From assembly GCF_900129725.1 (NCBI RefSeq), contig NZ_FQWQ01000003.1, positions 654,686 through 718,685 of the forward strand: a stretch of DNA of 64,000 nucleotides, written 5' to 3'. Positions 1 to 64,000 of the stretch are shown here, piece after piece. The notes beneath the pieces are model-generated. The model had not been told where the DNA came from and made no database searches. It saw only the letters and a program-made list of their open reading frames with translations. Every line of letters starts with the position of its first letter. Positions within the stretch are counted from its first letter, which is position 1. The DNA is from Chryseolinea serpens (GTDB lineage: Bacteria; Bacteroidota; Bacteroidia; Cytophagales; Cyclobacteriaceae). A program made the position numbers and the translations under genes.

Positions 1-363
1 GGTTCCGGCGGCTTTCAACACGTCTACAAACTCGATGGAGCTGCCATCCATGATCGGGCACTCGGGGCCGTCCAGTTGGATGAGTACGTTGTCGATTTCA
101 AGGCCTGTACAGGCGGCCAGGGTGTGTTCTATGGTGCTTACGCGGGCACCGCTTTGCTCAATGGTGGTTCCACGCGAGACATCCACCACATTGTCGCAAT
201 CGGCCTCGATGATGGGAGATCCGGGCAGGTCAATGCGCTGGAATTTTATGCCGTGGTTGGGTTTGGCGGGCACAAAAGTGATGTTGGTCTGCACCCCGCT
301 ATGAAGTCCGACACCCGAAAGGGCTACGGATTTCTGGATAGTTTGCTGTTTGATATTGAGCAT
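1..363 (-). CDS. lpxC: UDP-3-O-acyl-N-acetylglucosamine deacetylase, N-terminal part (cut by window edge)
   Basis: This enzyme catalyses the committed, zinc-dependent deacetylation step of lipid A synthesis in the cytoplasm. The visible 121 residues begin MLNIKQQTIQKSVALSGVG and contain the LpxC signature GLHSG, then STIEHTLAAL, whose His is a zinc ligand, and DGPECPIMDGSS. The reading frame runs off the left edge, so the catalytic core is not visible. In Bacteroidota LpxC is usually fused to FabZ, which cannot be checked here. The gene follows lpxD on the same strand after 91 bases, and a good promoter lies in that gap. The ATG at 361-363 is the only sensible start because the conserved N-terminus begins directly after it. 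Confidence 0.95.
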   Translation of the reverse strand, partial: MLNIKQQTIQKSVALSGVGLHSGVQTNITFVPAKPNHGIKFQRIDLPGSPIIEADCDNVVDVSRGTTIEQSGARVSTIEHTLAACTGLEIDNVLIQLDGPECPIMDGSSIEFVDVLKAAGT

Positions 364-382
364 TTAGTGTTGCAAAAGTGGG

Positions 383-414
383 CAAAGTTAACTGCAAACA
401 GGAGATTATCCAAT
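383..414 (-). promoter_or_regulatory. Putative lpxC promoter
   Basis: On the minus strand ATTG (414-411), a 20-base spacer and TAACTTTG (390-383) match the Bacteroidota housekeeping promoter, whose consensus is TTTG/TTG then TAnnTTTG. The predicted transcript would start near 376, about 13 bases before the lpxC ATG. This suggests that lpxC can be transcribed separately from lpxD. Confidence 0.5.
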
Positions 415-454
415 TTTGCCTTTACACCCCCTTTACAGCCCCTTGAAAAGCCCC

Positions 455-1516
455 TTAATCCACTGAAAGCGAAGTGTTTTCCGACTTTTTGACCTTGTCT
501 TCCAACTCGCGGAGGCGATGTTGGAAGTCCGGAAGCTTTTTAAAGACGGCATAGGACTTATAGTACTCCCCGTAGTCGTAGGCAGGAGAGCCCATGAGTT
601 TCTGACCTTCTTCTTTAATGGATTTGGAAATGCCCGCTTGGGCGCCCAAACCCGTGTGATTGGCAATGACAAGGTGCCCGGCAATGCCCACCTGGCCGCC
701 AATGATGCAATTTTCGCCGATTTTGGTCGAACCCGACACGCCCGCCTGGGCCGCGATGACCGTGTTTTTGCCGATCTCTACATTATGAGCAACCTGGATC
801 AGGTTGTCCAGCTTCACACCCTGGTGGACAATGGTGGCGTCGCCAAACAAGGTGGCGCAGTCAATGACGGTGTTGGCGCCAATGGCCACGTGGTCTTCAA
901 TGATGACGGTGCCCAGTTGAGGAATGGTCTTATAAGAACCGTCTTCCTGGGGAGCAAATCCAAAACCGTCGCTGCCGATCACACAACCGGAATGGATCAC
1001 GCAGTGATTGCCGATCTTGGTGTCGGCATAGATCTTTACGCCGCTGTGCAGGATGCAATGGTTGCCGATCACCACGTTATCGCCAACATAGGCATGGGGA
1101 TAGATCTTTACACCGTCGCCGATCTTCACGTTGTTGCCGATATAAGAGAAGGCGCCGCGATAGAAGTCCTTGCCGATGGTCGCGCTTTCTGACATAAAAC
1201 TGGGTTGCTCCACGCCGCTCTTCTGAAAGCTGATCAGCTTGTGATATTCCTCCAGCAGACGTGTGAAACTGATGTAGGGATCTTCCACCAGGATGAGCGT
1301 TGAAACAACCTCTTTTTTGGGGACAAAGTCTTTTTTTACAATAACGGCCGTGGCCTGCGTGGTGTAAATGTATTGTTCGTATTTGGGGTTGGAAAGAAAA
1401 GCGATCTGGCCCTGCTTGGCATCCTGGATCTTGGCCAGCATGTTGATCTTTTCATTGCCATTACCACTAACTTCTCCGCCGAGCATCGCGGCTATTTGAT
1501 TGACCGTAAATTCCAT
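455..1516 (-). CDS. lpxD: UDP-3-O-acylglucosamine N-acyltransferase
   Basis: LpxD transfers a 3-hydroxyacyl chain from acyl-ACP to the 2-amino group of UDP-3-O-acylglucosamine, the third step of lipid A synthesis. The 353-residue length is normal for the family. Residues about 1-100 form the uridine-binding domain. Residues 110-320 are a left-handed beta helix of hexapeptide repeats (for example IGNHCI, IGANTV, IGENCI, IGGQVG). The catalytic histidine is in QVAHNVEIG (His244), and the C-terminus is helical with an acidic/basic tail. The gene lies between the HD phosphohydrolase gene and lpxC, an order common in Bacteroidota. Confidence 0.96.
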   Translation of the reverse strand: MEFTVNQIAAMLGGEVSGNGNEKINMLAKIQDAKQGQIAFLSNPKYEQYIYTTQATAVIVKKDFVPKKEVVSTLILVEDPYISFTRLLEEYHKLISFQKSGVEQPSFMSESATIGKDFYRGAFSYIGNNVKIGDGVKIYPHAYVGDNVVIGNHCILHSGVKIYADTKIGNHCVIHSGCVIGSDGFGFAPQEDGSYKTIPQLGTVIIEDHVAIGANTVIDCATLFGDATIVHQGVKLDNLIQVAHNVEIGKNTVIAAQAGVSGSTKIGENCIIGGQVGIAGHLVIANHTGLGAQAGISKSIKEEGQKLMGSPAYDYGEYYKSYAVFKKLPDFQHRLRELEDKVKKSENTSLSVD

Positions 1517-1625
1517 TCCTTCAATGGTTAAATCGTTCGTCGATACGTTATTCCTCTTTCAGATTTCAGACAAAAGCCAAGTTTGTGCTATCGGTTAAAG
1601 CGTGCGGGGTCACAGCATAACGAAT

Positions 1626-2849
1626 CTACAAAGATACATTTTTAGGCCAGCACAGATAGTTTTTTTTGACGATTTTGCTCAACGCCTTGATGTTGGGCAA
1701 CTCCGACGCCTGGGCGATGTCCAGCACCTCGCCGCTGCGCATCAGGATATTGATCTGGTGCCCTTCGGCGTAAGCCTCGTTGCTGACCGTGCCGTGCGAA
1801 AAAAGATAGGCGGCCTCCGAGCGCAGGGTTCCATATTTGCGCATGACGGCCACCCGTATTTTTTCTACCTGGCTTTTGCGGATCGGATCGGCGCTGAGCT
1901 TGATCCGGAACAATTTCCGTTCGATCAGCATCTCCGAAAGCAGCGAAAGGATCCGGTCGTTGTGGTCGCGCCAAAACTTCAGCGCGCCCCAAATATCATT
2001 GTCATCCAAACGGCCAAAAGCGTCCAGCAGCTTGGTATCCTTGAAGTCGGCCAGGGTGAACTCGTTTTCCAGGAAGGACATCAGCGGCCGGCTGGCCGGC
2101 ACCGTCTCGCCTCCCCGCACCAACACCTGGGCGCGGCGGATCAGGTTCACCAACATGCGCTCCGTGCTCACGGTGGTTTTATGAAGATACACCTGCCAAT
2201 ACATGAGGCGGCGGGCATTCAGAAAGTTTTCGATGCTGTAAATCCCTTTCTCCTCCACCATCACCTGGTCGCGGTGCACGGTGAGCATCGACAGGATCCG
2301 GTCCACGCCAATAGAGCCCTCCTGCACGCCAGTGAAAAAACTATCGCGTTTCAGGTAGTCCAGGCGGTCGATGTCCAGTTGGCTGGATACGAGTTGGTGG
2401 AAGAACTTGCGCCGGTAGCTATTGCGAAAGATCCTCAGGGTGAGGTTCAATGCGCCGTTGAATTCGGCATTCAACTTGTCCATCATCAGGTACGACAGGC
2501 TTTCGTGGCGGATGCCGGGCAGGAGTGAGTACTCCAGCGTATGCGAAAAAGGGCCATGACCCAGGTCGTGGAGGAGGATGGCCAGCTGGGAGGCCTCGTA
2601 TTCCTCGTCCGAGATCTCGACGCCTTTCAGCCGGAGGGCGTCCAAAGCCAGTCCCATCAGGTGAAGGGCGCCAAGCGCGTGCTGAAAGCGGGTATGCTGG
2701 GCGGCCGGGTAAACATAATCGGTCAAACCGAGTTGTTTAATATGGCGGAGCCGTTGAAAATAGGGGTGAGAGATGATGTCGAAGATCAGTTCCGTCGGGA
2801 TGGTGATAAATCCATACACGGGATCGTTAATGATCTTCTTTTTGTTCAT
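1626..2849 (-). CDS. HD-domain phosphohydrolase
   Basis: A 407-residue protein of the HD superfamily (YdhJ/dGTPase-like branch found beside lpxD in Bacteroidota). Metal-binding residues are visible: RFQHALG (His57), LLHDLGHGPFSH (His94-Asp95, with His98 and His103 following) and the later Asp in LDIDRLDYLKRD. These fit a hydrolase of phosphate esters, perhaps nucleotides, but the substrate cannot be read from sequence. It starts with ATG at 2849 and is divergent from porX, 84 bases away. On the other side lpxD follows in the same direction after 109 bases. It could be part of lipid A or nucleotide housekeeping; the link to lpxD is by position only. Confidence 0.85.
   Translation of the reverse strand: MNKKKIINDPVYGFITIPTELIFDIISHPYFQRLRHIKQLGLTDYVYPAAQHTRFQHALGALHLMGLALDALRLKGVEISDEEYEASQLAILLHDLGHGPFSHTLEYSLLPGIRHESLSYLMMDKLNAEFNGALNLTLRIFRNSYRRKFFHQLVSSQLDIDRLDYLKRDSFFTGVQEGSIGVDRILSMLTVHRDQVMVEEKGIYSIENFLNARRLMYWQVYLHKTTVSTERMLVNLIRRAQVLVRGGETVPASRPLMSFLENEFTLADFKDTKLLDAFGRLDDNDIWGALKFWRDHNDRILSLLSEMLIERKLFRIKLSADPIRKSQVEKIRVAVMRKYGTLRSEAAYLFSHGTVSNEAYAEGHQINILMRSGEVLDIAQASELPNIKALSKIVKKNYLCWPKNVSL
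1629..1636 (-). promoter_or_regulatory. Possible lpxD promoter -7 element
   Basis: TATCTTTG on the minus strand (1636-1629) fits TAnnTTTG exactly and lies at the 3' end of the HD gene, about 110 bases before lpxD. No good TTTG is seen 19-21 bases upstream, so this is only half supported. Confidence 0.3.
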
Positions 2850-2933
2850 CCTTCAGGGTTCTACGTCAATCCTTTATCTGATGATCGTGTCAGCGGATAA
2901 CGATTAATGGTTAAATTGGTGAAATTTTCAACT

Positions 2934-4493
2934 ATGCAAAGATATAGCATTTTGTGGGCGGATGATGAAATTGATTTGTTGAAGCCTCATATTCTTTTTC
3001 TCGAACAACGGGGCTACGATATCACGCCGGTAAACAACGGCACGGAGGCGGTGGAGCTCACAGACGACAAGCACTTTGATGTGGTTTTCCTCGACGAAAA
3101 TATGCCCGGCATGTCGGGCCTGGAAGCGCTCACCCAGATCAAAAATAATAAGCCTAACCTCCCCGTGGTGATGATCACCAAGAACGAGGAAGAGCACATC
3201 ATGGAAGAGGCCATCGGCTCGAAGATCGCCGACTATCTCATCAAGCCGCTCAACCCTAGCCAGATCCTGCTGGCCGTAAAAAAAATACTCGACAACAAGC
3301 GCCTGATCATCGAGAAGACCAACCTGAACTATCAGCAGGAATTCCGCAAGATCAGCATGGCCTTCCAGGAAAATATGAACCACGAAGAGTGGGCCGACAT
3401 CTACAAGAAGCTGGTGTTCTGGGAGCTGCAAATGGACCACGCCGACAACCAGGACATGGGCGAGGTGCTCGACATGCAAAAGACGGAGGCCAACGCCAAC
3501 TTCGCCAAGTTCATCATCCGGAATTATGATTCCTGGCTCAACGACCCCAAGGCCGAAAAGCCCTTGCTGTCGCACCAGCTCATGAAGAAAAAAGTATTCC
3601 CTGAGATTGGTAAGAAACCCGTGTTTGTTATCCTGATCGATAACCTGCGCTACGATCAGTGGAAAGTGATCGAGCCCGTGCTTACGGAATATTTCAACGT
3701 AACCAGCGAAGAAACCTACTATTCCATTCTGCCCACCACCACGGCCTATGCCCGGAACGCCATCTTTTCCGGACAGCTGCCCTCCGAAATGGCAAAGACC
3801 AACCCCGACCTGTGGGTAGGCGAGGACGAAGATGAGGGCAAGAATAATTTTGAATCCGAATTTTTGTCCAAACAACTTCGCCGGAACAATCTGAACGTGA
3901 AGATGTCGTACCACAAGATCAAGAACCTGGAGGAAGGCAGAAGCCTGGCCGACACGGTGAACAATCTTTTTCAGAACGACCTCAATGTGGTGGTCTACAA
4001 CTTCGTGGATATGCTCTCGCACGCCCGCACCGACATGGCGATGGTGCGCGAGTTGGCGCCGGACGAATCGGCCTACCGCTCTATCACGAAATCATGGTTC
4101 CTGCACTCTCCCCTGATCGACATTCTGAAAAAGATCGCAGAGAAAGATGTGAAAGTGGTCATCACCACCGACCACGGCACCATCCGCGTCAAGCGCCCTT
4201 TCAAGATCATTGGCGACCGGAGTGTGAACAGCAACCTGCGCTATAAACAGGGCAAGAACCTGGGATATGAAGGCGAGAAAGTAATGACCGTGCTGAAGCC
4301 GGAGCGCCTCTTTTTGCCAAAACTCAACGTGTCGTCCTCCTATGTGTTTGCCATCGAGGACCAGTTCTTCGCCTATCCGAACAACTACAATTACTACGTG
4401 AATTTCTATAAAGACACCTTTCAGCACGGCGGGGTGAGCATGGAGGAGATCATCATACCCATAATTTTCTTAACTTCGAAGAATGCGTCATGA
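2934..4493 (+). CDS. porX: PorX-type response regulator with PglZ/alkaline-phosphatase-fold domain
   Basis: PorX is the response regulator that, with histidine kinase PorY and sigma factor SigP, controls T9SS gene expression in Bacteroidota. Its C-terminal domain is of the alkaline-phosphatase superfamily (PglZ) and acts as a phosphodiesterase in characterised homologues. The N-terminal receiver domain shows WADDE (residues 8-12), the phosphoacceptor Asp54 in FLDENMPG, and the switch Thr and Lys in MITKNEE and LIKPLNP. A helical linker follows to about residue 200. The C-terminal domain carries the metal-site motifs VILIDNLRYD, ILPTTTAYAR and ITTDHGTIR. I chose the ATG at 2934 because nine extra upstream residues have no counterpart in receiver domains. 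The stop overlaps the tsaE start by four bases (ATGA), so the two are co-translated. Confidence 0.93.
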   Translation: MQRYSILWADDEIDLLKPHILFLEQRGYDITPVNNGTEAVELTDDKHFDVVFLDENMPGMSGLEALTQIKNNKPNLPVVMITKNEEEHIMEEAIGSKIADYLIKPLNPSQILLAVKKILDNKRLIIEKTNLNYQQEFRKISMAFQENMNHEEWADIYKKLVFWELQMDHADNQDMGEVLDMQKTEANANFAKFIIRNYDSWLNDPKAEKPLLSHQLMKKKVFPEIGKKPVFVILIDNLRYDQWKVIEPVLTEYFNVTSEETYYSILPTTTAYARNAIFSGQLPSEMAKTNPDLWVGEDEDEGKNNFESEFLSKQLRRNNLNVKMSYHKIKNLEEGRSLADTVNNLFQNDLNVVVYNFVDMLSHARTDMAMVRELAPDESAYRSITKSWFLHSPLIDILKKIAEKDVKVVITTDHGTIRVKRPFKIIGDRSVNSNLRYKQGKNLGYEGEKVMTVLKPERLFLPKLNVSSSYVFAIEDQFFAYPNNYNYYVNFYKDTFQHGGVSMEEIIIPIIFLTSKNAS

Positions 4494-4948
4494 TCGTAGA
4501 GGAGGCCGTGTTCCGTTCGGTAACACAATCGGGTTTAGAAGCAGTGGCACATAACGTGATCGGGCGCCTGGAGGCGTTCCCGGTATGGTTATTTCATGGT
4601 GAGATGGGCTCCGGCAAAACGACGCTGATCAAGGCGATCGGCAAGCTGGCCGGCGTGCAGGATGCTATGAGCAGCCCCACTTTTTCGATTGTAAACGAAT
4701 ATGAGACACTGGCGCATACCAAGATTTTTCATTTTGACTTTTACAGGATAAAGCACGAAGCGGAGGCATATGATATTGGAACAGAGGAGTATTTTTATTC
4801 GGGCTATCCTTGCTTTGTAGAATGGCCGGAAAAGATCCCTTCCCTAATCCCCCCGCGATATGCGGAAGTGTCCATCCAGGTAGACAGTAATACAGAACGA
4901 ACCATAGTGATTTCAGTCCATGACCGAGAAGAAGAAAACGGGCTTTGA
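4490..4948 (+). CDS. tsaE: tRNA threonylcarbamoyladenosine biosynthesis ATPase
   Basis: TsaE is the ATPase that resets the TsaB-TsaD-TsaC machinery making t6A37 in ANN-decoding tRNAs. The 152-residue protein has a Walker A motif GEMGSGKT at residues 37-44, and the family motifs SSPTFSIVNEYE, HFDFYRI and FVEWPEKI. Its length is typical. It overlaps porX by 4 bases upstream and the alanine dehydrogenase gene by 29 bases downstream, so the three form one tight operon. This order is common in Bacteroidota. Confidence 0.95.
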   Translation: MIVEEAVFRSVTQSGLEAVAHNVIGRLEAFPVWLFHGEMGSGKTTLIKAIGKLAGVQDAMSSPTFSIVNEYETLAHTKIFHFDFYRIKHEAEAYDIGTEEYFYSGYPCFVEWPEKIPSLIPPRYAEVSIQVDSNTERTIVISVHDREEENGL

Positions 4949-6143
4949 GGCGCTAGCCAAAGCCAGCATGCAAACGCAAGAGCAGTTGCTTGAAGTACGA
5001 AAGAGACGGCACACGTTTTTTATTGGCTTGCCCAAAGAAATATCGCTGCAGGAAAACCGCATCAGCCTCACCCCCGACGCCGTCGCGTTGCTGGTGAACA
5101 ACGGCCACGAAGTGTGGGTGGAAGCCAAGGCCGGCATCGGCTCGAAATTTTCCGACAAACAATACAGTGACGCGGGCGCGAAGATCGTGTACTCGCCCCA
5201 GGAAGTATACCAGGCCGACGTCATCCTCAAGATCGAACCACCCACCCTCGAAGAGATCGAGTTGATGCATGCCGGACAGACGCTGATCTCGGCGTTGCAA
5301 TTGGGCCACCTGAAAGTGGAGAGCCTGCAAGCCCTGATGAAAAAGAAAATCACCGCGCTGGCGTACGAGTTCATTGAAGATAAGGTGGGCGGCATGCCCA
5401 TCATTCGCGCCATGAGCGAGATTGCGGGCAGCAGCGTGCTCTTGATTGCGTCCGAATATTTGAGCACGGCCAACAATGGGAAAGGTGTTATTCTGGGCGG
5501 CATCACCGGTGTGCCTCCGACAAAAGTAGTGATCATTGGTGCAGGCACCGTGGCAGAATATGCCGTGCGTGCGGCCCTGGGGTTGGGCGCTGATGTCCAG
5601 GTGTTCGATAATCATTTGTATAAGTTGCGCCGCATCAAACATTTGCTGGGCCAACAGATCTATACCTCCACCATCGATACCATCACCTTAAGCGACACCT
5701 TAAAGACCGCCGATGTGGTTGTAGGCGCCTTGCGCGCAGAAAAAGGAAGACCTCGCCATGTGATCACGGAAGAGATGGTCACGCAGATGAAAGTGGATTC
5801 GCTCATCATCGACCTTAGTATCGACCAGGGCGGATGTGTGGAGACTTCAGAGATCACCACGCTAAGTAAGCCGGTGTTCCGCAAGCACGGTGTGATTCAT
5901 TATTGTGTGCCAAACGTGGCATCACGGGTGGCCCACACGGCGGCGAATGCATTGAGCAATATTTTTACGCCTACCATTTTGCGCGCTGCCGAAGAGGGTG
6001 GCGTGGAGGCGATGATCTTTTCGCACAAGTGGTTTATGAAGGGCGTCTACACCTACAAGGGTGGATTGACAAACGAGCATGTGGCGCGAAAATTTGGCTT
6101 GAAGCACAAGAACATCGAGTTGCTTTTGGCTGCCCGGTTCTGA
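4920..6143 (+). CDS. ald: Alanine dehydrogenase
   Basis: A 407-residue member of the alanine dehydrogenase/NAD(P) transhydrogenase alpha family, interconverting L-alanine and pyruvate with NAD. After an N-terminal extension of about 30 residues comes the conserved start GLPKEISLQENRISLTPD, with the substrate-binding Arg and Lys region VILKIEPP. The NAD-binding Rossmann motif is VVIIGAGTVAEYA (residues 203-215), followed by an acidic strand end VFDNHLYKLRR. Canonical Ald is about 370 residues; the extra N-terminus is typical of the Bacteroidota subgroup. The start codon lies 29 bases inside tsaE in another frame. A role in lysine or transhydrogenase reactions is less likely because there are no membrane segments. 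Confidence 0.88.
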   Translation: MTEKKKTGFEALAKASMQTQEQLLEVRKRRHTFFIGLPKEISLQENRISLTPDAVALLVNNGHEVWVEAKAGIGSKFSDKQYSDAGAKIVYSPQEVYQADVILKIEPPTLEEIELMHAGQTLISALQLGHLKVESLQALMKKKITALAYEFIEDKVGGMPIIRAMSEIAGSSVLLIASEYLSTANNGKGVILGGITGVPPTKVVIIGAGTVAEYAVRAALGLGADVQVFDNHLYKLRRIKHLLGQQIYTSTIDTITLSDTLKTADVVVGALRAEKGRPRHVITEEMVTQMKVDSLIIDLSIDQGGCVETSEITTLSKPVFRKHGVIHYCVPNVASRVAHTAANALSNIFTPTILRAAEEGGVEAMIFSHKWFMKGVYTYKGGLTNEHVARKFGLKHKNIELLLAARF

Positions 6144-6199
6144 TTTTTTCTGCACTTCTTTCGAGTTTTTTGACTGGCGAATAACCCGTAATACGGGGT

Positions 6200-6230
6200 A
6201 TTGATCTCCTTTTTTTAACCTGTAAGTTTG
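6200..6230 (+). promoter_or_regulatory. Promoter for the secreted protein at 6248
   Basis: ATTG at 6200-6203, a 19-base spacer and a perfect TAAGTTTG at 6223-6230 match the Bacteroidota promoter. Transcription would start near 6237, leaving a leader of about ten bases. A small inverted repeat (CCCGT/ACGGG, 6185-6197) sits directly upstream and has no T-run, so it is not an obvious terminator for ald. Confidence 0.65.
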
Positions 6231-6247
6231 GTTGTCACCTATGGGTT

Positions 6248-6997
6248 ATGAAAAAGCCGGTCCTCATTTTTCTGGGTCTCTCACTTGGTCTGCTGGTCCT
6301 GGCTCAGCCCAATGTTGTTCCAAATAACATACGCTCCGTAAATACACTCGAAAAGCTCTATGATCCCGATGGATTGGGACGCACGGACATGCTGTATGGC
6401 ATTCCTCAACCGGAAGGGAAAGTGGTAGGCGACACGTACTTCTCCACGCAATGGAAAGCCTCAACAATTCTTTTGTACAAGGATGAAAAAATGGTCGAGG
6501 GTTTCCTGACTCGCTACGATATTCGCGCCAACGAAATAGAAGTAAAGACGCAAAGTGGTATAAAAATCGTGAGTGGCGATAAAGTGAAGAGCTTTATCTG
6601 GATCGATTCCGTTAGTCGCGTGCCCAGTTACTTTGTGAACGCGAAAGATTTTAAAGACAAAGACCAAACAACGCTGTCGGGATTTTTCCAGGTAGTCGTG
6701 GACGGGCCGCTGCCGTTGCTGAAGCAGACCACCGTGTACGTTAAGAAAGCAGATTACAGCGTCCAGTTCGATGTGGGCAGTCGCGATGACAAGATCCTGA
6801 AAAAAACAGAGTTGTATTTTGCGAGGGATGGTCAAGTTATGGAACTTCCATCGTCCAAAAAGAAGCTACTGCCACTCTTTGGCGACAAAGCTGAGGCGAT
6901 CGGGAAGTTCATACAGGATCAAAACCTCACGGTCTCACGCGAAGCAGACCTGGTCACGATCTTCAATCACTACAATGGCTTGATCACAGCGAATTAA
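6248..6997 (+). CDS. Secreted protein of unknown function
   Basis: A 249-residue protein with a clear N-terminal signal peptide ([19 protein letters not shown], cleavage probably just before QPNVV). It has no lipobox and no other membrane segment. The rest looks like a soluble, mostly beta fold, with alternating hydrophobic residues (for example [30 protein letters not shown]) and a helical C-terminal part ending in [14 protein letters not shown] do not recognise a named domain. The gene has its own promoter. Its TAA stop shares the palindromic TTAA at 6994-6997 with the stop of the convergent valS gene. A periplasmic or outer-membrane-associated protein is likely; any function would be a guess. 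Confidence 0.8.
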
Positions 6998-9624
6998 AGT
7001 CGGCCCAGGCTTTCTTCCAGTGACCGGATCTTTGCTTCGGCGTCGGCTTTCTTTTTGCGTTCTATTTCTACAACCTCTGGCTTCGCGCTGTTTACGAATT
7101 TTTCGTTAGACAGTTTTTTGTCTACCGATATCATAAATCCACGTTGATACTCCAGGTCTTTTAACAGTGCCTCCCGTTCTTTGGCGACATCGATCTTACC
7201 TTCCACCGGAATGAAGAACTCCGTCGATTTGATCACGAAGCCCGATGCATTGATCTTGTCAGCCGTGAACGAAACTTCGCTGAGGTTAGAGAGTTTTTTG
7301 ATGACAGGCCAGAAAGATTTTACCAGCGATCCTTCAGGAGCTTTCACAATCAACTTTAAGGCTTCCTTCGGGGAAAGACCTTTGCCATTCCGGAAATTCC
7401 GGATCTCCGTAATGATCTCGAAAGCAAAAACGCCATCCGCTAGCAGAATATCGTTCTGGTCGTTCGGTGTGGGCCAGGGGGCTACAATGATGCATTCGCT
7501 TTGAACGCGCTCTTTTAGCTCGTGCCACAACTCTTCGGTGATGAAAGGCATGAACGGGTGAAGCACTTTCATGAGACGCTCGAAGAAATCGACGGTCGTG
7601 AGGTAAGTGGCTTCGTCGATGGGCTTGCCAAACTCCGGTTTGATCATCTCCAGGTACCACGCACAGAAGTCATCCCAAATCAATTTATACGCCGTCATCA
7701 ACGCATCCGACATGCGGAACTTGCTGAAATGGTCATTCAACTCCGTCAGCGAAGCATTGAATTTCGATTCGAACCAGGCGATGGCTACTTTGTTTTCTTC
7801 TGGTTGTGGAAGACTGTCGGTTGTCCAACCTTTCACCAGGCGGAAGGCATTCCAGATCTTGTTGGCAAAGTTGCGGCCTTGCTCAATTAGCCTCTCGTCA
7901 TACAGCAGGTCATTGCCTGCCGGCGAACTGAACAGCATACCCGTACGCACTGCATCGGCACCGAAGTTACTGATCAGGTCCAGCGGATCGGGCGAGTTCC
8001 CCAACGACTTCGACATTTTCCTGCCTTGCTTGTCGCGCACGATCCCCGTGAGGTAAACATTACGGAAGGGTAGGTTGTCCCGGTATTCATAACCGGCAAT
8101 GATCATGCGGGCCACCCAGAAGAAAAGAATTTCAGGGGCCGTTACCAGGTCGTTTGTGGGATAGTAATAATTTAAATCTTTGTTGCCCTTGTTTCCGTCG
8201 CCTTTGAATACGGATGTATCAAACACAGCAATCGGCCACAGCCAGCTGGAGAACCAGGTGTCGAGCACATCGCTTTCCTGGGTCAGCTTGGGTTTGGGTG
8301 CTCCGGGTTTCTTTGTTTGATATACTTTGTGAGCTTCTTCTTCCGTCTTCGCGACTACATAAAAACCTTCCTCGTCATACCACGCGGGTATGCGATGGCC
8401 CCACCAAAGCTGGCGCGAGATACACCAATCGCGAACGTTGGCCATCCAATGGTGATAGGTGTTTTTGAACTTGGAAGGAATGAGCTGAATGTCATCATTC
8501 ATCACGTGCTCCAAGGCCGGCTTGGTGATCTCCTGCATTTTCAGGAACCATTGCAGCGAGAGGCGTGGTTCGATCACAGCGTCGGTGCGCTCGGAGAAGC
8601 CCACGTGGCTGGTATAGTCTTCCGTCTTTTGCAGGTAGCTTTTCTCCTCCAGGGCCTTGGCGATCTTTTTGCGGGCAACGAAACGGTCTTCCCCTACAAA
8701 GATCTGTGCCTTGTCGTTCAAGGTGCCGTCTTCGTTGAGGATATCGATCACTTCCAGGTTATGCTTCAATCCGAGCATGTTGTCGTTCATGTCGTGCGCC
8801 GGCGTCACCTTCAGACAGCCCGTACCGAAGTCCATGGCCACATAGTCGTCCTCGATGATGGGGATGGCCCGGTTGATGAGCGGGATCAGGGCTTTTTTTC
8901 CTTTGAGATGTTTATAGCGTTCATCGTTGGGGTTCACACAGATGGCCGCGTCGGCCATGATCGTTTCGGGACGAACCGTGGCGATGGTAACAAATTCGTT
9001 GGGATTCCCTTCGATGGGATAGTTGATGTAATACAATTTGGAAGGCACGTCGCGATGGATCACTTCGTCGTCCGACAAAGCGGTCTTTCCGGCGGGGTCC
9101 CAGTTCACCATGCGCAGTCCGCGGTAGATGTTTCCCTTGTTGTAGAGGTCGATAAAGACATCGATCACCGCCTCGTAGTAGTCGGGGTCCATCGTGAACT
9201 TGGTGCGCTCCCAGTCGCAGGAGGCGCCCAGCTTTTTGAGCTGCTCCAGGATGATGCCGCCATATTTTTCTTTCCATTCCCAGGCATACTTCAGGAACTC
9301 CTCGCGGGTGAGGTCCGATTTTTTTATGCCCCGTTCGCGCAGCATGGCCACTACTTTGGCCTCTGTCGCAATGGAGGCATGGTCCGTTCCGGGCACCCAG
9401 CAGGCCTCTTTGCCCTGCATCCGGGCTTTTCGCACCAGGATGTCCTGGATGGTATTGTTCAACATGTGGCCCATGTGAAGCACACCGGTTACATTTGGGG
9501 GGGGTATGACGATACAATACGGTTCCTTGGAGGGATCGGGCTCGGAATGGAAGAAACCGTGCTCCATCCAGTAGCTGTACCACTTATTTTCTACTTCAGA
9601 AGGGTTGTATTTGGTTGATAGCAT
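6994..9624 (-). CDS. valS: Valyl-tRNA synthetase
   Basis: Charges tRNA-Val with valine. The 876-residue length matches bacterial ValS. Class I signatures are present: [13 protein letters not shown] with HMGH at residues 50-53, and the KMSKS loop in [10 protein letters not shown]. The editing domain region includes [10 protein letters not shown] and the conserved [10 protein letters not shown] and [14 protein letters not shown] stretches. The C-terminal 70 residues form the ValS coiled-coil arm ([18 protein letters not shown] onward). The ATG at 9622-9624 is followed directly by the conserved [13 protein letters not shown]. It stands alone, convergent with the secreted protein gene at its 3' end and divergent from the transporter gene at its 5' end. 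Confidence 0.98.
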
Positions 9625-9746
9625 GGGGCGACGGCGGTACAGTTGGTTGAAAATGATTCAAAATGGGCGTAAAAATAAAGAAATTGGCCTGAATACGGAA
9701 TTTCCGCCCTCCGAAATCCCGGCCTTTACAATACCTCGTATATCGC

Positions 9747-10892
9747 ATGTCAAACGAACCCAAGCTCATGGAAGCTGTACTGCTGGCTCCCGAAAAGGAG
9801 ACCATCCAATGGAAACAAATGCTGAGTCTGGCCGCGCTATACGGCTCGATCGTTATCGGCTGGATCGCCTATCAGAACTACCAGCCCAAACTGCTGGTCC
9901 AGTTCCATTTCGATGATTTCACGTTCTTGCTCACCCTGGCCCAAGCCGTGATCCTGGTGGTCACGCCACCCCTGGCGGGCAAAATAGGCGACCGCTACCG
10001 GTTCGAACAGGGGCACCGCATTCCTGTGATCACCGCGGGGATCAGCTTTGCTTCCATGGTCTTTATGGCCGTGGCGTTCACCCTGTTCACCAATCCCGGC
10101 GAGATCTTCCGCTGGATATTGCCGGTGCTCATCATTTTCTGGCTCATCGCCATGAGCATCTTCACCAGCCCGGCATTGTCGACGATGGAGCTTTTCTCGC
10201 CCGTCGATAAACTGCCCCGCGCCATGGCCATCCTCACCATCGTGGCCAACCTCATCTATGCCGTTGAACCGGTCATCGTCGACATCATCGACTACATCGG
10301 CGCCCCGCTCACCTTCATTTCGGGTGGCGCAGTTGTTTTTGTTTCGGGATTGGCACTAAAGAAGAATTCGCTTACGCTGTTCTCCCTGCACGAAGAAAAG
10401 AAGGACGAAGCTCCTGCGGCCGCACCGGTTGAGGAAAAGTCCAGCTACGGTTTTATATTCTTTATGGGCGTCGTGCTCGGCACGGCCACCACGGTGTTGT
10501 TCAACTTGTTCCCGGACATACTGGAAGCCAAGATCGGCGTGTTGTTCAATGGCTGGCAGGGCAAGATCATCCTGGTGAACATCCTGGTTCTTTCCGCACT
10601 CATCTCGTGGCCTGTGAGCAACCTGGTGAACAAATACGGCCTGGAAAGATCTTTCTGGATCAGCTTTGCGCTGATCATGGCCAGTATGTTGTCAGTCTTT
10701 GTTTTTCAGTCGACGGTCGTGGTGGTTGTGATGGTGCTCCTGTTTACGGCTGCCTTCACGTCCCTGTCGGTGAGTTCCCTGCCCATGGCGATCCAGCGGG
10801 CTTCCTTTCACGATAAAGTTTTTTGCGTCGGTATATTTTTTAGCGGAGTGGCATTGCCGGATGGTATTCTGGAATCTATTCAGGCTTTCTAA
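9747..10892 (+). CDS. MFS-type transporter
   Basis: A 381-residue polytopic membrane protein of the major facilitator superfamily. I count six hydrophobic segments, then a cytoplasmic loop rich in Glu, Lys and Ala around residues 210-230 (HEEKKDEAPAAAPVEEK), then five more. The MFS loop 2-3 motif is visible as GKIGDRYRF (residues about 86-94). The protein ends soon after the eleventh segment with VALPDGILESIQAF, so the twelfth helix expected for the family is missing or lies in that short tail. The substrate cannot be predicted; the general pattern recalls SLC45-like members. An intrinsic terminator follows 30 bases downstream, so it is probably monocistronic. Confidence 0.75.
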   Translation: MSNEPKLMEAVLLAPEKETIQWKQMLSLAALYGSIVIGWIAYQNYQPKLLVQFHFDDFTFLLTLAQAVILVVTPPLAGKIGDRYRFEQGHRIPVITAGISFASMVFMAVAFTLFTNPGEIFRWILPVLIIFWLIAMSIFTSPALSTMELFSPVDKLPRAMAILTIVANLIYAVEPVIVDIIDYIGAPLTFISGGAVVFVSGLALKKNSLTLFSLHEEKKDEAPAAAPVEEKSSYGFIFFMGVVLGTATTVLFNLFPDILEAKIGVLFNGWQGKIILVNILVLSALISWPVSNLVNKYGLERSFWISFALIMASMLSVFVFQSTVVVVVMVLLFTAAFTSLSVSSLPMAIQRASFHDKVFCVGIFFSGVALPDGILESIQAF

Positions 10893-10924
10893 AATATAAA
10901 CAACGGTTGGTTTATGGAGAATGT

Positions 10925-10957
10925 GCCGGTCGGGTTTTCTGACCGGCCATTCTTTTT
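10925..10957 (+). terminator. Intrinsic terminator after the MFS gene
   Basis: A 7-bp stem GCCGGTC/GACCGGC (10925-10931 with 10941-10947) is followed by ATTCTTTTTT. It lies between convergent genes. Confidence 0.8.
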
Positions 10958-11012
10958 TAGTTGACACCACAGTAGCTGATCACGACAAAATCTTCTGCGA
11001 AGAAGCGGGTTG

Positions 11013-12374
11013 TCACGACCCTTTTCGGATCCTCCAATCAGAAGGATAAAGATTGTTCATGCGATTATCCAGCACGTTTGCCCATCCCAGGGGGATGTCG
11101 TTGTGATAGATTAGGGTGAATCCCTTTTTTTCTGTGGAGATCGTCAAGGGTTCTTTTCGTAAATATTGTAGCGCCTCCGGGAGGCCCACGTCAAGCCGGA
11201 GGAAGTTTTCCGGTTGCAGGTCTATTGACAAAGCCAGGGGATGTTCGGGAATAAGTTTTTCGTGCTTCACCGTGGCCATGACGATGCCGGCCGTGATGAG
11301 GTAGAGATTTTTAGCGAGGAAGTCGATGTCTGGCGTTTTATTTTGGGGAAAGCATTGCACCTGGTCGTGCCGGAGGATGAATGTTTTTTCGGCGCCGTTC
11401 TTTACCCAGGCACTTAGTTGTTCGATTATTTTTTTTGAAGGACCGGTGAACGAATTTTTATGTCTCACCCGGCTTTCCCGCGCCTCCTCTGTTTTGCGGA
11501 TCACGCAAAGAAAAAAGCCTTCGCCTTTTACGCGGTGCGGATAGAACCGATAGCCGGGAATGCCATGGTGGTCGACGGCCTCAACGCCCCATTGTTCATT
11601 CACCATCAGCGGTACGAATTCCACATCGTGTTCTTGTCGAAGCCATTCCAGGTTGTCTTCGTTTTCGTCGGGGTTGTAGGTGCAGGTGGAGTAGAAGAGG
11701 AGGCCGCCGGTTTTCAGGGCGGGCCATACGTCGCTCAGGATGCGGCGTTGCCGTTTGGAGCAGAGGGCCACGTTGTCGGGCGACCATTCTTCCATGGCGT
11801 GCTTGTCTTTGCGAAACAATCCCTCGCCCGAACAGGGGGCATCGATCACCATCACATCAAAGAAACCCGGGAGGCGCTGAAAATCCTGCGGATCATTGTG
11901 CACGACCACGGCATTTCCGTATCCCCACTTCTGTATGTTCTCGGCCAGCACGTTCGCCCGGGACCGGATCACTTCATTGGACACCAGCAGACTCTGTTCA
12001 TTCATCAGGCTGAGCAAATGCGTTGACTTGCCACCAGGTGCCGCGCAAAGGTCCAGCACGTTGATCGCTTTTTGTGCGTCAACCACCTGCCGGAAAGCCT
12101 GCTCCAGGAACATGGAACTGGCCTCCTGAACATAATAGGCACCCGCATGAAAGTGCGGGTCGAGTGTGAAGGAGGGCCGTTCGTTCAGATAATATCCCGA
12201 CGTCGTCCAGGGCACGGGCAGGGCGCCGGCGGGTGGACGTTGCAGTTTGGCTGGATTGAGTCGAATGCTCACCGGCGAAGGTTGCTGATGGGCTGCGCTG
12301 AAGTCATCCCAGCGCATACCCAATTGCTCGCGCATGCGCAGCTCAAATGACGGTGGAAATTGGGTATCGCTCAT
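11013..12374 (-). CDS. rsmF: RsmF/NOP2-Sun family rRNA (cytosine-C5)-methyltransferase
   Basis: A 453-residue SAM-dependent RNA m5C methyltransferase. The SAM-binding motif is DLCAAPGGKSTHLL. Both catalytic cysteines are visible: one in DAPCSGEGLFRKD and one in YSTCTYNPDENE. The N-terminal RNA-binding part includes SIRLNPAK and the Tyr-rich YYVQEASSMF typical of the RsmF (YebU) branch. The C-terminal 150 residues resemble the RsmF PUA-like extension. E. coli RsmF modifies C1407 of 16S rRNA; the same target is likely but not provable here. The gene is divergent from fumarylacetoacetase and convergent with the MFS gene. Confidence 0.9.
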   Translation of the reverse strand: MSDTQFPPSFELRMREQLGMRWDDFSAAHQQPSPVSIRLNPAKLQRPPAGALPVPWTTSGYYLNERPSFTLDPHFHAGAYYVQEASSMFLEQAFRQVVDAQKAINVLDLCAAPGGKSTHLLSLMNEQSLLVSNEVIRSRANVLAENIQKWGYGNAVVVHNDPQDFQRLPGFFDVMVIDAPCSGEGLFRKDKHAMEEWSPDNVALCSKRQRRILSDVWPALKTGGLLFYSTCTYNPDENEDNLEWLRQEHDVEFVPLMVNEQWGVEAVDHHGIPGYRFYPHRVKGEGFFLCVIRKTEEARESRVRHKNSFTGPSKKIIEQLSAWVKNGAEKTFILRHDQVQCFPQNKTPDIDFLAKNLYLITAGIVMATVKHEKLIPEHPLALSIDLQPENFLRLDVGLPEALQYLRKEPLTISTEKKGFTLIYHNDIPLGWANVLDNRMNNLYPSDWRIRKGS

Positions 12375-12529
12375 GAAAAAAATTAAGGGGTCTGGATACG
12401 TCGCGAGAGCACGCCGGCCTGGCGCATTCCTTTTGTTAGCGGGGCAAATTAGCGCTTTGCATTTGATTTATCGATTTGATCACGACGAGTTGAAGATCAG
12501 TTTTGAGAAATGGCTAACTTGGCTTTTGT

Positions 12530-13795
12530 ATGACCAACCCAAACGACCCTATTCTTAAAAGCTGGGTGCCTGTGCCCCCGCACAGCGACTTCCCCATCCA
12601 AAACCTGCCCTTCGGCATTTTCCGCACGGCCAGCACCTCGCCGCGGGCAGGCGTGGCGATAGGTGACGTGATCGTGGACCTGGCCGCTTTAGCGGAGCTT
12701 GGGTTTTTCAAGACGCTGAATTTGCCATCCGGCATTTTTAGTCAATCTACCCTCAACGACTTTTTTGCGTTGGGAAAGAAAACGATCCGCAATGTGCGGG
12801 AGCGGATTTCGCAGTTACTGCGTCACGACAACAAAGAACTATCATCACACGAAAGTGTAAACAAGGTATTGATCCCCCAAAACGTTGCGACTTTGCTCTT
12901 GCCGGTTCGTGTGCCGAACTACACGGACTTCTACAGCAGCGAAGAACACGCCACCAACGTGGGGTCTATGTTTCGCGATCCGAAAAATGCATTGCTCCCC
13001 AACTGGAAACATTTGCCCGTGGGCTACCACGGTCGCGCTTCTTCCATCGTGGTGTCGGGCACACCCATTCGCCGGCCGCGCGGCCAGGTGAAGATGGGAG
13101 AGGAGCCACCCGTTTTTTGCCCTTCGCATAAATTGGATTTTGAAGTGGAGATGGCCTTTATCACCTGCAGCGAAACAGCGCTGGGTCATCCCATTCATAC
13201 CCACGAAGCCGAGGAACATATCGCCGGTTTTGCCCTGTTCAACGATTGGTCTGCACGCGACATCCAGCAATGGGAATATGTTCCGCTGGGGCCATTTTTA
13301 GGAAAGAACTTTGGATCGACCCTGTCGCCCTGGATCGTCACGATGGATGCTTTGGAGCCCTTTCGGGTGGAAGGGCCATCGCAAAATCCGCATGTGCTTC
13401 CGTATCTTTCTTATGCGGGGAAAAAGAATTTTGATATTGTGATGGAGGCGCTCATCCAGCCCGAAGGCGTGGAGGCATCCGTGGTGTGCCGGACGAATTT
13501 CAAGTACATGTATTGGAATGTAAATCAACAGCTGGCCCATCACACCGTGAACGGCTGCAACATACAAGTTGGCGATGTCTATGCGTCGGGCACGATCAGC
13601 GGCCCGTCGCCCGGTTCGTTCGGCTCGCTGCTGGAGCTCTCCTGGAATGGACAAAAATCCCTTCACATGGCCGATGGCACCGAGCGCACGTTCCTGCGCG
13701 ACGGCGACACGGTGACGCTGCACGCTTACGCCGAACGCGACGGGGTTCGCATTGGCTTTGGAGCGTGCAGCGGCAAAATACTTCCCTCGCTATAA
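12530..13795 (+). CDS. fahA: Fumarylacetoacetase
   Basis: Hydrolyses 4-fumarylacetoacetate to fumarate and acetoacetate, the last step of tyrosine/homogentisate degradation. The 421-residue length matches two-domain FAH. The N-terminal SH3-like domain includes FGIFRTASTSPRAGVAIGD. The catalytic domain has NYTDFYSSEEHATNVG, with the metal Asp and catalytic His, then VGYHGRASSIV, LDFEVEMAF with the metal Glu residues, and FNDWSARDIQQWEY with the metal Asp. It heads a three-gene unit: a membrane protein 11 bases downstream and a flavin reductase after that. No homogentisate dioxygenase lies in the window. Confidence 0.95.
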   Translation: MTNPNDPILKSWVPVPPHSDFPIQNLPFGIFRTASTSPRAGVAIGDVIVDLAALAELGFFKTLNLPSGIFSQSTLNDFFALGKKTIRNVRERISQLLRHDNKELSSHESVNKVLIPQNVATLLLPVRVPNYTDFYSSEEHATNVGSMFRDPKNALLPNWKHLPVGYHGRASSIVVSGTPIRRPRGQVKMGEEPPVFCPSHKLDFEVEMAFITCSETALGHPIHTHEAEEHIAGFALFNDWSARDIQQWEYVPLGPFLGKNFGSTLSPWIVTMDALEPFRVEGPSQNPHVLPYLSYAGKKNFDIVMEALIQPEGVEASVVCRTNFKYMYWNVNQQLAHHTVNGCNIQVGDVYASGTISGPSPGSFGSLLELSWNGQKSLHMADGTERTFLRDGDTVTLHAYAERDGVRIGFGACSGKILPSL

Positions 13796-13806
13796 ACGAA
13801 ACGTGT

Positions 13807-14289
13807 ATGCGTAAACTGTCATTTTATTTCTTCCTCATCGCCCTGGTTATCGTGGACAGCTTTCTGCTTTCCAAGCCCAATTTGCTGGGCAAGATCGGCT
13901 TGATCATTTATAAGTATCACTACCTGCGCACCTTTCCCCGCACGTTGCTCACGGTGTCTATCGTGGTGGTCGTCGCTTTTGTTCTGGCCGAGCTGATCAG
14001 CTTTTTGGTGAAACGGAGAACGTTGAAGCGGGCGTTGGGAACCATCGTGCTGGCCCTCCTCATAGCCGTTTCTTTTGCCGCGCTTGTCAAAACAGGTATG
14101 GATTTTTCGACCTGGACCTACAGTCACACGGGGTTGCGTTTTCGGTTTGGTGCCTACCTGTTGCCTACACTATTGATCGTGCTTTTTACCTATGCGCTGG
14201 TGAAGCTCCCCAAACCGGATGAAGTCTTCCCGGAGTCGCCGCTCAACCCCGGTGTTCCGGCCAATAAAGATATCACGCCCATGCCCTGA
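13807..14289 (+). CDS. Four-helix membrane protein of unknown function
   Basis: A 160-residue protein starting at the ATG 11 bases after the fahA stop. A longer reading of the frame would overlap fahA by 300 bases and is not credible. It has four hydrophobic segments: LSFYFFLIALVIVDSFLL, the TLLTVSIVVVVAFVLAELI region, TIVLALLIAVSFAALV and AYLLPTLLIVLFTYALV. It ends in a proline-rich hydrophilic tail (KLPKPDEVFPESPLNPGVPA). I recognise no family. The flavin reductase start follows 4 bases after its stop, so it is translationally linked to tyrosine-degradation genes, although nothing in the sequence shows a catabolic role. Confidence 0.75.
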   Translation: MRKLSFYFFLIALVIVDSFLLSKPNLLGKIGLIIYKYHYLRTFPRTLLTVSIVVVVAFVLAELISFLVKRRTLKRALGTIVLALLIAVSFAALVKTGMDFSTWTYSHTGLRFRFGAYLLPTLLIVLFTYALVKLPKPDEVFPESPLNPGVPANKDITPMP

Positions 14290-14293
14290 TGTT

Positions 14294-15160
14294 ATGCTGA
14301 CCCTGGATCCCACAAAAATACCATTGCCTCAACTCCACCAATATTTGCTGGGGGCTGTTACCCCACGGCCGATCGCTTTCGCCAGCACGGTCGACAAAAG
14401 CGGTAACGTGAACCTGAGCCCCTTTAGCTTCTTCAATTGCTTTGGCTACAATCCACCCCTCCTGATCTTCTCGCCTTCCCGGAGAGGGCGCGACAACACG
14501 ACCAAGGACACGTATGAAAACGTACTGGAGGTGCCGGAAGTGGTCATCAACATCGTGAACCACGCCATGGTGCAGCAAGCCTCCCTGGCCAGCGTTGAAT
14601 ATCCACGCGGGGTCAACGAATTTGTGAAGGCTGGTCTCACGCCGGTGGCTTCCACCCTGGTCAAGCCTCCACGGGTGGGTGAAGCGCCCGTGTCGTTTGA
14701 ATGTAAAGTGACACAGGTCATTGCCACGGGCGACCAGGCCGGTGCCGGCAACCTGGTGCTCTGCCAGGTGATGCTGATGCACATCAAGGAGGAGATCCTC
14801 GACGAACAAGGAAAGATCGATCCCTTCAAGCTCGACGCCGTGGCCCGGCTGGGCGGCGACTGGTATTGTCGTGTGGGACCGGAATCTATTTTTAAAGTGC
14901 CCAAGCCCTTGCAGACCATTGGCATCGGTGTTGATCAAATCCCGGAACATATCCGGCTCAGTAAGGTCCTCACGGGAAATGACCTCGGCATGCTGGGGAA
15001 CGTTGAAAAATTGCCAGGTGAGTTGTCTCTACAGACCATCCGAAACCAACCGGATTTTCTCCAAGCCCGGACAAATGGTGGGGAGGCGATTCACCGGCTG
15101 GCACAAGCGTATTTGAAACAAGGCCGTGTAGAGGAAGCGTGGAGCATCCTGTTAGCTTGA
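14294..15160 (+). CDS. Flavin reductase-like FMN-binding split-barrel protein
   Basis: A 288-residue protein of the flavin reductase/flavoredoxin family. The N-terminal half carries the FMN-binding split barrel with the motifs AVTPRPIAFASTVDKSGNVN, SPFSFFNCFGYNPP and, in LIFSPSRRGRDNTTKDTYEN, the phosphate-contacting residues. A further conserved strand follows at VVINIVNHAM. About 90 residues at the C-terminus form a helical extension (HRLAQAYLKQGRVEEAWSIL). I chose the ATG at 14294 because the upstream 25 residues would lie inside the preceding gene and resemble nothing. Proteins of this family sit next to fumarylacetoacetase in other Bacteroidota, which suggests a role in aromatic amino acid breakdown, but the reaction is unknown. 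Confidence 0.85.
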   Translation: MLTLDPTKIPLPQLHQYLLGAVTPRPIAFASTVDKSGNVNLSPFSFFNCFGYNPPLLIFSPSRRGRDNTTKDTYENVLEVPEVVINIVNHAMVQQASLASVEYPRGVNEFVKAGLTPVASTLVKPPRVGEAPVSFECKVTQVIATGDQAGAGNLVLCQVMLMHIKEEILDEQGKIDPFKLDAVARLGGDWYCRVGPESIFKVPKPLQTIGIGVDQIPEHIRLSKVLTGNDLGMLGNVEKLPGELSLQTIRNQPDFLQARTNGGEAIHRLAQAYLKQGRVEEAWSILLA

Positions 15161-15240
15161 GAAATACGGGTGAGTATTCTTTCGGCGCCCATCAGCAACG
15201 GCTGGGGTATACTCCAGGTCAAAATCTGGAACGAACGAGA

Positions 15241-15267
15241 AGAGGCTGCCTTTTTGGGGCAGCCTCT
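15241..15267. terminator. Hairpin between convergent genes
   Basis: A perfect 10-bp stem, AGAGGCTGCC (15241-15250) with GGCAGCCTCT (15258-15267) and a 7-base loop. There is no long T-run on either side, so it may work as a weak or bidirectional terminator for the flavin reductase and pdhB genes. Confidence 0.6.
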
Positions 15268-15293
15268 CATATGTTAACTAATCAAAGTAAATC

Positions 15294-16274
<981 letters not shown>

Positions 16275-16355
16275 AGCATTTCTTCAGAAAGTGCGTAAAA
16301 ATAGGGGCCGGACAAACAGGATAAAAGCATTCCCCACTTTTTATTGGGGAGCCCC

Positions 16356-16388
16356 AAAACAAAAAGCCCCGGCTTTTGGCCGGGGCTT
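16356..16388 (-). terminator. Intrinsic terminator of the OmpA/TPR lipoprotein gene
   Basis: A perfect 10-bp stem AAGCCCCGGC/GCCGGGGCTT (16364-16373 with 16379-16388). On the minus strand it is followed by CTTTTTGTTTTGGGG. It lies 24 bases after the stop of the gene at 16412. Confidence 0.9.
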
Positions 16389-16411
16389 CTCTGTTTAACC
16401 AATGAGATCGA

Positions 16412-18187
16412 TTATTTCAATGCATTTCTGAAGGCTTCGGTAGCGGCGAATTTCGAGAATTCCAGGTCGCTCAAAGCGGCTTCTTTCAATGAAGGATCGG
16501 CTTTCACAGCGCTGCTCAGGTTGCTCACCACGTCGTCGGCGTTGCCGAGGCGGGCAGAAGCTACTGCGGCACCATAGTAAGCGATGGCCAGGTTGCTGTT
16601 CTTGGCAGTGGCTTCCTTGAAGGAAGTCAGACCATTTTGGTAGTCTTTGTTCAACACTTGAGCCAAGCCTTTGTTGAAAAGGTTGTCGGCGTTGTCGGCA
16701 GCAGCAGATTCGGAGCTAACGGCGGCAGCGTACTGAGCTTTTACGATTTCAGCAGCACCTTTCACACCGTTCACACCGGCAGCATTGTCGCCTTTCAGGC
16801 CAGCGCCGAGAGCTTTGGTAGCGTGGTTGTAGGCAGCATAAGCGTTGCCTTTCATCATGCTTACAGAAGCCAGGTTGGCGTGTACTTCGGGAGCTTCGTT
16901 CAACTTAGCAGCAATTTCCAATTGTGCCTGAGCTTTGTCGGCCAGGGCAGCAGCGTTGCTGGGGTTTTCGATAGCTTGTGCAATGTATACGGCACCGAGG
17001 TTGTTGTGAGCATTCCAGTTGGAGCCTTTCTTGGTAGCGGCTTCGTAGATCGCTGCTTTTTCTTCCAGGGAAGGAGTCAACGTAGCGGCGTACATCATTT
17101 CTTCGAAAGAAAGGGTGTCGGCAGAGATCGCGCCTTGTGTTACTTGCTTGGAGAGAACAGACATTTCAGCGTCGGTCTTCTTGTCTTTCACCACCAGGAT
17201 CTCGGTCTTAGCAGTTCTCAATTTAGGATATACATCCTTGAACACTTTCTTGTAGGTCTTCAGTTTCTTGAATTGTTTTTCAACATCTTCGAAAGAACCG
17301 CCAGCGTTGATGATGTTCAGGTATTCAGCTTTCTCTTCGGAAGTGATGCCTTCGTAAGTAGAGAGTGTGTTCTTGAATTCGTTCCAGTCCTGGATAACAG
17401 GCTTCAGGATGAAGTTGATCGAATCGGCTTTGCCTTTGTAGTCGTACTTCTTCATTTCAGCACGATAGAATTTTTCGATGGCAGCAGCGCGATCGGGCGA
17501 CAATTTAGCGTTGATACGCTCAGCACCTTCAGGGGAGTGGGTACCGGTGATGGTAACGGTACGGGTAGCGTTCTTGGAAGCGATGAAGGCATCCAGTTGT
17601 TTACCTTTTGTGCTCTTGATTTCGGTAGGTCTCAGTACGGATCTGCCTTGTTCGAAGATGAAATCAGGGATCACTACAGGAACAAGTTCTTCCTGGTTGT
17701 TATAACCATGTTCTGCGAAAGCAGCGAAGTATACGGGTTTCACCAGTTTAGAGGTGGTGATGATGCCGGTAGCTACCGGGAGACGGGGAGTTTTCTTGGC
17801 TTTTTCGCCTTTGGAAGCTACGCCTTCAACTTCCACAGTACCTGTTTTGTATGCGGGTTGATAAGGGAATGAGAAGCTTTTGGTTACACGGGGAGGCTCG
17901 GTCTTGCTGTTAGGATAGTCCTCAGCTTTGAACGGGATGGGGTCCAGCGCCAGTTCGTTGGTGCCATACTTGTAGAAGGTGTTTACCGTGTAGACGGTTC
18001 CTTTCTTCAACATTTTAACCGGAAGGTTAGCCGCCATATCGAAGGCAACCGTATCCTTGTGAACCTCCAGCGGGTTCGGAGTAACCGTCAATTGCTGGTC
18101 TTTTGACATTTTCACCATCTTGGGCAGGGTACAGCCCGCGAGGGTAAGTACTGCGAAGATCAGAAATGAGTAAACTACTTTTCTCAT
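16412..18187 (-). CDS. OmpA-domain lipoprotein with TPR repeats
   Basis: A 591-residue lipoprotein: MRKVVYSFLIFAVLTLAGC has a lipobox LAGC, so the mature protein starts at Cys19. Residues about 30-170 are a beta-rich region. Residues about 175-260 look like an OmpA C-terminal domain: FIFEQGRSVLRPTE, then GTHSPEGAERINAKLSPDRA, where the usual TD of the peptidoglycan site is replaced by HS. Residues about 390-591 are alanine-rich TPR-like helices (YYGAAVASARLGNADDVVSN). Codon choice is strongly biased, and a near-consensus promoter and a strong terminator flank it, so it is probably an abundant monocistronic envelope protein. The ATG at 18187 directly precedes the signal peptide; the open frame upstream is rejected. 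Confidence 0.85.
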   Translation of the reverse strand: MRKVVYSFLIFAVLTLAGCTLPKMVKMSKDQQLTVTPNPLEVHKDTVAFDMAANLPVKMLKKGTVYTVNTFYKYGTNELALDPIPFKAEDYPNSKTEPPRVTKSFSFPYQPAYKTGTVEVEGVASKGEKAKKTPRLPVATGIITTSKLVKPVYFAAFAEHGYNNQEELVPVVIPDFIFEQGRSVLRPTEIKSTKGKQLDAFIASKNATRTVTITGTHSPEGAERINAKLSPDRAAAIEKFYRAEMKKYDYKGKADSINFILKPVIQDWNEFKNTLSTYEGITSEEKAEYLNIINAGGSFEDVEKQFKKLKTYKKVFKDVYPKLRTAKTEILVVKDKKTDAEMSVLSKQVTQGAISADTLSFEEMMYAATLTPSLEEKAAIYEAATKKGSNWNAHNNLGAVYIAQAIENPSNAAALADKAQAQLEIAAKLNEAPEVHANLASVSMMKGNAYAAYNHATKALGAGLKGDNAAGVNGVKGAAEIVKAQYAAAVSSESAAADNADNLFNKGLAQVLNKDYQNGLTSFKEATAKNSNLAIAYYGAAVASARLGNADDVVSNLSSAVKADPSLKEAALSDLEFSKFAATEAFRNALK

Positions 18188-18223
18188 TGGATTTAGATTT
18201 ATTGGTTGATTTAAACAGGTTTG

Positions 18224-18254
18224 CAAAACTATACTTATGTGTATTTTTTTGCAA
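18224..18254 (-). promoter_or_regulatory. Promoter of the OmpA/TPR lipoprotein gene
   Basis: On the minus strand TTG (18254-18252), a 20-base spacer and a perfect TAGTTTTG (18231-18224). The leader of roughly 30 bases is A/T-rich and lacks a Shine-Dalgarno site, as expected for well-translated Bacteroidota genes. Confidence 0.7.
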
Positions 18255-18287
18255 TTATACTCAAAAAAATATGAAGGACCCCGACAT

Positions 18288-18314
18288 TTTGAGGGGGGTG
18301 GCGCGTTATATTTG
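18288..18314 (+). promoter_or_regulatory. Possible promoter of the mini-PspC gene
   Basis: TTTG at 18288-18291 and a perfect TATATTTG at 18307-18314. The spacer of 15 bases is shorter than the usual 19-21, so only the -7 element is well supported. The start codon is 65 bases downstream. Confidence 0.4.
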
Positions 18315-18378
18315 TGAGCCGAACTTTTGGTCGACAAATCAACTTTTTGGGAAGTCGAAAGTATACTAAAGGGCATAT

Positions 18379-18606
18379 ATGGACCGTGTAGCAGATAAAA
18401 TCCAACTTTTCTTTGAGACCTACGCCTTTGGAGTGTGTACACACCTGGGGGAGAAGTTAGGTGTTGCAACATCCTCCATTCGCCTCTTTTTCATCTATGC
18501 GAGCTTCATCACGTTCGGGTCACCGGTCATCATCTACCTGTCGCTGGCCTTTATCATGAACATGCGCAAGCACCTTCGTAAGCGCACCCCCGTGTGGGAT
18601 TATTGA
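18379..18606 (+). CDS. Small PspC-domain membrane protein
   Basis: A 75-residue protein that is almost entirely one PspC domain: LGEKLGVATSSIRLFFIY is the domain core, followed by a membrane segment FGSPVIIYLSLAFIMNM and a basic tail RKHLRKRTPVWDY. PspC proteins sit in the inner membrane and take part in phage-shock or envelope-stress responses; single-domain versions are common in Bacteroidota but their role is not established. No pspA is nearby. Its last 7 bases overlap the end of the convergent glycosyltransferase gene. Confidence 0.85.
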   Translation: MDRVADKIQLFFETYAFGVCTHLGEKLGVATSSIRLFFIYASFITFGSPVIIYLSLAFIMNMRKHLRKRTPVWDY

Positions 18607-19607
18607 CCCATCCTTCTCTTCCCTTTCACATAGAAATCCAACACAATGCTGCCCGGGTAAACTACCTTTCGGGGATACGTTGGGTATTGTTCGTGAATCG
18701 CTCGACGCTTCCGTCTATCCCTGGCATAGTGCCGTATAAAATGTAAATGTGCCTTTCCTACGGCGTTAAAATTTCCCGGTTGGCCCTTGAGCAAGAAGAC
18801 CACCGCGGCCAGCCAGTCCAACACGAGGCGGAGCGGAAGTTTGTAGAACAACTCCGCGCGATCGAAATGCTTATAGATCAGCGAGAGTCCGTTACGGAAA
18901 TTGAGATACGTTTTCCTGGGATTGTCATAACCCAGGGTGCCCGCGCCCAGGTGAAAGATGGTGCTCTGTCCACAGTAGCAAACCCGGAGGCCCGCGCGGT
19001 TCAGCTTCCAGCACAGGTCGATCTCTTCCATGTGGGCGAAGAAGTCTTCGTCGAAACCGCCCATGTCGTGGAACGCATCGGCCCGGATCACCAGGCAGGC
19101 GCCGGAGGCCCAGAACACATCAGTGGTATCGTTGTATTGCCCGGTATCCTGCTCCACCACATCAAACAAGCGCCCGCGGCAAAACGGATAGCCCAGGGCG
19201 TCGATCAGCCCGCCACCGGCCCCGGCGTGTTCGAAGGTGTTCTGCTGGCGATACGACAGGATCTTGGGCTGCACGGCAGCAATGGTCTCATCCGAATCCA
19301 GGAGTTGGGTGAGGGGGGACAACCAGTGGGGGGTGACTTCAATGTCGGAGTTCAACAACACGTAATGGTCCGCCTGAACTTGCAACAGCGCCCGGTTATA
19401 GCCGCCGCAGTAGCCGTAATTCTGATCCAGCACAATGCGTTTAACCGACGGGAAATCCTTTTGAAGTATGGCCAGGGAGTTGTCGGTGGAGGCGTTGTCG
19501 GCCACGACGATCTCGGCACCTCCGGAATGCTGCAGCACCGAGGGCAGGAACTTCGGTAACAGCGCGGCGCCGTTGTAGTTGAGAATGACAACTGCCGTTT
19601 GGCTCAT
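18600..19607 (-). CDS. Family 2 glycosyltransferase
   Basis: A 335-residue GT-A fold enzyme of the rhamnosyltransferase-like GT2 branch. The nucleotide-sugar site is visible as VVILNYNGAALLPKFLPSV, IVVADNASTDNSL and the DxD-like LLNSDIEV. The acceptor half has FWASGACLVIRADAF and GFDEDFFAHMEEIDLCWKL (the ED acid region). The C-terminal 80 residues are hydrophobic/basic and may touch the membrane. It starts inside the stop of ebfC (ATGA, 19604-19607), so it is co-translated with that nucleoid protein. Likely substrates are cell-surface polysaccharides; the sugar cannot be named. Confidence 0.88.
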   Translation of the reverse strand: MSQTAVVILNYNGAALLPKFLPSVLQHSGGAEIVVADNASTDNSLAILQKDFPSVKRIVLDQNYGYCGGYNRALLQVQADHYVLLNSDIEVTPHWLSPLTQLLDSDETIAAVQPKILSYRQQNTFEHAGAGGGLIDALGYPFCRGRLFDVVEQDTGQYNDTTDVFWASGACLVIRADAFHDMGGFDEDFFAHMEEIDLCWKLNRAGLRVCYCGQSTIFHLGAGTLGYDNPRKTYLNFRNGLSLIYKHFDRAELFYKLPLRLVLDWLAAVVFLLKGQPGNFNAVGKAHLHFIRHYARDRRKRRAIHEQYPTYPRKVVYPGSIVLDFYVKGKRRMGQ

Positions 19608-19939
19608 CCCATCAAACTGCCGAGGTCCATACCCGGAATGTTGGGCAACAGCCCATCCGTATTCTTGCGCACTTCTTCTTTGGCCATAACGTCAGCCGCA
19701 TCCATGGCTTTGTTGACGGCCGCCACCACGAGGTCTTGCAGGATGACTTTGTCTTCACCCTTGAGGAGAGCGGGGTCGATGTCGAGAGCGATCAGCGTTT
19801 TTTTTCCGGTAACCGTAGCTTTCACCATGCCGGCACCCGATTCGCCTTGCGCCTGGAGCTTCTCCAGGTTGTCCTGCACTTCTTTCATACGGGCTTGGAA
19901 TTCTTTTACCTTGCCCATCATTTTCATCATATCAAACAT
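19604..19939 (-). CDS. ebfC: YbaB/EbfC family nucleoid-associated protein
   Basis: A 111-residue DNA-binding protein. The N-terminus is a helix rich in Met and Lys (MFDMMKMMGKVKEFQARMKE), followed by the family core VKATVTGKKTLIALDIDPAL and the C-terminal helix DLVVAAVNKAMDAADVM. The ATG at 19939 gives the usual short N-terminus; the open frame upstream has no homology-like content. YbaB is normally found next to dnaX and recR, but here its partner is a glycosyltransferase gene overlapping by 4 bases. Confidence 0.92.
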   Translation of the reverse strand: MFDMMKMMGKVKEFQARMKEVQDNLEKLQAQGESGAGMVKATVTGKKTLIALDIDPALLKGEDKVILQDLVVAAVNKAMDAADVMAKEEVRKNTDGLLPNIPGMDLGSLMG

Positions 19940-20054
19940 AGCTTGCTCGTTTCGGTTTTGTGAATGGCTTTCTTCCCGGTAAAGGTAAAGGATTGTGGGT
20001 AAATGGTGTGGGCAAAATCCAATACATTCTGCCGGGTCCCTGAGAACCTTGATT

Positions 20055-21941
20055 TTACTGCTTTCGGAATAGCACGATGGTGCCCGATCGTTCGGAGGTG
20101 CGGTTGATGAGGTCGGTGATCTTTGCCTTGAACACATAGGTGCCTTCCGGCATGATGTTGCCCCGGTAGGTGCCATCCCAACCCTGCGTGGCATTGTCGG
20201 TAAAGAATAGCTGTTCACCCCAGCGGTTGAAGATCTTGAATTCGAACCGCGACGTGTATTGCCCCACCACTTTGAAGATATCGTTCAACCCGTCGCCATT
20301 GGGTGTGAAAGCAGAGGGATAGAAGAGGTTCGGTTCTTTGATGAGCGTGATCACATTGGACACCGACACGGGAATGCCCGCATCCACCGCGGTGGCCGTG
20401 ACACGATAAACGTATACCTGGTGTGTGAAATCCTCCGCATCGTCCAGCAGCGTGGTGGCCGTGCCGGTGTCGAAAGTCTGGAGCAGTTGTCCCTGGTCGT
20501 CGAATTTTTCTACGTGATAGTTGGCCACACCATTTTTCCAGCCGCCATAGGACGTCCACGAAAGGTTGATGCTGTTGTCGGACTGCACCGTGCCGGAAAG
20601 TTGTATCGGACAAACATCCGGGCTTGCGGGACTGCTGTTGCCACAAACATCCTGGTAGCCGATCCGGTAACAGATGGTGGCGTCGGTGGCGTAGGCGTCA
20701 TCGGTAAATGAAGGCGTGGTCGACGTTCCCAGGGGGATGTAGTTCCCGTTTGTCCCTTTTGTGATGGTGTAGGTTTTGGCGTTGAAGGCCGGGTCTTGCG
20801 TCCATTGAAGGGCGACGGAATTGTCGCTCACGACGGCGGAAACATCCTCCACAACGGTGGGGATATTGGTGGAGATGGCCGTGGCACATTTTTGAAGCGA
20901 GATGCTTTTGCTGCCGTTGGCGTAGTTTGATGTGAGCTGGTAGCAATATTCCGTTCCGCAGGTGATGGCCGTGTCGTCATAGGACGTGGCGCCCGCGGCG
21001 ACCGCGATGGGGCCTGTAGTACTTTTGGCGAGTGAGTAGCCGGTAATGCCGGTTGCCGAAGTAGTCCACGTGGCCTTGTTGACGTTGTTTTGTGGCGACA
21101 CGTCAAAATTCGCGCTAGCAATCACGTCTGTGGGGTAAACCGTGGTGTTGACACAGGGATCGAAAACACCCATCCGAAAACGATAGTAGTTGTCATCGGC
21201 GATCAGGTTCTTCACCGTGGTCGTCGTGGCGTTGTAGACGGTTTGCAACTGCTGGAAATTGCCGGCATTGGTGGCGATGTCCAGTTTGTAGAGGGTGTTG
21301 GGAACGTCGTTAAAATCCAATTGAATCTGGTCGGCGCTTAAAACAGTCAGTTGCGTGATGGTTGGCGTTGCCAGCGTCGGCACCACATCGACAGATTGGA
21401 CGGCGGCATTGCAATTGTCGGCGGCACCCAGGTTCACGCCCTTCACGCTGACACTTTTATTGCCGGACGACGCAAACGCGTGTGTGTCTTTCGCCAGGCT
21501 GCCCGACGGAACCGGGGGCATCACGACGCCGTCGCTATAGCTGATGATATACTGATTGTAGTTGGTGTCGGAGACCTTTACCTGCACTTCATTGCCACCG
21601 CAGGTATACAGGTCAAACGCCGGTTGTATGTTGGGCACCACCGTGATGGTGATCTCATCGAAACCCAGGGTTTGGAACAGAACTTTCAATGTGTACGTGC
21701 CGGGTTGTGTGTAGACGTGGCTGAACGCCAGGGATTGGAAGTTGTTATTTCCCTCATAGTCCATGTCGCAGGGTGTCGTGGCATTGCAGGGCGGAACGGT
21801 ACTCACCACGTTCACTGTGAGGGGCGCGCATCCCTTGATTTGATCCACCGTGAAGTTGCCATCATTGCTGACGTATTGTGCATGTGCCACCAGGATGCCC
21901 ATGAACAAGAAGAAAAGCAGTATGAGGGATCTACGATTCAT
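20055..21941 (-). CDS. Secreted multidomain protein with T9SS type B (CHU_C) sorting domain
   Basis: A 628-residue exported protein. A signal peptide (MNRRSLILLFFLFMGILVAHA) precedes a PKD-like domain (GCAPLTVNVV ... FSHVYTQPGTYTLKV) at about residues 30-110. About four fibronectin III-like beta domains follow. The last 85 residues are a gliding-motility-associated C-terminal domain: PSAFTPNGDGLNDIFKV, IFNRWGEQLFFT, WDGTYRGNIMPEGTYVFKA. This type B signal directs T9SS export and surface attachment or release. The gene overlaps the hutH stop by 11 bases, so it is the last gene of the hisS-hutH unit. The ligand is unknown; adhesion to polymers or cells is the usual inference. Confidence 0.9.
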   Translation of the reverse strand: MNRRSLILLFFLFMGILVAHAQYVSNDGNFTVDQIKGCAPLTVNVVSTVPPCNATTPCDMDYEGNNNFQSLAFSHVYTQPGTYTLKVLFQTLGFDEITITVVPNIQPAFDLYTCGGNEVQVKVSDTNYNQYIISYSDGVVMPPVPSGSLAKDTHAFASSGNKSVSVKGVNLGAADNCNAAVQSVDVVPTLATPTITQLTVLSADQIQLDFNDVPNTLYKLDIATNAGNFQQLQTVYNATTTTVKNLIADDNYYRFRMGVFDPCVNTTVYPTDVIASANFDVSPQNNVNKATWTTSATGITGYSLAKSTTGPIAVAAGATSYDDTAITCGTEYCYQLTSNYANGSKSISLQKCATAISTNIPTVVEDVSAVVSDNSVALQWTQDPAFNAKTYTITKGTNGNYIPLGTSTTPSFTDDAYATDATICYRIGYQDVCGNSSPASPDVCPIQLSGTVQSDNSINLSWTSYGGWKNGVANYHVEKFDDQGQLLQTFDTGTATTLLDDAEDFTHQVYVYRVTATAVDAGIPVSVSNVITLIKEPNLFYPSAFTPNGDGLNDIFKVVGQYTSRFEFKIFNRWGEQLFFTDNATQGWDGTYRGNIMPEGTYVFKAKITDLINRTSERSGTIVLFRKQ

Positions 21942-23427
21942 GCGAGGGGCTCCAGTGTTTCAGAAATTCTTCTGCTTTTTTGATGTCATCATGCAATACG
22001 CGGTCTTCCTCTATAAACGGCACCGTCTTTCGGAAAGTATCCACAAAATCTTCAAGATACGGAGAAGTTTTCAAAGGCCGCCGGAAGGTGAGCGCCTGGG
22101 CGGCCGTGAGCAGTTCGATGGCCAGGATGGAATAGAGATTGTTCACTACCCTGAGCGCCTTCGTGGCCGCATTGGCGCCCATGCTCACGTGGTCCTCCTG
22201 TCCGTTCGACGAGACAATGGAGTCGACGGAGGCTGGCATGCAGAGCTGTTTGTTCTGGCTTACCAGGGAGGCGGCTGTGTATTGCGGGATCATCAGTCCG
22301 GAATGGATACCGGGAGTGGCCACAAGGTAATTGGGCAGGTCGCGCAATCCTGCAATAAGTTGGTACGTTCGGCGCTCCGAAATGCTGCCCAACTCCGCCA
22401 GGGCAATCGACAGAAAATCGAGGGCCAGGGCCAGGGGCTGGCCGTGGAAATTGCCCGCCGAAATGATGGTGTCTTCGTCGGGGAACACATTGGGATTGTC
22501 GGTCACGCTGTTGACCTCCACCAGGAAGACGTTCGTCACATAGTCGATCGTGTCCGCACTCGCGCCGTGCACTTGCGGGATACAACGGAAGGAGTAGGGG
22601 TCCTGCACATGTTTCTTGGCCTGCAGGATCAACTCACTGTTTGCTAAAATATCTTTTACTTGTGCGGCCACCCTCATTTGTCCAGCATGCGGACGAATGG
22701 CATGCACCTGGGGAAGGAACGGTTCGATGCGACCATCAAAAGCATCCAACGAAAGCGCCCCGACGATGTTGGCCAATTGCAACAGGCGATGGGCGTGAAG
22801 CGTACACCACACACCATAGGCGCTCATGAACTGCGTGCCGTTGAGCAACGCCAGGCCTTCTTTTGCCTGCAGACGGAGTGGTGGCCATTGCATTGCTTTT
22901 TGCAGCGCGTTGCCGGTGATCCGCTTTCCTTCATGGTGTACTTCGCCTAACCCAATCAGGGGCAACGTCAGGTGTGCCAGCGGTGCCAGGTCGCCCGATG
23001 CACCCAGCGAACCCATCTCGTAAATGACCGGGAGCACGTCGCGATTGAACATCGTTGCCAGACGGTCTACGGTTTCGGTCTGCACACCGGAATAGCCATA
23101 GGCCAGCGACTGGATCTTGAGGAACAACATAAGCTTCACGATCTCTTCGGGCACCTCGGGGCCGGTGCCACAGGCGTGTGACTTCACCAGGTTTTCCTGC
23201 AGTTGCTCCAGTTGATCGGCGGAGATGTTTTTGTTGTACAAAGACCCAAACCCGGTGTTGATGCCGTAGATGGATTGGGTGGTGCCTTGCAATTTTTTAT
23301 CGAGATAGTCGCGGCAACGGGCAATGCGGTCGCGTGCCTCTTCGGAGAGTTGCACGGTGAGCTTGCCTTCGTGCAGGCGGGAGAGATCTTGCAGGGTTAG
23401 CTTCGCGCTGGAGATGTAATGCACCAT
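21931..23427 (-). CDS. hutH: Histidine ammonia-lyase
   Basis: A 498-residue MIO-dependent aromatic amino acid ammonia-lyase that should convert histidine to urocanate. The self-cyclising Ala-Ser-Gly is in MGSLGASGDLAPL (residues 143-145). YGINTGFGSL (catalytic Tyr54), LAYGYSGV and GNFHGQPLA are conserved. The substrate-selecting pair is Ser83-His84 (KSHACG), as in histidine lyases rather than the tyrosine or phenylalanine type. The other hut genes (U, I, F/G) are absent. It lies 18 bases after hisS and overlaps the CHU_C gene. A role in pigment precursor synthesis is the main alternative, but the selectivity residues speak against it. Confidence 0.9.
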   Translation of the reverse strand: MVHYISSAKLTLQDLSRLHEGKLTVQLSEEARDRIARCRDYLDKKLQGTTQSIYGINTGFGSLYNKNISADQLEQLQENLVKSHACGTGPEVPEEIVKLMLFLKIQSLAYGYSGVQTETVDRLATMFNRDVLPVIYEMGSLGASGDLAPLAHLTLPLIGLGEVHHEGKRITGNALQKAMQWPPLRLQAKEGLALLNGTQFMSAYGVWCTLHAHRLLQLANIVGALSLDAFDGRIEPFLPQVHAIRPHAGQMRVAAQVKDILANSELILQAKKHVQDPYSFRCIPQVHGASADTIDYVTNVFLVEVNSVTDNPNVFPDEDTIISAGNFHGQPLALALDFLSIALAELGSISERRTYQLIAGLRDLPNYLVATPGIHSGLMIPQYTAASLVSQNKQLCMPASVDSIVSSNGQEDHVSMGANAATKALRVVNNLYSILAIELLTAAQALTFRRPLKTSPYLEDFVDTFRKTVPFIEEDRVLHDDIKKAEEFLKHWSPSHES

Positions 23428-23445
23428 AGTCGTTGTCGGCGCCTG

Positions 23446-24819
23446 CTAAGGTTGTTTTATTTTTTCAATAATCCGTTCGATCGGGAGTTTTTCCTGTTCG
23501 CCGCGGTCCATATTCTTAAAGGCCAGTAGCCCACTTTGTGCTTCATCCGGGCCAATCACGATCGTGTAGGGGATGGCCTTTTTATTGGCAAAATCCAACT
23601 GCTTTTTCAGCTTGGCGTTGTCGGGATAGATCTCGGAGGCAATGCCTTCTGCCCGGAGTGCCGATAATACACCCAGGCCATAGTAGAGACTGTCATCATC
23701 CAAATGACAGACCAATACTTTCGACGTTGCCGTGGCGCCTTTGGGGAAAAGATTCAATTCTTCCATGGCGTCGTAAATGCGGTCGACACCAAATGAAAAT
23801 CCTACTCCGGACAAATTCTCCTTATCACCAAACGCTTGGGTCAGGTTGTCGTAACGGCCGCCGCCACTGACACTTCCGATGGCTACGTTGTTGATCTTCA
23901 CTTCGAAGATGCACCCGGTGTAGTAGCTGAGGCCCCGGGCGAGGGAGACATCAAACTCCACGTGATTGTCGGAGGCGTTATAGTTCTTAAGCAAATTGAA
24001 AACTTCCTGGAGGTCGCGCAAACCTTTCTGGCCGCTCTCGCTCGCGTCGAAGCGTGATTGCAGGAAGGCGCTCTTGTTTGTGTTTGAGCCTTTTACATGG
24101 AGGATTTCGAACAAGGTGGTGAGGCTTTCTTCGGAGAAGCCCTTGGGGCGCAGCTCTTCTTTTACTTTTTCCTCTCCAATCTTGTCCAGCTTATCGATGG
24201 CCACAAACAACGAGGTCTCGTTTTGTTTTGCACCGATGGTTTCTGCAATGCCGGAAAGAATTCCGCGGTGATTGATCTTGATGGTGTAGTCGACAATGCC
24301 CAGGCCTTTGAAGGCTTCGGTGATCATGAGGATGATCTCCGCTTCGCAGAGCAATGAATCGGTCCCGACCACGTCGGCATCGCATTGGTAAAATTCGCGG
24401 TACCGTCCTTTTTGGGGACGATCGGCACGCCAGACCGGCTGGATCTGGTAGCGCTTGAAAGGAAAAGTTATTTCGTTCCGGTTCATCACCACAAAGCGCG
24501 CAAAGGGAACGGTGAGGTCATAGCGCAAGCCTTTTTCGGCGATGCTGGACGTGATCTGTTTTGAGCTTTTAGTACTTAACAACTCGGCATCGGCGTCCTT
24601 TAAGAAATCGCCCGAGTTAAGGATCTTAAAAAGAAGCTGATCGCCTTCCTCTCCATACTTCCCGGTGAGCGTGGACAGGTTTTCCATGGCGGGAGTTTCC
24701 AGGGGTTGGAAGCCGAATTTCTGGAATACGTTTCGAATGGTCTCAAAAATAAATTGCCGTTTGGCCATCACGGCAGGGCCAAAATCGCGCGTGCCTTTGG
24801 GTAAGGTGGGTTTTTCCAT
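23446..24819 (-). CDS. hisS: Histidyl-tRNA synthetase
   Basis: A 457-residue class II synthetase charging tRNA-His. Motif 1 region KPTLPKGTRDFGP at the N-terminus, motif 2 RYQIQPVWRADRPQKGRYREFYQCDAD with the two Arg of the active site, HisA motif LARGLSYYTGCIFEV, and motif 3 GVGFSFGVDRI are all visible. The C-terminal anticodon-binding domain runs from KVLVCHLDDD to the end. The ATG at 24819 gives the expected start. hutH follows 18 bases downstream in the same direction. Confidence 0.97.
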   Translation of the reverse strand: MEKPTLPKGTRDFGPAVMAKRQFIFETIRNVFQKFGFQPLETPAMENLSTLTGKYGEEGDQLLFKILNSGDFLKDADAELLSTKSSKQITSSIAEKGLRYDLTVPFARFVVMNRNEITFPFKRYQIQPVWRADRPQKGRYREFYQCDADVVGTDSLLCEAEIILMITEAFKGLGIVDYTIKINHRGILSGIAETIGAKQNETSLFVAIDKLDKIGEEKVKEELRPKGFSEESLTTLFEILHVKGSNTNKSAFLQSRFDASESGQKGLRDLQEVFNLLKNYNASDNHVEFDVSLARGLSYYTGCIFEVKINNVAIGSVSGGGRYDNLTQAFGDKENLSGVGFSFGVDRIYDAMEELNLFPKGATATSKVLVCHLDDDSLYYGLGVLSALRAEGIASEIYPDNAKLKKQLDFANKKAIPYTIVIGPDEAQSGLLAFKNMDRGEQEKLPIERIIEKIKQP

Positions 24820-24829
24820 AATATGGCCG

Positions 24830-24837
24830 CAAAGCTA
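24830..24837 (-). promoter_or_regulatory. Possible hisS promoter -7 element
   Basis: A perfect TAGCTTTG on the minus strand, 10 bases before the hisS ATG. The -33 position holds only CTTC (24860-24857). If used, the transcript would be almost leaderless. Confidence 0.35.
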
Positions 24838-24920
24838 AAAAGGAAATCGGGGATTTGAAGGGGCCTGCGCGACGTTTTGGGGGAATTGGGGACTTTCGGA
24901 AAGCGGGAGAAAAAAATTGA

Positions 24921-24957
24921 AAAAAGTTTCCATTTATGGAAACTTTTTGTAGGTTTG
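24921..24957 (+). promoter_or_regulatory. Promoter with embedded perfect palindrome (operator) of the higBA locus
   Basis: A perfect inverted repeat with 13-bp arms (24921-24933 and 24936-24948; core GTTTCCAT/ATGGAAAC) and a 2-base centre. It overlaps a promoter formed by TTTC at 24927-24930, a 19-base spacer and TAGGTTTG at 24950-24957. The palindrome covers the -33 element and spacer, the position expected for a repressor that blocks RNA polymerase. The downstream XRE antitoxin is the natural candidate for binding it. It could also fold as an RNA hairpin if read through from upstream. Confidence 0.65.
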
Positions 24958-24979
24958 GGTGTTCGTTAGCTATGACCAG

Positions 24980-25315
24980 ATGGAGGCAAAATTGACATTG
25001 TTTTCCTGGAAGAAGCGCGTTCATTTATAGGGTCTATAAATGAAAAAGCGCAGCGTAAGATCCTGTATAACATGGATAAAGCCAGATTTCTGAACGATGT
25101 CAGCCTCCTGAAGAAACTGACGCCGGAGATCTGGGAATTCAGAAACACTATACCAGGGGTTGCAATACCGGTTGCTGGCTTTCTGGGACGTAAAACAAAA
25201 GCCAACGTTGGTGGTCGCCACGCATGGATTTGTGAAGAAGACCGACAAGGTGGCCCGTGAGGAGATAAAAAAGGCAAATAGTCTAAGGCAGCTTTATATT
25301 GAACAATACACATGA
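24980..25315 (+). pseudogene. higB: HigB/RelE-type (Gp49-like) toxin, frameshifted
   Basis: Joined across three reading segments, this encodes a Gp49-like HigB toxin: MEAK, then IDIVFLEEARSFIGS ... LTPEIWEFR, then YQGLQYRLLAFWD ... VVATHGFVKKTDKV and EEIKKANSLR. The frame is lost twice. One base appears to be missing in the A-run at 24988-24991, and one extra base sits in AAA at 25143-25145, so as read the ATG at 24980 meets a stop at 25027-25029. Its stop codon overlaps the antitoxin ATG (25312-25315), the usual coupling. Either the toxin has been inactivated while the antitoxin survived, or both shifts are sequence errors. A 62-codon open stretch from 25072 would lack both ends of the fold. 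Confidence 0.75.
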
Positions 25316-25650
25316 AATCGAAATTGAAAACCTACACCCTCGACCAGGTCAAGGACGAAATGATCGGCAAACGGGGCACACCCCGGCGCGACGAATACGA
25401 ATTTGAACTCACCCTCGAGTTGCTGGGGGAGATGATCAAGACCACGCGCCAGCAGCGGCATCTAACCCAGGAGCAATTGGGCAAGCTGGTGGGTGTCCAG
25501 AAGGCACAGATCTCAAAACTGGAAAAAAACGCCACCAATGTGACTGTAGGTACCGTATTGCGGATATTTGATGCACTGAAGGCCAAAATCAATTTCAGGA
25601 TCGAGCTCGAAAACAAGCGTATTTCGACGCCGGAGGCCGGATTGGGATGA
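25312..25650 (+). CDS. higA: XRE-family antitoxin (HigA-like)
   Basis: A 112-residue protein with a helix-turn-helix: LGEMIKTTRQQRHLTQEQLG and KLVGVQKAQISKLEKN form helices 1-3, followed by the TVGTVLRIFDALKAKI dimerisation part. The roughly 35 residues before the HTH are charged and probably wrap the cognate toxin. It overlaps the toxin stop by four bases (ATGA). The frame is intact and the codon use normal, in contrast to the toxin. It would repress its own promoter through the palindrome at 24921-24948. Confidence 0.88.
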   Translation: MKSKLKTYTLDQVKDEMIGKRGTPRRDEYEFELTLELLGEMIKTTRQQRHLTQEQLGKLVGVQKAQISKLEKNATNVTVGTVLRIFDALKAKINFRIELENKRISTPEAGLG

Positions 25651-25698
25651 GACCTTGGGGCTTCTCCGGGATTTTCTTCAATAAAAAGGCGAAGGGCC

Positions 25699-25729
25699 TT
25701 TGCAAAACCGGAATTAGCGGTTATTTTTG
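25699..25729 (+). promoter_or_regulatory. Strong promoter of the 50-residue basic protein gene
   Basis: TTTG (25699-25702), a 19-base spacer and TATTTTTG (25722-25729) match both promoter boxes perfectly. The start would be near 25736, about 18 bases before the ATG. Confidence 0.8.
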
Positions 25730-25753
25730 CGCTCCTTTTAAAGAATTTCAATC

Positions 25754-25906
25754 ATGGCAGTAACCAGACTTAAGAGAAAAGGCCGCAAAGATAAGGCAGT
25801 ATCCGCAGTAAGACGTCAGTCGCTGAAGAATCAAAACTTCAAGCCCGTGATCAAGAACGTGGATGTAGAAAAGATCAAAGAAGAATTCAAAGCGAAGAAA
25901 GCTTAA
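25754..25906 (+). CDS. Conserved-type small basic protein, possibly ribosome-associated
   Basis: A 50-residue, lysine/arginine-rich protein: MAVTRLKRKGRKDKAVSAVR, then a middle RQSLKNQNFKPVIKNVDVEK and a charged end IKEEFKAKKA. It looks like a small ribosomal or RNA-binding protein. It has a perfect promoter, a short leader and an immediate strong terminator, so it is an independent and probably highly expressed gene. A Bacteroidota-specific ribosomal protein, bL38, has been described in Flavobacterium; I cannot confirm from memory that this is its homologue. Confidence 0.8.
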   Translation: MAVTRLKRKGRKDKAVSAVRRQSLKNQNFKPVIKNVDVEKIKEEFKAKKA

Positions 25907-25929
25907 TCTTTCCTCCTTTTAAAATATTG

Positions 25930-25959
25930 AAAAAGTCCTGCCAGAGCGGGACTTTTTTT
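25930..25959 (+). terminator. Intrinsic terminator after the small basic protein gene
   Basis: Stem AAAAAGTCC (25930-25938) with GGACTTTTT, extended inward by a few pairs around the loop CAGA, followed by a run of T. It begins 24 bases after the stop codon. Confidence 0.88.
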
Positions 25960-25990
25960 ATTTTACGCCTTCTAACATCAACCCCTGCCC

Positions 25991-26758
25991 ATGCACCTCG
26001 TCAACTGGAATGTGAACGGAATACGGTCCATCATCAAAAAGGATTTCTTGAAGGACATCGCGGAGATGAATCCCGACATCCTCTGTTTCCAGGAGACCAA
26101 GGCGGGTGTGGAGGACGCGCGCGGAGCACTGGAGCAGTTGCCGGGCTATCATACTTACATCAACTCCTCCAAGGCCCGCAAAGGCTATTCCGGCACGGCC
26201 ATTCTTTCCAGGACAGAACCCATGTCCGTTACGTATGATATGGGTTTGGAAGAACATGACCAGGAGGGGAGAGTGATCACGGCGGAGTACCCGACATTTT
26301 TTGTGGTCACGGTATACACGCCGAATGCTGGCGAAGGCCTGGCACGACTGGACTACCGCGAGCGCTGGGACCGCGAGTTCATGGAGTACATGCAGTGGCT
26401 CAGTCGCCGCAAACCCGTTATTGCCTGTGGCGATTTTAATGTGGCGCATCAGCCGATCGACATTGCCCGGCCAAAGGAAAATTATAACAAGTCGGCAGGC
26501 TACACGCAGCGCGAGATCGACGGCTTCACGCGTCTATTGGAAGCGGGATTTGTGGACACGTTCCGCAGATTTTATCCCGAAGAAGTAAAGTATACCTACT
26601 GGAATTTTGTGACCAACGCACGGGCCAAGAACGCGGGATGGCGAATCGATTATTTCCTCGTGAGCGAATCGCTAATGGGTAATGTGAAAGATGCGTTGAT
26701 CTACAATCAATACCTGGGTTCGGATCATTGCCCGGTGGCGTTGAACATCGAATTTTAG
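25991..26758 (+). CDS. xth: Exodeoxyribonuclease III (AP endonuclease)
   Basis: A 255-residue base-excision-repair enzyme that cleaves DNA at abasic sites and removes 3' blocks. Catalytic motifs are complete: LVNWNVNGIRS, ILCFQETKA with the metal Glu, the Tyr in TVYTPNAGEG, VIACGDFNVAH with Asp and Asn, and YLGSDHCPVAL with the terminal Asp-His. RIDYFLVSE is also present. Length is normal. It lies between the basic protein's terminator and a convergent barrel gene, with no clear promoter seen in the 30 bases upstream. Confidence 0.96.
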   Translation: MHLVNWNVNGIRSIIKKDFLKDIAEMNPDILCFQETKAGVEDARGALEQLPGYHTYINSSKARKGYSGTAILSRTEPMSVTYDMGLEEHDQEGRVITAEYPTFFVVTVYTPNAGEGLARLDYRERWDREFMEYMQWLSRRKPVIACGDFNVAHQPIDIARPKENYNKSAGYTQREIDGFTRLLEAGFVDTFRRFYPEEVKYTYWNFVTNARAKNAGWRIDYFLVSESLMGNVKDALIYNQYLGSDHCPVALNIEF

Positions 26759-26861
26759 AAGCGCAGATCTTAACGCTATTCCCAACCCAGCGAAGAAGCT
26801 GCAGGCACTGTTTGTCAGGTCAGTAGATTCTCTTCGCGATCGCTGGTCCGCTTGGACAGTT

Positions 26862-28040
26862 TTAGAAACAGAACCCGGCATTGAGGCCGATGTTGCGAAC
26901 TTTGAGTTTGTCGTTCGTCGAGCTACTCAAAATATTGAAGCCTGTATCGTATCGCAACTCGGCAAACAGCGTATGTTTTTGTCCGACTTTGTATTCAACG
27001 CCAACACCGGCGAGGAACGTATTGGTCTTGATTTTCAAATCCAGCACTTTACTCTGATAGGCTCCCATGACATAGTCGGTCGTTTCTACAAACGACCTTT
27101 GGGTGAAAATAAGAAAATTGAGACCGCCTCTCACATAGGGTGAGAAGGCGCGACCGGTGTTAAAATGATAGGCTACGCTAACCGGAAATTTGAACGTTGT
27201 GTAACGAAGTTCGATCTCTTTTGCCGGGTCATATGATGCTGCAACGATGCTGGTGAATTTTGTGCGGAAATACATGGCCTCCAGGCGGACGTGCCAATGG
27301 TCGCTGATGCGGGGATTGACCTGATCCACGAAAAATCCCGCGGCGAAGCTTACCGGGAAACTGGAGTCGAGGCTGTGCACAACCTGGTTTTTGCCGTTGG
27401 CCGAATTGGGCGAGCTGATCATCCCTGCCAACACCCCGAACGAAAGCCTGGGCTTGCCTTTCGTGGCCGTGTAATGTGACGACGAGTCGCCAAAGCAGGC
27501 ATTGTACTTGGCAACCACCTTTGAATATTTTTTCTCAATTGATGAGGGGCTTAGTGTCCAAAGCTCGGTCTGCTCATAAGCCGATGGTAGTGAGGAACAA
27601 TCGGAGAAAATACTTTTCAGGCGAATGGCATAGGTCTTATCCTCTTTGGTGTATTCATGGCCCGATACGGTAATTTTTTGAGTGACCGTCGAAAGGGGTA
27701 TGAGTGCCGTGTCTTTTTGAACGAAATACGACAATCCTTCGCGATAGAATTTTGCTTTTCCGTCCACGATCACCTCGGCGAAGTGTGCGGCGCCTTTGTT
27801 TTTGAGCGTGCGGAAGTGTCGGCCATCAAAACCGAAGCCTTCAAGATTGTCGGGGTAGAAGGTAGTTTCGGGCTGGCCTTCTTTTTGGAATAGGCATCGC
27901 TCCGGTGGGGCGATTGTTTCACGGAATGACACTAAGCCGCGAAGGGTGTCACCTTGCTGAAGTACGTAGCCTGGTTTGAAATTTTGACCGAATGCGGGAA
28001 TGGCGCAGAGCGCAACGAAAATAATTAAAACGTTTTTCAT
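26862..28040 (-). CDS. Outer-membrane beta-barrel protein
   Basis: A 392-residue protein with a signal peptide (MKNVLIIFVALCAIPAFGQ). Residues about 20-200 form a soluble domain of unknown kind with repeated strands (YVLQQGDTLRGLVSF, GFGFDGRHFRTLKNKG). The C-terminal 190 residues show alternating hydrophobic strands of a PorT-like or OmpW-like barrel (RLSFGVLAGMI, WHVRLEAMYFRTKF, FSPYVRGGLNFLIF, HTLFAELRYDTGF), ending in Phe as expected for BAM substrates. I chose the ATG at 28040 because it starts the signal peptide. The two-part layout resembles a widespread Bacteroidota family of uncharacterised envelope proteins. Confidence 0.82.
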   Translation of the reverse strand: MKNVLIIFVALCAIPAFGQNFKPGYVLQQGDTLRGLVSFRETIAPPERCLFQKEGQPETTFYPDNLEGFGFDGRHFRTLKNKGAAHFAEVIVDGKAKFYREGLSYFVQKDTALIPLSTVTQKITVSGHEYTKEDKTYAIRLKSIFSDCSSLPSAYEQTELWTLSPSSIEKKYSKVVAKYNACFGDSSSHYTATKGKPRLSFGVLAGMISSPNSANGKNQVVHSLDSSFPVSFAAGFFVDQVNPRISDHWHVRLEAMYFRTKFTSIVAASYDPAKEIELRYTTFKFPVSVAYHFNTGRAFSPYVRGGLNFLIFTQRSFVETTDYVMGAYQSKVLDLKIKTNTFLAGVGVEYKVGQKHTLFAELRYDTGFNILSSSTNDKLKVRNIGLNAGFCF

Positions 28041-28375
28041 GAACAGGTTATAGTAAACAACAAAATGGCCAATAACGATCGGGTCGGATAGCGTTGCTAA
28101 CATCGTTGGTTCCTTTGCGAGGTAAAGATAGCAGAACGAACCGGTGTGTCAGCAATACTCGTCGCCGGTGTAAGATTTGCATGCGAATTCATAAAATCAC
28201 GGGTGGCATGGACGCGGAATGAAGGAATTTTTCAAATGAAGTACTTCCCTGGCAGCATTGCGCCACATCCGAGAGATTGTAGTGTTTTGTTCTTAAAATT
28301 TAAAACCAGCGTTGAAAGACTTCGCGGGTATTTGAAGATCTCATGAAAAGCAACGATGGCTATACGAAAAACAGG
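28041..28375. other. Intergenic region without a recognised gene
   Basis: 335 bases between murA and the barrel gene. I see no convincing promoter, hairpin or coding signal; a 66-codon open stretch on the plus strand (28146-28346) lacks a family-like composition. It probably holds the 3' end signals of murA and the barrel promoter; TATCTTTA (minus strand, about 28120-28130) is one mismatch from the -7 consensus. Confidence 0.4.
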
Positions 28376-29683
28376 TTAGGCAATTCTCTCGATATCGGCT
28401 CCCAACGCTTTCAAACGCTGGTCGATATTTTGATAGCCGCGGTCGATTTGGTCGATGTTGGAAATTTCACTGGTGCCGCTGGCCGACAGTGCGGCAATCA
28501 ACAACGCCACCCCTGCGCGTATGTCGGGGGATGACATCTTGATGCCTTTCAGTTGTTGCTTGCGGTCCAGGCCGATCACGTTGGCGCGGTGTGGGTCGCA
28601 AAGTATGATCTGTGCGCCCATGTCGATCAATTTGTCGACAAAGAAGAGGCGGCTTTCAAACATTTTCTGGTGGATCAGCACACTGCCTTTGGCCTGCGTG
28701 GCAACGACCAGCACAATGCTGATCAGGTCGGGTGTGAAGCCTGGCCAGGGAGCGTCCGATACGGTGAGGATGGAGCCGTCGATGAACGTTTCCAGTTCAT
28801 AGCGCTCCTGTGAGGGAATGTAGATATCGTCGCCGCGGAATTCCATTTTGATGCCGAGGCGTTTGAAGATCTCGGGGATGATGCCCAGCATGTCGATGCG
28901 GCAATTCTTGATGGTGATCTCCGACTGCGTCATGGCGGCTAAACCGATAAAGCTGCCGATCTCGATCATGTCGGGCAACAACGTGTGATCGGTTCCTCCA
29001 AGTTTTGCCACGCCTTCGATGGTGAGCAGGTTGGAGCCGATGCCGCTGATCTTGGCACCCATGCGGTTGAGCATGAGGCAAAGCTGTTGCAGGTAGGGCT
29101 CGCAAGCCGCGTAATAGATGGTGGTGGTTCCTTTGGCCAGCACGGCGGCCATCACGATGTTGGCAGTGCCGGTCACGGAGGCTTCGTCCAGCAGCATATA
29201 GCATCCTTTCAATTCCGAGGCATCGATATGAAAGAGGTGCTCTTCCGAATCGAAGTTGAATTTGGCGCCCAGTTTCTGGAAGCCGAGGAAGTGCGTATCC
29301 AGACGACGTCTTCCGATCTTGTCGCCGCCGGGCTTGGGCATGGTGGCCTTACCAAAGCGGGCGAGGATGGGACCCAGCAGCATGACCGATCCGCGAAGGG
29401 CGGCGGCTTTCTTGCGGTAGGTGTCTGTCTCCAGGAAATTGATGTCCACGTTCGACGCGGTGAAGCGATACGATTCCGGTCCCAGTTTCTCCACTTTACT
29501 TCCCAGGTCGCCGATGAGTTCGATCAGCTTGTTCACGTCCACGATGTTGGGCACGTTGTGGATGGTGATGGGCTCGGCCGACAGCAGGGTGGCACTGAGG
29601 ATTTGAAGCGCTTCATTTTTTGCGCCTTGCGGAATGATTTCGCCTTTCAGCTTTTTTCCTCCTTTGATCTTGAAGATGCTCAT
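28376..29683 (-). CDS. murA: UDP-N-acetylglucosamine 1-carboxyvinyltransferase, Asp-type active site
   Basis: MurA adds enolpyruvate from PEP to UDP-GlcNAc, the first committed step of peptidoglycan synthesis. The 435-residue protein starts with the family N-terminus FKIKGGKKLKGEIIPQGAKNEAL with the catalytic Lys-Asn. RGSVMLLGPILARFGKA and VSDAPWPGFTPDL are conserved. The active-site loop reads PKPGGDKIGRRRLDTH: the usual Cys115, which fosfomycin alkylates, is Asp121 here. The ATG at 29683 gives the expected start, and an extra 20 upstream codons are not needed. A strong terminator stands between the preceding DUF4290 gene and this one, so murA needs read-through or a promoter hidden in 40 bases. 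Confidence 0.96.
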   Translation of the reverse strand: MSIFKIKGGKKLKGEIIPQGAKNEALQILSATLLSAEPITIHNVPNIVDVNKLIELIGDLGSKVEKLGPESYRFTASNVDINFLETDTYRKKAAALRGSVMLLGPILARFGKATMPKPGGDKIGRRRLDTHFLGFQKLGAKFNFDSEEHLFHIDASELKGCYMLLDEASVTGTANIVMAAVLAKGTTTIYYAACEPYLQQLCLMLNRMGAKISGIGSNLLTIEGVAKLGGTDHTLLPDMIEIGSFIGLAAMTQSEITIKNCRIDMLGIIPEIFKRLGIKMEFRGDDIYIPSQERYELETFIDGSILTVSDAPWPGFTPDLISIVLVVATQAKGSVLIHQKMFESRLFFVDKLIDMGAQIILCDPHRANVIGLDRKQQLKGIKMSSPDIRAGVALLIAALSASGTSEISNIDQIDRGYQNIDQRLKALGADIERIA

Positions 29684-29724
29684 GGGGTGACTTAAAAAAT
29701 TAGTACTGGGTATCGTACCGGCAG

Positions 29725-29758
29725 AAAAAAAATAGGCGCACACCGAATGGTCTGCGCC
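29725..29758 (-). terminator. Terminator between the DUF4290 gene and murA
   Basis: Stem GGCGCACACC (29735-29744) with GGTCTGCGCC (29749-29758), one mismatch, followed on the minus strand by TATTTTTTTT. It lies 9 bases after the DUF4290 stop. Confidence 0.8.
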
Positions 29759-29767
29759 CGACTGCTA

Positions 29768-30490
29768 TTATTGATCTCTTCTTCTGCGGAAATTGTTGTT
29801 GCCGCCTTTGTTGTTGTTCTTGTTGAAGGGGCGATGGCCACCACCGCCACCACCGGAATGACGGGGTTGCTGATGCGTGCTGTTGCCTTGTCCCTGTCCT
29901 TGTTGGGGACGCACTTTCTTGCGTTCCTTGTAAAGCTTCTCGAACAGGTTTTCGTCGCGCACTTTTTCGATGGTCATGTTCAATGCGCCACCCGACATGG
30001 CCTGGATATCGCGGAGGATCACCGAGTCGTCCAGGGTTTCTTTGTTCCAGTTGCCATAGAACGTTTTCATGAGCTTGCCCAGGTAGATGATGGACTCTTC
30101 GCGCTCTTGCGGATCGTCCTTCTTCAACGCTTCTTTCACCAGCTTCTCGATGTTCTTGCCATAGTGACGGAAGCGGACATCGTTTTTGGGATATTCCATC
30201 CGCATGGGTTTCTTGAACAGGATCTCGCGTTCGGGAACCGGATAGGGATTGTTGACGCTCAGGTCAAAGTCGGCGATGATGTATAGATCATCCCACAGCC
30301 GCTGGGGGTTGTCGGGTTGTTCTTTGATGCTGGGGGTAAGTTGTTTGATGAGCTCGATCAGGGTATAGGCGAGCTCGGTGCGCTTTTCGATGCTGGGAAG
30401 GCTTCTGATGTATTCTACCAGCTTTTGGACGTTGCGACCGTATTCTTTCAGAATAATATGCGGGCGCGATGAATTGTATTCTCCGATCAT
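29768..30490 (-). CDS. DUF4290 protein with Gly/Asn/Arg-rich tail
   Basis: A 240-residue cytoplasmic protein. Residues 1-190 match the pattern of DUF4290, a Bacteroidota family of unknown function: EYNSSRPHIILKEYGRN at the start, LWDDLYIIADFDL in the middle and RDIQAMSGGALNMTIEKVRD near the end of the domain. The last 45 residues are low-complexity: PQQGQGQGNSTHQQ, GGGGGG, NKNNNKGGNNN and RRRR. Such tails resemble RGG-type RNA-binding segments. The gene sits directly upstream of murA in the same direction, as in many relatives, which hints at an envelope or RNA role but proves neither. Confidence 0.88.
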   Translation of the reverse strand: MIGEYNSSRPHIILKEYGRNVQKLVEYIRSLPSIEKRTELAYTLIELIKQLTPSIKEQPDNPQRLWDDLYIIADFDLSVNNPYPVPEREILFKKPMRMEYPKNDVRFRHYGKNIEKLVKEALKKDDPQEREESIIYLGKLMKTFYGNWNKETLDDSVILRDIQAMSGGALNMTIEKVRDENLFEKLYKERKKVRPQQGQGQGNSTHQQPRHSGGGGGGHRPFNKNNNKGGNNNFRRRRDQ

Positions 30491-30740
30491 GATTGTGTTA
30501 AGCGTAAAATGTGAAAGCGTGACGTTAATGTGACGAAAAAAACGCGTTGGCTTATTAAAAATGGACTTGTAATTCGCGTATTACCTACGATTTGGAACAG
30601 CAAGTATACTGTTTCGGTTCGAAAATCGAAAATCTGGCAGCCGCGAAATCGTCTAAACCGGATGAAATTGAAGTTTTTCTTCTGGAAGGGAAAGGATTGG
30701 GGTGATTTTTCCCCGCGGCATCAGCCTAACCAGGCCGGGA

Positions 30741-31892
30741 TCAGTCTATACCTCCGCTAGGTGTGTACTCAAAGAAATCCTTCAATAACTGGTCATTGGA
30801 GGTCTGGCTGCCGGCGCCTACATATCCTTTGTTGCCCAAGCCGAAAAACAGCGGCGAATACCGTTGATTGCCCAGCAAGGTTGCCTTCCGTGTCCAGCCA
30901 TTGTTGCCGGCGTTGAACTCCCAAAGCCCTTTGCCTTCGGTGTAGTCGGCCGCATACACATGGTCACTCGTGGCAAACATCAGAAATGTTTGGGCGGAGA
31001 CACTTGCTTTTTTGGTCCATTGCTTGGTGATGGGATCGAATTCCCAAAGGTTGGAGCCGTTGCCGAGATAACCCTTGGTGCTGGTGGCCAGGCCGTAAAT
31101 TTCCTGGGAGAAATCGAGCTCACCGGCGAATACGCCCTGGGTTGTCCAGCTGTCGTTTGTGATATTGTATTTCCAGACGTTGTTATCGGAAAGCACGACA
31201 TAGCCATCGTCGCCAATGTTGAAGGCCACCACGGGGTATTTGTCGCCATTGTCAACCGTATAGGGACTTTTCTTTATCGACCATGAATCGGTAGCCACGT
31301 CGTAGGCATGCAGGTCGCCGCCATAGGGTTCCAGCACGAAGCCTTTCCCGGCGTTCGATCCCCAACTGGCAAAGGAGCTGGGGAAAAACTCTTTATCGTA
31401 AATGATTTTGGGTGTCCAGCTATTGCTGGTCGGGTCAAATTGGAACAACGCGGCATCCTGGAGGGCGCCGCCGACGCTAACCTGGCCGAGCATGACAAAG
31501 GCCTTGCCCTGGGTGGTGAAGATGGCGGCATTGTCGCCTTCTCCGAATTGTGGAAGTGCTGCGCGCGAAGCCCAGGTTCCACAGGTCACGGTAAAATCCG
31601 TGGCGCTGATCACCTGGCGTCCCTGGCTTTTAATGGAAATCTTTCCCGAGGTGCTGTTGATGGGTACAGTTACCACCAGTTCGGTGGCCGTGGCCGACGT
31701 CACGGTGGCGGGTGTGCCGTTAAAGCTCACTTCGTTGTCCAGTAGGCTGGTGCTGAAATTCGAACCGGCGATCGTGACCGTCTGCTCGAAGTCGGCGACG
31801 TTCGGGGTGATCGTAAGGATAGAAGGTGACTTTTCTTCGTCGGAACAGGAGATCAGGAAACAACCGAAAAGGAAGAAGGCAGCTTTTTTCAT
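30741..31892 (-). CDS. Surface-type lipoprotein with IPT/TIG and Kelch-like repeats
   Basis: A 383-residue lipoprotein. The signal MKKAAFFLFGCFLISC ends in a lipobox, and the Cys is followed by SDEEK, an acidic +2..+4 pattern like the lipoprotein export signal for surface display in Bacteroidota. Residues about 25-100 are an IPT/TIG domain (ILTITPNVADFEQTVTIAGS). Residues 105-380 hold Kelch-like blades with repeated W..K and G.GY motifs (NSWTPKI, DSWSIKK, DSWTTQG, KQWTKKA, NGWTRKA). This architecture is typical of propeller proteins that bind glycans or partners. A short hairpin lies in its leader. Confidence 0.85.
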   Translation of the reverse strand: MKKAAFFLFGCFLISCSDEEKSPSILTITPNVADFEQTVTIAGSNFSTSLLDNEVSFNGTPATVTSATATELVVTVPINSTSGKISIKSQGRQVISATDFTVTCGTWASRAALPQFGEGDNAAIFTTQGKAFVMLGQVSVGGALQDAALFQFDPTSNSWTPKIIYDKEFFPSSFASWGSNAGKGFVLEPYGGDLHAYDVATDSWSIKKSPYTVDNGDKYPVVAFNIGDDGYVVLSDNNVWKYNITNDSWTTQGVFAGELDFSQEIYGLATSTKGYLGNGSNLWEFDPITKQWTKKASVSAQTFLMFATSDHVYAADYTEGKGLWEFNAGNNGWTRKATLLGNQRYSPLFFGLGNKGYVGAGSQTSNDQLLKDFFEYTPSGGID

Positions 31893-31911
31893 TGAGAGTC
31901 AAGAGGGTTTT

Positions 31912-31931
31912 GCCTGCCACGGTTGGCAGGC
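31912..31931 (-). other. Stem-loop in the leader of the IPT/Kelch lipoprotein gene
   Basis: A perfect 8-bp stem GCCTGCCA/TGGCAGGC with a 4-base loop, 20 bases before the ATG. No T-run follows on the minus strand (next bases AAAACCC), so it is more likely a leader structure or protein site than a terminator. Confidence 0.5.
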
Positions 31932-31999
31932 TATAAAAGTACATTACACCTCTTGAGCGTTGCTGTAAAAAATGATGCGAAAAAGTTTTATGTAAGATT

Positions 32000-34258
32000 T
32001 TACTCTACAATTCGAAGTTTCGCGAAACTAAGCAAGAGCGTCTTCTCTCCGGCGGACCCAAAGTTGATGCGCGCTTTTCGGTCGGCGCCACTCATGTCCA
32101 TCTGCAATACGGTGCCAAACCCAAACTTGGGATGCTCGACTTTCATGCCTTCTTTGAGAGCAGCTGTGTCGCTGGGAGCGAAGTCGGCCGGTGGTTTATA
32201 GCCCGAGGGTGGCTTGCTCACGGGGGTGGAGGCAATGGTTTTCTTTATGCCGTTCACCAGGGTTTTGGCATACTGACTGGTGGGCGGCGCAGACTCGAGG
32301 CCACCGAACTTGCTGCTTACCTTGATGTAGGATTGATCCACGTCGTCAAGAAAACGACTCGGTTCACAGTTCTTTAGTCGTCCGAAGCGATAGCGGGTGA
32401 GGGCGTAAGACAGGAACAGTCGCTTCTCGGCACGGGTGATGGCCACATAAAACAGGCGGCGTTCTTCCTCCAACTCGGCGCGGCTGCTCAGCATCATTTG
32501 GGAAGGGAAGAGGTCTTCTTCCAGGCCCACGATGTAGACGTACCGGAACTCCAGGCCCTTGGCCATGTGGATGGTCATGAGCGTTACTTTGTCGGGATCC
32601 TTGTCCTTGTCCTCGTCCTGGCCCGTGACCAGCGACACCTCCTGGAGGAAGGAGCCGAGGCTTTTCTCCTGGCGTTCGGGGTCGTCTACAAATTCCTTGA
32701 TGGCGTTCAGCAATTCCTGGACGTTTTCGTAGCGGCTCAGGCCTTCCACGGTCTTGTCCTCATAAAGTTCGCGGAGCAGTCCCGAACCCTTGGCGATCTC
32801 GAAGGCGGCGTCATAGGCATCTTTTCGCTCGATCTCCAGGGTGAACCGTTTGATCATGGCCACAAAATCCTCGATGGGGGCTGCCGACCGGCCACCCACA
32901 AAGTGCCCGGCATTCTGCAATACATCCCAGATGGTCATGCTGTGGTCGTTGGCGGCCACCACGATCTTATCTACCGTGGAATCGCCAATGCCCCGCTTGG
33001 GCAAATTGATGATCCGGCGGAAGGAGGCTTCGTCCTGCTGGTTCATGACGTAGCGCATATAGGCCAGCAGGTCCTTGATCTCCTTGCGTTGATAGAACGA
33101 GAGGCCCCCCACCACTTTATACTTGATGTTCATACGGCGCAGGGCCTCTTCAATGGCCCGCGACTGGCTGTTAGTGCGGTAGAGAATGGCAAAGTCGCTG
33201 AACTTGAGCTGGTGCTGCATGCGCTCCTGGAAAATGGAACCGGCCACCAGCCGGCCCTCTTCGTTGTCGGATACGGCCTTGATCAGTTCGATGAGCGGTC
33301 CCTGTTCGTTGGCTGTCCATACGTTCTTGGGAAGTTGCGCCCGGTTCTTTTTGATGACCGAGTTTGCCGCTTCCACGATGTTTTGGGTGGAGCGGTAGTT
33401 CTGCTCCAGCTTGATCACCTTCAAATCGGGGTAGTCGCGTTCGAAGTTCAGGATGTTGGTGATGTCCGCGCCGCGGAAAGCGTAGATACTTTGGGCGTCG
33501 TCGCCCACCACGCAGATGTTTTGGCGCACGGCGGCCAGTTTACGGATGATGTAGTATTGACACAGGTTGGTGTCCTGGAACTCGTCCACCAGGATGTAGT
33601 GAATCCGTTGTTGGTATTTGTTGAGCACTTCCAGGTGCTCCTTGAAAAGCTTGTCGGTGTTGAACAGCAGGTCGTCGAAGTCCATGGAGCCGGCGCGGAA
33701 GGTGCGCAGGGCATAGGCTTTGTAGATCTTGCCGATCTCGGGACGCAGGTTGGCGGCGTCGTCGCCCATGAGTTCGGCGTTTTGCAGGTAGTCCTCCCAG
33801 CCGATGAGGCTGTTCTTGGCGGCGGAGATGCGGTTGTAGACGGTGCTGGCCTTGTAGGCCGTGTCGTCCAGTCCCATTTCCTTCACGATGTTCTTGATGA
33901 GGGTTTTGGAATCGTCGGTATCGTAGATGGTGAAATTGTTGGGGTAACCCAGGTGATGGGCTTCGGCGCGGAGGATGCGGGCGAACACGGAGTGGAAGGT
34001 TCCCATCCACAGGTTGCGGGCATCGTGGCCCACCACTTTTTCGATGCGCTCGCGCATTTCGCGTGAAGCCTTGTTGGTGAAGGTGAGGGACATGATGTTG
34101 AACGCGTCCACCCCCTTGTTCATCAGTTGGGCGATGCGGTAGGTGAGCACGCGGGTTTTGCCCGAGCCGGCGCCGGCGATGAGCATGCAAGGTCCTTCGG
34201 TATTGACAACCCCTTCGCGTTGGGGCTCATTTAAACTATCGAGATAATCCGTCGTCAT
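32000..34258 (-). CDS. pcrA: ATP-dependent DNA helicase PcrA/UvrD
   Basis: A 752-residue superfamily 1A helicase for repair and removal of bound proteins from DNA. Motifs in order: Q motif LNEPQREGV, Walker A LIAGAGSGKTRV, Ia SLTFTNKAS, II VDEFQDTN, III GDDAQSIYAFRGAD, IV LEQNYRST, V TIHMAKGLEF and VI LFYVAITRAEKRL. The C-terminus ends with a Tudor-like segment (GMKVEHPKFGFGTVLQM) that in PcrA contacts RNA polymerase. ATG at 34258 is directly before the Q motif. It is divergent from the TcmP-like gene, with 146 bases between them. Confidence 0.97.
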   Translation of the reverse strand: MTTDYLDSLNEPQREGVVNTEGPCMLIAGAGSGKTRVLTYRIAQLMNKGVDAFNIMSLTFTNKASREMRERIEKVVGHDARNLWMGTFHSVFARILRAEAHHLGYPNNFTIYDTDDSKTLIKNIVKEMGLDDTAYKASTVYNRISAAKNSLIGWEDYLQNAELMGDDAANLRPEIGKIYKAYALRTFRAGSMDFDDLLFNTDKLFKEHLEVLNKYQQRIHYILVDEFQDTNLCQYYIIRKLAAVRQNICVVGDDAQSIYAFRGADITNILNFERDYPDLKVIKLEQNYRSTQNIVEAANSVIKKNRAQLPKNVWTANEQGPLIELIKAVSDNEEGRLVAGSIFQERMQHQLKFSDFAILYRTNSQSRAIEEALRRMNIKYKVVGGLSFYQRKEIKDLLAYMRYVMNQQDEASFRRIINLPKRGIGDSTVDKIVVAANDHSMTIWDVLQNAGHFVGGRSAAPIEDFVAMIKRFTLEIERKDAYDAAFEIAKGSGLLRELYEDKTVEGLSRYENVQELLNAIKEFVDDPERQEKSLGSFLQEVSLVTGQDEDKDKDPDKVTLMTIHMAKGLEFRYVYIVGLEEDLFPSQMMLSSRAELEEERRLFYVAITRAEKRLFLSYALTRYRFGRLKNCEPSRFLDDVDQSYIKVSSKFGGLESAPPTSQYAKTLVNGIKKTIASTPVSKPPSGYKPPADFAPSDTAALKEGMKVEHPKFGFGTVLQMDMSGADRKARINFGSAGEKTLLLSFAKLRIVE

Positions 34259-34344
34259 ATTGGGTGCAAGTTAGAGTAGAGATTTGGGAATGCCCGGTAT
34301 GCCGTGTTTTTTTCTCACGGTTTTTCAGATACTTCCCGCCGGCC

Positions 34345-34375
34345 TTTCACAGACCGCTTTGTCTCTTTATTTTTG
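34345..34375 (+). promoter_or_regulatory. Promoter of the TcmP-like gene
   Basis: TTTC (34345-34348), a 19-base spacer and a perfect TATTTTTG (34368-34375). The predicted start near 34382 lies 23 bases before the TTG chosen as the start codon, which supports that choice. Confidence 0.6.
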
Positions 34376-34404
34376 ATAACGAAAAACGCTAAACATAAAA
34401 CTTT

Positions 34405-35253
34405 TTGAACGTAAAAACGCCCGTCGTTCCGCTGAATTTTCAAGCCGATGGATTGAGCATCACCGCCGCCGAACCCTGGTTTAAAGTAAAGGTTCAACTT
34501 GTTCAACGTTACCTTCAGGCCTTCATCATGAACGCCGCGGCCAAGGCCGATGAAATTATTTTTGTCGATGCATTTTCCGGTAGCGGTCTGTATTCGACAG
34601 GTCACCAAAAAGCGATCTTTCCCAGCGTTGCACTCGCAACACTGGCCGGCGATCTTCCCATCCATCGGTGGATATTTTGTGAGCGCGACCCGGAACAGGC
34701 CTATGCCCTGCAGGCGCGCGTAAAGAAATATGGGCCTGAAAAAAACGTCTCGGTTTTTACGGACGCGCTGCCGGAGCTGACCGACCGCTTCAGAACTACG
34801 CTACCAACACCAAAACGAGGTCATAAAGTTGCAGTCCTCTGCCTGGTCGACCCGTTTTCGCTGGATATGCCCTTAGGCCTCATGGAGAAGTGGTCCGAGT
34901 TGGGCTTTAGCTTTGTGGTGCCGTTCACCTTTGTCCTCAACGACCGGCTCACCTACCAGCACTACACCGAAGACCACCCCGACACGTTGCGGAAATATAT
35001 CGGCGGCACGGGGTTCGGCAGCCTGTCGAAAGTGACCAGCAACATCCAGTTCTACAAACATTTGGTGCGACTCTATCAAAACAACATGCTGGTGATGGGC
35101 ATGAACACGGCGTTGTCGGTGCACAAACTGGAGTCACATCTCATCAACCTGCCCGTCTTCTACATGGGATTTTTCACCCGGCAATTCTCCGCCCAAGCCA
35201 TCCAGCGCGATGTGAATGTGAGCGACCATTTGCAGTTTGACCTATTTGGTTGA
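34405..35253 (+). CDS. Three-Cys-motif partner protein (TcmP)-like
   Basis: A 282-residue protein. Its N-terminal third, WFKVKVQLVQRYLQAFIM followed by IIFVDAFSGSGLYSTGHQ, and the strand IHRWIFCERDPEQA have the methyltransferase-like pattern of the TcmP family (TIGR04474), whose function is unknown. The three-Cys-motif protein that gives the family its name is not adjacent. The frame is closed upstream (TAA at 34396-34398) and the first possible start is the TTG at 34405. Later ATGs would remove the conserved WFKVK helix. Composition is like the neighbourhood. Family assignment is moderate; an unrelated Rossmann-fold enzyme remains possible. Confidence 0.65.
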   Translation: MNVKTPVVPLNFQADGLSITAAEPWFKVKVQLVQRYLQAFIMNAAAKADEIIFVDAFSGSGLYSTGHQKAIFPSVALATLAGDLPIHRWIFCERDPEQAYALQARVKKYGPEKNVSVFTDALPELTDRFRTTLPTPKRGHKVAVLCLVDPFSLDMPLGLMEKWSELGFSFVVPFTFVLNDRLTYQHYTEDHPDTLRKYIGGTGFGSLSKVTSNIQFYKHLVRLYQNNMLVMGMNTALSVHKLESHLINLPVFYMGFFTRQFSAQAIQRDVNVSDHLQFDLFG

Positions 35254-35336
35254 GGAGAGGGTATTGCCATGAAGGCCAAGGGGATGTCTTGAAAAAATGA
35301 TGAACATACGCGGCATTGTCCGTACCTTTACGAATT

Positions 35337-35930
35337 ATGATGAAAATTGGAGAAATTTTGGTCTCAGACGACATCCGCGACAAGGAGTTTGTCTGCAACC
35401 TGGAGAAGTGCAAAGGTGCCTGCTGCGTAGAGGGCGATTTTGGAGCCCCCCTGTCGAAAGAGGAGATCCCCATTCTCGATGAAATTTATCCCAAGATCAA
35501 AAAGTACCTGTCGCCGGAAGGCATCAAGGAAATAGAAAAACACGGCACCCACGTGGTCGATGACGAAGGTGAACTTTGCACGCCTGTGATTGCCGGCCGC
35601 GAATGCGTGTATGCGATCTATGACAAAAAAGGAATTCTAAAGTGCGGCATCGAAGAGGCCTATAATGATGGTGTCGTCGATTGGAAAAAACCGATCTCCT
35701 GTCATCTTTATCCCATCCGCGTAACGCAAAAGAAAAATTTCGAAGCGCTCAACTATCATAAATGGCACATCTGCTCGCCGGCCTGTGCGCTGGGAAAAGA
35801 ATTGCAGGTGCCGGTCTATAAGTTTCTGAAGGGACCCTTGGTCCGTAAATACGGGGAGGCGTGGTACAAGGAATTGGAAGACACCATCGAGCAGCATCCT
35901 AAACCTGCACCGAAGAAGCCAAAAAGCTGA
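35337..35930 (+). CDS. Cysteine-rich DUF3109 protein
   Basis: A 197-residue protein of DUF3109, common in Bacteroidota and Bacillota. It contains ten cysteines in a fixed pattern: [11 protein letters not shown] near the N-terminus, then single Cys in [28 protein letters not shown] and CSPACALG. This suggests a bound metal or iron-sulfur cluster, as in the related YkgJ/Fli zinc-or-iron chelating family. It ends in a Pro/Lys tail. The ATG at 35337 (or 35340, two Met in a row) is preferred over an upstream TTG. It follows the TcmP-like gene by 83 bases. Confidence 0.88.
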
Positions 35931-35993
35931 ACTGAAGTTTCAAAAATAGTTGAACCAGGTTGAGAATTGTTCTCGGGGAAACGTCGCGTTTCC

Positions 35994-37745
35994 TTAAAGT
36001 TTGGGTGCGAACCACAAAAATCCAGCGGCCGCTACGAAGGCCAGGAAGAAATACAACGCCGGGAGCTCCTTCTGCACCAACACCGGCTCTCCACTTGAAT
36101 TGCTGGCGCTCGACACCAACTGATTTTGCTCGCGCTGTATATTTTGACGCAGCGAATTCCAACCTCCCTTTTCACTCACATAATAATGAAGCGAAGACGC
36201 GTCCGTTTGAAGCGAATGCCAGCCCGGTGTTCCTGCCCAGAACTGGCCATGCCACGCATCATCCAGCCGTTCGTCTTCCCGCAGCGGCAGCTGGGTTGTG
36301 TCGGCGAAAAGAGTTGGATTAGGTTGGGATGACAATAGGGTTGTTTGCAAGGGTTCGTCGATGTACCACGGAAAGGGGGTGGTGATTTGTATGGACGACG
36401 CCTGTGTTGCACGGCGTGACAATTTTTCGATCACGGGCGACCAAAATGCGCCATAGCCCACGGAGTCGCCGGATAAGGTGAGACGATAGGTTTCCTGGAG
36501 CAATTGAAATCCGAGTTTGCCCGCTCCGGAGAATGCATACCCGGTCAGTATGCCACTCTTGTTTTGCACGAGCGATTGGACGGTTGAATTATTTTGGAGG
36601 CGCACGGGCAACGCGGGCAATGTAACGGCTTTGTCTTGCAGGACGATGGTGGCGCTGTCCGTTTTTACCGGCGCGAGGGTGAAGGGGAAAAGACCGTCGC
36701 GTTTGGTTTTCGTGGCATGGGGCAGAATGAGGATACCGAGTCCCGAGTGAATGGATTCTTTCAGAATGTTCTTTTCGCCGGCGGTAAGTTTTTGTAAAGC
36801 GCCGTCATCGATGATGAGGAGATCGGTTTCGTCAAGCACATCGTGCGTCAGCCGGTTGACTTGGGTGGGTTGGCGGTTGGCGAATTCGAAGCGGAAGATC
36901 TTTTGGGAGAGTTGGTAGCGCAAGATGAGTTTGTGACCGGCATGCGCGAGGTAGCTCTTCAGGTATTGGGTTTCGAAGGTTGGAAAGTCCTGGATGAAGA
37001 GCAGGCGGAGGGGCGCGTCGGCCTCGACATAAACCGGAAGTTTTTCCGCTTGCCATTTTTCATCGCTGCCTTGTATGGCCAACGTGTACAACCATTCGCC
37101 CTTTTGCTTAGGTGTGAACGATAGGTGGAATGATTTTAGTCCTCGTCCCTCCATCAGCACCGAGTCTTCTTTTCCGTTGGGGCCGTTGATGACGATCCAT
37201 TTTTTTTCCGGCGTAGTATTGTAGAATGTTCCCTGGACCTGTGCCGGGTGATGCGCCAACACGGGCTGGACAACCGACAACGACATGATGCCGGCCGTGG
37301 GTTGGCTTGGGATGAAGGTGAACGTTTTGTTGTCGAGTAAATCGAGGTCAGTGGCCGGTAAGCCTTCTCCCGTCACAAACCGGATCTGGTCTCCTTTGAT
37401 GGGCAATTCGTGATCGGCAAGCAGGGACGATTTTTTGTAAGGATTTACTCCCGTTAGATGCCACAGCTGCAAGTCGGGATGATGTTGGAGGAGGCTATCG
37501 ACTTTCTGTTTCTCATACCCCGCTGTCAACAACAGGATGGATGAATTCTTTTCTGAGGTCACGACCGGTCGCAGGAACAAGCTTGCGGCCATCGCCATCA
37601 TCACGACCACGGCAATCCAGCGCAACACGAGAAAGCGTTGTTTGCGTTTCCACTCCAGCCACAAGAACAGCAGGGTTAACGGAACCAGCAGCGCGGCGAG
37701 GAGCGTGGGCGATACGAGTGCATGGAACGTGATCATGACTTTCAT
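35994..37745 (-). CDS. Membrane protein, last gene of the MoxR-DUF58 operon
   Basis: A 583-residue protein. Two hydrophobic segments near the N-terminus (LLAALLVPLTLLFLWLEW and WIAVVVMMAMAASLFL) and one at the C-terminus (ALYFFLAFVAAAGFLWF) bracket a large domain that should face the periplasm. Within it, ILLLTAGYEKQKVDSLLQ, LLFIQDFPTFETQYLKSYL and DLLIIDDGALQKLT look like glutamine-amidotransferase or von Willebrand-like alpha/beta units seen in BatA-type operons. The start at 37745 overlaps the upstream stop by 4 bases (ATGA); a longer N-terminus is unlikely. No enzyme motif is visible. Function unknown. Confidence 0.75.
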   Translation of the reverse strand: MKVMITFHALVSPTLLAALLVPLTLLFLWLEWKRKQRFLVLRWIAVVVMMAMAASLFLRPVVTSEKNSSILLLTAGYEKQKVDSLLQHHPDLQLWHLTGVNPYKKSSLLADHELPIKGDQIRFVTGEGLPATDLDLLDNKTFTFIPSQPTAGIMSLSVVQPVLAHHPAQVQGTFYNTTPEKKWIVINGPNGKEDSVLMEGRGLKSFHLSFTPKQKGEWLYTLAIQGSDEKWQAEKLPVYVEADAPLRLLFIQDFPTFETQYLKSYLAHAGHKLILRYQLSQKIFRFEFANRQPTQVNRLTHDVLDETDLLIIDDGALQKLTAGEKNILKESIHSGLGILILPHATKTKRDGLFPFTLAPVKTDSATIVLQDKAVTLPALPVRLQNNSTVQSLVQNKSGILTGYAFSGAGKLGFQLLQETYRLTLSGDSVGYGAFWSPVIEKLSRRATQASSIQITTPFPWYIDEPLQTTLLSSQPNPTLFADTTQLPLREDERLDDAWHGQFWAGTPGWHSLQTDASSLHYYVSEKGGWNSLRQNIQREQNQLVSSASNSSGEPVLVQKELPALYFFLAFVAAAGFLWFAPKL

Positions 37746-40009
37746 TTTTGCTTCAATGCCTCCATGCTCTTTAAGAAACGTTCGTCCAATGCGTGGACGG
37801 GCCGGGTGTGTGATTGGGGTGAGGCGGCCTCTTTGGGAAGCACCTGCCACAACGACGCCCGTATGGCTTCGATCGCGACGGGTTGCTGTGCAGGCTCGAT
37901 CTCGTTTTCAGAGAGTCTTTTCAATAACGACAAACTCTTGAGGTAACGGCCCGGCTGGGCAATGGCGACCACCGAGAGTTCCTGCCCTGCCTTGAGGAGA
38001 TCGTTTTTGATATCGGGTGTTATCGTCACCGTGCCAGATTGCAACATGTGCTCCAGCAGTGCCGCCGCCTTTCGAATATGCGGATAGGTTTCCGGTTTCG
38101 AACTGGATTTTTCGGCTGTGGCGTTTTTCAATTCGGTTAAATCGCCGGTCAATCGTTTTTCCTCTTTCAAAGGTGGTGGATCGAACCCGGTGCGATGAAC
38201 ATAGATGCGCGAATCCTGGCTGATCTCTTTCAGCAGTTTGAGCGCTTTGTACTGATACGGCAATGATTTTTCCGGATCGTAGAGACGCAGGTGCAGTTCG
38301 GCATCCCACATCACCGTGATGGCGGCTTTCAGTTTCGAGCGGATCGATTGGGCAAAGAAGGTGGCTTCGTCCTCACTGTCGTGGGCGTGGGTGTAGGCCT
38401 TCACGGGATCGTCCTTGTCGTCGCCACCGTGATCGTGGTGATCCTGGGCGGGCGCTGACTTTTTCTCCTCCACGAGGTTGTGTTCGTTTTCCGTGTCGTG
38501 CACGTGGCCATACTTTTTGGTCACATCTTCTTCGTGATCATCGTCACTGGGAAGGGCGGCCTGCGGACCGATGCCCGATTCAAATTCCTCACCCAAAAAT
38601 TCTCCATAGCGGAGACGGAGCACTTTCTGATCGTAGGCCAGGTCGTTGCTTCGGGAATTGAAGACTTCTTTCGTGATGTTCTTTTTTTCTTTCAGCAACT
38701 TCTCGCTGTCGATAATGATCTGGCGCTGGCTCCGGAAGTAGTCGGGCATGAGATCTACGCCCAGGCCCGGGTCGATGGACGTGGTTTGCTGTGTGGTGTC
38801 CTGGAGCGCGATAAAGAATGTTTCCGTGCGCGCCTTGTTGGGTTGGGGTGCTTTGTTATCGAGGGCTTCGACGTAGAAATACAATTCATCGCCGGGATCG
38901 AGTCCCAGTTTCACCAGGTCGATGGTGCGGTTGGCGCGCAGGGATTTGCCGGAAATCTTGCCGGGTTTGTCGAAACGCAATTTTTCCTCTCTGAATTTAA
39001 CGGACTCACCACTTCCTTTGCTGACCGTGGCAATGATGTAGGCGTCGTCGACCCGGTAATCGTCCGTCAAGGTGGATTGCAGGTTGATCTTTAAATTGTC
39101 GGTCAGGCTTAGGGTGATGAACTGATCCAGGTTTTCTATGGCGATGACGGGCGGCTGATCGCGGATGGTTTCAACAGTAAAATAGTCAGAGTACTTGGCG
39201 GTGCCGTCTGCATTTCTCCAGGCAATCTGATAGAAGGCTGTCTCCGAAAATTGTTTTTGTATGGAGAACTCGCCACTGGCGGTGTTGGAGAGTTTCACAC
39301 TGTCGTGCGTGGAGAAGATCATCTTGGCATCCAGTACTTTTTCAGTGAAAGCAATGTTCCACTGCACGTTGGTTCCTTCGGGTACGCGAAGATTGAACGT
39401 CTTCACGGTTTGCCTGGGAATTCCGGTATAGGAGGGCGGCGTGAAGGTGATGGCGGCGCTGCGAATGGCGGCCGGCAAAACTTCTTCGGTGGAGGGGCCG
39501 GCCTGCTCGTTGGAAGGAATTGCCGTTTCTCGCGATATTTTGTGTTTTCCGGCAAACCCCATCGACCCAAAGGAGATCAGCGCACTTAATGCAAAAATCA
39601 CCAGGGCTTGCAAAAGCTTGTGCGGAAGTTTTACAGAAGGGTAGAGGATCTCAAATTGACGGAGGCTTTTTATTTTTTGAAGTTGCTGCAAAGACGTGAG
39701 GTCGTCGTCTTTTTTTGTGAACAGGTCAGCGCTTTCTTCCAGTTGGGGATAATGCTGGTTCATATAGTGGATCACGCCGGCTTCCGAAATTTGCCAGAGG
39801 CCGAGTTGAATGCTTCGCACGATGAAGCAACTCAGGCCCGCGATGCCCGCCAACAGCCAGAGTCCGTATACGGAAAGAATAAACCAGTAGGCCACGGCGT
39901 AGGTGATCAATCCCGCAGCGAGGGCCAGCAACAAGGCTTCCGTCACACGGATCATGCGGTATTTCCGTTTCAGGCGAAGAAGATGATATCGTGCCTCCGT
40001 TGCGCTCAT
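37742..40009 (-). CDS. DUF4175-like membrane protein with His/Asp-rich segment
   Basis: A 755-residue protein. Two hydrophobic helices near the N-terminus (ALLLALAAGLITYAVAYWFI and LWLLAGIAGLSCFIVRSI) and a third around residues 130-150 precede a long periplasmic part. That part has Ig-like strands (ITFTPPSYTGIPRQTVKTF), as in DUF4175 proteins that accompany MoxR/DUF58 operons. Around residues 485-555 there is a strongly acidic and His-rich stretch with two similar copies, KYGHVHDTENEHN and AYTHAHDSEDEAT, and DHHDHGGDDKDD between them. The C-terminal 200 residues are helical. It overlaps the neighbouring genes by four bases on both sides. Confidence 0.8.
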   Translation of the reverse strand: MSATEARYHLLRLKRKYRMIRVTEALLLALAAGLITYAVAYWFILSVYGLWLLAGIAGLSCFIVRSIQLGLWQISEAGVIHYMNQHYPQLEESADLFTKKDDDLTSLQQLQKIKSLRQFEILYPSVKLPHKLLQALVIFALSALISFGSMGFAGKHKISRETAIPSNEQAGPSTEEVLPAAIRSAAITFTPPSYTGIPRQTVKTFNLRVPEGTNVQWNIAFTEKVLDAKMIFSTHDSVKLSNTASGEFSIQKQFSETAFYQIAWRNADGTAKYSDYFTVETIRDQPPVIAIENLDQFITLSLTDNLKINLQSTLTDDYRVDDAYIIATVSKGSGESVKFREEKLRFDKPGKISGKSLRANRTIDLVKLGLDPGDELYFYVEALDNKAPQPNKARTETFFIALQDTTQQTTSIDPGLGVDLMPDYFRSQRQIIIDSEKLLKEKKNITKEVFNSRSNDLAYDQKVLRLRYGEFLGEEFESGIGPQAALPSDDDHEEDVTKKYGHVHDTENEHNLVEEKKSAPAQDHHDHGGDDKDDPVKAYTHAHDSEDEATFFAQSIRSKLKAAITVMWDAELHLRLYDPEKSLPYQYKALKLLKEISQDSRIYVHRTGFDPPPLKEEKRLTGDLTELKNATAEKSSSKPETYPHIRKAAALLEHMLQSGTVTITPDIKNDLLKAGQELSVVAIAQPGRYLKSLSLLKRLSENEIEPAQQPVAIEAIRASLWQVLPKEAASPQSHTRPVHALDERFLKSMEALKQK

Positions 40010-41268
40010 TGATTTCGTTTAAAGGCCACCAGCCGTTCAGTTAATAACACCGCCATGAAAGCAAAGGCCAGTAGGGGGGAAGGATCATTTTGACCTGCCG
40101 GTATATCTGCCTGTAGTCCGCCCGTGGTGGCTTCGGTTGACCACTGTGCGATGTCGGGCAGGGCTCGCCGGTCAAATCCCGGATCGACTTCGGGTTTGAC
40201 AAGTATGATGTTGGCCAACTGCCAGGGAAGTTTTTCCTGAAGGGCGATCTCCTCGTTCAGTCGTTTTGTGATGATCCATGTTTCGGATCCCTCCTTACCC
40301 GGTTGACGCGATAGCAGTGGGCCAGATTCAACGCCGTTCGGTTTTAGAATGATTTGGCGATTGATCATTCCTTCTGGAATTTTTTCTGTGGAGAGCCAGA
40401 CAACCCAAGCGGTCTTCGGAGCTTGCGAAATATTTTCGGGTTTATAGTTTTTCCATTGAATGTGCGTTGGTATGGATCCTTTCAATGCCTCAAGAGAGGC
40501 TGTCAGGATCATCTGATCGTAAGCAAACACCTCATCACCCACAAAGGCCAGCGATACCGTGTCCGGCATGTTGATGCGAATGGAGTCTTTGCCCATGTGA
40601 AAGTACCCACCGCGTGGCGTGATTGCCTTTACCGTTTCAAAGTTCGTTTCTTGAGGGGTTGAGGTTCCTTTGCGAATCGAAAGAGAATCGCCAGCCAGCC
40701 TGACGGCTTGTATCGGGAACTCTATGGGTTCGGGCGCCGCGGTGATCCATCGTATGTTTGTGGGTAACGTCAGGCGTTTACCTTTAAATCCCGACACGTA
40801 ATTGTATGAAAGAACGACCACTTGCTGAAGCGATTTTCTTTTCAGCAGATCCACCGCCGACCAGTAGTCGAGTCGTTCTGTCTTTGCGCTGTCAAGGGAG
40901 GGGAAGCCTTTGGACAATTGCTTCAATTCATAGCCCTCTTTTTTTAGACTGTCGCTAAGCGAGGAAAAGCGGGCTTCATTGTCCAGGCCGGCTTCCACGA
41001 CCAGCCATTTCTTTTGATGACTGCCGGATGCGTTGAATTGCAACCCGCTTAAGAAGGATACCAGTAGCGCGATGGCCAGGCAGCGTAGCGCCAGCAACAA
41101 CATTTCGTTCAGCCGCAGGCTTCTGAATTGTTTGGTGGTGGAATCTTCCAGGTACCGGATGCTACCCATGCGCAACACCTTGCCTTCCTTTCGACTCAAC
41201 AAGTGGATGCCGATCGGGACGAGTAGCCCCGTCAACCCCCAAAGCCATATCGGGTGCGCGAACATCAT
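40006..41268 (-). CDS. BatA-type membrane protein with N-terminal double transmembrane domain
   Basis: A 420-residue protein. The N-terminus MMFAHPIWLWGLTGLLVPIGIHLLSRKEGK followed by a second helix LLLALRCLAIALLVSFL is the signature of the BatA/aerotolerance N-terminal domain (TIGR02226). A periplasmic region follows with no recognisable von Willebrand metal site, and a short C-terminal helix SPLLAFAFMAVLLTERLVAF closes it. It starts one base inside the DUF58 stop (TGATG) and its stop overlaps the DUF4175-like start. Confidence 0.85.
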   Translation of the reverse strand: MMFAHPIWLWGLTGLLVPIGIHLLSRKEGKVLRMGSIRYLEDSTTKQFRSLRLNEMLLLALRCLAIALLVSFLSGLQFNASGSHQKKWLVVEAGLDNEARFSSLSDSLKKEGYELKQLSKGFPSLDSAKTERLDYWSAVDLLKRKSLQQVVVLSYNYVSGFKGKRLTLPTNIRWITAAPEPIEFPIQAVRLAGDSLSIRKGTSTPQETNFETVKAITPRGGYFHMGKDSIRINMPDTVSLAFVGDEVFAYDQMILTASLEALKGSIPTHIQWKNYKPENISQAPKTAWVVWLSTEKIPEGMINRQIILKPNGVESGPLLSRQPGKEGSETWIITKRLNEEIALQEKLPWQLANIILVKPEVDPGFDRRALPDIAQWSTEATTGGLQADIPAGQNDPSPLLAFAFMAVLLTERLVAFKRNQ

Positions 41269-42164
41269 CAGCGGATCATGGATTTACGTACTTTTAGAAA
41301 ATCGCGCAACGTCTTTTCAAAGGGATCGCCCATGGAAACCAGTTGATAGCTGATATGCTTTTCCAACATCCACATGCGCGAGCGACGGATCCACTCTTTG
41401 ATGCGGGCCGTATATTGTTCTTGTTGCTGTGCAGTATCGACTTTTACCTGGGCACGGGTCTCCAGGTCTTCAAAGGTAAACGAACCTTCCTGGTCCAGTT
41501 CCATTTCGTGATGGCCCATCAGGTGAAAGACGATCACTTCGTTGCGGGGTGTTTTCAGGCGCGAGATGAAATGCAGGAGGTCTTCGCCATCGTCGTAGAG
41601 GTCCGTAAAGAAGATGATCAGTTCTTTGCCGTGGTGATCAAACAACTGTTCCAGTCCGTTGTCTTTCTTCCAGGTGCCTTCGCTTTTTATGTGGATCAGT
41701 GCATTGATAAAGCGGATGAATTGCTGTTGTTCAAAGCGCGGCTGCACGGTGTTGAGGATCTTATTGTTGACCGTATACAGCCCGAAGGTGTCGCTTTGTT
41801 TCCGGCAGAGATAGGCTAGCGCGGCGGCGAGAACGTTGGTATACTGAAGTTTGCTCACACCGGCCTCCGTATATGCCATCGAATGACTGGCGTCGATAAT
41901 AAACTTTACGGTGATGTTGGTCTCAATTTCCGCTTGCTTGATATAGTACCGTTCCGATCGCGCATACATCTTCCAATCGAGCTGTCGCAGATCGTCGCCG
42001 GGTTCATAGCTGCGGTATTGGCTAAACTCCTGACCCGCGCCAACGGCCTGGCTCTTGTTGCTCCCGCTCATAAATCCCTCCACGATGATCCGGGCCACCA
42101 GTTCGAGGCCGTTCACCGTGTTCAGGATCTCGGGTTTGAGCAAGTCTTTGATCTGCGGGTTCAC
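41268..42164 (-). CDS. DUF58 protein with intact MIDAS motif
   Basis: A 298-residue protein. QLDWKMYARS (residues 61-70) is the DUF58 hallmark, and FIIDASHSM (Asp91, Ser93, Ser95) is a complete DxSxS metal-ion-dependent adhesion motif of the von Willebrand A fold. It is cytoplasmic, with no membrane segment. DUF58 proteins work with MoxR ATPases, probably in assembling or maturing envelope complexes. The start codon is GTG at 42162-42164, 6 bases after the moxR stop. Confidence 0.9.
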   Translation of the reverse strand: MNPQIKDLLKPEILNTVNGLELVARIIVEGFMSGSNKSQAVGAGQEFSQYRSYEPGDDLRQLDWKMYARSERYYIKQAEIETNITVKFIIDASHSMAYTEAGVSKLQYTNVLAAALAYLCRKQSDTFGLYTVNNKILNTVQPRFEQQQFIRFINALIHIKSEGTWKKDNGLEQLFDHHGKELIIFFTDLYDDGEDLLHFISRLKTPRNEVIVFHLMGHHEMELDQEGSFTFEDLETRAQVKVDTAQQQEQYTARIKEWIRRSRMWMLEKHISYQLVSMGDPFEKTLRDFLKVRKSMIR

Positions 42165-42170
42165 GATTTT

Positions 42171-43184
42171 TTAGATTCGATTGCTTTTTATCGTCGCGAT
42201 GCTTTCAAACAATTTTGCCGTGACCTGGTCGGGTGTCACACCCTCCGCTTCGGCCTTGAAGTTCATCAGGATGCGATGGCGCAACACGGGGTAAGCCACC
42301 TTTTGAATATCTTCCATGGTGACGGCAAAGTTGCCGTGCAGCAACGCCCGCGCTTTGGCCGTCAAGATCATGGCTTGGCCGGCACGGGGACCTGCGCCCC
42401 AGCGAACCCACTCGTTCACGAATGCGACTTCGCTTTGTCCAGGGCGTGTGGCGCGAACGATCCGGCTGACAACGTCGATCAGGTCGGCGTTGATGTGCAC
42501 TTCACGAACCAGACGTTGCGCCTCTAATATCTTGCTTCCTTCAATTACTTTTTGAACGGGATTGCTTTTTCTTCCGGTGGTGCTTTCCAGGATGGCGCGC
42601 TCTTCTTCGGCAGTGGGATAGTTGATTCGCACGTAAAGTAAGAACCGGTCGAGCTGCGCTTCCGGCAACGGAAAAGTTCCGGCTTGTTCAATCGGGTTTT
42701 GCGTTGCCAATATGAAGAAGGGTCTTTCCAAGGGATAGGTGATGCCACCATAGGTCACCTCAAATTCCTGCATGGCTTCCAACAAGGCGGCTTGCGTCTT
42801 TGGTGACGTGCGGTTGATCTCGTCGGCCAGAATGATGTTGGAGAATATGGGACCTTTGTTGAATTTGAAAAAACGTTTTCCTGTAGTATGATCTTCTTCC
42901 AGGATCTCTGTACCGATGATGTCCGAAGGCATGAGATCAGGTGTGAATTGAATTCTTCTGAACTTCAAATCGATCGCATCCGACAGTGTGCGGATCATGA
43001 GGGTCTTTGCCAACCCGGGCACACCTTCCAGCAGTGCATGTCCGCCGGCGAGGAACGTGATCAGCAGCTGGTCGATGGTCTCTTCCTGGCCGACGATCAC
43101 TTTTCGTATTTCCTGCTTGAGGGCATTCAGCTTGCCGATGATCTCCTGTACGGCTTGCTCGGTGTTTTTCAGATCCTGGGTCAT
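42171..43184 (-). CDS. MoxR-family AAA+ ATPase
   Basis: A 337-residue AAA+ ATPase. Walker A GVPGLAKT (residues 54-61), Walker B ILADEINRTSPKTQAALLEAM, sensor 1 FILATQNPIEQ, and sensor 2 in the lid are present. MoxR ATPases act as chaperones for metal-cofactor or von Willebrand-domain proteins; the DUF58 partner directly downstream (6-base gap) is the usual client. It has the ATG at 43184 and lies 42 bases after the DUF4159 gene. Confidence 0.94.
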   Translation of the reverse strand: MTQDLKNTEQAVQEIIGKLNALKQEIRKVIVGQEETIDQLLITFLAGGHALLEGVPGLAKTLMIRTLSDAIDLKFRRIQFTPDLMPSDIIGTEILEEDHTTGKRFFKFNKGPIFSNIILADEINRTSPKTQAALLEAMQEFEVTYGGITYPLERPFFILATQNPIEQAGTFPLPEAQLDRFLLYVRINYPTAEEERAILESTTGRKSNPVQKVIEGSKILEAQRLVREVHINADLIDVVSRIVRATRPGQSEVAFVNEWVRWGAGPRAGQAMILTAKARALLHGNFAVTMEDIQKVAYPVLRHRILMNFKAEAEGVTPDQVTAKLFESIATIKSNRI

Positions 43185-43226
43185 ATCAGTAAAATGTCTA
43201 AACGTTCGGTTTTGTTTTCTTTGTTG

Positions 43227-43850
43227 TCAACGCATCATGGCATACATCACGATGTTCACGCTGAAACGCGTATTGTCAATTTTGTAAAATCGTTTGTTCC
43301 TGAAATCATAATCCCACTCGCAGCCATAGTCCTTGTTGCTATACAACACGCCGATCCGGCCATTGATCTCGATCGCTTTTAAATAATCGTGCACGATGTC
43401 GTCTCCCCAGCCATTCAACTCTTGCGAGGTGGTGGGCGGTCCGTCGAACTGAAAGAACATGGAATAGATCGGGTGATGATTCGGTATTTTCTTCAAGGCA
43501 TTGGCACCGAAGATCCGTTCCATTTGTCCTTCGAATGATTTTGAGAACAGACCGTCGATATCGTGGTTGCAGTCGTCGACAAAGACAAACCCACCCTGCC
43601 GTACATAGCGTTCAAAGTTCTCGCGTTCCTGCTGGGTGAACTCCACCAGCTTATGACCGCTCAGGTAACAGAAGGGACACTGAAAGATGTCGGTGCTGCT
43701 GAGGGGCACAATATTTTCCTGTGTGTCCACGGGCAGGGTCGTGTACTCGATGAGTGAGTTCAGCAAGTTGGCCGGCATGCGCTGATCAACATCCCAGTCG
43801 CCCGACTCATACTGCAGGCGTGTAAAGAAAAATTTGTTCGCGTCGCGCAT
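43227..43850 (-). CDS. DUF4159 protein heading the MoxR operon
   Basis: A 207-residue protein of DUF4159: FFFTRLQYESGDWDVD, FCYLSGHKLVEF and GGFVFVDDCNHD are the family motifs, suggesting a glutamine-amidotransferase-like or phosphoesterase-like alpha/beta fold. Many DUF4159 proteins carry a signal peptide, but I see none in the frame here. The frame is open further upstream to a TAA at 43899-43901, with a TTG at 43865. I chose the ATG at 43850 because it begins the conserved MRDANKFFF. It is the first gene of the operon that continues through MoxR. Confidence 0.82.
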   Translation of the reverse strand: MRDANKFFFTRLQYESGDWDVDQRMPANLLNSLIEYTTLPVDTQENIVPLSSTDIFQCPFCYLSGHKLVEFTQQERENFERYVRQGGFVFVDDCNHDIDGLFSKSFEGQMERIFGANALKKIPNHHPIYSMFFQFDGPPTTSQELNGWGDDIVHDYLKAIEINGRIGVLYSNKDYGCEWDYDFRNKRFYKIDNTRFSVNIVMYAMMR

Positions 43851-43969
43851 ACGATAATCGTGCAATTTGCGGTTTCTTTTGGCATCACCACCACGAAATT
43901 ATACAAGCGGGAACGGGGGGTCAGGGATCATACGGATCCATTTTTCCGAACACGATTTCGAGGGATATC

Positions 43970-44005
43970 AAAAGAAAAAAATCCCCGGCGTGGTGGCCGG
44001 GGATT
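43970..44005 (-). terminator. Intrinsic terminator of the second tldD-tldE pair
   Basis: A perfect 10-bp stem AATCCCCGGC/GCCGGGGATT (43980-43989 with 43996-44005), followed on the minus strand by TTTTTTCTTTT. It separates the TldD/TldE genes from the DUF4159-MoxR operon. Confidence 0.9.
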
Positions 44006-44026
44006 TGTCCATAAGCATAGAAGATA

Positions 44027-45361
44027 TTATACCGCGTCCGACAAACTCGAGAACGTGAAGTCCCGGATCTTCATGGGCGGAATGAGATAGTTCACGTTCG
44101 ACTCCACGCTCACCGTGCGCTCAACCTTACCCAGCTCTTCCAGGTTGTTCAGCATGATCACGGGGCTTTCGTTGAAGCGGAAGTTCTTGATGGGGAATTT
44201 GATCTCCCCATTCTCGATGTAGAACGTTCCATCGCGGGTTAACCCGGTTAGCAGGAGGGTCTGGGGATCAACGGGGCGGATATACCACAGGCGCGTTACC
44301 AGGATGCCTTTCTTGGTGCCTTTGATCAATTCCTCGAGGGATTTTGTTCCACCTTCCATGATCACTCCGTCGGGGCCGGGGATCGCTTTCACACCTTTCT
44401 TCTCGGCCCAGTAGCGGGAGTAAGTAAGATTTTTTATAACGCCCTTTTCGATCCAGCTCACTTTCTCCTGCGGTCTTCCATCGCCGGCCCAGGTGCTGGT
44501 GGGCAGCTCTGGGTTGAGCGGATCGGAATACATGTTCACACGCTCGTCCACCAGCTTTTCGCCAAGGCGGGTCTTGCCACCGGGTTGGCTGAGGAAGCTG
44601 CGGCCTTCGTCGGCCTGGCGTGCGTCGAGACCGAAGAAAATGTTTTCGAGCAGCACGGCGGCGGCTGCGGGCTCCAGGATCACGGTATACTTTCCGGGCT
44701 CAATGGCGCGGGCGGTCGCTGACTTCAAGCCTTTGTCGGCGGCGATCTGCGATGCCTTTTTCGTATCGAGTTTGGTGAAGTCATTGTAGCCGCGTGTTGC
44801 ATAGCCCGAACCTTTGCCATCTTCCGTGCGCATGGTGATGGAAAAGTTCACGCCGGTCGATGTGTTGTAAGCAAAAAGTCCCTTGCTGTTCATCATGGCG
44901 TTCATGGTGGTCGTGTCTTCCATGAAGCCGGCAGCGACTGTTTTTGTATCCTTGGCGACCTGCAGGCTTTGCGCCACGGCGTCGGCCCGTTGCTTGGGCG
45001 TGATGGCCGCGGTGGCCGGCACGAACATCACAGGCTCTGCATATTTTTGCGGCCCGAGGAAAGAAACAAATTCCGGATTTTCGGGTGCCAGCTTGGCCAA
45101 CTCTTCGGCGCGTCTGACAACTTTTTCCAGCGAAGCATCATCAAATTCGTTGATGGTAGCCACCCCGAGTTTCTTGCCATAGGCGGAAGAAACGACCAGT
45201 GTATTGGTACTGATGCCGCCACTGGTGGAGACCGAATTGCGTGCATACCGGATGTTACCCGTTATGGTGCCGGTGAGGTTGATCTCGCATTCGTCTGCTT
45301 TTGAATAGCTCAATACTTTTTTCAATAAAGCCTGAGCTTCGTCTTGTGTGAGTAGTGGCAT
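44027..45361 (-). CDS. TldE/PmbA-like metalloprotease subunit, copy 2
   Basis: A 444-residue non-catalytic TldE-type subunit of the TldD/PmbA family. Markers are CEINLTGTITGNIRYARNSV near the N-terminus, the VEPAAAAVLLE-type core (YTVILEPAAAAVLLENIF) and the C-terminal TGLTRDGTFYIENGEIKF with NFRFNESPVIMLNN. No HExxxH is present, as expected for TldE, and no signal peptide. It lies 3 bases after the Tat-signalled TldD at 47002, so they form a pair. In E. coli TldD/TldE is a heterodimeric protease for unfolded peptides such as microcin B17 precursor. Confidence 0.9.
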   Translation of the reverse strand: MPLLTQDEAQALLKKVLSYSKADECEINLTGTITGNIRYARNSVSTSGGISTNTLVVSSAYGKKLGVATINEFDDASLEKVVRRAEELAKLAPENPEFVSFLGPQKYAEPVMFVPATAAITPKQRADAVAQSLQVAKDTKTVAAGFMEDTTTMNAMMNSKGLFAYNTSTGVNFSITMRTEDGKGSGYATRGYNDFTKLDTKKASQIAADKGLKSATARAIEPGKYTVILEPAAAAVLLENIFFGLDARQADEGRSFLSQPGGKTRLGEKLVDERVNMYSDPLNPELPTSTWAGDGRPQEKVSWIEKGVIKNLTYSRYWAEKKGVKAIPGPDGVIMEGGTKSLEELIKGTKKGILVTRLWYIRPVDPQTLLLTGLTRDGTFYIENGEIKFPIKNFRFNESPVIMLNNLEELGKVERTVSVESNVNYLIPPMKIRDFTFSSLSDAV

Positions 45362-45364
45362 AGA

Positions 45365-47002
45365 TTATCCGATTTTACGTGATGTATTGATGACGTTAAC
45401 TCCGTTGAAGCGTGTCGTGGACGAGCCGTGCGACACCGCGCTAACCTGTTGAGGTTGTCCCTTTCCGTCAAAGAAAGATCCGCCCAGGCGATAGTCGCTC
45501 TGATCGGCAATGCCGACACACGAGTTCCAGAATTCCTGGGTGTTGGATTGATAGGCCACATCTTTCAATGCCCCCACGATCTTTCCATCCTTGATCTCAT
45601 AGTAAAGCTGTCCGCCAAACTGGAAGTTATACCGCTGCTGATCGATGGAGAACGATCCGTCGCCGATGATATAAATTCCTTTTTGAACACCTTTGATGAG
45701 GTCATCAATACTCTTCTTTTCCTTGCCGGGCTGTAGCGAGATGTTGGCCATGCGCTGGAACTGAACACTGCTCCAGTTGTCGGCATAGCAACAACCTTGT
45801 GAAGCAGGCAATCCCAAAATGTGCGCCTGGTCGCGGATCGCCTGGTAGCTCACGAGCGTGCCGTCTTTGATAACATCCCACTGACCGCACTTCACGCCTT
45901 CATCGTCATAGCCTACTGCGCCCAGTGAACCCACTTGGGTCTTGTCAGCCACGATGTTGACGAGCTTGCTGCCGTAGTTGAATTTTTTGGATTCCCATTT
46001 ATCCAGCGTCAGGAAGGACGTGCCGGCGAAGTTGGCTTCATAACCGAGCACGCGGTCCAATTCGGTCGGGTGACCTGTGGATTCGTGGATGGTGAGCCAC
46101 AAGTGTGAAGGATCGAGGATCAAATCATACTTGCCGGGCTCAACCGATTTTGCTTTGATCTTTTCGCCTGCTTGCTTGGCGCCAGCCTTGGCATCTTCCA
46201 GCATGTCGTAGCGACCTTTGTACAGCGTGGTCACGCCTTGAATTTTATCTTGCGGACGGGCATACAAATATTCATAGCCCATGCCCATGGGCGCACTCAA
46301 TGCATTGCGCGTCTCGAACTTTCCGGTGGCGGCATCGATCTTCGTGATGAAGAACGTGGGCCAGATGCGGTGAATGTCCTGGTCGATATAGGAACCATCG
46401 GAGGATGCGAAATACTTCTGTTCGTTCACCATAAAGAGGAACGAGTTGATGTAGTCGGCGCCGCCCTTCATGGCTTCAGCATTCACGCCCAACAGCAAGT
46501 CGACTTTTTCCTTGATGGGAACTTCGAAGGCATTTTTTTCGATGGGTGCTTTCCAGCTCACTTCGCCATAGCCTTTTTGAGGAGCGAGTTGAACCGGCTC
46601 TGTCAACAGGCGGGAGTTTTCTTTCGCGATGGCCACCGCCAGTTCTGCGGCTTTGGCAATGCTGTCTTTGTCCAGTTTGTCGGTGGCGGCAAAGCCCCAA
46701 CCGCCCTGGGCCACCACGCGAACGCCGAGGCCGTAGGATTCCGTGTTCACGATGTTTTGCACCTTGTCTTCACGGGTGATGACGAATTGATTGAGGTAGC
46801 GACCGATACGCACGTCGGTGTAGGTCGCTCCTTTGGCGCGGGCTGCGTTGAGCGCGACGTCGGCCATCTGCTTCTTCAGGGCCACGTCAACCGTTTCGAG
46901 CGCTCTTTCCGGGGCAATGGGGCGACCCATGCCGGGAATGGCCGATAACATGGCCGCTGTGGTGCCCATGCCGGTCAGGTAAAGGAAGTCTCTTCTTTTC
47001 AA
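45365..47002 (-). CDS. Tat-signalled TldD-type metalloprotease, copy 3
   Basis: A 545-residue TldD. The N-terminus MKRRDFLYLTGMGTTAAML is a twin-arginine signal. The zinc motif is LTIHESTGHPTELDR (HExxxH), with the third ligand Cys probably in FWNSCVG and the family end GKGQPQQVSAVSHG. The start codon is TTG (47000-47002), because no ATG lies upstream and the Tat motif begins there. It has its own upstream region after a terminator at 47131-47165, so this pair is a separate transcription unit from the first. Confidence 0.9.
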   Translation of the reverse strand: MKRRDFLYLTGMGTTAAMLSAIPGMGRPIAPERALETVDVALKKQMADVALNAARAKGATYTDVRIGRYLNQFVITREDKVQNIVNTESYGLGVRVVAQGGWGFAATDKLDKDSIAKAAELAVAIAKENSRLLTEPVQLAPQKGYGEVSWKAPIEKNAFEVPIKEKVDLLLGVNAEAMKGGADYINSFLFMVNEQKYFASSDGSYIDQDIHRIWPTFFITKIDAATGKFETRNALSAPMGMGYEYLYARPQDKIQGVTTLYKGRYDMLEDAKAGAKQAGEKIKAKSVEPGKYDLILDPSHLWLTIHESTGHPTELDRVLGYEANFAGTSFLTLDKWESKKFNYGSKLVNIVADKTQVGSLGAVGYDDEGVKCGQWDVIKDGTLVSYQAIRDQAHILGLPASQGCCYADNWSSVQFQRMANISLQPGKEKKSIDDLIKGVQKGIYIIGDGSFSIDQQRYNFQFGGQLYYEIKDGKIVGALKDVAYQSNTQEFWNSCVGIADQSDYRLGGSFFDGKGQPQQVSAVSHGSSTTRFNGVNVINTSRKIG

Positions 47003-47080
47003 AGTTTAAGGGTTTAGAGTTATTCGTTATGAGCTTTATCGAAAAGCAATATCCAAAAGTTTTGCAAAATTCAATCTTTT

Positions 47081-47090
47081 GGACCGGTCC
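47081..47090. promoter_or_regulatory. Perfect 10-bp palindrome upstream of tldD copy 3
   Basis: GGACCGGTCC, about 80 bases before the TTG start, in the short region that must hold the promoter of the second pair. Downstream on the minus strand GAATTTTG is one mismatch from TAnnTTTG. A regulator site is possible. Confidence 0.3.
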
Positions 47091-47130
47091 CCTTACAATT
47101 TTTTGTTTGGACAATACCTCAAAATCCGGT

Positions 47131-47165
47131 ATAAAAAGAAAATCCCTGACGATTATCAGGGATTT
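47131..47165 (-). terminator. Intrinsic terminator of the first TldD-TldD-TldE unit
   Basis: A perfect 10-bp stem AAATCCCTGA/TCAGGGATTT (47140-47149 with 47156-47165), followed on the minus strand by TTCTTTTTAT. Confidence 0.9.
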
Positions 47166-47184
47166 CTATCGAAGTACTAGATGA

Positions 47185-48528
47185 CTAAACAGCGTCCGAC
47201 AAGCTGGTGAACGTGAAGTCGCGCAGCTTCATGTAGGGGATGAGGAAGCTGGCCCCGCCCCCAGGACCACCGTCCACGTCAACCCTCACTTGCTTGCCCA
47301 ACGTCTCCACGTTGTTCAGCATGATGACGGGGCTTTCGTTGAAGCGGAAGTTCTTGATGGGATGCTTCACTTTACCATTCTCAACAAAGAACGTGGCGTC
47401 GCGTGTGAGGCCGGTATAAAGTTGAGTCTGGGGATCTACGGCACGGATATACCAGAAGCGTGTGACCAGGATACCTTTCTTGGTGTCTTTGATGAGATCC
47501 CCCAGCGAAGCGTTGCCGCCTTCCATAATGGCATTGCCGGGGAACGGCACAGGAGCAACATTTTTATTCGATGCCCAATAGCGGTCATAGAACATGTTGG
47601 CCACCGTTCCGTTTTTGATGATGTCCATTTTCTTACGCGCTTGTCCATCGCCCGACCAGGGAGAGGCAGGAACGTCGAGGTTGAAGGGATCGGTGTAGAT
47701 GGTTACACGCTCGTCCATGATCTTTTCACCCATCTTGGTCCCACCGCCTTTTTTGGCGAGGAAGCTGCGGCCTTCATCGGCCTGGCGTGCGTTCATGTTG
47801 AACAGCATGTTGCGGATCAATTCCGCAGAAGCGGCGGGCTCCAGGATCACGGTGTATTTTCCGGGCTCGATGGCTTTGGCCTGGCGTGATTGTAAAGCTT
47901 TGTCAATGGCAATGCGCGAGGCCTCGGCGGTGTCGAGTTTGTTCACGTCGTTGAAGCTGCGCGTCACCCAGCCTGAACCGGTGCCGTCGTTGCTGCGCAT
48001 GGTCACGGTGAAGTTCACGCCCGTGGATTGGTTGTAGGCAAACAATCCTTTCGTGTTCATCATCGATGCGAAGCTATAGTTGTCTTCGAGGAACCCTGCC
48101 GCGGTCACATCTTTTGCGATGGCTGGGTTGATGCTATTGGCTGCGGCTTGCGCGCGATATTCAGGGGTAATCTTCGCGGTGGATTCGAAATACGTTTTCG
48201 ATTCACCATAGGTTTGTTGCGGAAGCGGCTCCATAAACTCAGGGTTCTCCGGTGCCAGCTTGGCCAGTTCTTCCGAACGGCGCACCACTTTCTCCAGCGA
48301 CGCGTCATCAAATTCGTTGATCGTGGCCACGCCCGACTTCTTGCCGAAGTTGGATTGCACGATCAGTGTAACGTCGCTGTTCTCGCCTGCCGTGGAAACG
48401 CTGTTGCGGGCGTAGCGTATATTACCTCCGTTGGTACCGTTCAGGTTCACCTCGCAGGCGTCTGCTTTGGAAAAGGCGATCACCTTCTCCAATATTTTTT
48501 TCGATTCTTCTTTTGAAAATATAGCCAT
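47185..48528 (-). CDS. TldE/PmbA-like metalloprotease subunit, copy 1
   Basis: A 447-residue TldE-type protein very like copy 2: CEVNLNGTNGGNIRYARNSV, YTVILEPAASAELIRNML, TGLTRDATFFVENGKVKH and NFRFNESPVIMLNN. No HExxxH and no signal peptide (MAIFSKEESKKILEKVIAF). The C-terminus ends RDFTFTSLSDAV, nearly the same as in copy 2 (RDFTFSSLSDAV). It follows tldD copy 2 after 22 bases and ends the first unit. It is the only visible TldE partner for two upstream TldD genes. Confidence 0.9.
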   Translation of the reverse strand: MAIFSKEESKKILEKVIAFSKADACEVNLNGTNGGNIRYARNSVSTAGENSDVTLIVQSNFGKKSGVATINEFDDASLEKVVRRSEELAKLAPENPEFMEPLPQQTYGESKTYFESTAKITPEYRAQAAANSINPAIAKDVTAAGFLEDNYSFASMMNTKGLFAYNQSTGVNFTVTMRSNDGTGSGWVTRSFNDVNKLDTAEASRIAIDKALQSRQAKAIEPGKYTVILEPAASAELIRNMLFNMNARQADEGRSFLAKKGGGTKMGEKIMDERVTIYTDPFNLDVPASPWSGDGQARKKMDIIKNGTVANMFYDRYWASNKNVAPVPFPGNAIMEGGNASLGDLIKDTKKGILVTRFWYIRAVDPQTQLYTGLTRDATFFVENGKVKHPIKNFRFNESPVIMLNNVETLGKQVRVDVDGGPGGGASFLIPYMKLRDFTFTSLSDAV

Positions 48529-48550
48529 GATACTGTTGTTATAGGTTAGG

Positions 48551-50191
48551 TTAAAGAGTTCTTCCGGTATTGATCACATTCACGCCGTTGAAGCGGGCGG
48601 TTGCCGAGCCGTGCGACACAGCGTTCGACTGCGCGGGTTGCCCCTTGCCATCGTTGAAGGCCCCGTTCATACGGTAGTCGCGTTCGTCGCAAACCTGCGC
48701 GCACGAATTCCAGAACTCCTGCGTGTTGGATTGATAGGCCACGTCTTTCAACATGCCCGCGATCTTGCCGTTCTTGATCTCGAAGAACAACACACCGCCG
48801 AACTGGAAATTATACCGCTGCTGGTCGATCGAGAAAGATCCGTCCTTTACGATATAAATACCCTTCTCCACGCCCGCGATCATCTGGTCTGGGGTGAGTT
48901 GTGTCTTGCCGGGTTGTAGCGACACGTTGGCCATGCGCTGGAACTGCACATCGCGCCAGCTCTGCGAATAACAGCAGCCATGCGATTCGCCTTGCCCGAG
49001 AATGTGCACCTGGTCGCGGATGGCTTGATAGTTCACGAGGATGCCGTCCTTCACCAGGTCCCACTGCTTGGTCTTCACGCCTTCGTCGTCATAGCCTACG
49101 GCGCCGAGCGATCCGGGCTGAACTTTATCGGCCACAAAGTTCACGGCCTTGCTGCCGTATTGGAACGTCTTCGATTGCAATTTGTCCAGTGTGGCAAAGC
49201 TGGTTCCCGCATAGTTGGCTTCATACCCCAGCACGCGATCCAGCTCCAACGGGTGACCTACCGATTCGTGGATGGTGAGCCACAAATGTGAGGGCTCCAG
49301 CACGAGATCGTATTTTCCGGGCTCTACCGATTTTGCAGAAATCATCTGCTTGGCCTGCTCGGCAGCAAACGTAGCGTCTTCAACAATATCATACGACTTG
49401 TTGTAGAGGGTGATGCCTCCGGGGCCCTGGATCTTGTCCTGTGCCTTTCCATCCAGGTATTCATAGCCCATGCCCACGGGCGCGCTGAACGCAGAACGTG
49501 TCTTGAACTGGCCCGATGCCTTGTCGATCATCGTGACCTGGAAGTTGGGCCAGGTGCGGTGAATATCCTGGTCGATGTAGGAACCTTCGGTGGAGGCAAA
49601 ATATTTTTGCTCATTCACCAGGAACATGATGCTGTTGATAAAGTTGGCTCCTTTTTCCATCGCTTTCGCGTTGGCATTCAGCAGGAGGTCGGCCTTTTCT
49701 TTGATGGGAACCTCAAAGCCGTTTTTCTGGATCGGTGTTTTCCACGACACTTCGCCATAGCCTTTCTCGGCAGCGAGCTTCACAGGTTCTTTCTGGAATT
49801 TTGAATTCGCTTTCGCGATGGTTACCGCGCGTTCGGTGGCCTTCTTGATGCCATCGGGTGTCACCTCATTGGTGGCGGCAAAGCCCCAGGTGCCATTGGC
49901 AATGACACGGATGCCCACACCATAGGATTCGGTGTTGCGTACGCTCTGCACTTTGTTTTCACGGGTGATGACAAACTGGTTGAGGTAACGGCCGATGCGA
50001 ACGTCGGCATAGGTTGCTCCATTGGAGCGGGCCGTGTTAAGGCCTACATCCGCCAGGCGTTTTTTCTGCGAAACGTCCAGGCCGGGGACGAGCAGTTCCT
50101 CCGCGGTGATGGTGTTTGCCAGTGAAGACACGGGCAGCATCAGCGCGCCCGCGCCCATCCCGGCCAATTGAATAAAGTCTCTTCTTTTCAT
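48551..50191 (-). CDS. Tat-signalled TldD-type metalloprotease, copy 2
   Basis: A 546-residue TldD. The N-terminus MKRRDFIQLAGMGAGALML is a Tat signal followed by a hydrophobic stretch. The zinc motif is LTIHESVGHPLELDR, and FWNSCAQV with GKGQPAQSNAVSHG supply the rest of the site. RIGRYLNQFVITRENKV and YFASTEGSYIDQDIHR are conserved with the other two copies. It starts with ATG at 50189-50191, 11 bases after the stop of copy 1. Confidence 0.9.
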   Translation of the reverse strand: MKRRDFIQLAGMGAGALMLPVSSLANTITAEELLVPGLDVSQKKRLADVGLNTARSNGATYADVRIGRYLNQFVITRENKVQSVRNTESYGVGIRVIANGTWGFAATNEVTPDGIKKATERAVTIAKANSKFQKEPVKLAAEKGYGEVSWKTPIQKNGFEVPIKEKADLLLNANAKAMEKGANFINSIMFLVNEQKYFASTEGSYIDQDIHRTWPNFQVTMIDKASGQFKTRSAFSAPVGMGYEYLDGKAQDKIQGPGGITLYNKSYDIVEDATFAAEQAKQMISAKSVEPGKYDLVLEPSHLWLTIHESVGHPLELDRVLGYEANYAGTSFATLDKLQSKTFQYGSKAVNFVADKVQPGSLGAVGYDDEGVKTKQWDLVKDGILVNYQAIRDQVHILGQGESHGCCYSQSWRDVQFQRMANVSLQPGKTQLTPDQMIAGVEKGIYIVKDGSFSIDQQRYNFQFGGVLFFEIKNGKIAGMLKDVAYQSNTQEFWNSCAQVCDERDYRMNGAFNDGKGQPAQSNAVSHGSATARFNGVNVINTGRTL

Positions 50192-50202
50192 ACGTATGCC
50201 GG

Positions 50203-51843
50203 TTAAATGGTTCTTCCTGTATTGATCACATTGATGCCGTCGAAGCGCGACGTGGAGCTGCCGTGCGATACGGCGCTGACCTGCGAGGGCTGGCCTTTGC
50301 CGTCGAAAAACGATCCGAACAAGCGGTAATCTTTTTCGTCGCAGATCTTCGTGCAGCTGTTCCAGAACTCTTGCGTGTTGGATTGATAGGCCACATCGTT
50401 GAGCATGCCGGCGATGGCGCCGTTCTTGATCTCGTAAAATACGGTACCTCCGAATTGGAAATTATACCGCTGCTGGTCGATCGAGTAGGAGCCCCGTCCC
50501 GCGATGTAGATGCCCTTTTCCACATCCTTGATCATCTCGTTGATCGAATACGGGTCTTTGCCCGGCGCCAGCGAGATGTTAGCCATGCGTTGAAACTGAA
50601 CATCGCTCCAGCTCTGCGCATAGCAGCAACCGTGCGATTCGTTTTGTCCCAGGATATGCACCTGATCGCGGATCGCCTGATAGTTCACCAGGATGCCGTC
50701 CTTGATCAGATCCCAACGTTTGCACTGCACGCCTTCATCGTCATAGCCCACGGCGCCGAGCGAACCGGGCTGCACCTTGTCGGCAAAGATGTTGACAAGC
50801 TTGCTGCCATAGTTGAATTTGCCGGTCTTCCATTTGTCCAGTGTGGCGAAGCTGGTGCCGGCGTAGTTGGCTTCGTAGCCGAGCACGCGATCCAACTCCA
50901 ACGGGTGGCCTACCGATTCGTGGATGGTGAGGCCGAGGTGATTGGGTTCCAATACCACGCTGTATTTTCCGGGCTCCACCGATTTTGCCGTCAGCATTTC
51001 CTTGGCTTGCTTAGCGGCCAGGGTGGCATCTTCGATCATGTCGTAGCTATTCCGGTACAACATAACATCGGCAGGTCCGTGAAGTTTGTCGATCGCTTTC
51101 GGGATCATGTATTCATAGCCCATACCCATCGGTGCGCTCAACGCCTGACGGATCTTGAACGTACCGGAACCTTTGTCGACAGCGGTCACCGAGAAGGTGG
51201 GCCAGATGCGATGAATGTCCTGGTCGATGTAGGAACCTTCTGAGGAGGCGAAATATTTTTGTTCATTCACCTGGAAAAGGTTTGAGCTCACAAAGCTCGC
51301 GCCGTTCTGCTGGGCGGCGGCGTTGGTCTTGAGCAGCAGGTCTGCTTTTTCGGAAACCGGGACTTCGAAAGAATTTTTCTCGATCGGGGTTTTCCACGTC
51401 ACTTCGCCGTAGGATTTTACCGGAGCCAATTTCACGGGCTCCTTCTGGAATTTCGAATTTGCTTTCGCGATCGCTACCGCCTGTTGGGTGGCTTTTTTGA
51501 TGCCATCGGGTGTGACGGTGTTGGTGGAAGCAAAACCCCATGTGCCGTTCACGATCACGCGGATGCCCACGCCGAACGATTCGGTGTTTACGATGTTCTG
51601 TACTTTGTTTTCGCGCGTCGAGATAAATTGATTGAGGTAACGCCCGATCCGGATGTCAGCATAGGTGGCGCCCTGGGATTTGGCGGTGTTCAGGGCAACA
51701 TCGGCGAGTTGCTTTTTTTGCACCGCATCCAGGGGGACATCCAACAATGCTTCAACGGGAATGGGGTTGCCCATCAGGGGCACCGTCATCAGCATCCCGC
51801 CAATGCCGAGCCCGGCCAGTTGAACGAATTCTCTTCTTTTCAA
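50203..51843 (-). CDS. Tat-signalled TldD-type metalloprotease, copy 1
   Basis: A 546-residue TldD heading the array. The N-terminus MKRREFVQLAGLGIGGMLM is a Tat signal. The zinc motif is LTIHESVGHPLELDR; the third-ligand region is FWNSCTKI and GKGQPSQVSAVSHG. The start is TTG (51841-51843) immediately before the Tat motif, as in copy 3. The region upstream (51844-51905) should hold the promoter, but I found no good match to both boxes. Confidence 0.9.
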   Translation of the reverse strand: MKRREFVQLAGLGIGGMLMTVPLMGNPIPVEALLDVPLDAVQKKQLADVALNTAKSQGATYADIRIGRYLNQFISTRENKVQNIVNTESFGVGIRVIVNGTWGFASTNTVTPDGIKKATQQAVAIAKANSKFQKEPVKLAPVKSYGEVTWKTPIEKNSFEVPVSEKADLLLKTNAAAQQNGASFVSSNLFQVNEQKYFASSEGSYIDQDIHRIWPTFSVTAVDKGSGTFKIRQALSAPMGMGYEYMIPKAIDKLHGPADVMLYRNSYDMIEDATLAAKQAKEMLTAKSVEPGKYSVVLEPNHLGLTIHESVGHPLELDRVLGYEANYAGTSFATLDKWKTGKFNYGSKLVNIFADKVQPGSLGAVGYDDEGVQCKRWDLIKDGILVNYQAIRDQVHILGQNESHGCCYAQSWSDVQFQRMANISLAPGKDPYSINEMIKDVEKGIYIAGRGSYSIDQQRYNFQFGGTVFYEIKNGAIAGMLNDVAYQSNTQEFWNSCTKICDEKDYRLFGSFFDGKGQPSQVSAVSHGSSTSRFDGINVINTGRTI

Positions 51844-51905
51844 GGGTAATGGGTTTAGGTTAATGAGTTATTCCTGTGAGTTATTCATTGTAAAATAATC
51901 AAAGA

Positions 51906-51935
51906 AACAAAAAAGGATACCTAAAAAGGTATCCT
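51906..51935 (-). terminator. Intrinsic terminator of the accB-accC unit
   Basis: A perfect 8-bp stem AGGATACC/GGTATCCT (51914-51921 with 51928-51935), followed on the minus strand by TTTTTTGTTT. It isolates accC from the TldD array downstream. Confidence 0.88.
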
Positions 51936-51979
51936 CTGTCAATAGATTATATGAGTGGTTATTCGCGGATCGCGCGTGC

Positions 51980-53332
51980 TTACTCGGAAAGCGTACTGAA
52001 ATCGAATGAAGTTTCCAGAAACTTCGTCGTGAACTTGCCGGAGCGGAACGTGGCGTTGTCCATCAGACTGATGTGGAAGGGGATCGTTGTTTTGATACCT
52101 TCGATGACAAACTCTTGTAACGCGCGCTTCATGCGGGTGATCACTTCCTCGCGCGACTGTCCGGTGATGATCAGTTTGGCGATCATCGAGTCATAGTTCG
52201 GCGGGATGGTATAACCGGCATACACGTGACTGTCGATGCGGACACCGTGGCCGCCGGGCATGTGCAGGTTGGTGATCTTTCCGGGGGAAGGACGGAAGCC
52301 GTTCGCAGGATCTTCCGCGTTGATGCGGCATTCCATGGCAAACATTTTTGGGAAGTAGTTGGTGCCCGAGATGGGAACACCGGCCGCTACCTTGATCTGT
52401 TCTTTGATGAGGTCGTAGTCCGTCACTTCTTCCGTGATGGGGTGCTCTACCTGGATCCGTGTGTTCATCTCCATGAAGTAGAACTTGCCGTGTTTATCCA
52501 CGAGAAACTCGATGGTACCGGCGCCTTCATAGTTGATGGCCTTCGCGCCTTTGACGGCTGCTTCACCCATGCGCTCGCGCAATTCCTGGCTTAGGATGGG
52601 CGAGGGGGTTTCTTCCACCAGTTTCTGGTGACGGCGCTGGATCGAGCAATCGCGTTCGGAAAGGTGACATACTTTTCCGTATTGATCGCCCACGATCTGG
52701 ATCTCGATGTGGCGGGGCTCTTCTACAAATTTCTCGAGGTAAAGACCGTCGTTGCCAAAGGCAGCACCGGCTTCGCGTTTGGCATCATCCCAAGCCTTCT
52801 TGAATTCGGACTCGTTGTTGATGATGCGCATGCCTTTTCCACCACCGCCTGCGGTCGCTTTCACGATCACGGGATAGCCGATCTCTTTCGACATCTCTAT
52901 GCCTTGTTCGATGGAGTCCAACAAACCGTCGGATCCGGGAATGGTGGGCACGCCCGCTTTTTTCATGGTGTCTTTCGCGGTAGACTTGTCGCCCATCGCT
53001 TCGATCATGGCCGGCGTGGGGCCGATGAATTTTATGCCGTACTCATGACAGATGGCCGAGAACTCTGCCCGTTCAGACAGGAAGCCGTAGCCAGGGTGAA
53101 TGGCGTCGGCGTTGGTGATCTCAGCGGCTGAAATGATGCGGGGTATGTTGAGGTATGACTCTTTGCTCGGCGCACCGCCAATGCACACGGCCTCGTCGGC
53201 AAAGCGCACGTGAAGACTTTCGCGATCGGCGGTGGAGTATACCGCTACCGTCTTGATGTCCATTTCGCGACAGGTGCGGATGATCCGCAGGGCGATCTCG
53301 CCCCGGTTTGCTATTAATATTTTCTTAAACAC
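51980..53332 (-). CDS. accC: Acetyl-CoA carboxylase, biotin carboxylase subunit
   Basis: A 450-residue biotin carboxylase that carboxylates biotin on AccB using ATP and bicarbonate. The N-terminus [19 protein letters not shown], the ATP-grasp glycine loop [24 protein letters not shown] and [18 protein letters not shown] are complete. It starts with GTG at 53330-53332. The gap of 127 bases after accB holds no terminator, so the two are probably co-transcribed. Confidence 0.97.
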
Positions 53333-53459
53333 AGTGGTCTGGGGTTAACGTCTAATCATGACATGTTCCGTTACAAATTTGTTCGGCTGCCCGGTGTGCT
53401 CTCTCTGCGAAAGGATCACGCGACAGCGTAAGCAAAAAGACTTCGGAATATGGTATTCA

Positions 53460-54032
53460 TTAATCCGGTTCTACTACGAACAGAACCTGATCGTATTCCA
53501 CGGGCGAAGAGTTTTCGATCATGGCCTTCACGATGGTTCCCGAAACTTCTGATTCGATCTCGTTGAACAACTTCATGGCTTCGATGATACACACCGTCTG
53601 TCCTTTGGTGATCTTGTCGCCAACGGAAACAAATGCAGGCGTGTCGGGTGTCGAGGAGCGGTAGAACGTTCCGATCATGGGCGACTTGATCTCTACGGTC
53701 TTCTTGCCCGTTGCTGCGGGTGCCGCTTCCACGCGGGGTGCTGCGGCTTGTGCTACAGGCGCTGCGGCTGCCGCTACGGGCGCCATCGCGGCTTGCGTCA
53801 TCACGGGGGTTGACTTGAATACCTTTTGATCGGGCTCACGCTTCACGTGAAGCTTCAGCTCTTTGGTTTCAATGTTTACTTCGTTCAATCCCGACTTGGA
53901 AATGAAGTCGATGAGGTCTCTTATTTCTGTCGTTTTCATTGCGGGTTGGTTAGCGGATCCTGATTCGTTCGCGGTCTTCGAAGGAGCAGACTCCTTTTTG
54001 GCTGCGGGTTTTACTGCGCGTGCTTTGCTCAT
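53460..54032 (-). CDS. accB: Acetyl-CoA carboxylase biotin carboxyl carrier protein
   Basis: A 190-residue BCCP. The biotinylation site is in [13 protein letters not shown] (Lys of EAMKL). An Ala/Pro-rich hinge ([19 protein letters not shown]) links it to the N-terminal [16 protein letters not shown], where canonical BCCPs begin. The start at 54032 adds 31 Lys/Ala-rich residues and leaves 7 bases to the efp stop; the ATG at 53939 would give the usual length of 159. The close spacing favours the longer form, but both are possible. Confidence 0.95.
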
Positions 54033-54039
54033 GGTGTAG

Positions 54040-54606
54040 TTATTCTTTTACGCGTTCAACATAATCTCCCGTGGAGGTTTGGACTTTGATCTTGTCGCCC
54101 GTGTTGACAAACAGGGGCACACGAATCTCAACGCCGTTCTCGAGCGTGGCGGCCTTCAGTGTACGGGTAGCCGTATCGCCTTGCATGCCGGGCTCGGTGT
54201 ATTGCACTTCCATCACGACATGGGTGGGGGCTTCCGCGGTGATGGCACTTTCGCCATTTTCAAAGGCGATGAGCAAAGTAACACCTTCTTTGATAAAATT
54301 CACAGAGTTGCCAAGCAATCGCTTGTCGATGTATACCTGGTCGAACGTAATGTTATCCATGCACACCAGGCTGTCGCCGTCGGCATAGAGGTATTGGTAT
54401 TCTTTGGTCTCTACACGCAGGATATCAACTTCTTCTCCGGGGCGGAAACGGTTTTCTGCTACTTTGCCGTTGCGTACGTTGCGCATTTTTATTTGATAAA
54501 AGGCGCGCAGGTTGCCGGGGGTGCGGTGCTGGAGTTCTTCCACCTGCATCACCTCGCCGTTGTAGCGGATGTAATTTCCTTTGCTTAAATCAGAGACGGT
54601 TGCCAT
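54040..54606 (-). CDS. efp: Elongation factor P, Asn-tip variant
   Basis: A 188-residue EF-P, which relieves ribosome stalling at consecutive prolines. Domains: KOW-like N-terminus, OB domains with [20 protein letters not shown]-like end ([20 protein letters not shown]). The loop that reaches the peptidyl centre reads RTPGNLRAF: the position equal to Lys34 of E. coli is Asn32. The ATG at 54606 gives the conserved start [16 protein letters not shown]; the upstream 20 codons are not needed. It lies between fabH and accB. Confidence 0.95.
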
Positions 54607-54701
54607 AAAAAAATCAAACTTTAAGTTACAAATGAATTGATGAATTGCAAGAGTTCGCGCCAACATGCCCCAGGGCTACCGGCTTGAAACCCTTTCGTAT
54701 T

Positions 54702-55697
54702 TTAACTGTTATAGGCCCATTTCACATAGACCGCACCCCAGGTGAAGCCTCCGCCGAAAGCGGCGAGGATGAGGTTGTCGCCTTTCTTTAATTGCTTTTC
54801 ATAGTCCCACAACAATAGCGGTATCGTGCCGGCCGTGGTGTTGCCATAGCGTTCGATGTTCATCATCACTTTGTCTTCGGTGATGCCCACGCGGTTGGCC
54901 GTGGCGTCGATGATGCGTTTGTTGGCCTGGTGGGGCACCAGCCATTGCAGGTTTGCGCCGTTCAGGTTGTTGCGCTCGGCGATCTGTGCCGATACGTCGG
55001 CCATGTTGGTCACGGCAAATTTGAAGACGGCCGAACCTTCCTGGTAAACGAAGTGCTCGCGATTGTTCACGGAATCGTGGGTGGCGGGCTTGCGGCTACC
55101 ACCGGCCTTCATGTGCAGGTAGGCTTCGCCGTTGCCATCACTTTTCAGGATGGAATCCATTACCCCCATGTCCTCCGTGGTGGGCTCCAAAAGAACGCAG
55201 CCGGCACCATCGCCGAAGATGATGCAGGTCGTACGGTCGGTATAGTCCATGATCGCCGACATTTTGTCGCCGCCGATCACGATCACTTTCTTATACATGC
55301 CCGACTGAATGTAGCTCGCGCCCGTGGTCAATCCATAGAGGAAACCCGAACACGCCGCGCTCATGTCGAAGCTGAAGGCGTTGGTGGCGCCGATGGCCGT
55401 GGCCACGATGTTGGCCGTGGCGGGGAAGGTCATGTCGGCGGTTACGGTGGCAAAAATGAGCAGGTCGATCTCTTTGGGGTCTGTCTTGGTCTTGGCCAGC
55501 ATGTCTTCCACAGCCTTGATGCCCAGCACCGACACGCCCTGGTTCTCGCCTTTCAGAATTCTTCTTTCTTTGATGCCGGTACGGGAAACGATCCACTCAT
55601 CGCTGGTGTCGACCATGGTTTCCAGTTCCTGGTTGGTAAGAATGTAGTCAGGAACATAACCTCCGACACCTGTAATAGCCGCTCTGATCTTGGTCAT
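54702..55697 (-). CDS. fabH: Beta-ketoacyl-ACP synthase III
   Basis: A 331-residue FabH that starts fatty acid synthesis by condensing acetyl-CoA with malonyl-ACP. The catalytic triad is visible: Cys116 in [10 protein letters not shown], His in [11 protein letters not shown] and Asn in [11 protein letters not shown]. The N-terminus [19 protein letters not shown] and [13 protein letters not shown] are typical. It is separated from rpmF by 200 bases and a terminator, so it begins its own unit with efp, accB and accC. PlsX, often between rpmF and fabH, is absent here. Confidence 0.97.
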
Positions 55698-55717
55698 AGT
55701 TTTTGTTAACTTTTGTT

Positions 55718-55743
55718 CAACTCCTGGTGGAGTTGCAATTTTA
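55718..55743 (-). promoter_or_regulatory. fabH promoter region with palindrome
   Basis: On the minus strand TAAAATTG (55743-55736, one mismatch from TAnnTTTG) is followed directly by the inverted repeat CAACTCC-ACCA-GGAGTTG (55735-55718), with 7-bp arms, located about where transcription would begin. It could be an operator for a lipid-sensing repressor or a leader hairpin. Confidence 0.4.
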
Positions 55744-55781
55744 TATAAAAGAAAATGCCCGGCGTTTTAAACACCGAGCAT
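55744..55781 (-). terminator. Terminator after rpmF
   Basis: A 10-bp stem (55755-55764 with 55772-55781, two G-U pairs) followed on the minus strand by TTTTCTTTTAT. It ends the DUF177-rpmF unit 116 bases after rpmF. Confidence 0.75.
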
Positions 55782-55897
55782 GAAACATAATTCTCCTAGG
55801 GGAAACACGGATAATCCGGCTTGTCCTCGATCACTAAAATTTGAATACTGCTTTCAGTGAACTGAAATTTCGCGAGGTGCAGCGGGCTCATGCAATG

Positions 55898-56089
55898 TTA
55901 TGCCAGAACTTCTTTTTCCATAACCACCTTACCGTTATAGTAAAGCTTGCCTTCGAGCCAGAAAGCTCTGTGGGGCAGGTGGTGTTCGCCTGTAGTAGGG
56001 CACACGGCCAGTTGCTTTGCAAAAGCCTTGTAGTGTGTTCTTCTTTTATCTCTACGGGTTTTCGAGAGTTTTCGCTTGGGATTCGGCAT
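55898..56089 (-). CDS. rpmF: Ribosomal protein bL32
   Basis: A 63-residue protein: [20 protein letters not shown] is the L32 N-terminus. Only one cysteine remains in the zinc-ribbon region ([15 protein letters not shown]), so this is the zinc-free C-minus form. It follows the DUF177 gene by 15 bases, the standard pairing. Confidence 0.97.
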
Positions 56090-56104
56090 AGTCTAATACA
56101 TTTA

Positions 56105-56638
56105 TTATTGTAAATTCTTCAAAATATTCCAACGAGGATCTATATCATCGTCATCTTTGTCGTTGCTCTTGCCATCTTCCGGGTCGCCACCGGATGAATA
56201 GACGATCTTTCCTTCCGAGTCGTCATCGTCGGCTTCGTCCTGAAATTTAGGATGAAGCTTCTTCAGCGGAACGGCCAGGCTGATGAACTCGTACATCAAT
56301 TGTCCCAGTTCCAGGGTGGCCGTGTCGCGGTGGATGATCATGATCTCATCCGTAATTTCTTCGTCGGCGTCTCCGTACTTGAACATGACCTTGTGCACGT
56401 TCTCGATCGGATAATCAAAGGGTTCCAGGCTGCGGTCGCAGACCAGTTTCGCGATTCCTTTGATCTTGAACTCGGCTTCGAGGAAGGTTTCGTGTTTAAA
56501 CAATAAGACGTCAGCATGGAAAGTGCCCTCCGACAGAAGGTCCGACCCATATTTCCTGAAAAACGCGTCACCAATTTCGAATTCAAATTGGTGTTCTTTG
56601 TTACTCAGGCCGACGATATTGATCCCGTATGCCCCCAA
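56105..56638 (-). CDS. DUF177/YceD family protein
   Basis: A 177-residue protein of the YceD family, which is linked to 23S rRNA accumulation in other bacteria. The core YGINIVGLSNKEHQFEFEIG, LVCDRSLEPFDYPIE with the conserved Cys, and DPRWNILKNL at the C-terminus fit the family. An acidic stretch (QDEADDDDSEG) lies near residue 140. The start must be the TTG at 56636-56638: the frame closes at a TAG four codons upstream and no ATG precedes the conserved region. Confidence 0.88.
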   Translation of the reverse strand: MGAYGINIVGLSNKEHQFEFEIGDAFFRKYGSDLLSEGTFHADVLLFKHETFLEAEFKIKGIAKLVCDRSLEPFDYPIENVHKVMFKYGDADEEITDEIMIIHRDTATLELGQLMYEFISLAVPLKKLHPKFQDEADDDDSEGKIVYSSGGDPEDGKSNDKDDDDIDPRWNILKNLQ

Positions 56639-56672
56639 CTCTAAACCCTACCGGGCGTTAAAAATTAGTCGG

Positions 56673-56704
56673 CAAATTTATGATAATTATATCAGAAAGT
56701 AAAA
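56673..56704 (-). promoter_or_regulatory. Promoter of the DUF177-rpmF unit
   Basis: A perfect TAAATTTG (56680-56673) on the minus strand with TTTT (56704-56701) twenty bases upstream. Transcription would start near 56666, about 28 bases before the TTG start of DUF177, which supports that start. Confidence 0.5.
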
Positions 56705-56723
56705 AAACGAAGAAAATTGGGGC

Positions 56724-57110
56724 CTAGATGTACTCCAGAATGGCAGCATCACGGAACTCTTTATGGGACTTTTTCCCATAATTTTCGATAAAATAGTCGA
56801 TTACGCCCTTTTTGAAGCCCAATTTGATGGCGATGTTCTTGCAGAAAATAATCTCGCTCTCGAACACATTCTGGTCCACGAAAACGAGTTCGATGCTCGA
56901 CATCAGGTAGTCGAACTTCTGATCCATGGAAAGCGCCCCCAACGAGTCGATCGGCTCGGGGTTCCGGATGAGGTCGTGAACCTCCTCTTCAGGGAATTTG
57001 CGCTCCCGGGCTATCTTAAAGATCATTTCCCGCTCAATCTTGGCGAAGTGTTTATCGGCCTCGGCCAGTTGAATAAGTATGTTCAATTGCTTTTTTGTGA
57101 CAATATCCAT
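56724..57110 (-). CDS. TerB-like protein
   Basis: A 128-residue all-helical protein with the TerB/tellurite-resistance pattern: ILIQLAEADKHFAKIEREMI is the metal-binding helix of the fold, and FKKGVIDYFIENYG the C-terminal part. Such small TerB-like proteins are common in Bacteroidota and are not known to confer tellurite resistance. Intergenic regions of about 90 bases separate it from DUF177 and from pdxA. Confidence 0.75.
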   Translation of the reverse strand: MDIVTKKQLNILIQLAEADKHFAKIEREMIFKIARERKFPEEEVHDLIRNPEPIDSLGALSMDQKFDYLMSSIELVFVDQNVFESEIIFCKNIAIKLGFKKGVIDYFIENYGKKSHKEFRDAAILEYI

Positions 57111-57130
57111 TTCAACTAATACTTGAAGAC

Positions 57131-57138
57131 CAAATATA
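57131..57138 (-). promoter_or_regulatory. Promoter -7 element of the TerB-like gene
   Basis: A perfect TATATTTG on the minus strand, 20 bases before the ATG at 57110. No matching -33 box is found at the usual distance. Confidence 0.4.
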
Positions 57139-57200
57139 ATTAATAATAAAAAATAAGGCGTTCTGTCCGGTCAAAAGGGGAAAGACCGCTCCAAATAAGC

Positions 57201-58214
57201 TTATTTTTCTGTGGACGGTTCATTCCGGCTTTTAAAAATGTCCGCAGCGCGATAGACGGCTTCACGCATGGAGCTCTCGTTGGCCTGGTTCTTCCCGGCC
57301 AGGTTGTAGGCCGTTCCGTGGTCGGGCGAGGTGCGCACGATGGGCAGCCCGGCCGTGAAGTTGACACCCTCTTCGAAGGCTAACGTCTTGAAAGGCAGCA
57401 GTCCCTGGTCGTGGTACATGGCCAGCACGGCGTCGTATTTCATGTGGCTGCCCGTGGCAAAGAAGCCGTCGGAGGCAAAAGGGCCATAGACCAGCTTGCC
57501 CTTGTTCTTCTGGTCGGCTACCACCGGTTTGATAAGTTGGTCGTCTTCCTGGCCGATCAGGCCGCCGTCGCCGGCATGCGGGTTGAGGCCCAGCACGGCA
57601 ATGCGGGGTTTGTTGATGCCAAAGTCGTTGCGCAGGGAGTGGTCCATCACCTTCAGCTTGGCTTCGATCTTCTCCTTGGTCACCGCTGCGGCAATCTCCC
57701 TGACGGGGATGTGCTCGGTGACGAGGCCTACGCGGAGCGTGTCGCTCACCATGAACATGAGGCTTTCGCCGCCGAAGAATTGCGTGAGGTATTCGGTGTG
57801 TCCCTTGAAGGGAAAGTCGTCGCTGTGGATGGAGTGCTTGTCGATCGGAGCGGTCACCAGCGCATCGATGAGTCCTTCCTTCAGTTCTTCACAAGCCTGT
57901 TTCAACGCGATAAAGGCAGCTTTGCCGCTTTCTTTGGAAGCTTTGCCCGGGCTGATCTCCAGGTTGTCTTCCCAACAATTCACGACATTGATGCTCTTGG
58001 GTGCATACTGTCCTTTGTTGCGCACCTGCGTATAGTTGAACTCCTCGATGTTGAGTTGTTTTTTATAGAACGAAATGACTTTGGCCGAGCCGTAGATGAC
58101 GGGCGTGATCATGGCGAGCAGCCGGTTGTCGGCGAGTGCTTTGATGACGACTTCAGGGCCTATGCCGTTCAGGTCTCCAAGGGTGATACCGATTCGTGGT
58201 TTCTGTGGTTGCAT
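57201..58214 (-). CDS. pdxA: 4-hydroxythreonine-4-phosphate dehydrogenase
   Basis: A 337-residue PdxA, which oxidises 4-phosphohydroxy-L-threonine in the DXP-dependent pyridoxal phosphate pathway. RIGITLGDLNGIGPEV begins the protein, DALVTAPIDKHSIHSDDFPFKGHTEYL carries a metal His, and AMYHDQGLLPFK and IVRTSPDHGTAYNLAGK hold the other metal and phosphate ligands. It is divergent from ksgA. Confidence 0.96.
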   Translation of the reverse strand: MQPQKPRIGITLGDLNGIGPEVVIKALADNRLLAMITPVIYGSAKVISFYKKQLNIEEFNYTQVRNKGQYAPKSINVVNCWEDNLEISPGKASKESGKAAFIALKQACEELKEGLIDALVTAPIDKHSIHSDDFPFKGHTEYLTQFFGGESLMFMVSDTLRVGLVTEHIPVREIAAAVTKEKIEAKLKVMDHSLRNDFGINKPRIAVLGLNPHAGDGGLIGQEDDQLIKPVVADQKNKGKLVYGPFASDGFFATGSHMKYDAVLAMYHDQGLLPFKTLAFEEGVNFTAGLPIVRTSPDHGTAYNLAGKNQANESSMREAVYRAADIFKSRNEPSTEK

Positions 58215-58303
58215 CGTTTAGGTTGCGTTCAATTCTTTTGCGATTTAGTGAAAATATCTATTTGTTCCTTGTAGTATTGCGCCGGATGTATAGAAGAGAA
58301 CCC

Positions 58304-59107
58304 ATGAACAAGGTACGACCTAAAAAGTCGTTGGGGCAACATTTCTTGCACGACCAGCAAATTGCCCGGCGCATTGTGGATGCGTTGGACGTGAAAGGAC
58401 CCGATGCTGCCGTGCTGGAGATCGGCCCGGGCATGGGTGTGCTCACGCAATACCTGCTCCAGCGCGCCGAGCTGGACTTGAAGGTGATCGAGATCGACCG
58501 CGACTCGGTGGCCTATCTTCATAAACACTATCCCGAGGTCTTGAAGGGACGGATCATCGAAGGCGACTTTCTCGAGATCGATATCGACAAATTGTTCCCC
58601 GGACCCTTCGCCATCGTTGGCAATTTTCCCTACAACATTTCTTCTCAGATCTTCTTCCGCGCCCTGGAGCAACGCCACCGCGTGACGCAGGTCGTGTGCA
58701 TGTTGCAGAAGGAGGTGGCCGAGCGCATCGCAGAGCCCCCGGGCAGTAAGACCTACGGGATACTGAGTGTGTTGTTGCAAGCCTACTTTGATATTGAATA
58801 TTTGTTCAAGGTGCCGCCCGGAGTTTTCACGCCCCCGCCCAAAGTGATGTCGGCCGTGATCCGGTTGAAACGCAATGGTGTGGAGCGATTGGCCTGTAAC
58901 GAAACGCTGTTTGTGCAGGTGGTGAAGCAGGCGTTCAATACCCGTCGCAAGACCTTGCGCAACGCTTTAAAAAATCTAACTTTGGCAGCCGAAATTTCAG
59001 CCCTTCCGATCATGGAGAAACGCGCTGAACAATTGTCGGTCAATGATTTTGTAGAACTCACATCTTTAATCGAGCGCAGTCGTGGAGGAACAACAACCCC
59101 TGGTTGA
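58304..59107 (+). CDS. ksgA: 16S rRNA (adenine1518/1519-N6)-dimethyltransferase
   Basis: A 267-residue KsgA that dimethylates two adenines at the end of 16S rRNA. The N-terminus KKSLGQHFLHDQQIARRIV, SAM motif VLEIGPGMGVLT and catalytic IVGNFPYNISSQI (NFPY in place of the more usual NLPY) are visible. I chose the ATG at 58304, the usual MNKVRPKKSLGQ start. The last 26 bases overlap the mgtE start. Confidence 0.96.
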   Translation: MNKVRPKKSLGQHFLHDQQIARRIVDALDVKGPDAAVLEIGPGMGVLTQYLLQRAELDLKVIEIDRDSVAYLHKHYPEVLKGRIIEGDFLEIDIDKLFPGPFAIVGNFPYNISSQIFFRALEQRHRVTQVVCMLQKEVAERIAEPPGSKTYGILSVLLQAYFDIEYLFKVPPGVFTPPPKVMSAVIRLKRNGVERLACNETLFVQVVKQAFNTRRKTLRNALKNLTLAAEISALPIMEKRAEQLSVNDFVELTSLIERSRGGTTTPG

Positions 59108-60446
59108 ATTTGAGTTGACGGTAGAATTCCGGACCCGTTTCCAGGAAGCCCTGGACGAGCGCGATGCCGATTTCATTCGAAAGACCCTGGCGGATGTGAA
59201 GCCGGCCGACATCACGACGCTCCTCTATGAATTCACCTCCGAGGAGTCGAAATATGTGATGGACCTGCTCGACATCGAGACCCAGGCCGAGATCATCAGC
59301 GACATGGACCGCGATACGCGGAAGCGTTTCCTGAAAGTCTATCCCCCAGCCGAGATCGTCAACTTTCTCAATCAACTGGCCTCCGACGACACGGCCGACA
59401 TCCTGAACGAGCTTCCCATCAAAGAACGCGAGCAAGTGCTGAGCGGTCTGGAGCCGGAACTGAAAGTGCAGGTAACGGAACTGCTGCGCTACGAAGAACA
59501 CGTAGCGGGCGGGTTGATGGCCAAAGAATTGATCAAAGCGCGCTACAACTGGACCGTGGTAGAGTGCGTGAACGAGATCCGCAAGCAAGCCGAAAATGTA
59601 AATAAATTTTATGCCGTCTACGTGGTGGACGAACGCGATGTGTTGTTGGGCCGCGTGGCCTTGCAAGACCTGATCGTGTCGGACGCGAAGACGTTGGTGG
59701 CCGACATCTACGAGCACGATGTGGTTTCGGCCGAGACTTATTTGCCGGATACTGAGGTGGCGGAGATGATGAAGAAATACGACTTGGAATCCATCCCCGT
59801 CGTGAACGTACAAGGCCAGCTCGTGGGGCGGATCACCATCGACGACGTGGTGGACGTGATCACCGAACAAGCGGAAGAAGGACGCCAGATCATGGCCGGT
59901 ATCACCGAGAACATCGAGGAAGACGACAGCGTGTGGCGCAACACCCGCGCGCGCCTGCCCTGGCTGCTCATCGGTATTTTTGGAGGCTTGATGAACGCTA
60001 AGTTCATGGGCTTGTTCGAGGCAGAGTTGGTGCGCATCACGGCCATCGCCTTTTTTACGCCGCTCATTCAGGCCACGGGCGGCAACGTGGGCATACAATC
60101 GTCGTCGCTCATCGTGCAGTCGTTGGCCAATCCCGATTTTGTGGATGAAGGCTTGTGGAAACGGCTTGTCAAAGTATTTTTTGTGGCCATCCTCAATGGG
60201 GTGTTCCTGGCCCTGCTGGTGTTCGGCGCCAACGTGTTGCTGTTTGGAGAATACAGATTATCCCTGGTGGTTTCGCTGGCGTTGTTCAGCGTGGTGTTGT
60301 TCGCCTCTTTTATCGGTACCATCACGCCTTTGATCTTGAATAAATTCGGATTCAATCCCGCCCTGGCCGCCGGCCCCTTCATCACGACGACCAACGACTT
60401 GCTGGGCTTGACGATCTACTTTTTTACGGTTCACGTAATGCTTTAA
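59082..60446 (+). CDS. mgtE: MgtE-type magnesium transporter
   Basis: A 454-residue magnesium channel. The N domain (to about residue 130, with DTADILNELP), two CBS domains (about 135-260: DVVDVITEQAEEGRQ), then a membrane domain with five hydrophobic segments. The pore-region GGNVGIQSSSLIVQSLA and the acidic residues near the ends are conserved. The start is GTG at 59082-59084 inside ksgA, giving an overlap of 26 bases. Confidence 0.93.
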   Translation: MEEQQPLVEFELTVEFRTRFQEALDERDADFIRKTLADVKPADITTLLYEFTSEESKYVMDLLDIETQAEIISDMDRDTRKRFLKVYPPAEIVNFLNQLASDDTADILNELPIKEREQVLSGLEPELKVQVTELLRYEEHVAGGLMAKELIKARYNWTVVECVNEIRKQAENVNKFYAVYVVDERDVLLGRVALQDLIVSDAKTLVADIYEHDVVSAETYLPDTEVAEMMKKYDLESIPVVNVQGQLVGRITIDDVVDVITEQAEEGRQIMAGITENIEEDDSVWRNTRARLPWLLIGIFGGLMNAKFMGLFEAELVRITAIAFFTPLIQATGGNVGIQSSSLIVQSLANPDFVDEGLWKRLVKVFFVAILNGVFLALLVFGANVLLFGEYRLSLVVSLALFSVVLFASFIGTITPLILNKFGFNPALAAGPFITTTNDLLGLTIYFFTVHVML

Positions 60447-60450
60447 GCAT

Positions 60451-61395
60451 ATGCCTCTTTGCCTTGTTATCGATCCCATGCACGAAAGCCTCTTCGCCAT
60501 GATGACGGCGATCGGCTGGCAAGTGGACTACAAACCCACCATCACGCGCGACGAGATCAAAGCCATCCGTGACGGATATGATGGCCTCATCGTGCGCAGC
60601 AAGACCACCATCGACCGCGACCTGTTGGGGCCTTCGCCCACGATCCGGTTGATCGGCAGGGCCGGTGCGGGGTTGGACAACATCGACCTGGACTACATGC
60701 AGGAGAAAGGCATTCACGTGTTGCACGCGTCGGAAGGCAATCGCGATGCGGTGGGGGAGTATGCTGTGGGGGCCTTGTTGAGCCTCCTGCGCAACCTACC
60801 GCGCGCCAACGCGCAAGTGCGCCAAGAGGTGTGGGACCGCGAGGGCAACCGGGGCGAAGAGATCATGGAAAAGACGGTGGGAATTGTTGGCTATGGCAAC
60901 ATGGGCCAGTCGTTTGCCCGCCGGCTCTCGGGTTTTGGATGTAAGGTTTTGGCCTACGACAAATATAAAACCGGCTTCAGCGACACTTTTGCGCGCGAGG
61001 CATCGATGGAAACCCTGTGGGCGGAAGCCGACATCTTTAGCCTCCACATCCCCTTGACGGCAGAGACCCGGAGGATGGTAGACACCCTTTACCTGGCACG
61101 TTTCAAAAAGCCCATTGTTTTTGTGAACACGGCCCGGGGCGAGATTGTGTCGTTGGCCGACCTGGCCGCCGCTTTGGAGAAAGGGCAGGTGCGGGGTGCG
61201 GTGCTGGATGTGCTGGAGAACGAAAAGCTCGCAACACTCAACCTAAACCAACGCCAGGCCTTCGATTTTCTGGCCGGACGTCCGGATGTAATATTGACCC
61301 CCCACATTGCGGGCTGGACATTTGAATCACATGTAAAAATAAATGTAGCTTTGGTAGAGAAAATCAAGGCGCTACAGTTGGAGAAAAAAGGTTAG
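60451..61395 (+). CDS. D-2-hydroxyacid dehydrogenase (phosphoglycerate dehydrogenase-like)
   Basis: A 314-residue NAD-dependent 2-hydroxyacid dehydrogenase. The Rossmann motif is GIVGYGNMGQSFARRL, the catalytic Arg is in VNTARGEIVSL and the His in LTPHIAGWTFES. It has no ACT domain, so it may be a short SerA-type enzyme of serine synthesis or a different 2-hydroxyacid dehydrogenase; no serC or serB is adjacent. It follows mgtE by 4 bases in the same direction. Confidence 0.88.
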   Translation: MPLCLVIDPMHESLFAMMTAIGWQVDYKPTITRDEIKAIRDGYDGLIVRSKTTIDRDLLGPSPTIRLIGRAGAGLDNIDLDYMQEKGIHVLHASEGNRDAVGEYAVGALLSLLRNLPRANAQVRQEVWDREGNRGEEIMEKTVGIVGYGNMGQSFARRLSGFGCKVLAYDKYKTGFSDTFAREASMETLWAEADIFSLHIPLTAETRRMVDTLYLARFKKPIVFVNTARGEIVSLADLAAALEKGQVRGAVLDVLENEKLATLNLNQRQAFDFLAGRPDVILTPHIAGWTFESHVKINVALVEKIKALQLEKKG

Positions 61396-61445
61396 CGTTA
61401 CTAGATTAAAATCGTTAATTTCCATTTCGTAATTCTACTCGCCGA

Positions 61446-62291
61446 ATGAGTTTTGTACAGAAGCGGTTGAAGAAGCTGAACGAACTTTTCAATAGCATCA
61501 TTGAAAAGCCGCTCCTTACTTCCACGCTGGTCCTGGTAGCGGTCACCATCATTGTGCTGAGCCTCAGCATGCAGTACTACATTAACGAGTTCGACACCTT
61601 CATTCAGCAGGTGTTGGCCGAGGCGCACGGCATGATCTTCGACATCGCGGTGATCGGTATTCTCATTTTCTGGTTAAATCAAAACGGCGAGATCCGCCAG
61701 CGCATCCGGACGTATAAAGACGAGATCGATGACTTTCGTTTGTGGGAGTCGGAAGAAGCGGCCTTTCGTACGGTGGGGAATATCAAGCGTCTGAACCGTC
61801 ATAAGATCCATGAGATCAATTTGGTGAATTGCTACCTGTCGCGGACCAACCTGAACTATGCCAACCTCGCGGGCTCCAACATGAACTCGGCGAACATCTC
61901 GCAGTCATCGCTCATTGAATCGAACCTGGAGAATGCGCGGCTCAACCAAACGAATTTCGAGAACTCCAACCTAAACCAGGCCAATCTGAAGGGCGCCTAC
62001 GCCAGCGGGGCCAACTTCAAGGATGCTTTTTTGATCAAGGCCCACTTCGAGAACGCCTTCCTCATCAAAGCCAATTTCAACAATGCCTTTTTGATGGAGT
62101 CCGACCTGCAAAATTGTTACCTCATGGGTGCTGATTTTGAAAATGCCAGCTTGTACAAAGCCGACTTGCGCGGGGCGAAAGGATTGACCGTAGAACAACT
62201 GGCCAAAGTGAAAACCCTCTACCTGGCCAAGTTCGACGAGGAGATCCTGGAGCAGATCAAAACCGCACTGCCGGCCCTGGTGGGCGTTTGA
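61446..62291 (+). CDS. Membrane-anchored pentapeptide-repeat protein
   Basis: A 281-residue protein. Two hydrophobic helices (LLTSTLVLVAVTIIVLSLSM and MIFDIAVIGILIFWLNQNG) are followed by a helical linker. From about residue 130 to 245 there are pentapeptide repeats (NLNYANLAGSNMNSA, NFENSNLNQANLKG, DLQNCYLMGADFENA), forming a right-handed beta helix. The repeats end with a short helical tail. A function such as DNA-gyrase protection is not implied: those proteins lack membrane segments. An intrinsic terminator follows after 42 bases. Confidence 0.88.
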   Translation: MSFVQKRLKKLNELFNSIIEKPLLTSTLVLVAVTIIVLSLSMQYYINEFDTFIQQVLAEAHGMIFDIAVIGILIFWLNQNGEIRQRIRTYKDEIDDFRLWESEEAAFRTVGNIKRLNRHKIHEINLVNCYLSRTNLNYANLAGSNMNSANISQSSLIESNLENARLNQTNFENSNLNQANLKGAYASGANFKDAFLIKAHFENAFLIKANFNNAFLMESDLQNCYLMGADFENASLYKADLRGAKGLTVEQLAKVKTLYLAKFDEEILEQIKTALPALVGV

Positions 62292-62292
62292 T

Positions 62293-62325
62293 TTTGCATT
62301 TCCGAATAAAAAAGTATTACATTTG
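62293..62325 (+). promoter_or_regulatory. greA promoter directly in front of a terminator hairpin
   Basis: TTTG (62293-62296), a 21-base spacer and TACATTTG (62318-62325) match the promoter consensus completely. The expected start (about 62331-62333) lies at the foot of the terminator at 62334. Confidence 0.7.
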
Positions 62326-62333
62326 TGCATTAG

Positions 62334-62370
62334 CAACGGTCTCAGCGATGAGACCGTTGTTTCTTTTTTT
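62334..62370 (+). terminator. Intrinsic terminator in the greA leader
   Basis: A perfect 11-bp stem CAACGGTCTCA/TGAGACCGTTG (62334-62344 with 62349-62359), GCGA loop, then TTTCTTTTTTT. It can end the pentapeptide gene transcript. Because the greA promoter lies upstream of it, it may also act as an attenuator that yields a short RNA of about 40 bases. Confidence 0.88.
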
Positions 62371-62431
62371 GACCTCTGTCGAAACCTGCGGAGTCGTCCA
62401 CTATACATCTCACGAGAAAACATGTTTAGTT

Positions 62432-62908
62432 ATGAGTAAGAAAATATCATACTATACGAAGGAAGGATTGGAAAAACTGAAAGGCGAATTGACCCATCTC
62501 AAATCGAAGGGTCGTGCCGACATCGCTCACCAGATCGCGGAAGCCCGCGACAAGGGCGACCTCAGTGAAAACGCAGAATACGATGCTGCCAAAGATGCGC
62601 AAGGTCACCTCGAAGCCAAGATCGCCCAACTGGAAGACCTCGTGTCCAACGCGCGCCTGCTCGATGAAACCAATATCGATACTTCGAAAGTATCTATCTT
62701 GTCGAAAGTAACCATCAAGAATAAAAAGAACGGTGCTTCGGTCACCTACACCCTGGTGTCGGAAGAAGAAGCTGACCTGAAGGCCGGCAAGATCTCCACC
62801 ATGTCGCCCATTGGCAAAGGATTGTTGGGAAAGAAAAAAGGCGAGACGGCCACCATCAAAACACCAGCCGGTGAAATGGAATTTGAAGTGGTAAAGATCA
62901 CCGCCTAA
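62432..62908 (+). CDS. greA: Transcription elongation factor GreA
   Basis: A 158-residue Gre factor that rescues backtracked RNA polymerase by stimulating RNA cleavage. The coiled-coil tip carries the acidic residues in GDLSENAEYDAAKDAQ, and the C-terminal FKBP-like domain includes SPIGKGLLGKKKGE. The ATG at 62432 gives the typical start KKISYYTKEGLEKLKGEL. HIT follows 15 bases downstream. Confidence 0.97.
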   Translation: MSKKISYYTKEGLEKLKGELTHLKSKGRADIAHQIAEARDKGDLSENAEYDAAKDAQGHLEAKIAQLEDLVSNARLLDETNIDTSKVSILSKVTIKNKKNGASVTYTLVSEEEADLKAGKISTMSPIGKGLLGKKKGETATIKTPAGEMEFEVVKITA

Positions 62909-62923
62909 TCATCCGCAGACAGC

Positions 62924-63319
62924 ATGGCCTCCATCTTCACGAAGATCATCAACCGCGAAATCCCGGCCCACATCGTGGCCGAAGACGAGCGTTATATCGC
63001 TTTCCTCGACATCAACCCGCTGGTGTTGGGCCACGCCCTGGTGGTTCCCAAACAAGAGATCGATTTCCTCTTTGACCTGGACGACGACACGCTCGCCGGA
63101 ATAAATGTGTTTGCAAAAAAAGTGGCCCATGCCATCAAGAAGGCCGTGCCCTGCCGTCGTGTAGGTGTAGCGGTAATCGGCTTGGAAGTGCCGCACGCAC
63201 ACGTTCATCTGATCCCGATGAACACCATGAACGATATCAACTTCACGCGCCCCAAACTCAACCCGTCTTCTGCCGAACTGACCCAAGTTGCAGAAGCCAT
63301 CCGGAAGGCCGTAAAGTAA
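62924..63319 (+). CDS. HIT-family nucleotide-binding hydrolase
   Basis: A 131-residue protein with the histidine triad VPHAHVHLIP and the N-terminal FTKIINREIPAHIVAED typical of HinT-like purine nucleoside phosphoramidases. It lies in the same transcription unit as greA. Confidence 0.95.
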   Translation: MASIFTKIINREIPAHIVAEDERYIAFLDINPLVLGHALVVPKQEIDFLFDLDDDTLAGINVFAKKVAHAIKKAVPCRRVGVAVIGLEVPHAHVHLIPMNTMNDINFTRPKLNPSSAELTQVAEAIRKAVK

Positions 63320-63379
63320 ATCACCCTAAAAACGATTTGACCTGGAGTGATCTGGACGTTCAATTTTTTGAGCGTTGCA

Positions 63380-64000
63380 TTATTCTTTTAAGAACGTCTT
63401 AAAAAGTTCGTTGTCATTGACCACCACCTTGTAACCATCGAGGCTGTTAAAGTCGACATCCGGGATGAAATAATCCGGCGTGACGTTCACTTTCTCACCA
63501 AACAACGTCAGCCTGGCTTGCACACCTCCTTTTTTTGCCTGCATGGAAAGCGTGGTCAGCGCGCGGCGAAGCTCTGTTTGTATTTCTGCTGTGGTGTAAT
63601 GCGCGCGGAGAATCTGAACGAGTTCATGCAGTAAACCCGCATTGGATGCCAGTCCATTGTCAAAGGTGTAAGGAACCAGGTTGCGCACCGCGCGCGCGTA
63701 TTGTCCTTTGCCCTCATAGAGCCGGGCGTACATCGTGGCTTTGAAGTGGTCATAGGCCGCCCATTCATTTCCGCAGAAATGCTGGTAGGGATATTCTTTG
63801 TCAAACATCTCCATATACGTCTCGGCCTGTGTAAAATCTTTTTCATCGAGGTAGATCTCCGCCAGGTGACGGCAACTGTTGTGTTTGTAGAGAGTATAGG
63901 GTTCCATCAATGAGTTTTCGTCATTCTCGTTGTAACCCTCGTTCAGTATCTCCTTGAAGACGGCAGCGGCCTTTGCATTGTAGTGAAGCTCGTGGTATAG
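63380..64000 (-). CDS. 3' part of a protein of unknown function with TPR-like helices
   Basis: The last 206 residues of a gene that enters from the right edge; the frame is open to the edge, so the start lies outside. The sequence is helical with a TPR-like pattern (YHELHYNAKAAAVFKEIL, HLAEIYLDEKDFTQAETYM, GQYARAVRNLVPYTFDNGL). No signal or enzyme motif is visible. It is convergent with the HIT gene. Confidence 0.7.
   Translation of the reverse strand, partial: LYHELHYNAKAAAVFKEILNEGYNENDENSLMEPYTLYKHNSCRHLAEIYLDEKDFTQAETYMEMFDKEYPYQHFCGNEWAAYDHFKATMYARLYEGKGQYARAVRNLVPYTFDNGLASNAGLLHELVQILRAHYTTAEIQTELRRALTTLSMQAKKGGVQARLTLFGEKVNVTPDYFIPDVDFNSLDGYKVVVNDNELFKTFLKE

Follow-up and report, generated by a model that had tools for sequence, protein, structure and literature searches.

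A TldD/TldE gene cluster with Tat-like signals on TldD, adjoining a MoxR–DUF58–DUF4159 membrane module in Chryseolinea serpens

Analysis of a 64,000-nucleotide stretch of the Chryseolinea serpens genome (hereafter, the window) showed the presence of five PmbA/TldD-type ORFs in the order D1-D2-E1-D3-E2, namely three TldD and two TldE, next to genes of a MoxR–DUF58–DUF4159 membrane module. We consider it fairly likely that a Tat-exported TldD/TldE protease forms the envelope arm of a MoxR–VWA membrane system, and the TldD/E pair probably works with the MoxR module in the cell envelope. Gene content, the conservation of the signal and of catalytic residues, and the joint presence and absence of TldD/E, one DUF4159 subtype and the protein P755 are established directly.

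Gene content, catalytic site and fold

All five ORFs were recovered where a sequence-only reading had placed five tandem TldD/TldE genes (44027–51843, reverse strand; Table 1), and all five proteins match PmbA/TldD domains 1, 2 and 3 above the Pfam cut-offs. The genome, 8.36 Mb in size, contains no other PF01523 matches. Other claims of that reading also agree with the sequence: HESxGH is present in all three TldD and HExxxH is absent from both TldE; terminator-like hairpins separate a D-D-E unit from a D-E unit; and the two gaps contain short ORFs, none of them a convincing gene for a precursor or substrate peptide. The hairpin scan gave 17 hairpins in total against 13.8 ± 3.6 in shuffled sequences; since this total is near the shuffled level, only three long stems (11–12 pairs) were counted as persuasive.

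Past TldE2, behind a terminator-like hairpin, the cluster continues with genes in the order DUF4159–MoxR–DUF58–BatA-like–P755–P618. This module had been overlooked in the sequence-only reading. No description of it was found in the literature searched, where one similar uncharacterised operon is reported, from Stenotrophomonas.

Table 1. Features of the TldD/TldE cluster and of the adjoining module, in window coordinates
Feature	Position	Strand	Characteristics
Hairpin, terminator-like	51937-51912	-	5' of D1
TldD1	50203-51843	-	Catalytic subunit; Tat-like signal LKRREF...; TTG start; HESVGH; Asp514 in DGKGQP
TldD2	48551-50191	-	Catalytic subunit; Tat-like signal MKRRDF...; ATG start; HESVGH
TldE1	47185-48528	-	Non-catalytic partner; signal-less
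Hairpin, terminator-like	47139-47166	-	Closes D-D-E unit, between E1 and D3
TldD3	45365-47002	-	Catalytic subunit; Tat-like signal LKRRDF...; TTG start; HESTGH
TldE2	44027-45361	-	Non-catalytic partner; signal-less
Hairpin, terminator-like	43979-44006	-	3' of TldE2
DUF4159 protein, TldD-linked subtype	43227-43865	-	Hydropathy shows neither a signal nor a membrane segment
MoxR-family AAA+ ATPase	42171-43184	-	AAA_3
DUF58 / VWA-like protein	41268-42164	-	DASHS, a DxSxS-type motif, read off the sequence
BatA-like membrane protein	40006-41268	-	Three hydrophobic segments; ~320 aa predicted periplasmic
P755, membrane-anchored, no known family	37742-40009	-	~600 aa predicted periplasmic
P618, membrane protein, no known family	35994-37850	-	~500 aa predicted periplasmic; start possibly internal to the listed ORF

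The later NSC cysteine had been taken for a catalytic site; the position of E. coli Cys454 is instead occupied by Asp514. Among 228 aligned lineage-A TldD, the cysteine of NSC (Cys497) is kept in 218, and the Cys454-equivalent site contains Asp in 226, Cys in one and a gap in one. Membership in the TldD/TldE family stands despite the missing cysteine, since Asp is named as a natural substitute for Cys454, the third metal ligand (PMC5810440, discussion). The two His of HESxGH would bind the metal together with Asp514, the last being assigned by homology. An oxidising compartment might favour Asp over Cys at the metal site, but since lineage B and locus L141 are signalled yet keep Cys, this holds at best as a tendency.

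A structure of D1 predicted from the three window copies alone reached a pLDDT of 33.9 and was discarded. An alignment of 97 rows, comprising 94 of 112 listed relatives, picked by hand, and the three window copies, gave a model with a pLDDT of 84.9 and a fold like that of E. coli TldD. The model is metal-free and residues 514–521 are of low confidence; thus, it supports the fold and is no test of the ligand.

N-termini of TldD and TldE

An opening of the type MKRR(D/E)F followed by a hydrophobic stretch had been ascribed to each TldD; it is present in all three, read as (M/L)KRR(D/E)F according to the start codon, and the stretch is weakly hydrophobic. In 232 of the 233 lineage-A TldD a start codon (ATG, TTG or GTG) stands at one and the same position, two residues ahead of the RR pair, which supports the starts assigned to D1–D3. 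An RR-x-hydrophobic N-terminus with a hydrophobic stretch occurs at 5 of the 1426 possible start codons in the window, three of the five being those of TldD.

TldD is present in 43 of the 146 genomes of the order. RR was found at all 86 scorable N-termini in these 43 genomes (matches starting after profile position 12, one in the order set, were unscored for the signal), and unsignalled TldD was detected in none of them. The 241 distinct complete TldD include 229 with RR, 9 with RK and 3 with neither. Residues M1, R3, R4 and F6 are invariant across the 97 aligned TldD, while most of the surrounding stretch is variable; a fixed AxA site is absent from the aligned N-termini, which often contain x-x-G or A around residues 23–26. 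The N-terminal stretch of D1 is disordered in the predicted structure.

The proposed Tat-signal prediction succeeded in part: the three TldD have RR with a near-N-terminal h-region, but the curated Tat models remain below cut-off. TIGR01409 gave 15.1 bits for D2 and 12.2 bits for D3 against a cut-off of 16.7, with D1 unlisted; at E <= 0.1, TIGR01409 matched 8 and PF10518 matched 5 of 46 TldD. The gene for TatC was found in the genome containing the window and in all 43 genomes with TldD, which is weak evidence, since it is present in 136 of the 146 genomes of the order.

As had been claimed, both TldE of the window are signal-less. A conserved ATG start without a signal was found in 194 of 196 lineage-A TldE ORFs; most TldE N-termini of lineage B lie outside this automatic count and were assessed by eye. 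The suggested survey for signalled TldD accompanied by unsignalled TldE in other genomes bore out the association, TldE being present in all 43 order genomes with TldD. D and E occur together in 28 of 29 further genomes of the phylum; in the one genome that departs, G403, TldD lies at contig ends, and this genome was assigned to lineage A from two cut fragments. D precedes E in nearly every run, with a median gap of 32 nt (188 adjacent pairs), and the divergence of D matches that of E (r = 0.91, 169 pairs), a correlation inflated by shared descent. Across the sampled Bacteroidota a Tat-like signal is thus a feature of D and not of E, and the 43 order genomes offer TldE no unsignalled TldD as a cytoplasmic partner. 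Judging from this distribution of signals, export of TldE together with TldD would be the most economical reading.

Joint distribution of TldD/E and the module

TldD/E, the DUF4159 subtype of the window and P755 are present in the identical 43 of 146 genomes of the order, including those in which they are unlinked. For P755, 14 of 57 genomes were left uncounted, having only weak matches (~1e-11 to 1e-16) in ORFs of roughly 1100–1240 aa. P618 was found in 37 genomes, all within the 43 (E <= 1e-5); it was missed in G033, G068, G085, G114, G135 and G136, which may reflect absence or fast divergence. The window's own subtype alone is discriminating; the Pfam DUF4159 model matches 130 of the 146 order genomes and 214 of the 296 genomes of the phylum sample. 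In the latter sample, the genomes with the subtype are the 25 close members of lineage A, the TldD lineage of the window, and no others. ORFs below 40 bits were dropped, and weak partial PF01523 matches in 4 of 42 phylum genomes (G246, G264, G318 and G348) were left out.

DUF4159 adjoins the TldD/E cluster in 89 of the 128 lineage-A loci with room for it and does not in 39, and the gene order of the module is constant in the 90 loci showing it. The named set comprises the best 80 loci of the scan; the short loci L087–L110 were untyped and are covered by longer stretches where these were fetched. A Tat-type TldD without the DUF4159 subtype is found in lineage B and in four divergent genomes of lineage A, so the export of TldD would be independent of the module. 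Outside the phylum, plasmid records were covered. No TldD was found in the 24 kb covered at a DUF4159 gene of Gemmatirosa, and the phage collection yielded no DUF4159 match.

Proposed function, alternatives and comparison with known systems

TldD/E are widespread, and their described roles are in microcin and cofactor maturation; most MoxR–VWA systems are not known to have assigned clients. The one-to-one genome association makes the general role of TldD/E and the clients of MoxR–VWA systems jointly testable. We infer export, the heterodimer, the place of action and the role of the MoxR part as follows. TldD would fold in the cytoplasm, take up metal through the His pair of HESxGH and Asp514, and pair there with signal-less TldE; the folded D-E pair would leave through Tat on the signal of TldD alone and, in the periplasm, trim unfolded or extended N-termini within its hollow shell. 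With three D and two E copies, several such enzymes are possible. The MoxR ATPase, its DUF58/VWA partner and DUF4159 would be located on the cytoplasmic side, and the membrane proteins BatA-like, P755 and P618 would each extend a large predicted domain into the periplasm; the MoxR part and the membrane proteins may serve in maturing or loading the protease, or else supply its substrates. Export of TldE on TldD would add a proteolytic example to Tat co-export, with an inactive paralogue of the carrier as the passenger. More tentatively, a cytoplasmic MoxR–DUF58–DUF4159 engine could act through the three membrane proteins on the exported closed-shell TldD/TldE, so that ATP inside would drive peptide trimming or quality control in the periplasm. 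The whole would then be a transmembrane proteolytic system, acquired and lost together in Bacteroidota and perhaps shared with Gammaproteobacteria.

TldD might instead be exported alone and act as a periplasmic homodimer; TldE, catalytically dead, would then form a cytoplasmic homodimer that serves some other purpose. The absence of a signal from TldE is consistent with this, as are the homodimers of both E. coli subunits seen by ultracentrifugation and the active TldD homodimer reported from Sulfolobus. In E. coli, however, TldD depends on TldE for activity, both subunits are required for proteolysis, the heterodimer is favoured, and the TldD homodimer proved too unstable to purify (PMC5810440); these data, together with the joint occurrence of D and E across the order and the phylum, argue that export of TldD alone is unlikely. 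It is likewise improbable that the RR segment is unused for export, being an uncleaved anchor or a chance resemblance, with the D-E pair on the cytoplasmic side. RR and F are invariant amid variable residues, the start is fixed before RR, the stretch is weakly hydrophobic and disordered in the model, TatC is present in all 43 genomes, and relatives from Nonomuraea and Burkholderia stagnalis are without the segment; the sub-threshold scores of the Tat models, which matched a minority of relatives, the RK variants and the unclear AxA site speak for it.

Maturation or degradation of a specific secreted RiPP-like peptide, the MoxR neighbours being incidental, is very unlikely. E. coli TldD/E do remove the leader of microcin B17, and recent papers on peptide products name TldD/E, but the two gaps yielded no convincing precursor gene, the recurring neighbours are MoxR–DUF58–DUF4159 genes, and the match of 43, 43 and 43 genomes is not incidental.

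Preference is given to the exported D-E pair acting with the MoxR module, for which several known systems offer comparison. The operon NIPOLPBK_01784–01792 of Stenotrophomonas maltophilia, another phylum, resembles the cluster, by its published description (PMC7688217), in having two TldD, a MoxR-like ATPase and a membrane protein, and also contains a putative protease and three hypothetical proteins. In the Bat operon (PMC11834572), MoxR, DUF58 and a BatA-type membrane protein similarly stand side by side, the BatA-like protein of the window being recognised by its BatA N-terminus, whereas the window has DUF4159, P755, P618 and TldD/E in place of the VWA protein BatB and a TPR protein. Neither of the latter was found among the next genes, and no VWA or TPR model recognises P755 or P618.

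E. coli TldD/TldE (PmbA; PDB 5NJ5 and related entries) is similar in its three domains, fold, HExxxH in D only and signal-less E, but its two genes are unlinked, at 3.39 Mb (TldD) and 4.46 Mb (TldE), and its TldD is signal-less; the window cluster differs from it in Asp514 for Cys454, tandem copies and the MoxR module. The Bacteroidales-type lineage B, for example the protein of Parabacteroides distasonis annotated as 'metallopeptidase TldD-related protein', shares the RR signal on D (MNINRRDFIKTGG) and a signal-less TldE directly downstream, but differs in HEAIGH, a Cys ligand (TCGK), ~24% identity to D1 and DUF4159 adjoining in none of 10 loci. In Tat hitchhiker complexes, including hydrogenase-2, formate dehydrogenase, PaoABC and others, one subunit bears the Tat signal and carries its partner. 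The cluster is similar to these in having the signal on one subunit, and would differ in that the complex is a protease and the proposed passenger an inactive paralogue.

TldD/TldE cluster and its Tat-like N-terminal signals

The five genes, three of the TldD type (D1–D3) and two of the TldE type (E1, E2), all lie on the minus strand, follow one another in the order D1-D2-E1-D3-E2, and are the only matches to PF01523 in the genome of 8.36 Mb. D2 and D3 share 73% and 68% identity with D1, and E2 shares 62% with E1. Genes are spaced by 3 to 22 nt within units; the E1–D3 spacer of 182 nt contains a terminator-like hairpin, and a second such hairpin lies downstream of E2. Among the named matches listed for D1, the best come from Cytophagales-type Bacteroidota, including Flammeovirgaceae UBA5585 (85%) and Ohtaekwangia koreensis (84%).

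Genes of the TldD/TldE cluster
Gene	Position in the window	Strand	Family
D1 (TldD)	51843-50203	minus	TldD/PmbA
D2 (TldD)	50191-48551	minus	TldD/PmbA
E1 (TldE)	48528-47185	minus	TldD/PmbA
D3 (TldD)	47002-45365	minus	TldD/PmbA
E2 (TldE)	45361-44027	minus	TldD/PmbA

D1–D3 each open with [M/L]KRR(D/E)F, after which comes a weakly hydrophobic stretch rich in G and A. Related loci were taken from the 43 of 146 genomes of the order (order set) with a match, 29 further genomes of the phylum and the best 80 named loci; profiles made from the window typed 450 ORFs in 167 loci as 245 TldD (D) and 205 TldE (E). Of the D, 241 are distinct and complete at the start; RR is present in 229 of these, RK in nine and neither in three, namely, L156 (start at a contig edge), L182 (apparent frame damage) and the truly unsignalled L135. 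The last, found in genome G364 (loci L135 and L136), belongs to lineage B, the Bacteroidales-type signalled TldD of, e.g., Parabacteroides distasonis, and is the only clear unsignalled TldD typed in Bacteroidota. The nine RK forms (L112, L114, L115, L117, L120, L121, L124) in some cases stand beside an RR copy of the same genome.

In the order set, all 43 genomes with TldD contain both D and E, RR is present in 86 of 86 scorable D N-termini, and no genome of the 43 contains an unsignalled D. The D N-termini of the other 29 genomes comprise 32 RR, nine RK and one unsignalled; E was found in 28 of them, the exception being G403, in which D sits on contig ends. TatC is encoded in the genome containing the window, in all 43 order genomes with TldD/TldE and in nine of nine genomes checked, among them the six with RK forms.

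In lineage A, to which the TldD of the window belong, the start codon lies two residues ahead of RR in 232 of 233 D and alternates at that place between ATG (127), TTG (95) and GTG (11), so the start position is secure. M1, R3, R4 and F6 are invariant in a 97-row D alignment, and most of the following thirty columns are variable. Lineage-A E start with ATG in 194 of 196 ORFs, mostly in an MAI-like sequence, and the hydrophobic stretches flagged in some E frames lie upstream of this conserved start. The Tat profiles TIGR01409 and PF10518 matched eight and five of 46 D, respectively, at E ≤ 0.1, and TIGR01409 matched none of 46 E; as evidence for a putative signal, more weight was given to conservation of the RR motif than to these short curated profiles. 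The sequence-only reading, which described five tandem genes with two terminators and Tat-like signals on all three TldD and neither TldE, was correct and understated.

Active site of TldD

Residues H262, E263 and H267 are invariant in the alignment of D with E. coli TldD. MAFFT, used for this alignment, shifted the C-G-K of E. coli by two columns; matched by motif, it is equivalent to D-G-K-G-[QE]-P. Whereas E. coli has Cys at this site, D1 (Asp514) and nearly all lineage-A D have Asp instead (226 of 228, with one Cys, in L141, and one gap). Nonomuraea and Burkholderia stagnalis have lineage-A-like relatives that lack the signal; in these, judged by eye, C-G-K-G-[QE]-P occupies the Asp514 site and the NSC cysteine is absent. 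PMC5810440 names Asp as a substitute at the metal-ligand Cys site. The motif correspondence, the Cys-bearing relatives and this substitution make HESxGH with Asp514 the likely set of metal ligands. The NSC site named in the sequence-only reading was rejected as part of this set; its cysteine is a different residue that is conserved only. The AlphaFold2 model of D1 (pLDDT 84.9; residues 1–23 below 50) has E. coli TldD as its best structural match.

Predicted pairing and co-export of TldE

According to PMC5810440, E. coli requires both TldD and TldE for proteolysis and the heterodimer is the preferred form, the TldD homodimer being too unstable for purification; ultracentrifugation showed that each can homodimerise, and activity was reported for a TldD homodimer of Sulfolobus. 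Since every scorable D of the order set is signalled, a cytoplasmic E would have only precursor D to work with. D precedes E in nearly all of the 167 loci (99 DE, 22 DDEDE, 14 DEDE), and two runs open with E (ED, EDEDE); the median gap of 188 adjacent D–E pairs is 32 nt. Divergence of D mirrors that of E (r = 0.91, 169 pairs), and in two-unit loci 164 of 197 informative comparisons give concordant assignments for D and E, both figures being inflated by shared descent. TTG or GTG starts occur in 106 of 233 lineage-A D (in the window, D1 at 51843 and D3 at 47002) versus two of 196 E, which may keep TldD limiting and TldE in excess; this would suit a scheme where D already holds E at export. Co-export of E on signalled D is a prediction well supported by the comparison. 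Of the 196 lineage-A E ORFs, 175 have SLSDAV or SLSDAI at the C-terminus, including 44027-45361 in the window; some of the remaining ORFs are cut.

Association with a MoxR–DUF58–DUF4159 module

Downstream of E2 are genes for DUF4159, MoxR, DUF58, a BatA-like membrane protein and the membrane proteins P755 and P618 of no known family, overlapping or closely spaced. Clustering of neighbouring ORFs at TldD/TldE loci gave DUF4159 in 90 loci, MoxR in 84, DUF58 in 70 and BatA-like in 55. Where 600 nt or more of room is available, 89 of 128 lineage-A loci have DUF4159 as their next same-strand module gene (median distance 141 nt), as do none of ten lineage-B loci. The order DUF4159-MoxR-DUF58-BatA-P755 is kept in all 90 loci showing the module, as far as each extends; no module genes were found in the stretch covered around TldD/TldE in 66 loci.

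In the order set, the DUF4159 subtype of the window (E ≤ 1e-25) and P755 (E ≤ 1e-60) are each present in 43 of 146 genomes, both sets being identical to the 43 with TldD/TldE, and all 37 genomes with P618 fall within them. In G004, G039 and G042, TldD/TldE and module parts are far apart, yet jointly present. Within the window's family, presence varies even among members of one genus (g2, g3, g4); therefore, a single old clade does not account for the association. The phylum sample of 296 genomes has the subtype (E ≤ 1e-40) in 25, the very genomes that carry close lineage-A TldD (at least 802 bits for full-length D; G403 was placed from fragments); it is absent from the nine lineage-B genomes and from four genomes with divergent lineage-A TldD (535-640 bits). 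Since these module-less genomes, except G364, have Tat-type TldD, the signal appears independent of the module. By gene content, TldD/TldE and the MoxR-VWA-DUF4159 membrane module are associated as one unit, which is the larger of the findings.

The divergent lineage-A D (L122, L131, L134, L141) are signalled, come from genomes without the subtype and in L141 have Cys at the ligand motif. A DUF4159 gene of any kind occurs in 130 of 146 order genomes; the genome containing the window has a second, higher-scoring one (G000:C10:1323247-1323816) far from TldD/TldE. A subtype match with one in-frame stop was found at G279:C8:431318-431947.

By hydropathy and positive-inside reasoning, the BatA-like protein, P755 and P618 have about 320, 600 and 500 predicted periplasmic residues, and MoxR, DUF58 and DUF4159 look cytoplasmic. 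Periplasmic TldD/TldE would then face three large module domains. MoxR-DUF58 could aid maturation of the metalloprotease ahead of export, a role found in other MoxR-VWA pairs; alternatively, the membrane part of the module could supply substrates to, or control, TldD/TldE outside. A role in envelope quality control or peptide trimming is favoured, and a true transmembrane engine seems less likely than not.

The literature search, which left most subscription papers outside, found no work linking TldD/TldE or modulator of DNA gyrase to twin-arginine (Tat) export, none on DUF4159 and, by title, none on TldD in the periplasm of Bacteroidetes. Burkholderia stagnalis has a TldD/TldE pair without signal (L232:222-11465) that follows genes for a TonB-dependent receptor and an ABC importer of dipeptides, which suggests digestion of imported peptides in the cytoplasm. 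The Bat operon, with MoxR, DUF58 and BatA, is treated in PMC11834572. PMC7688217 describes in S. maltophilia a 'not-yet-characterized operon', downregulated in all isolates, with two TldD, a MoxR-like ATPase, a membrane protein, a putative protease and three hypothetical proteins; TldD, MoxR-like ATPase and membrane protein occur together there, as in the window.
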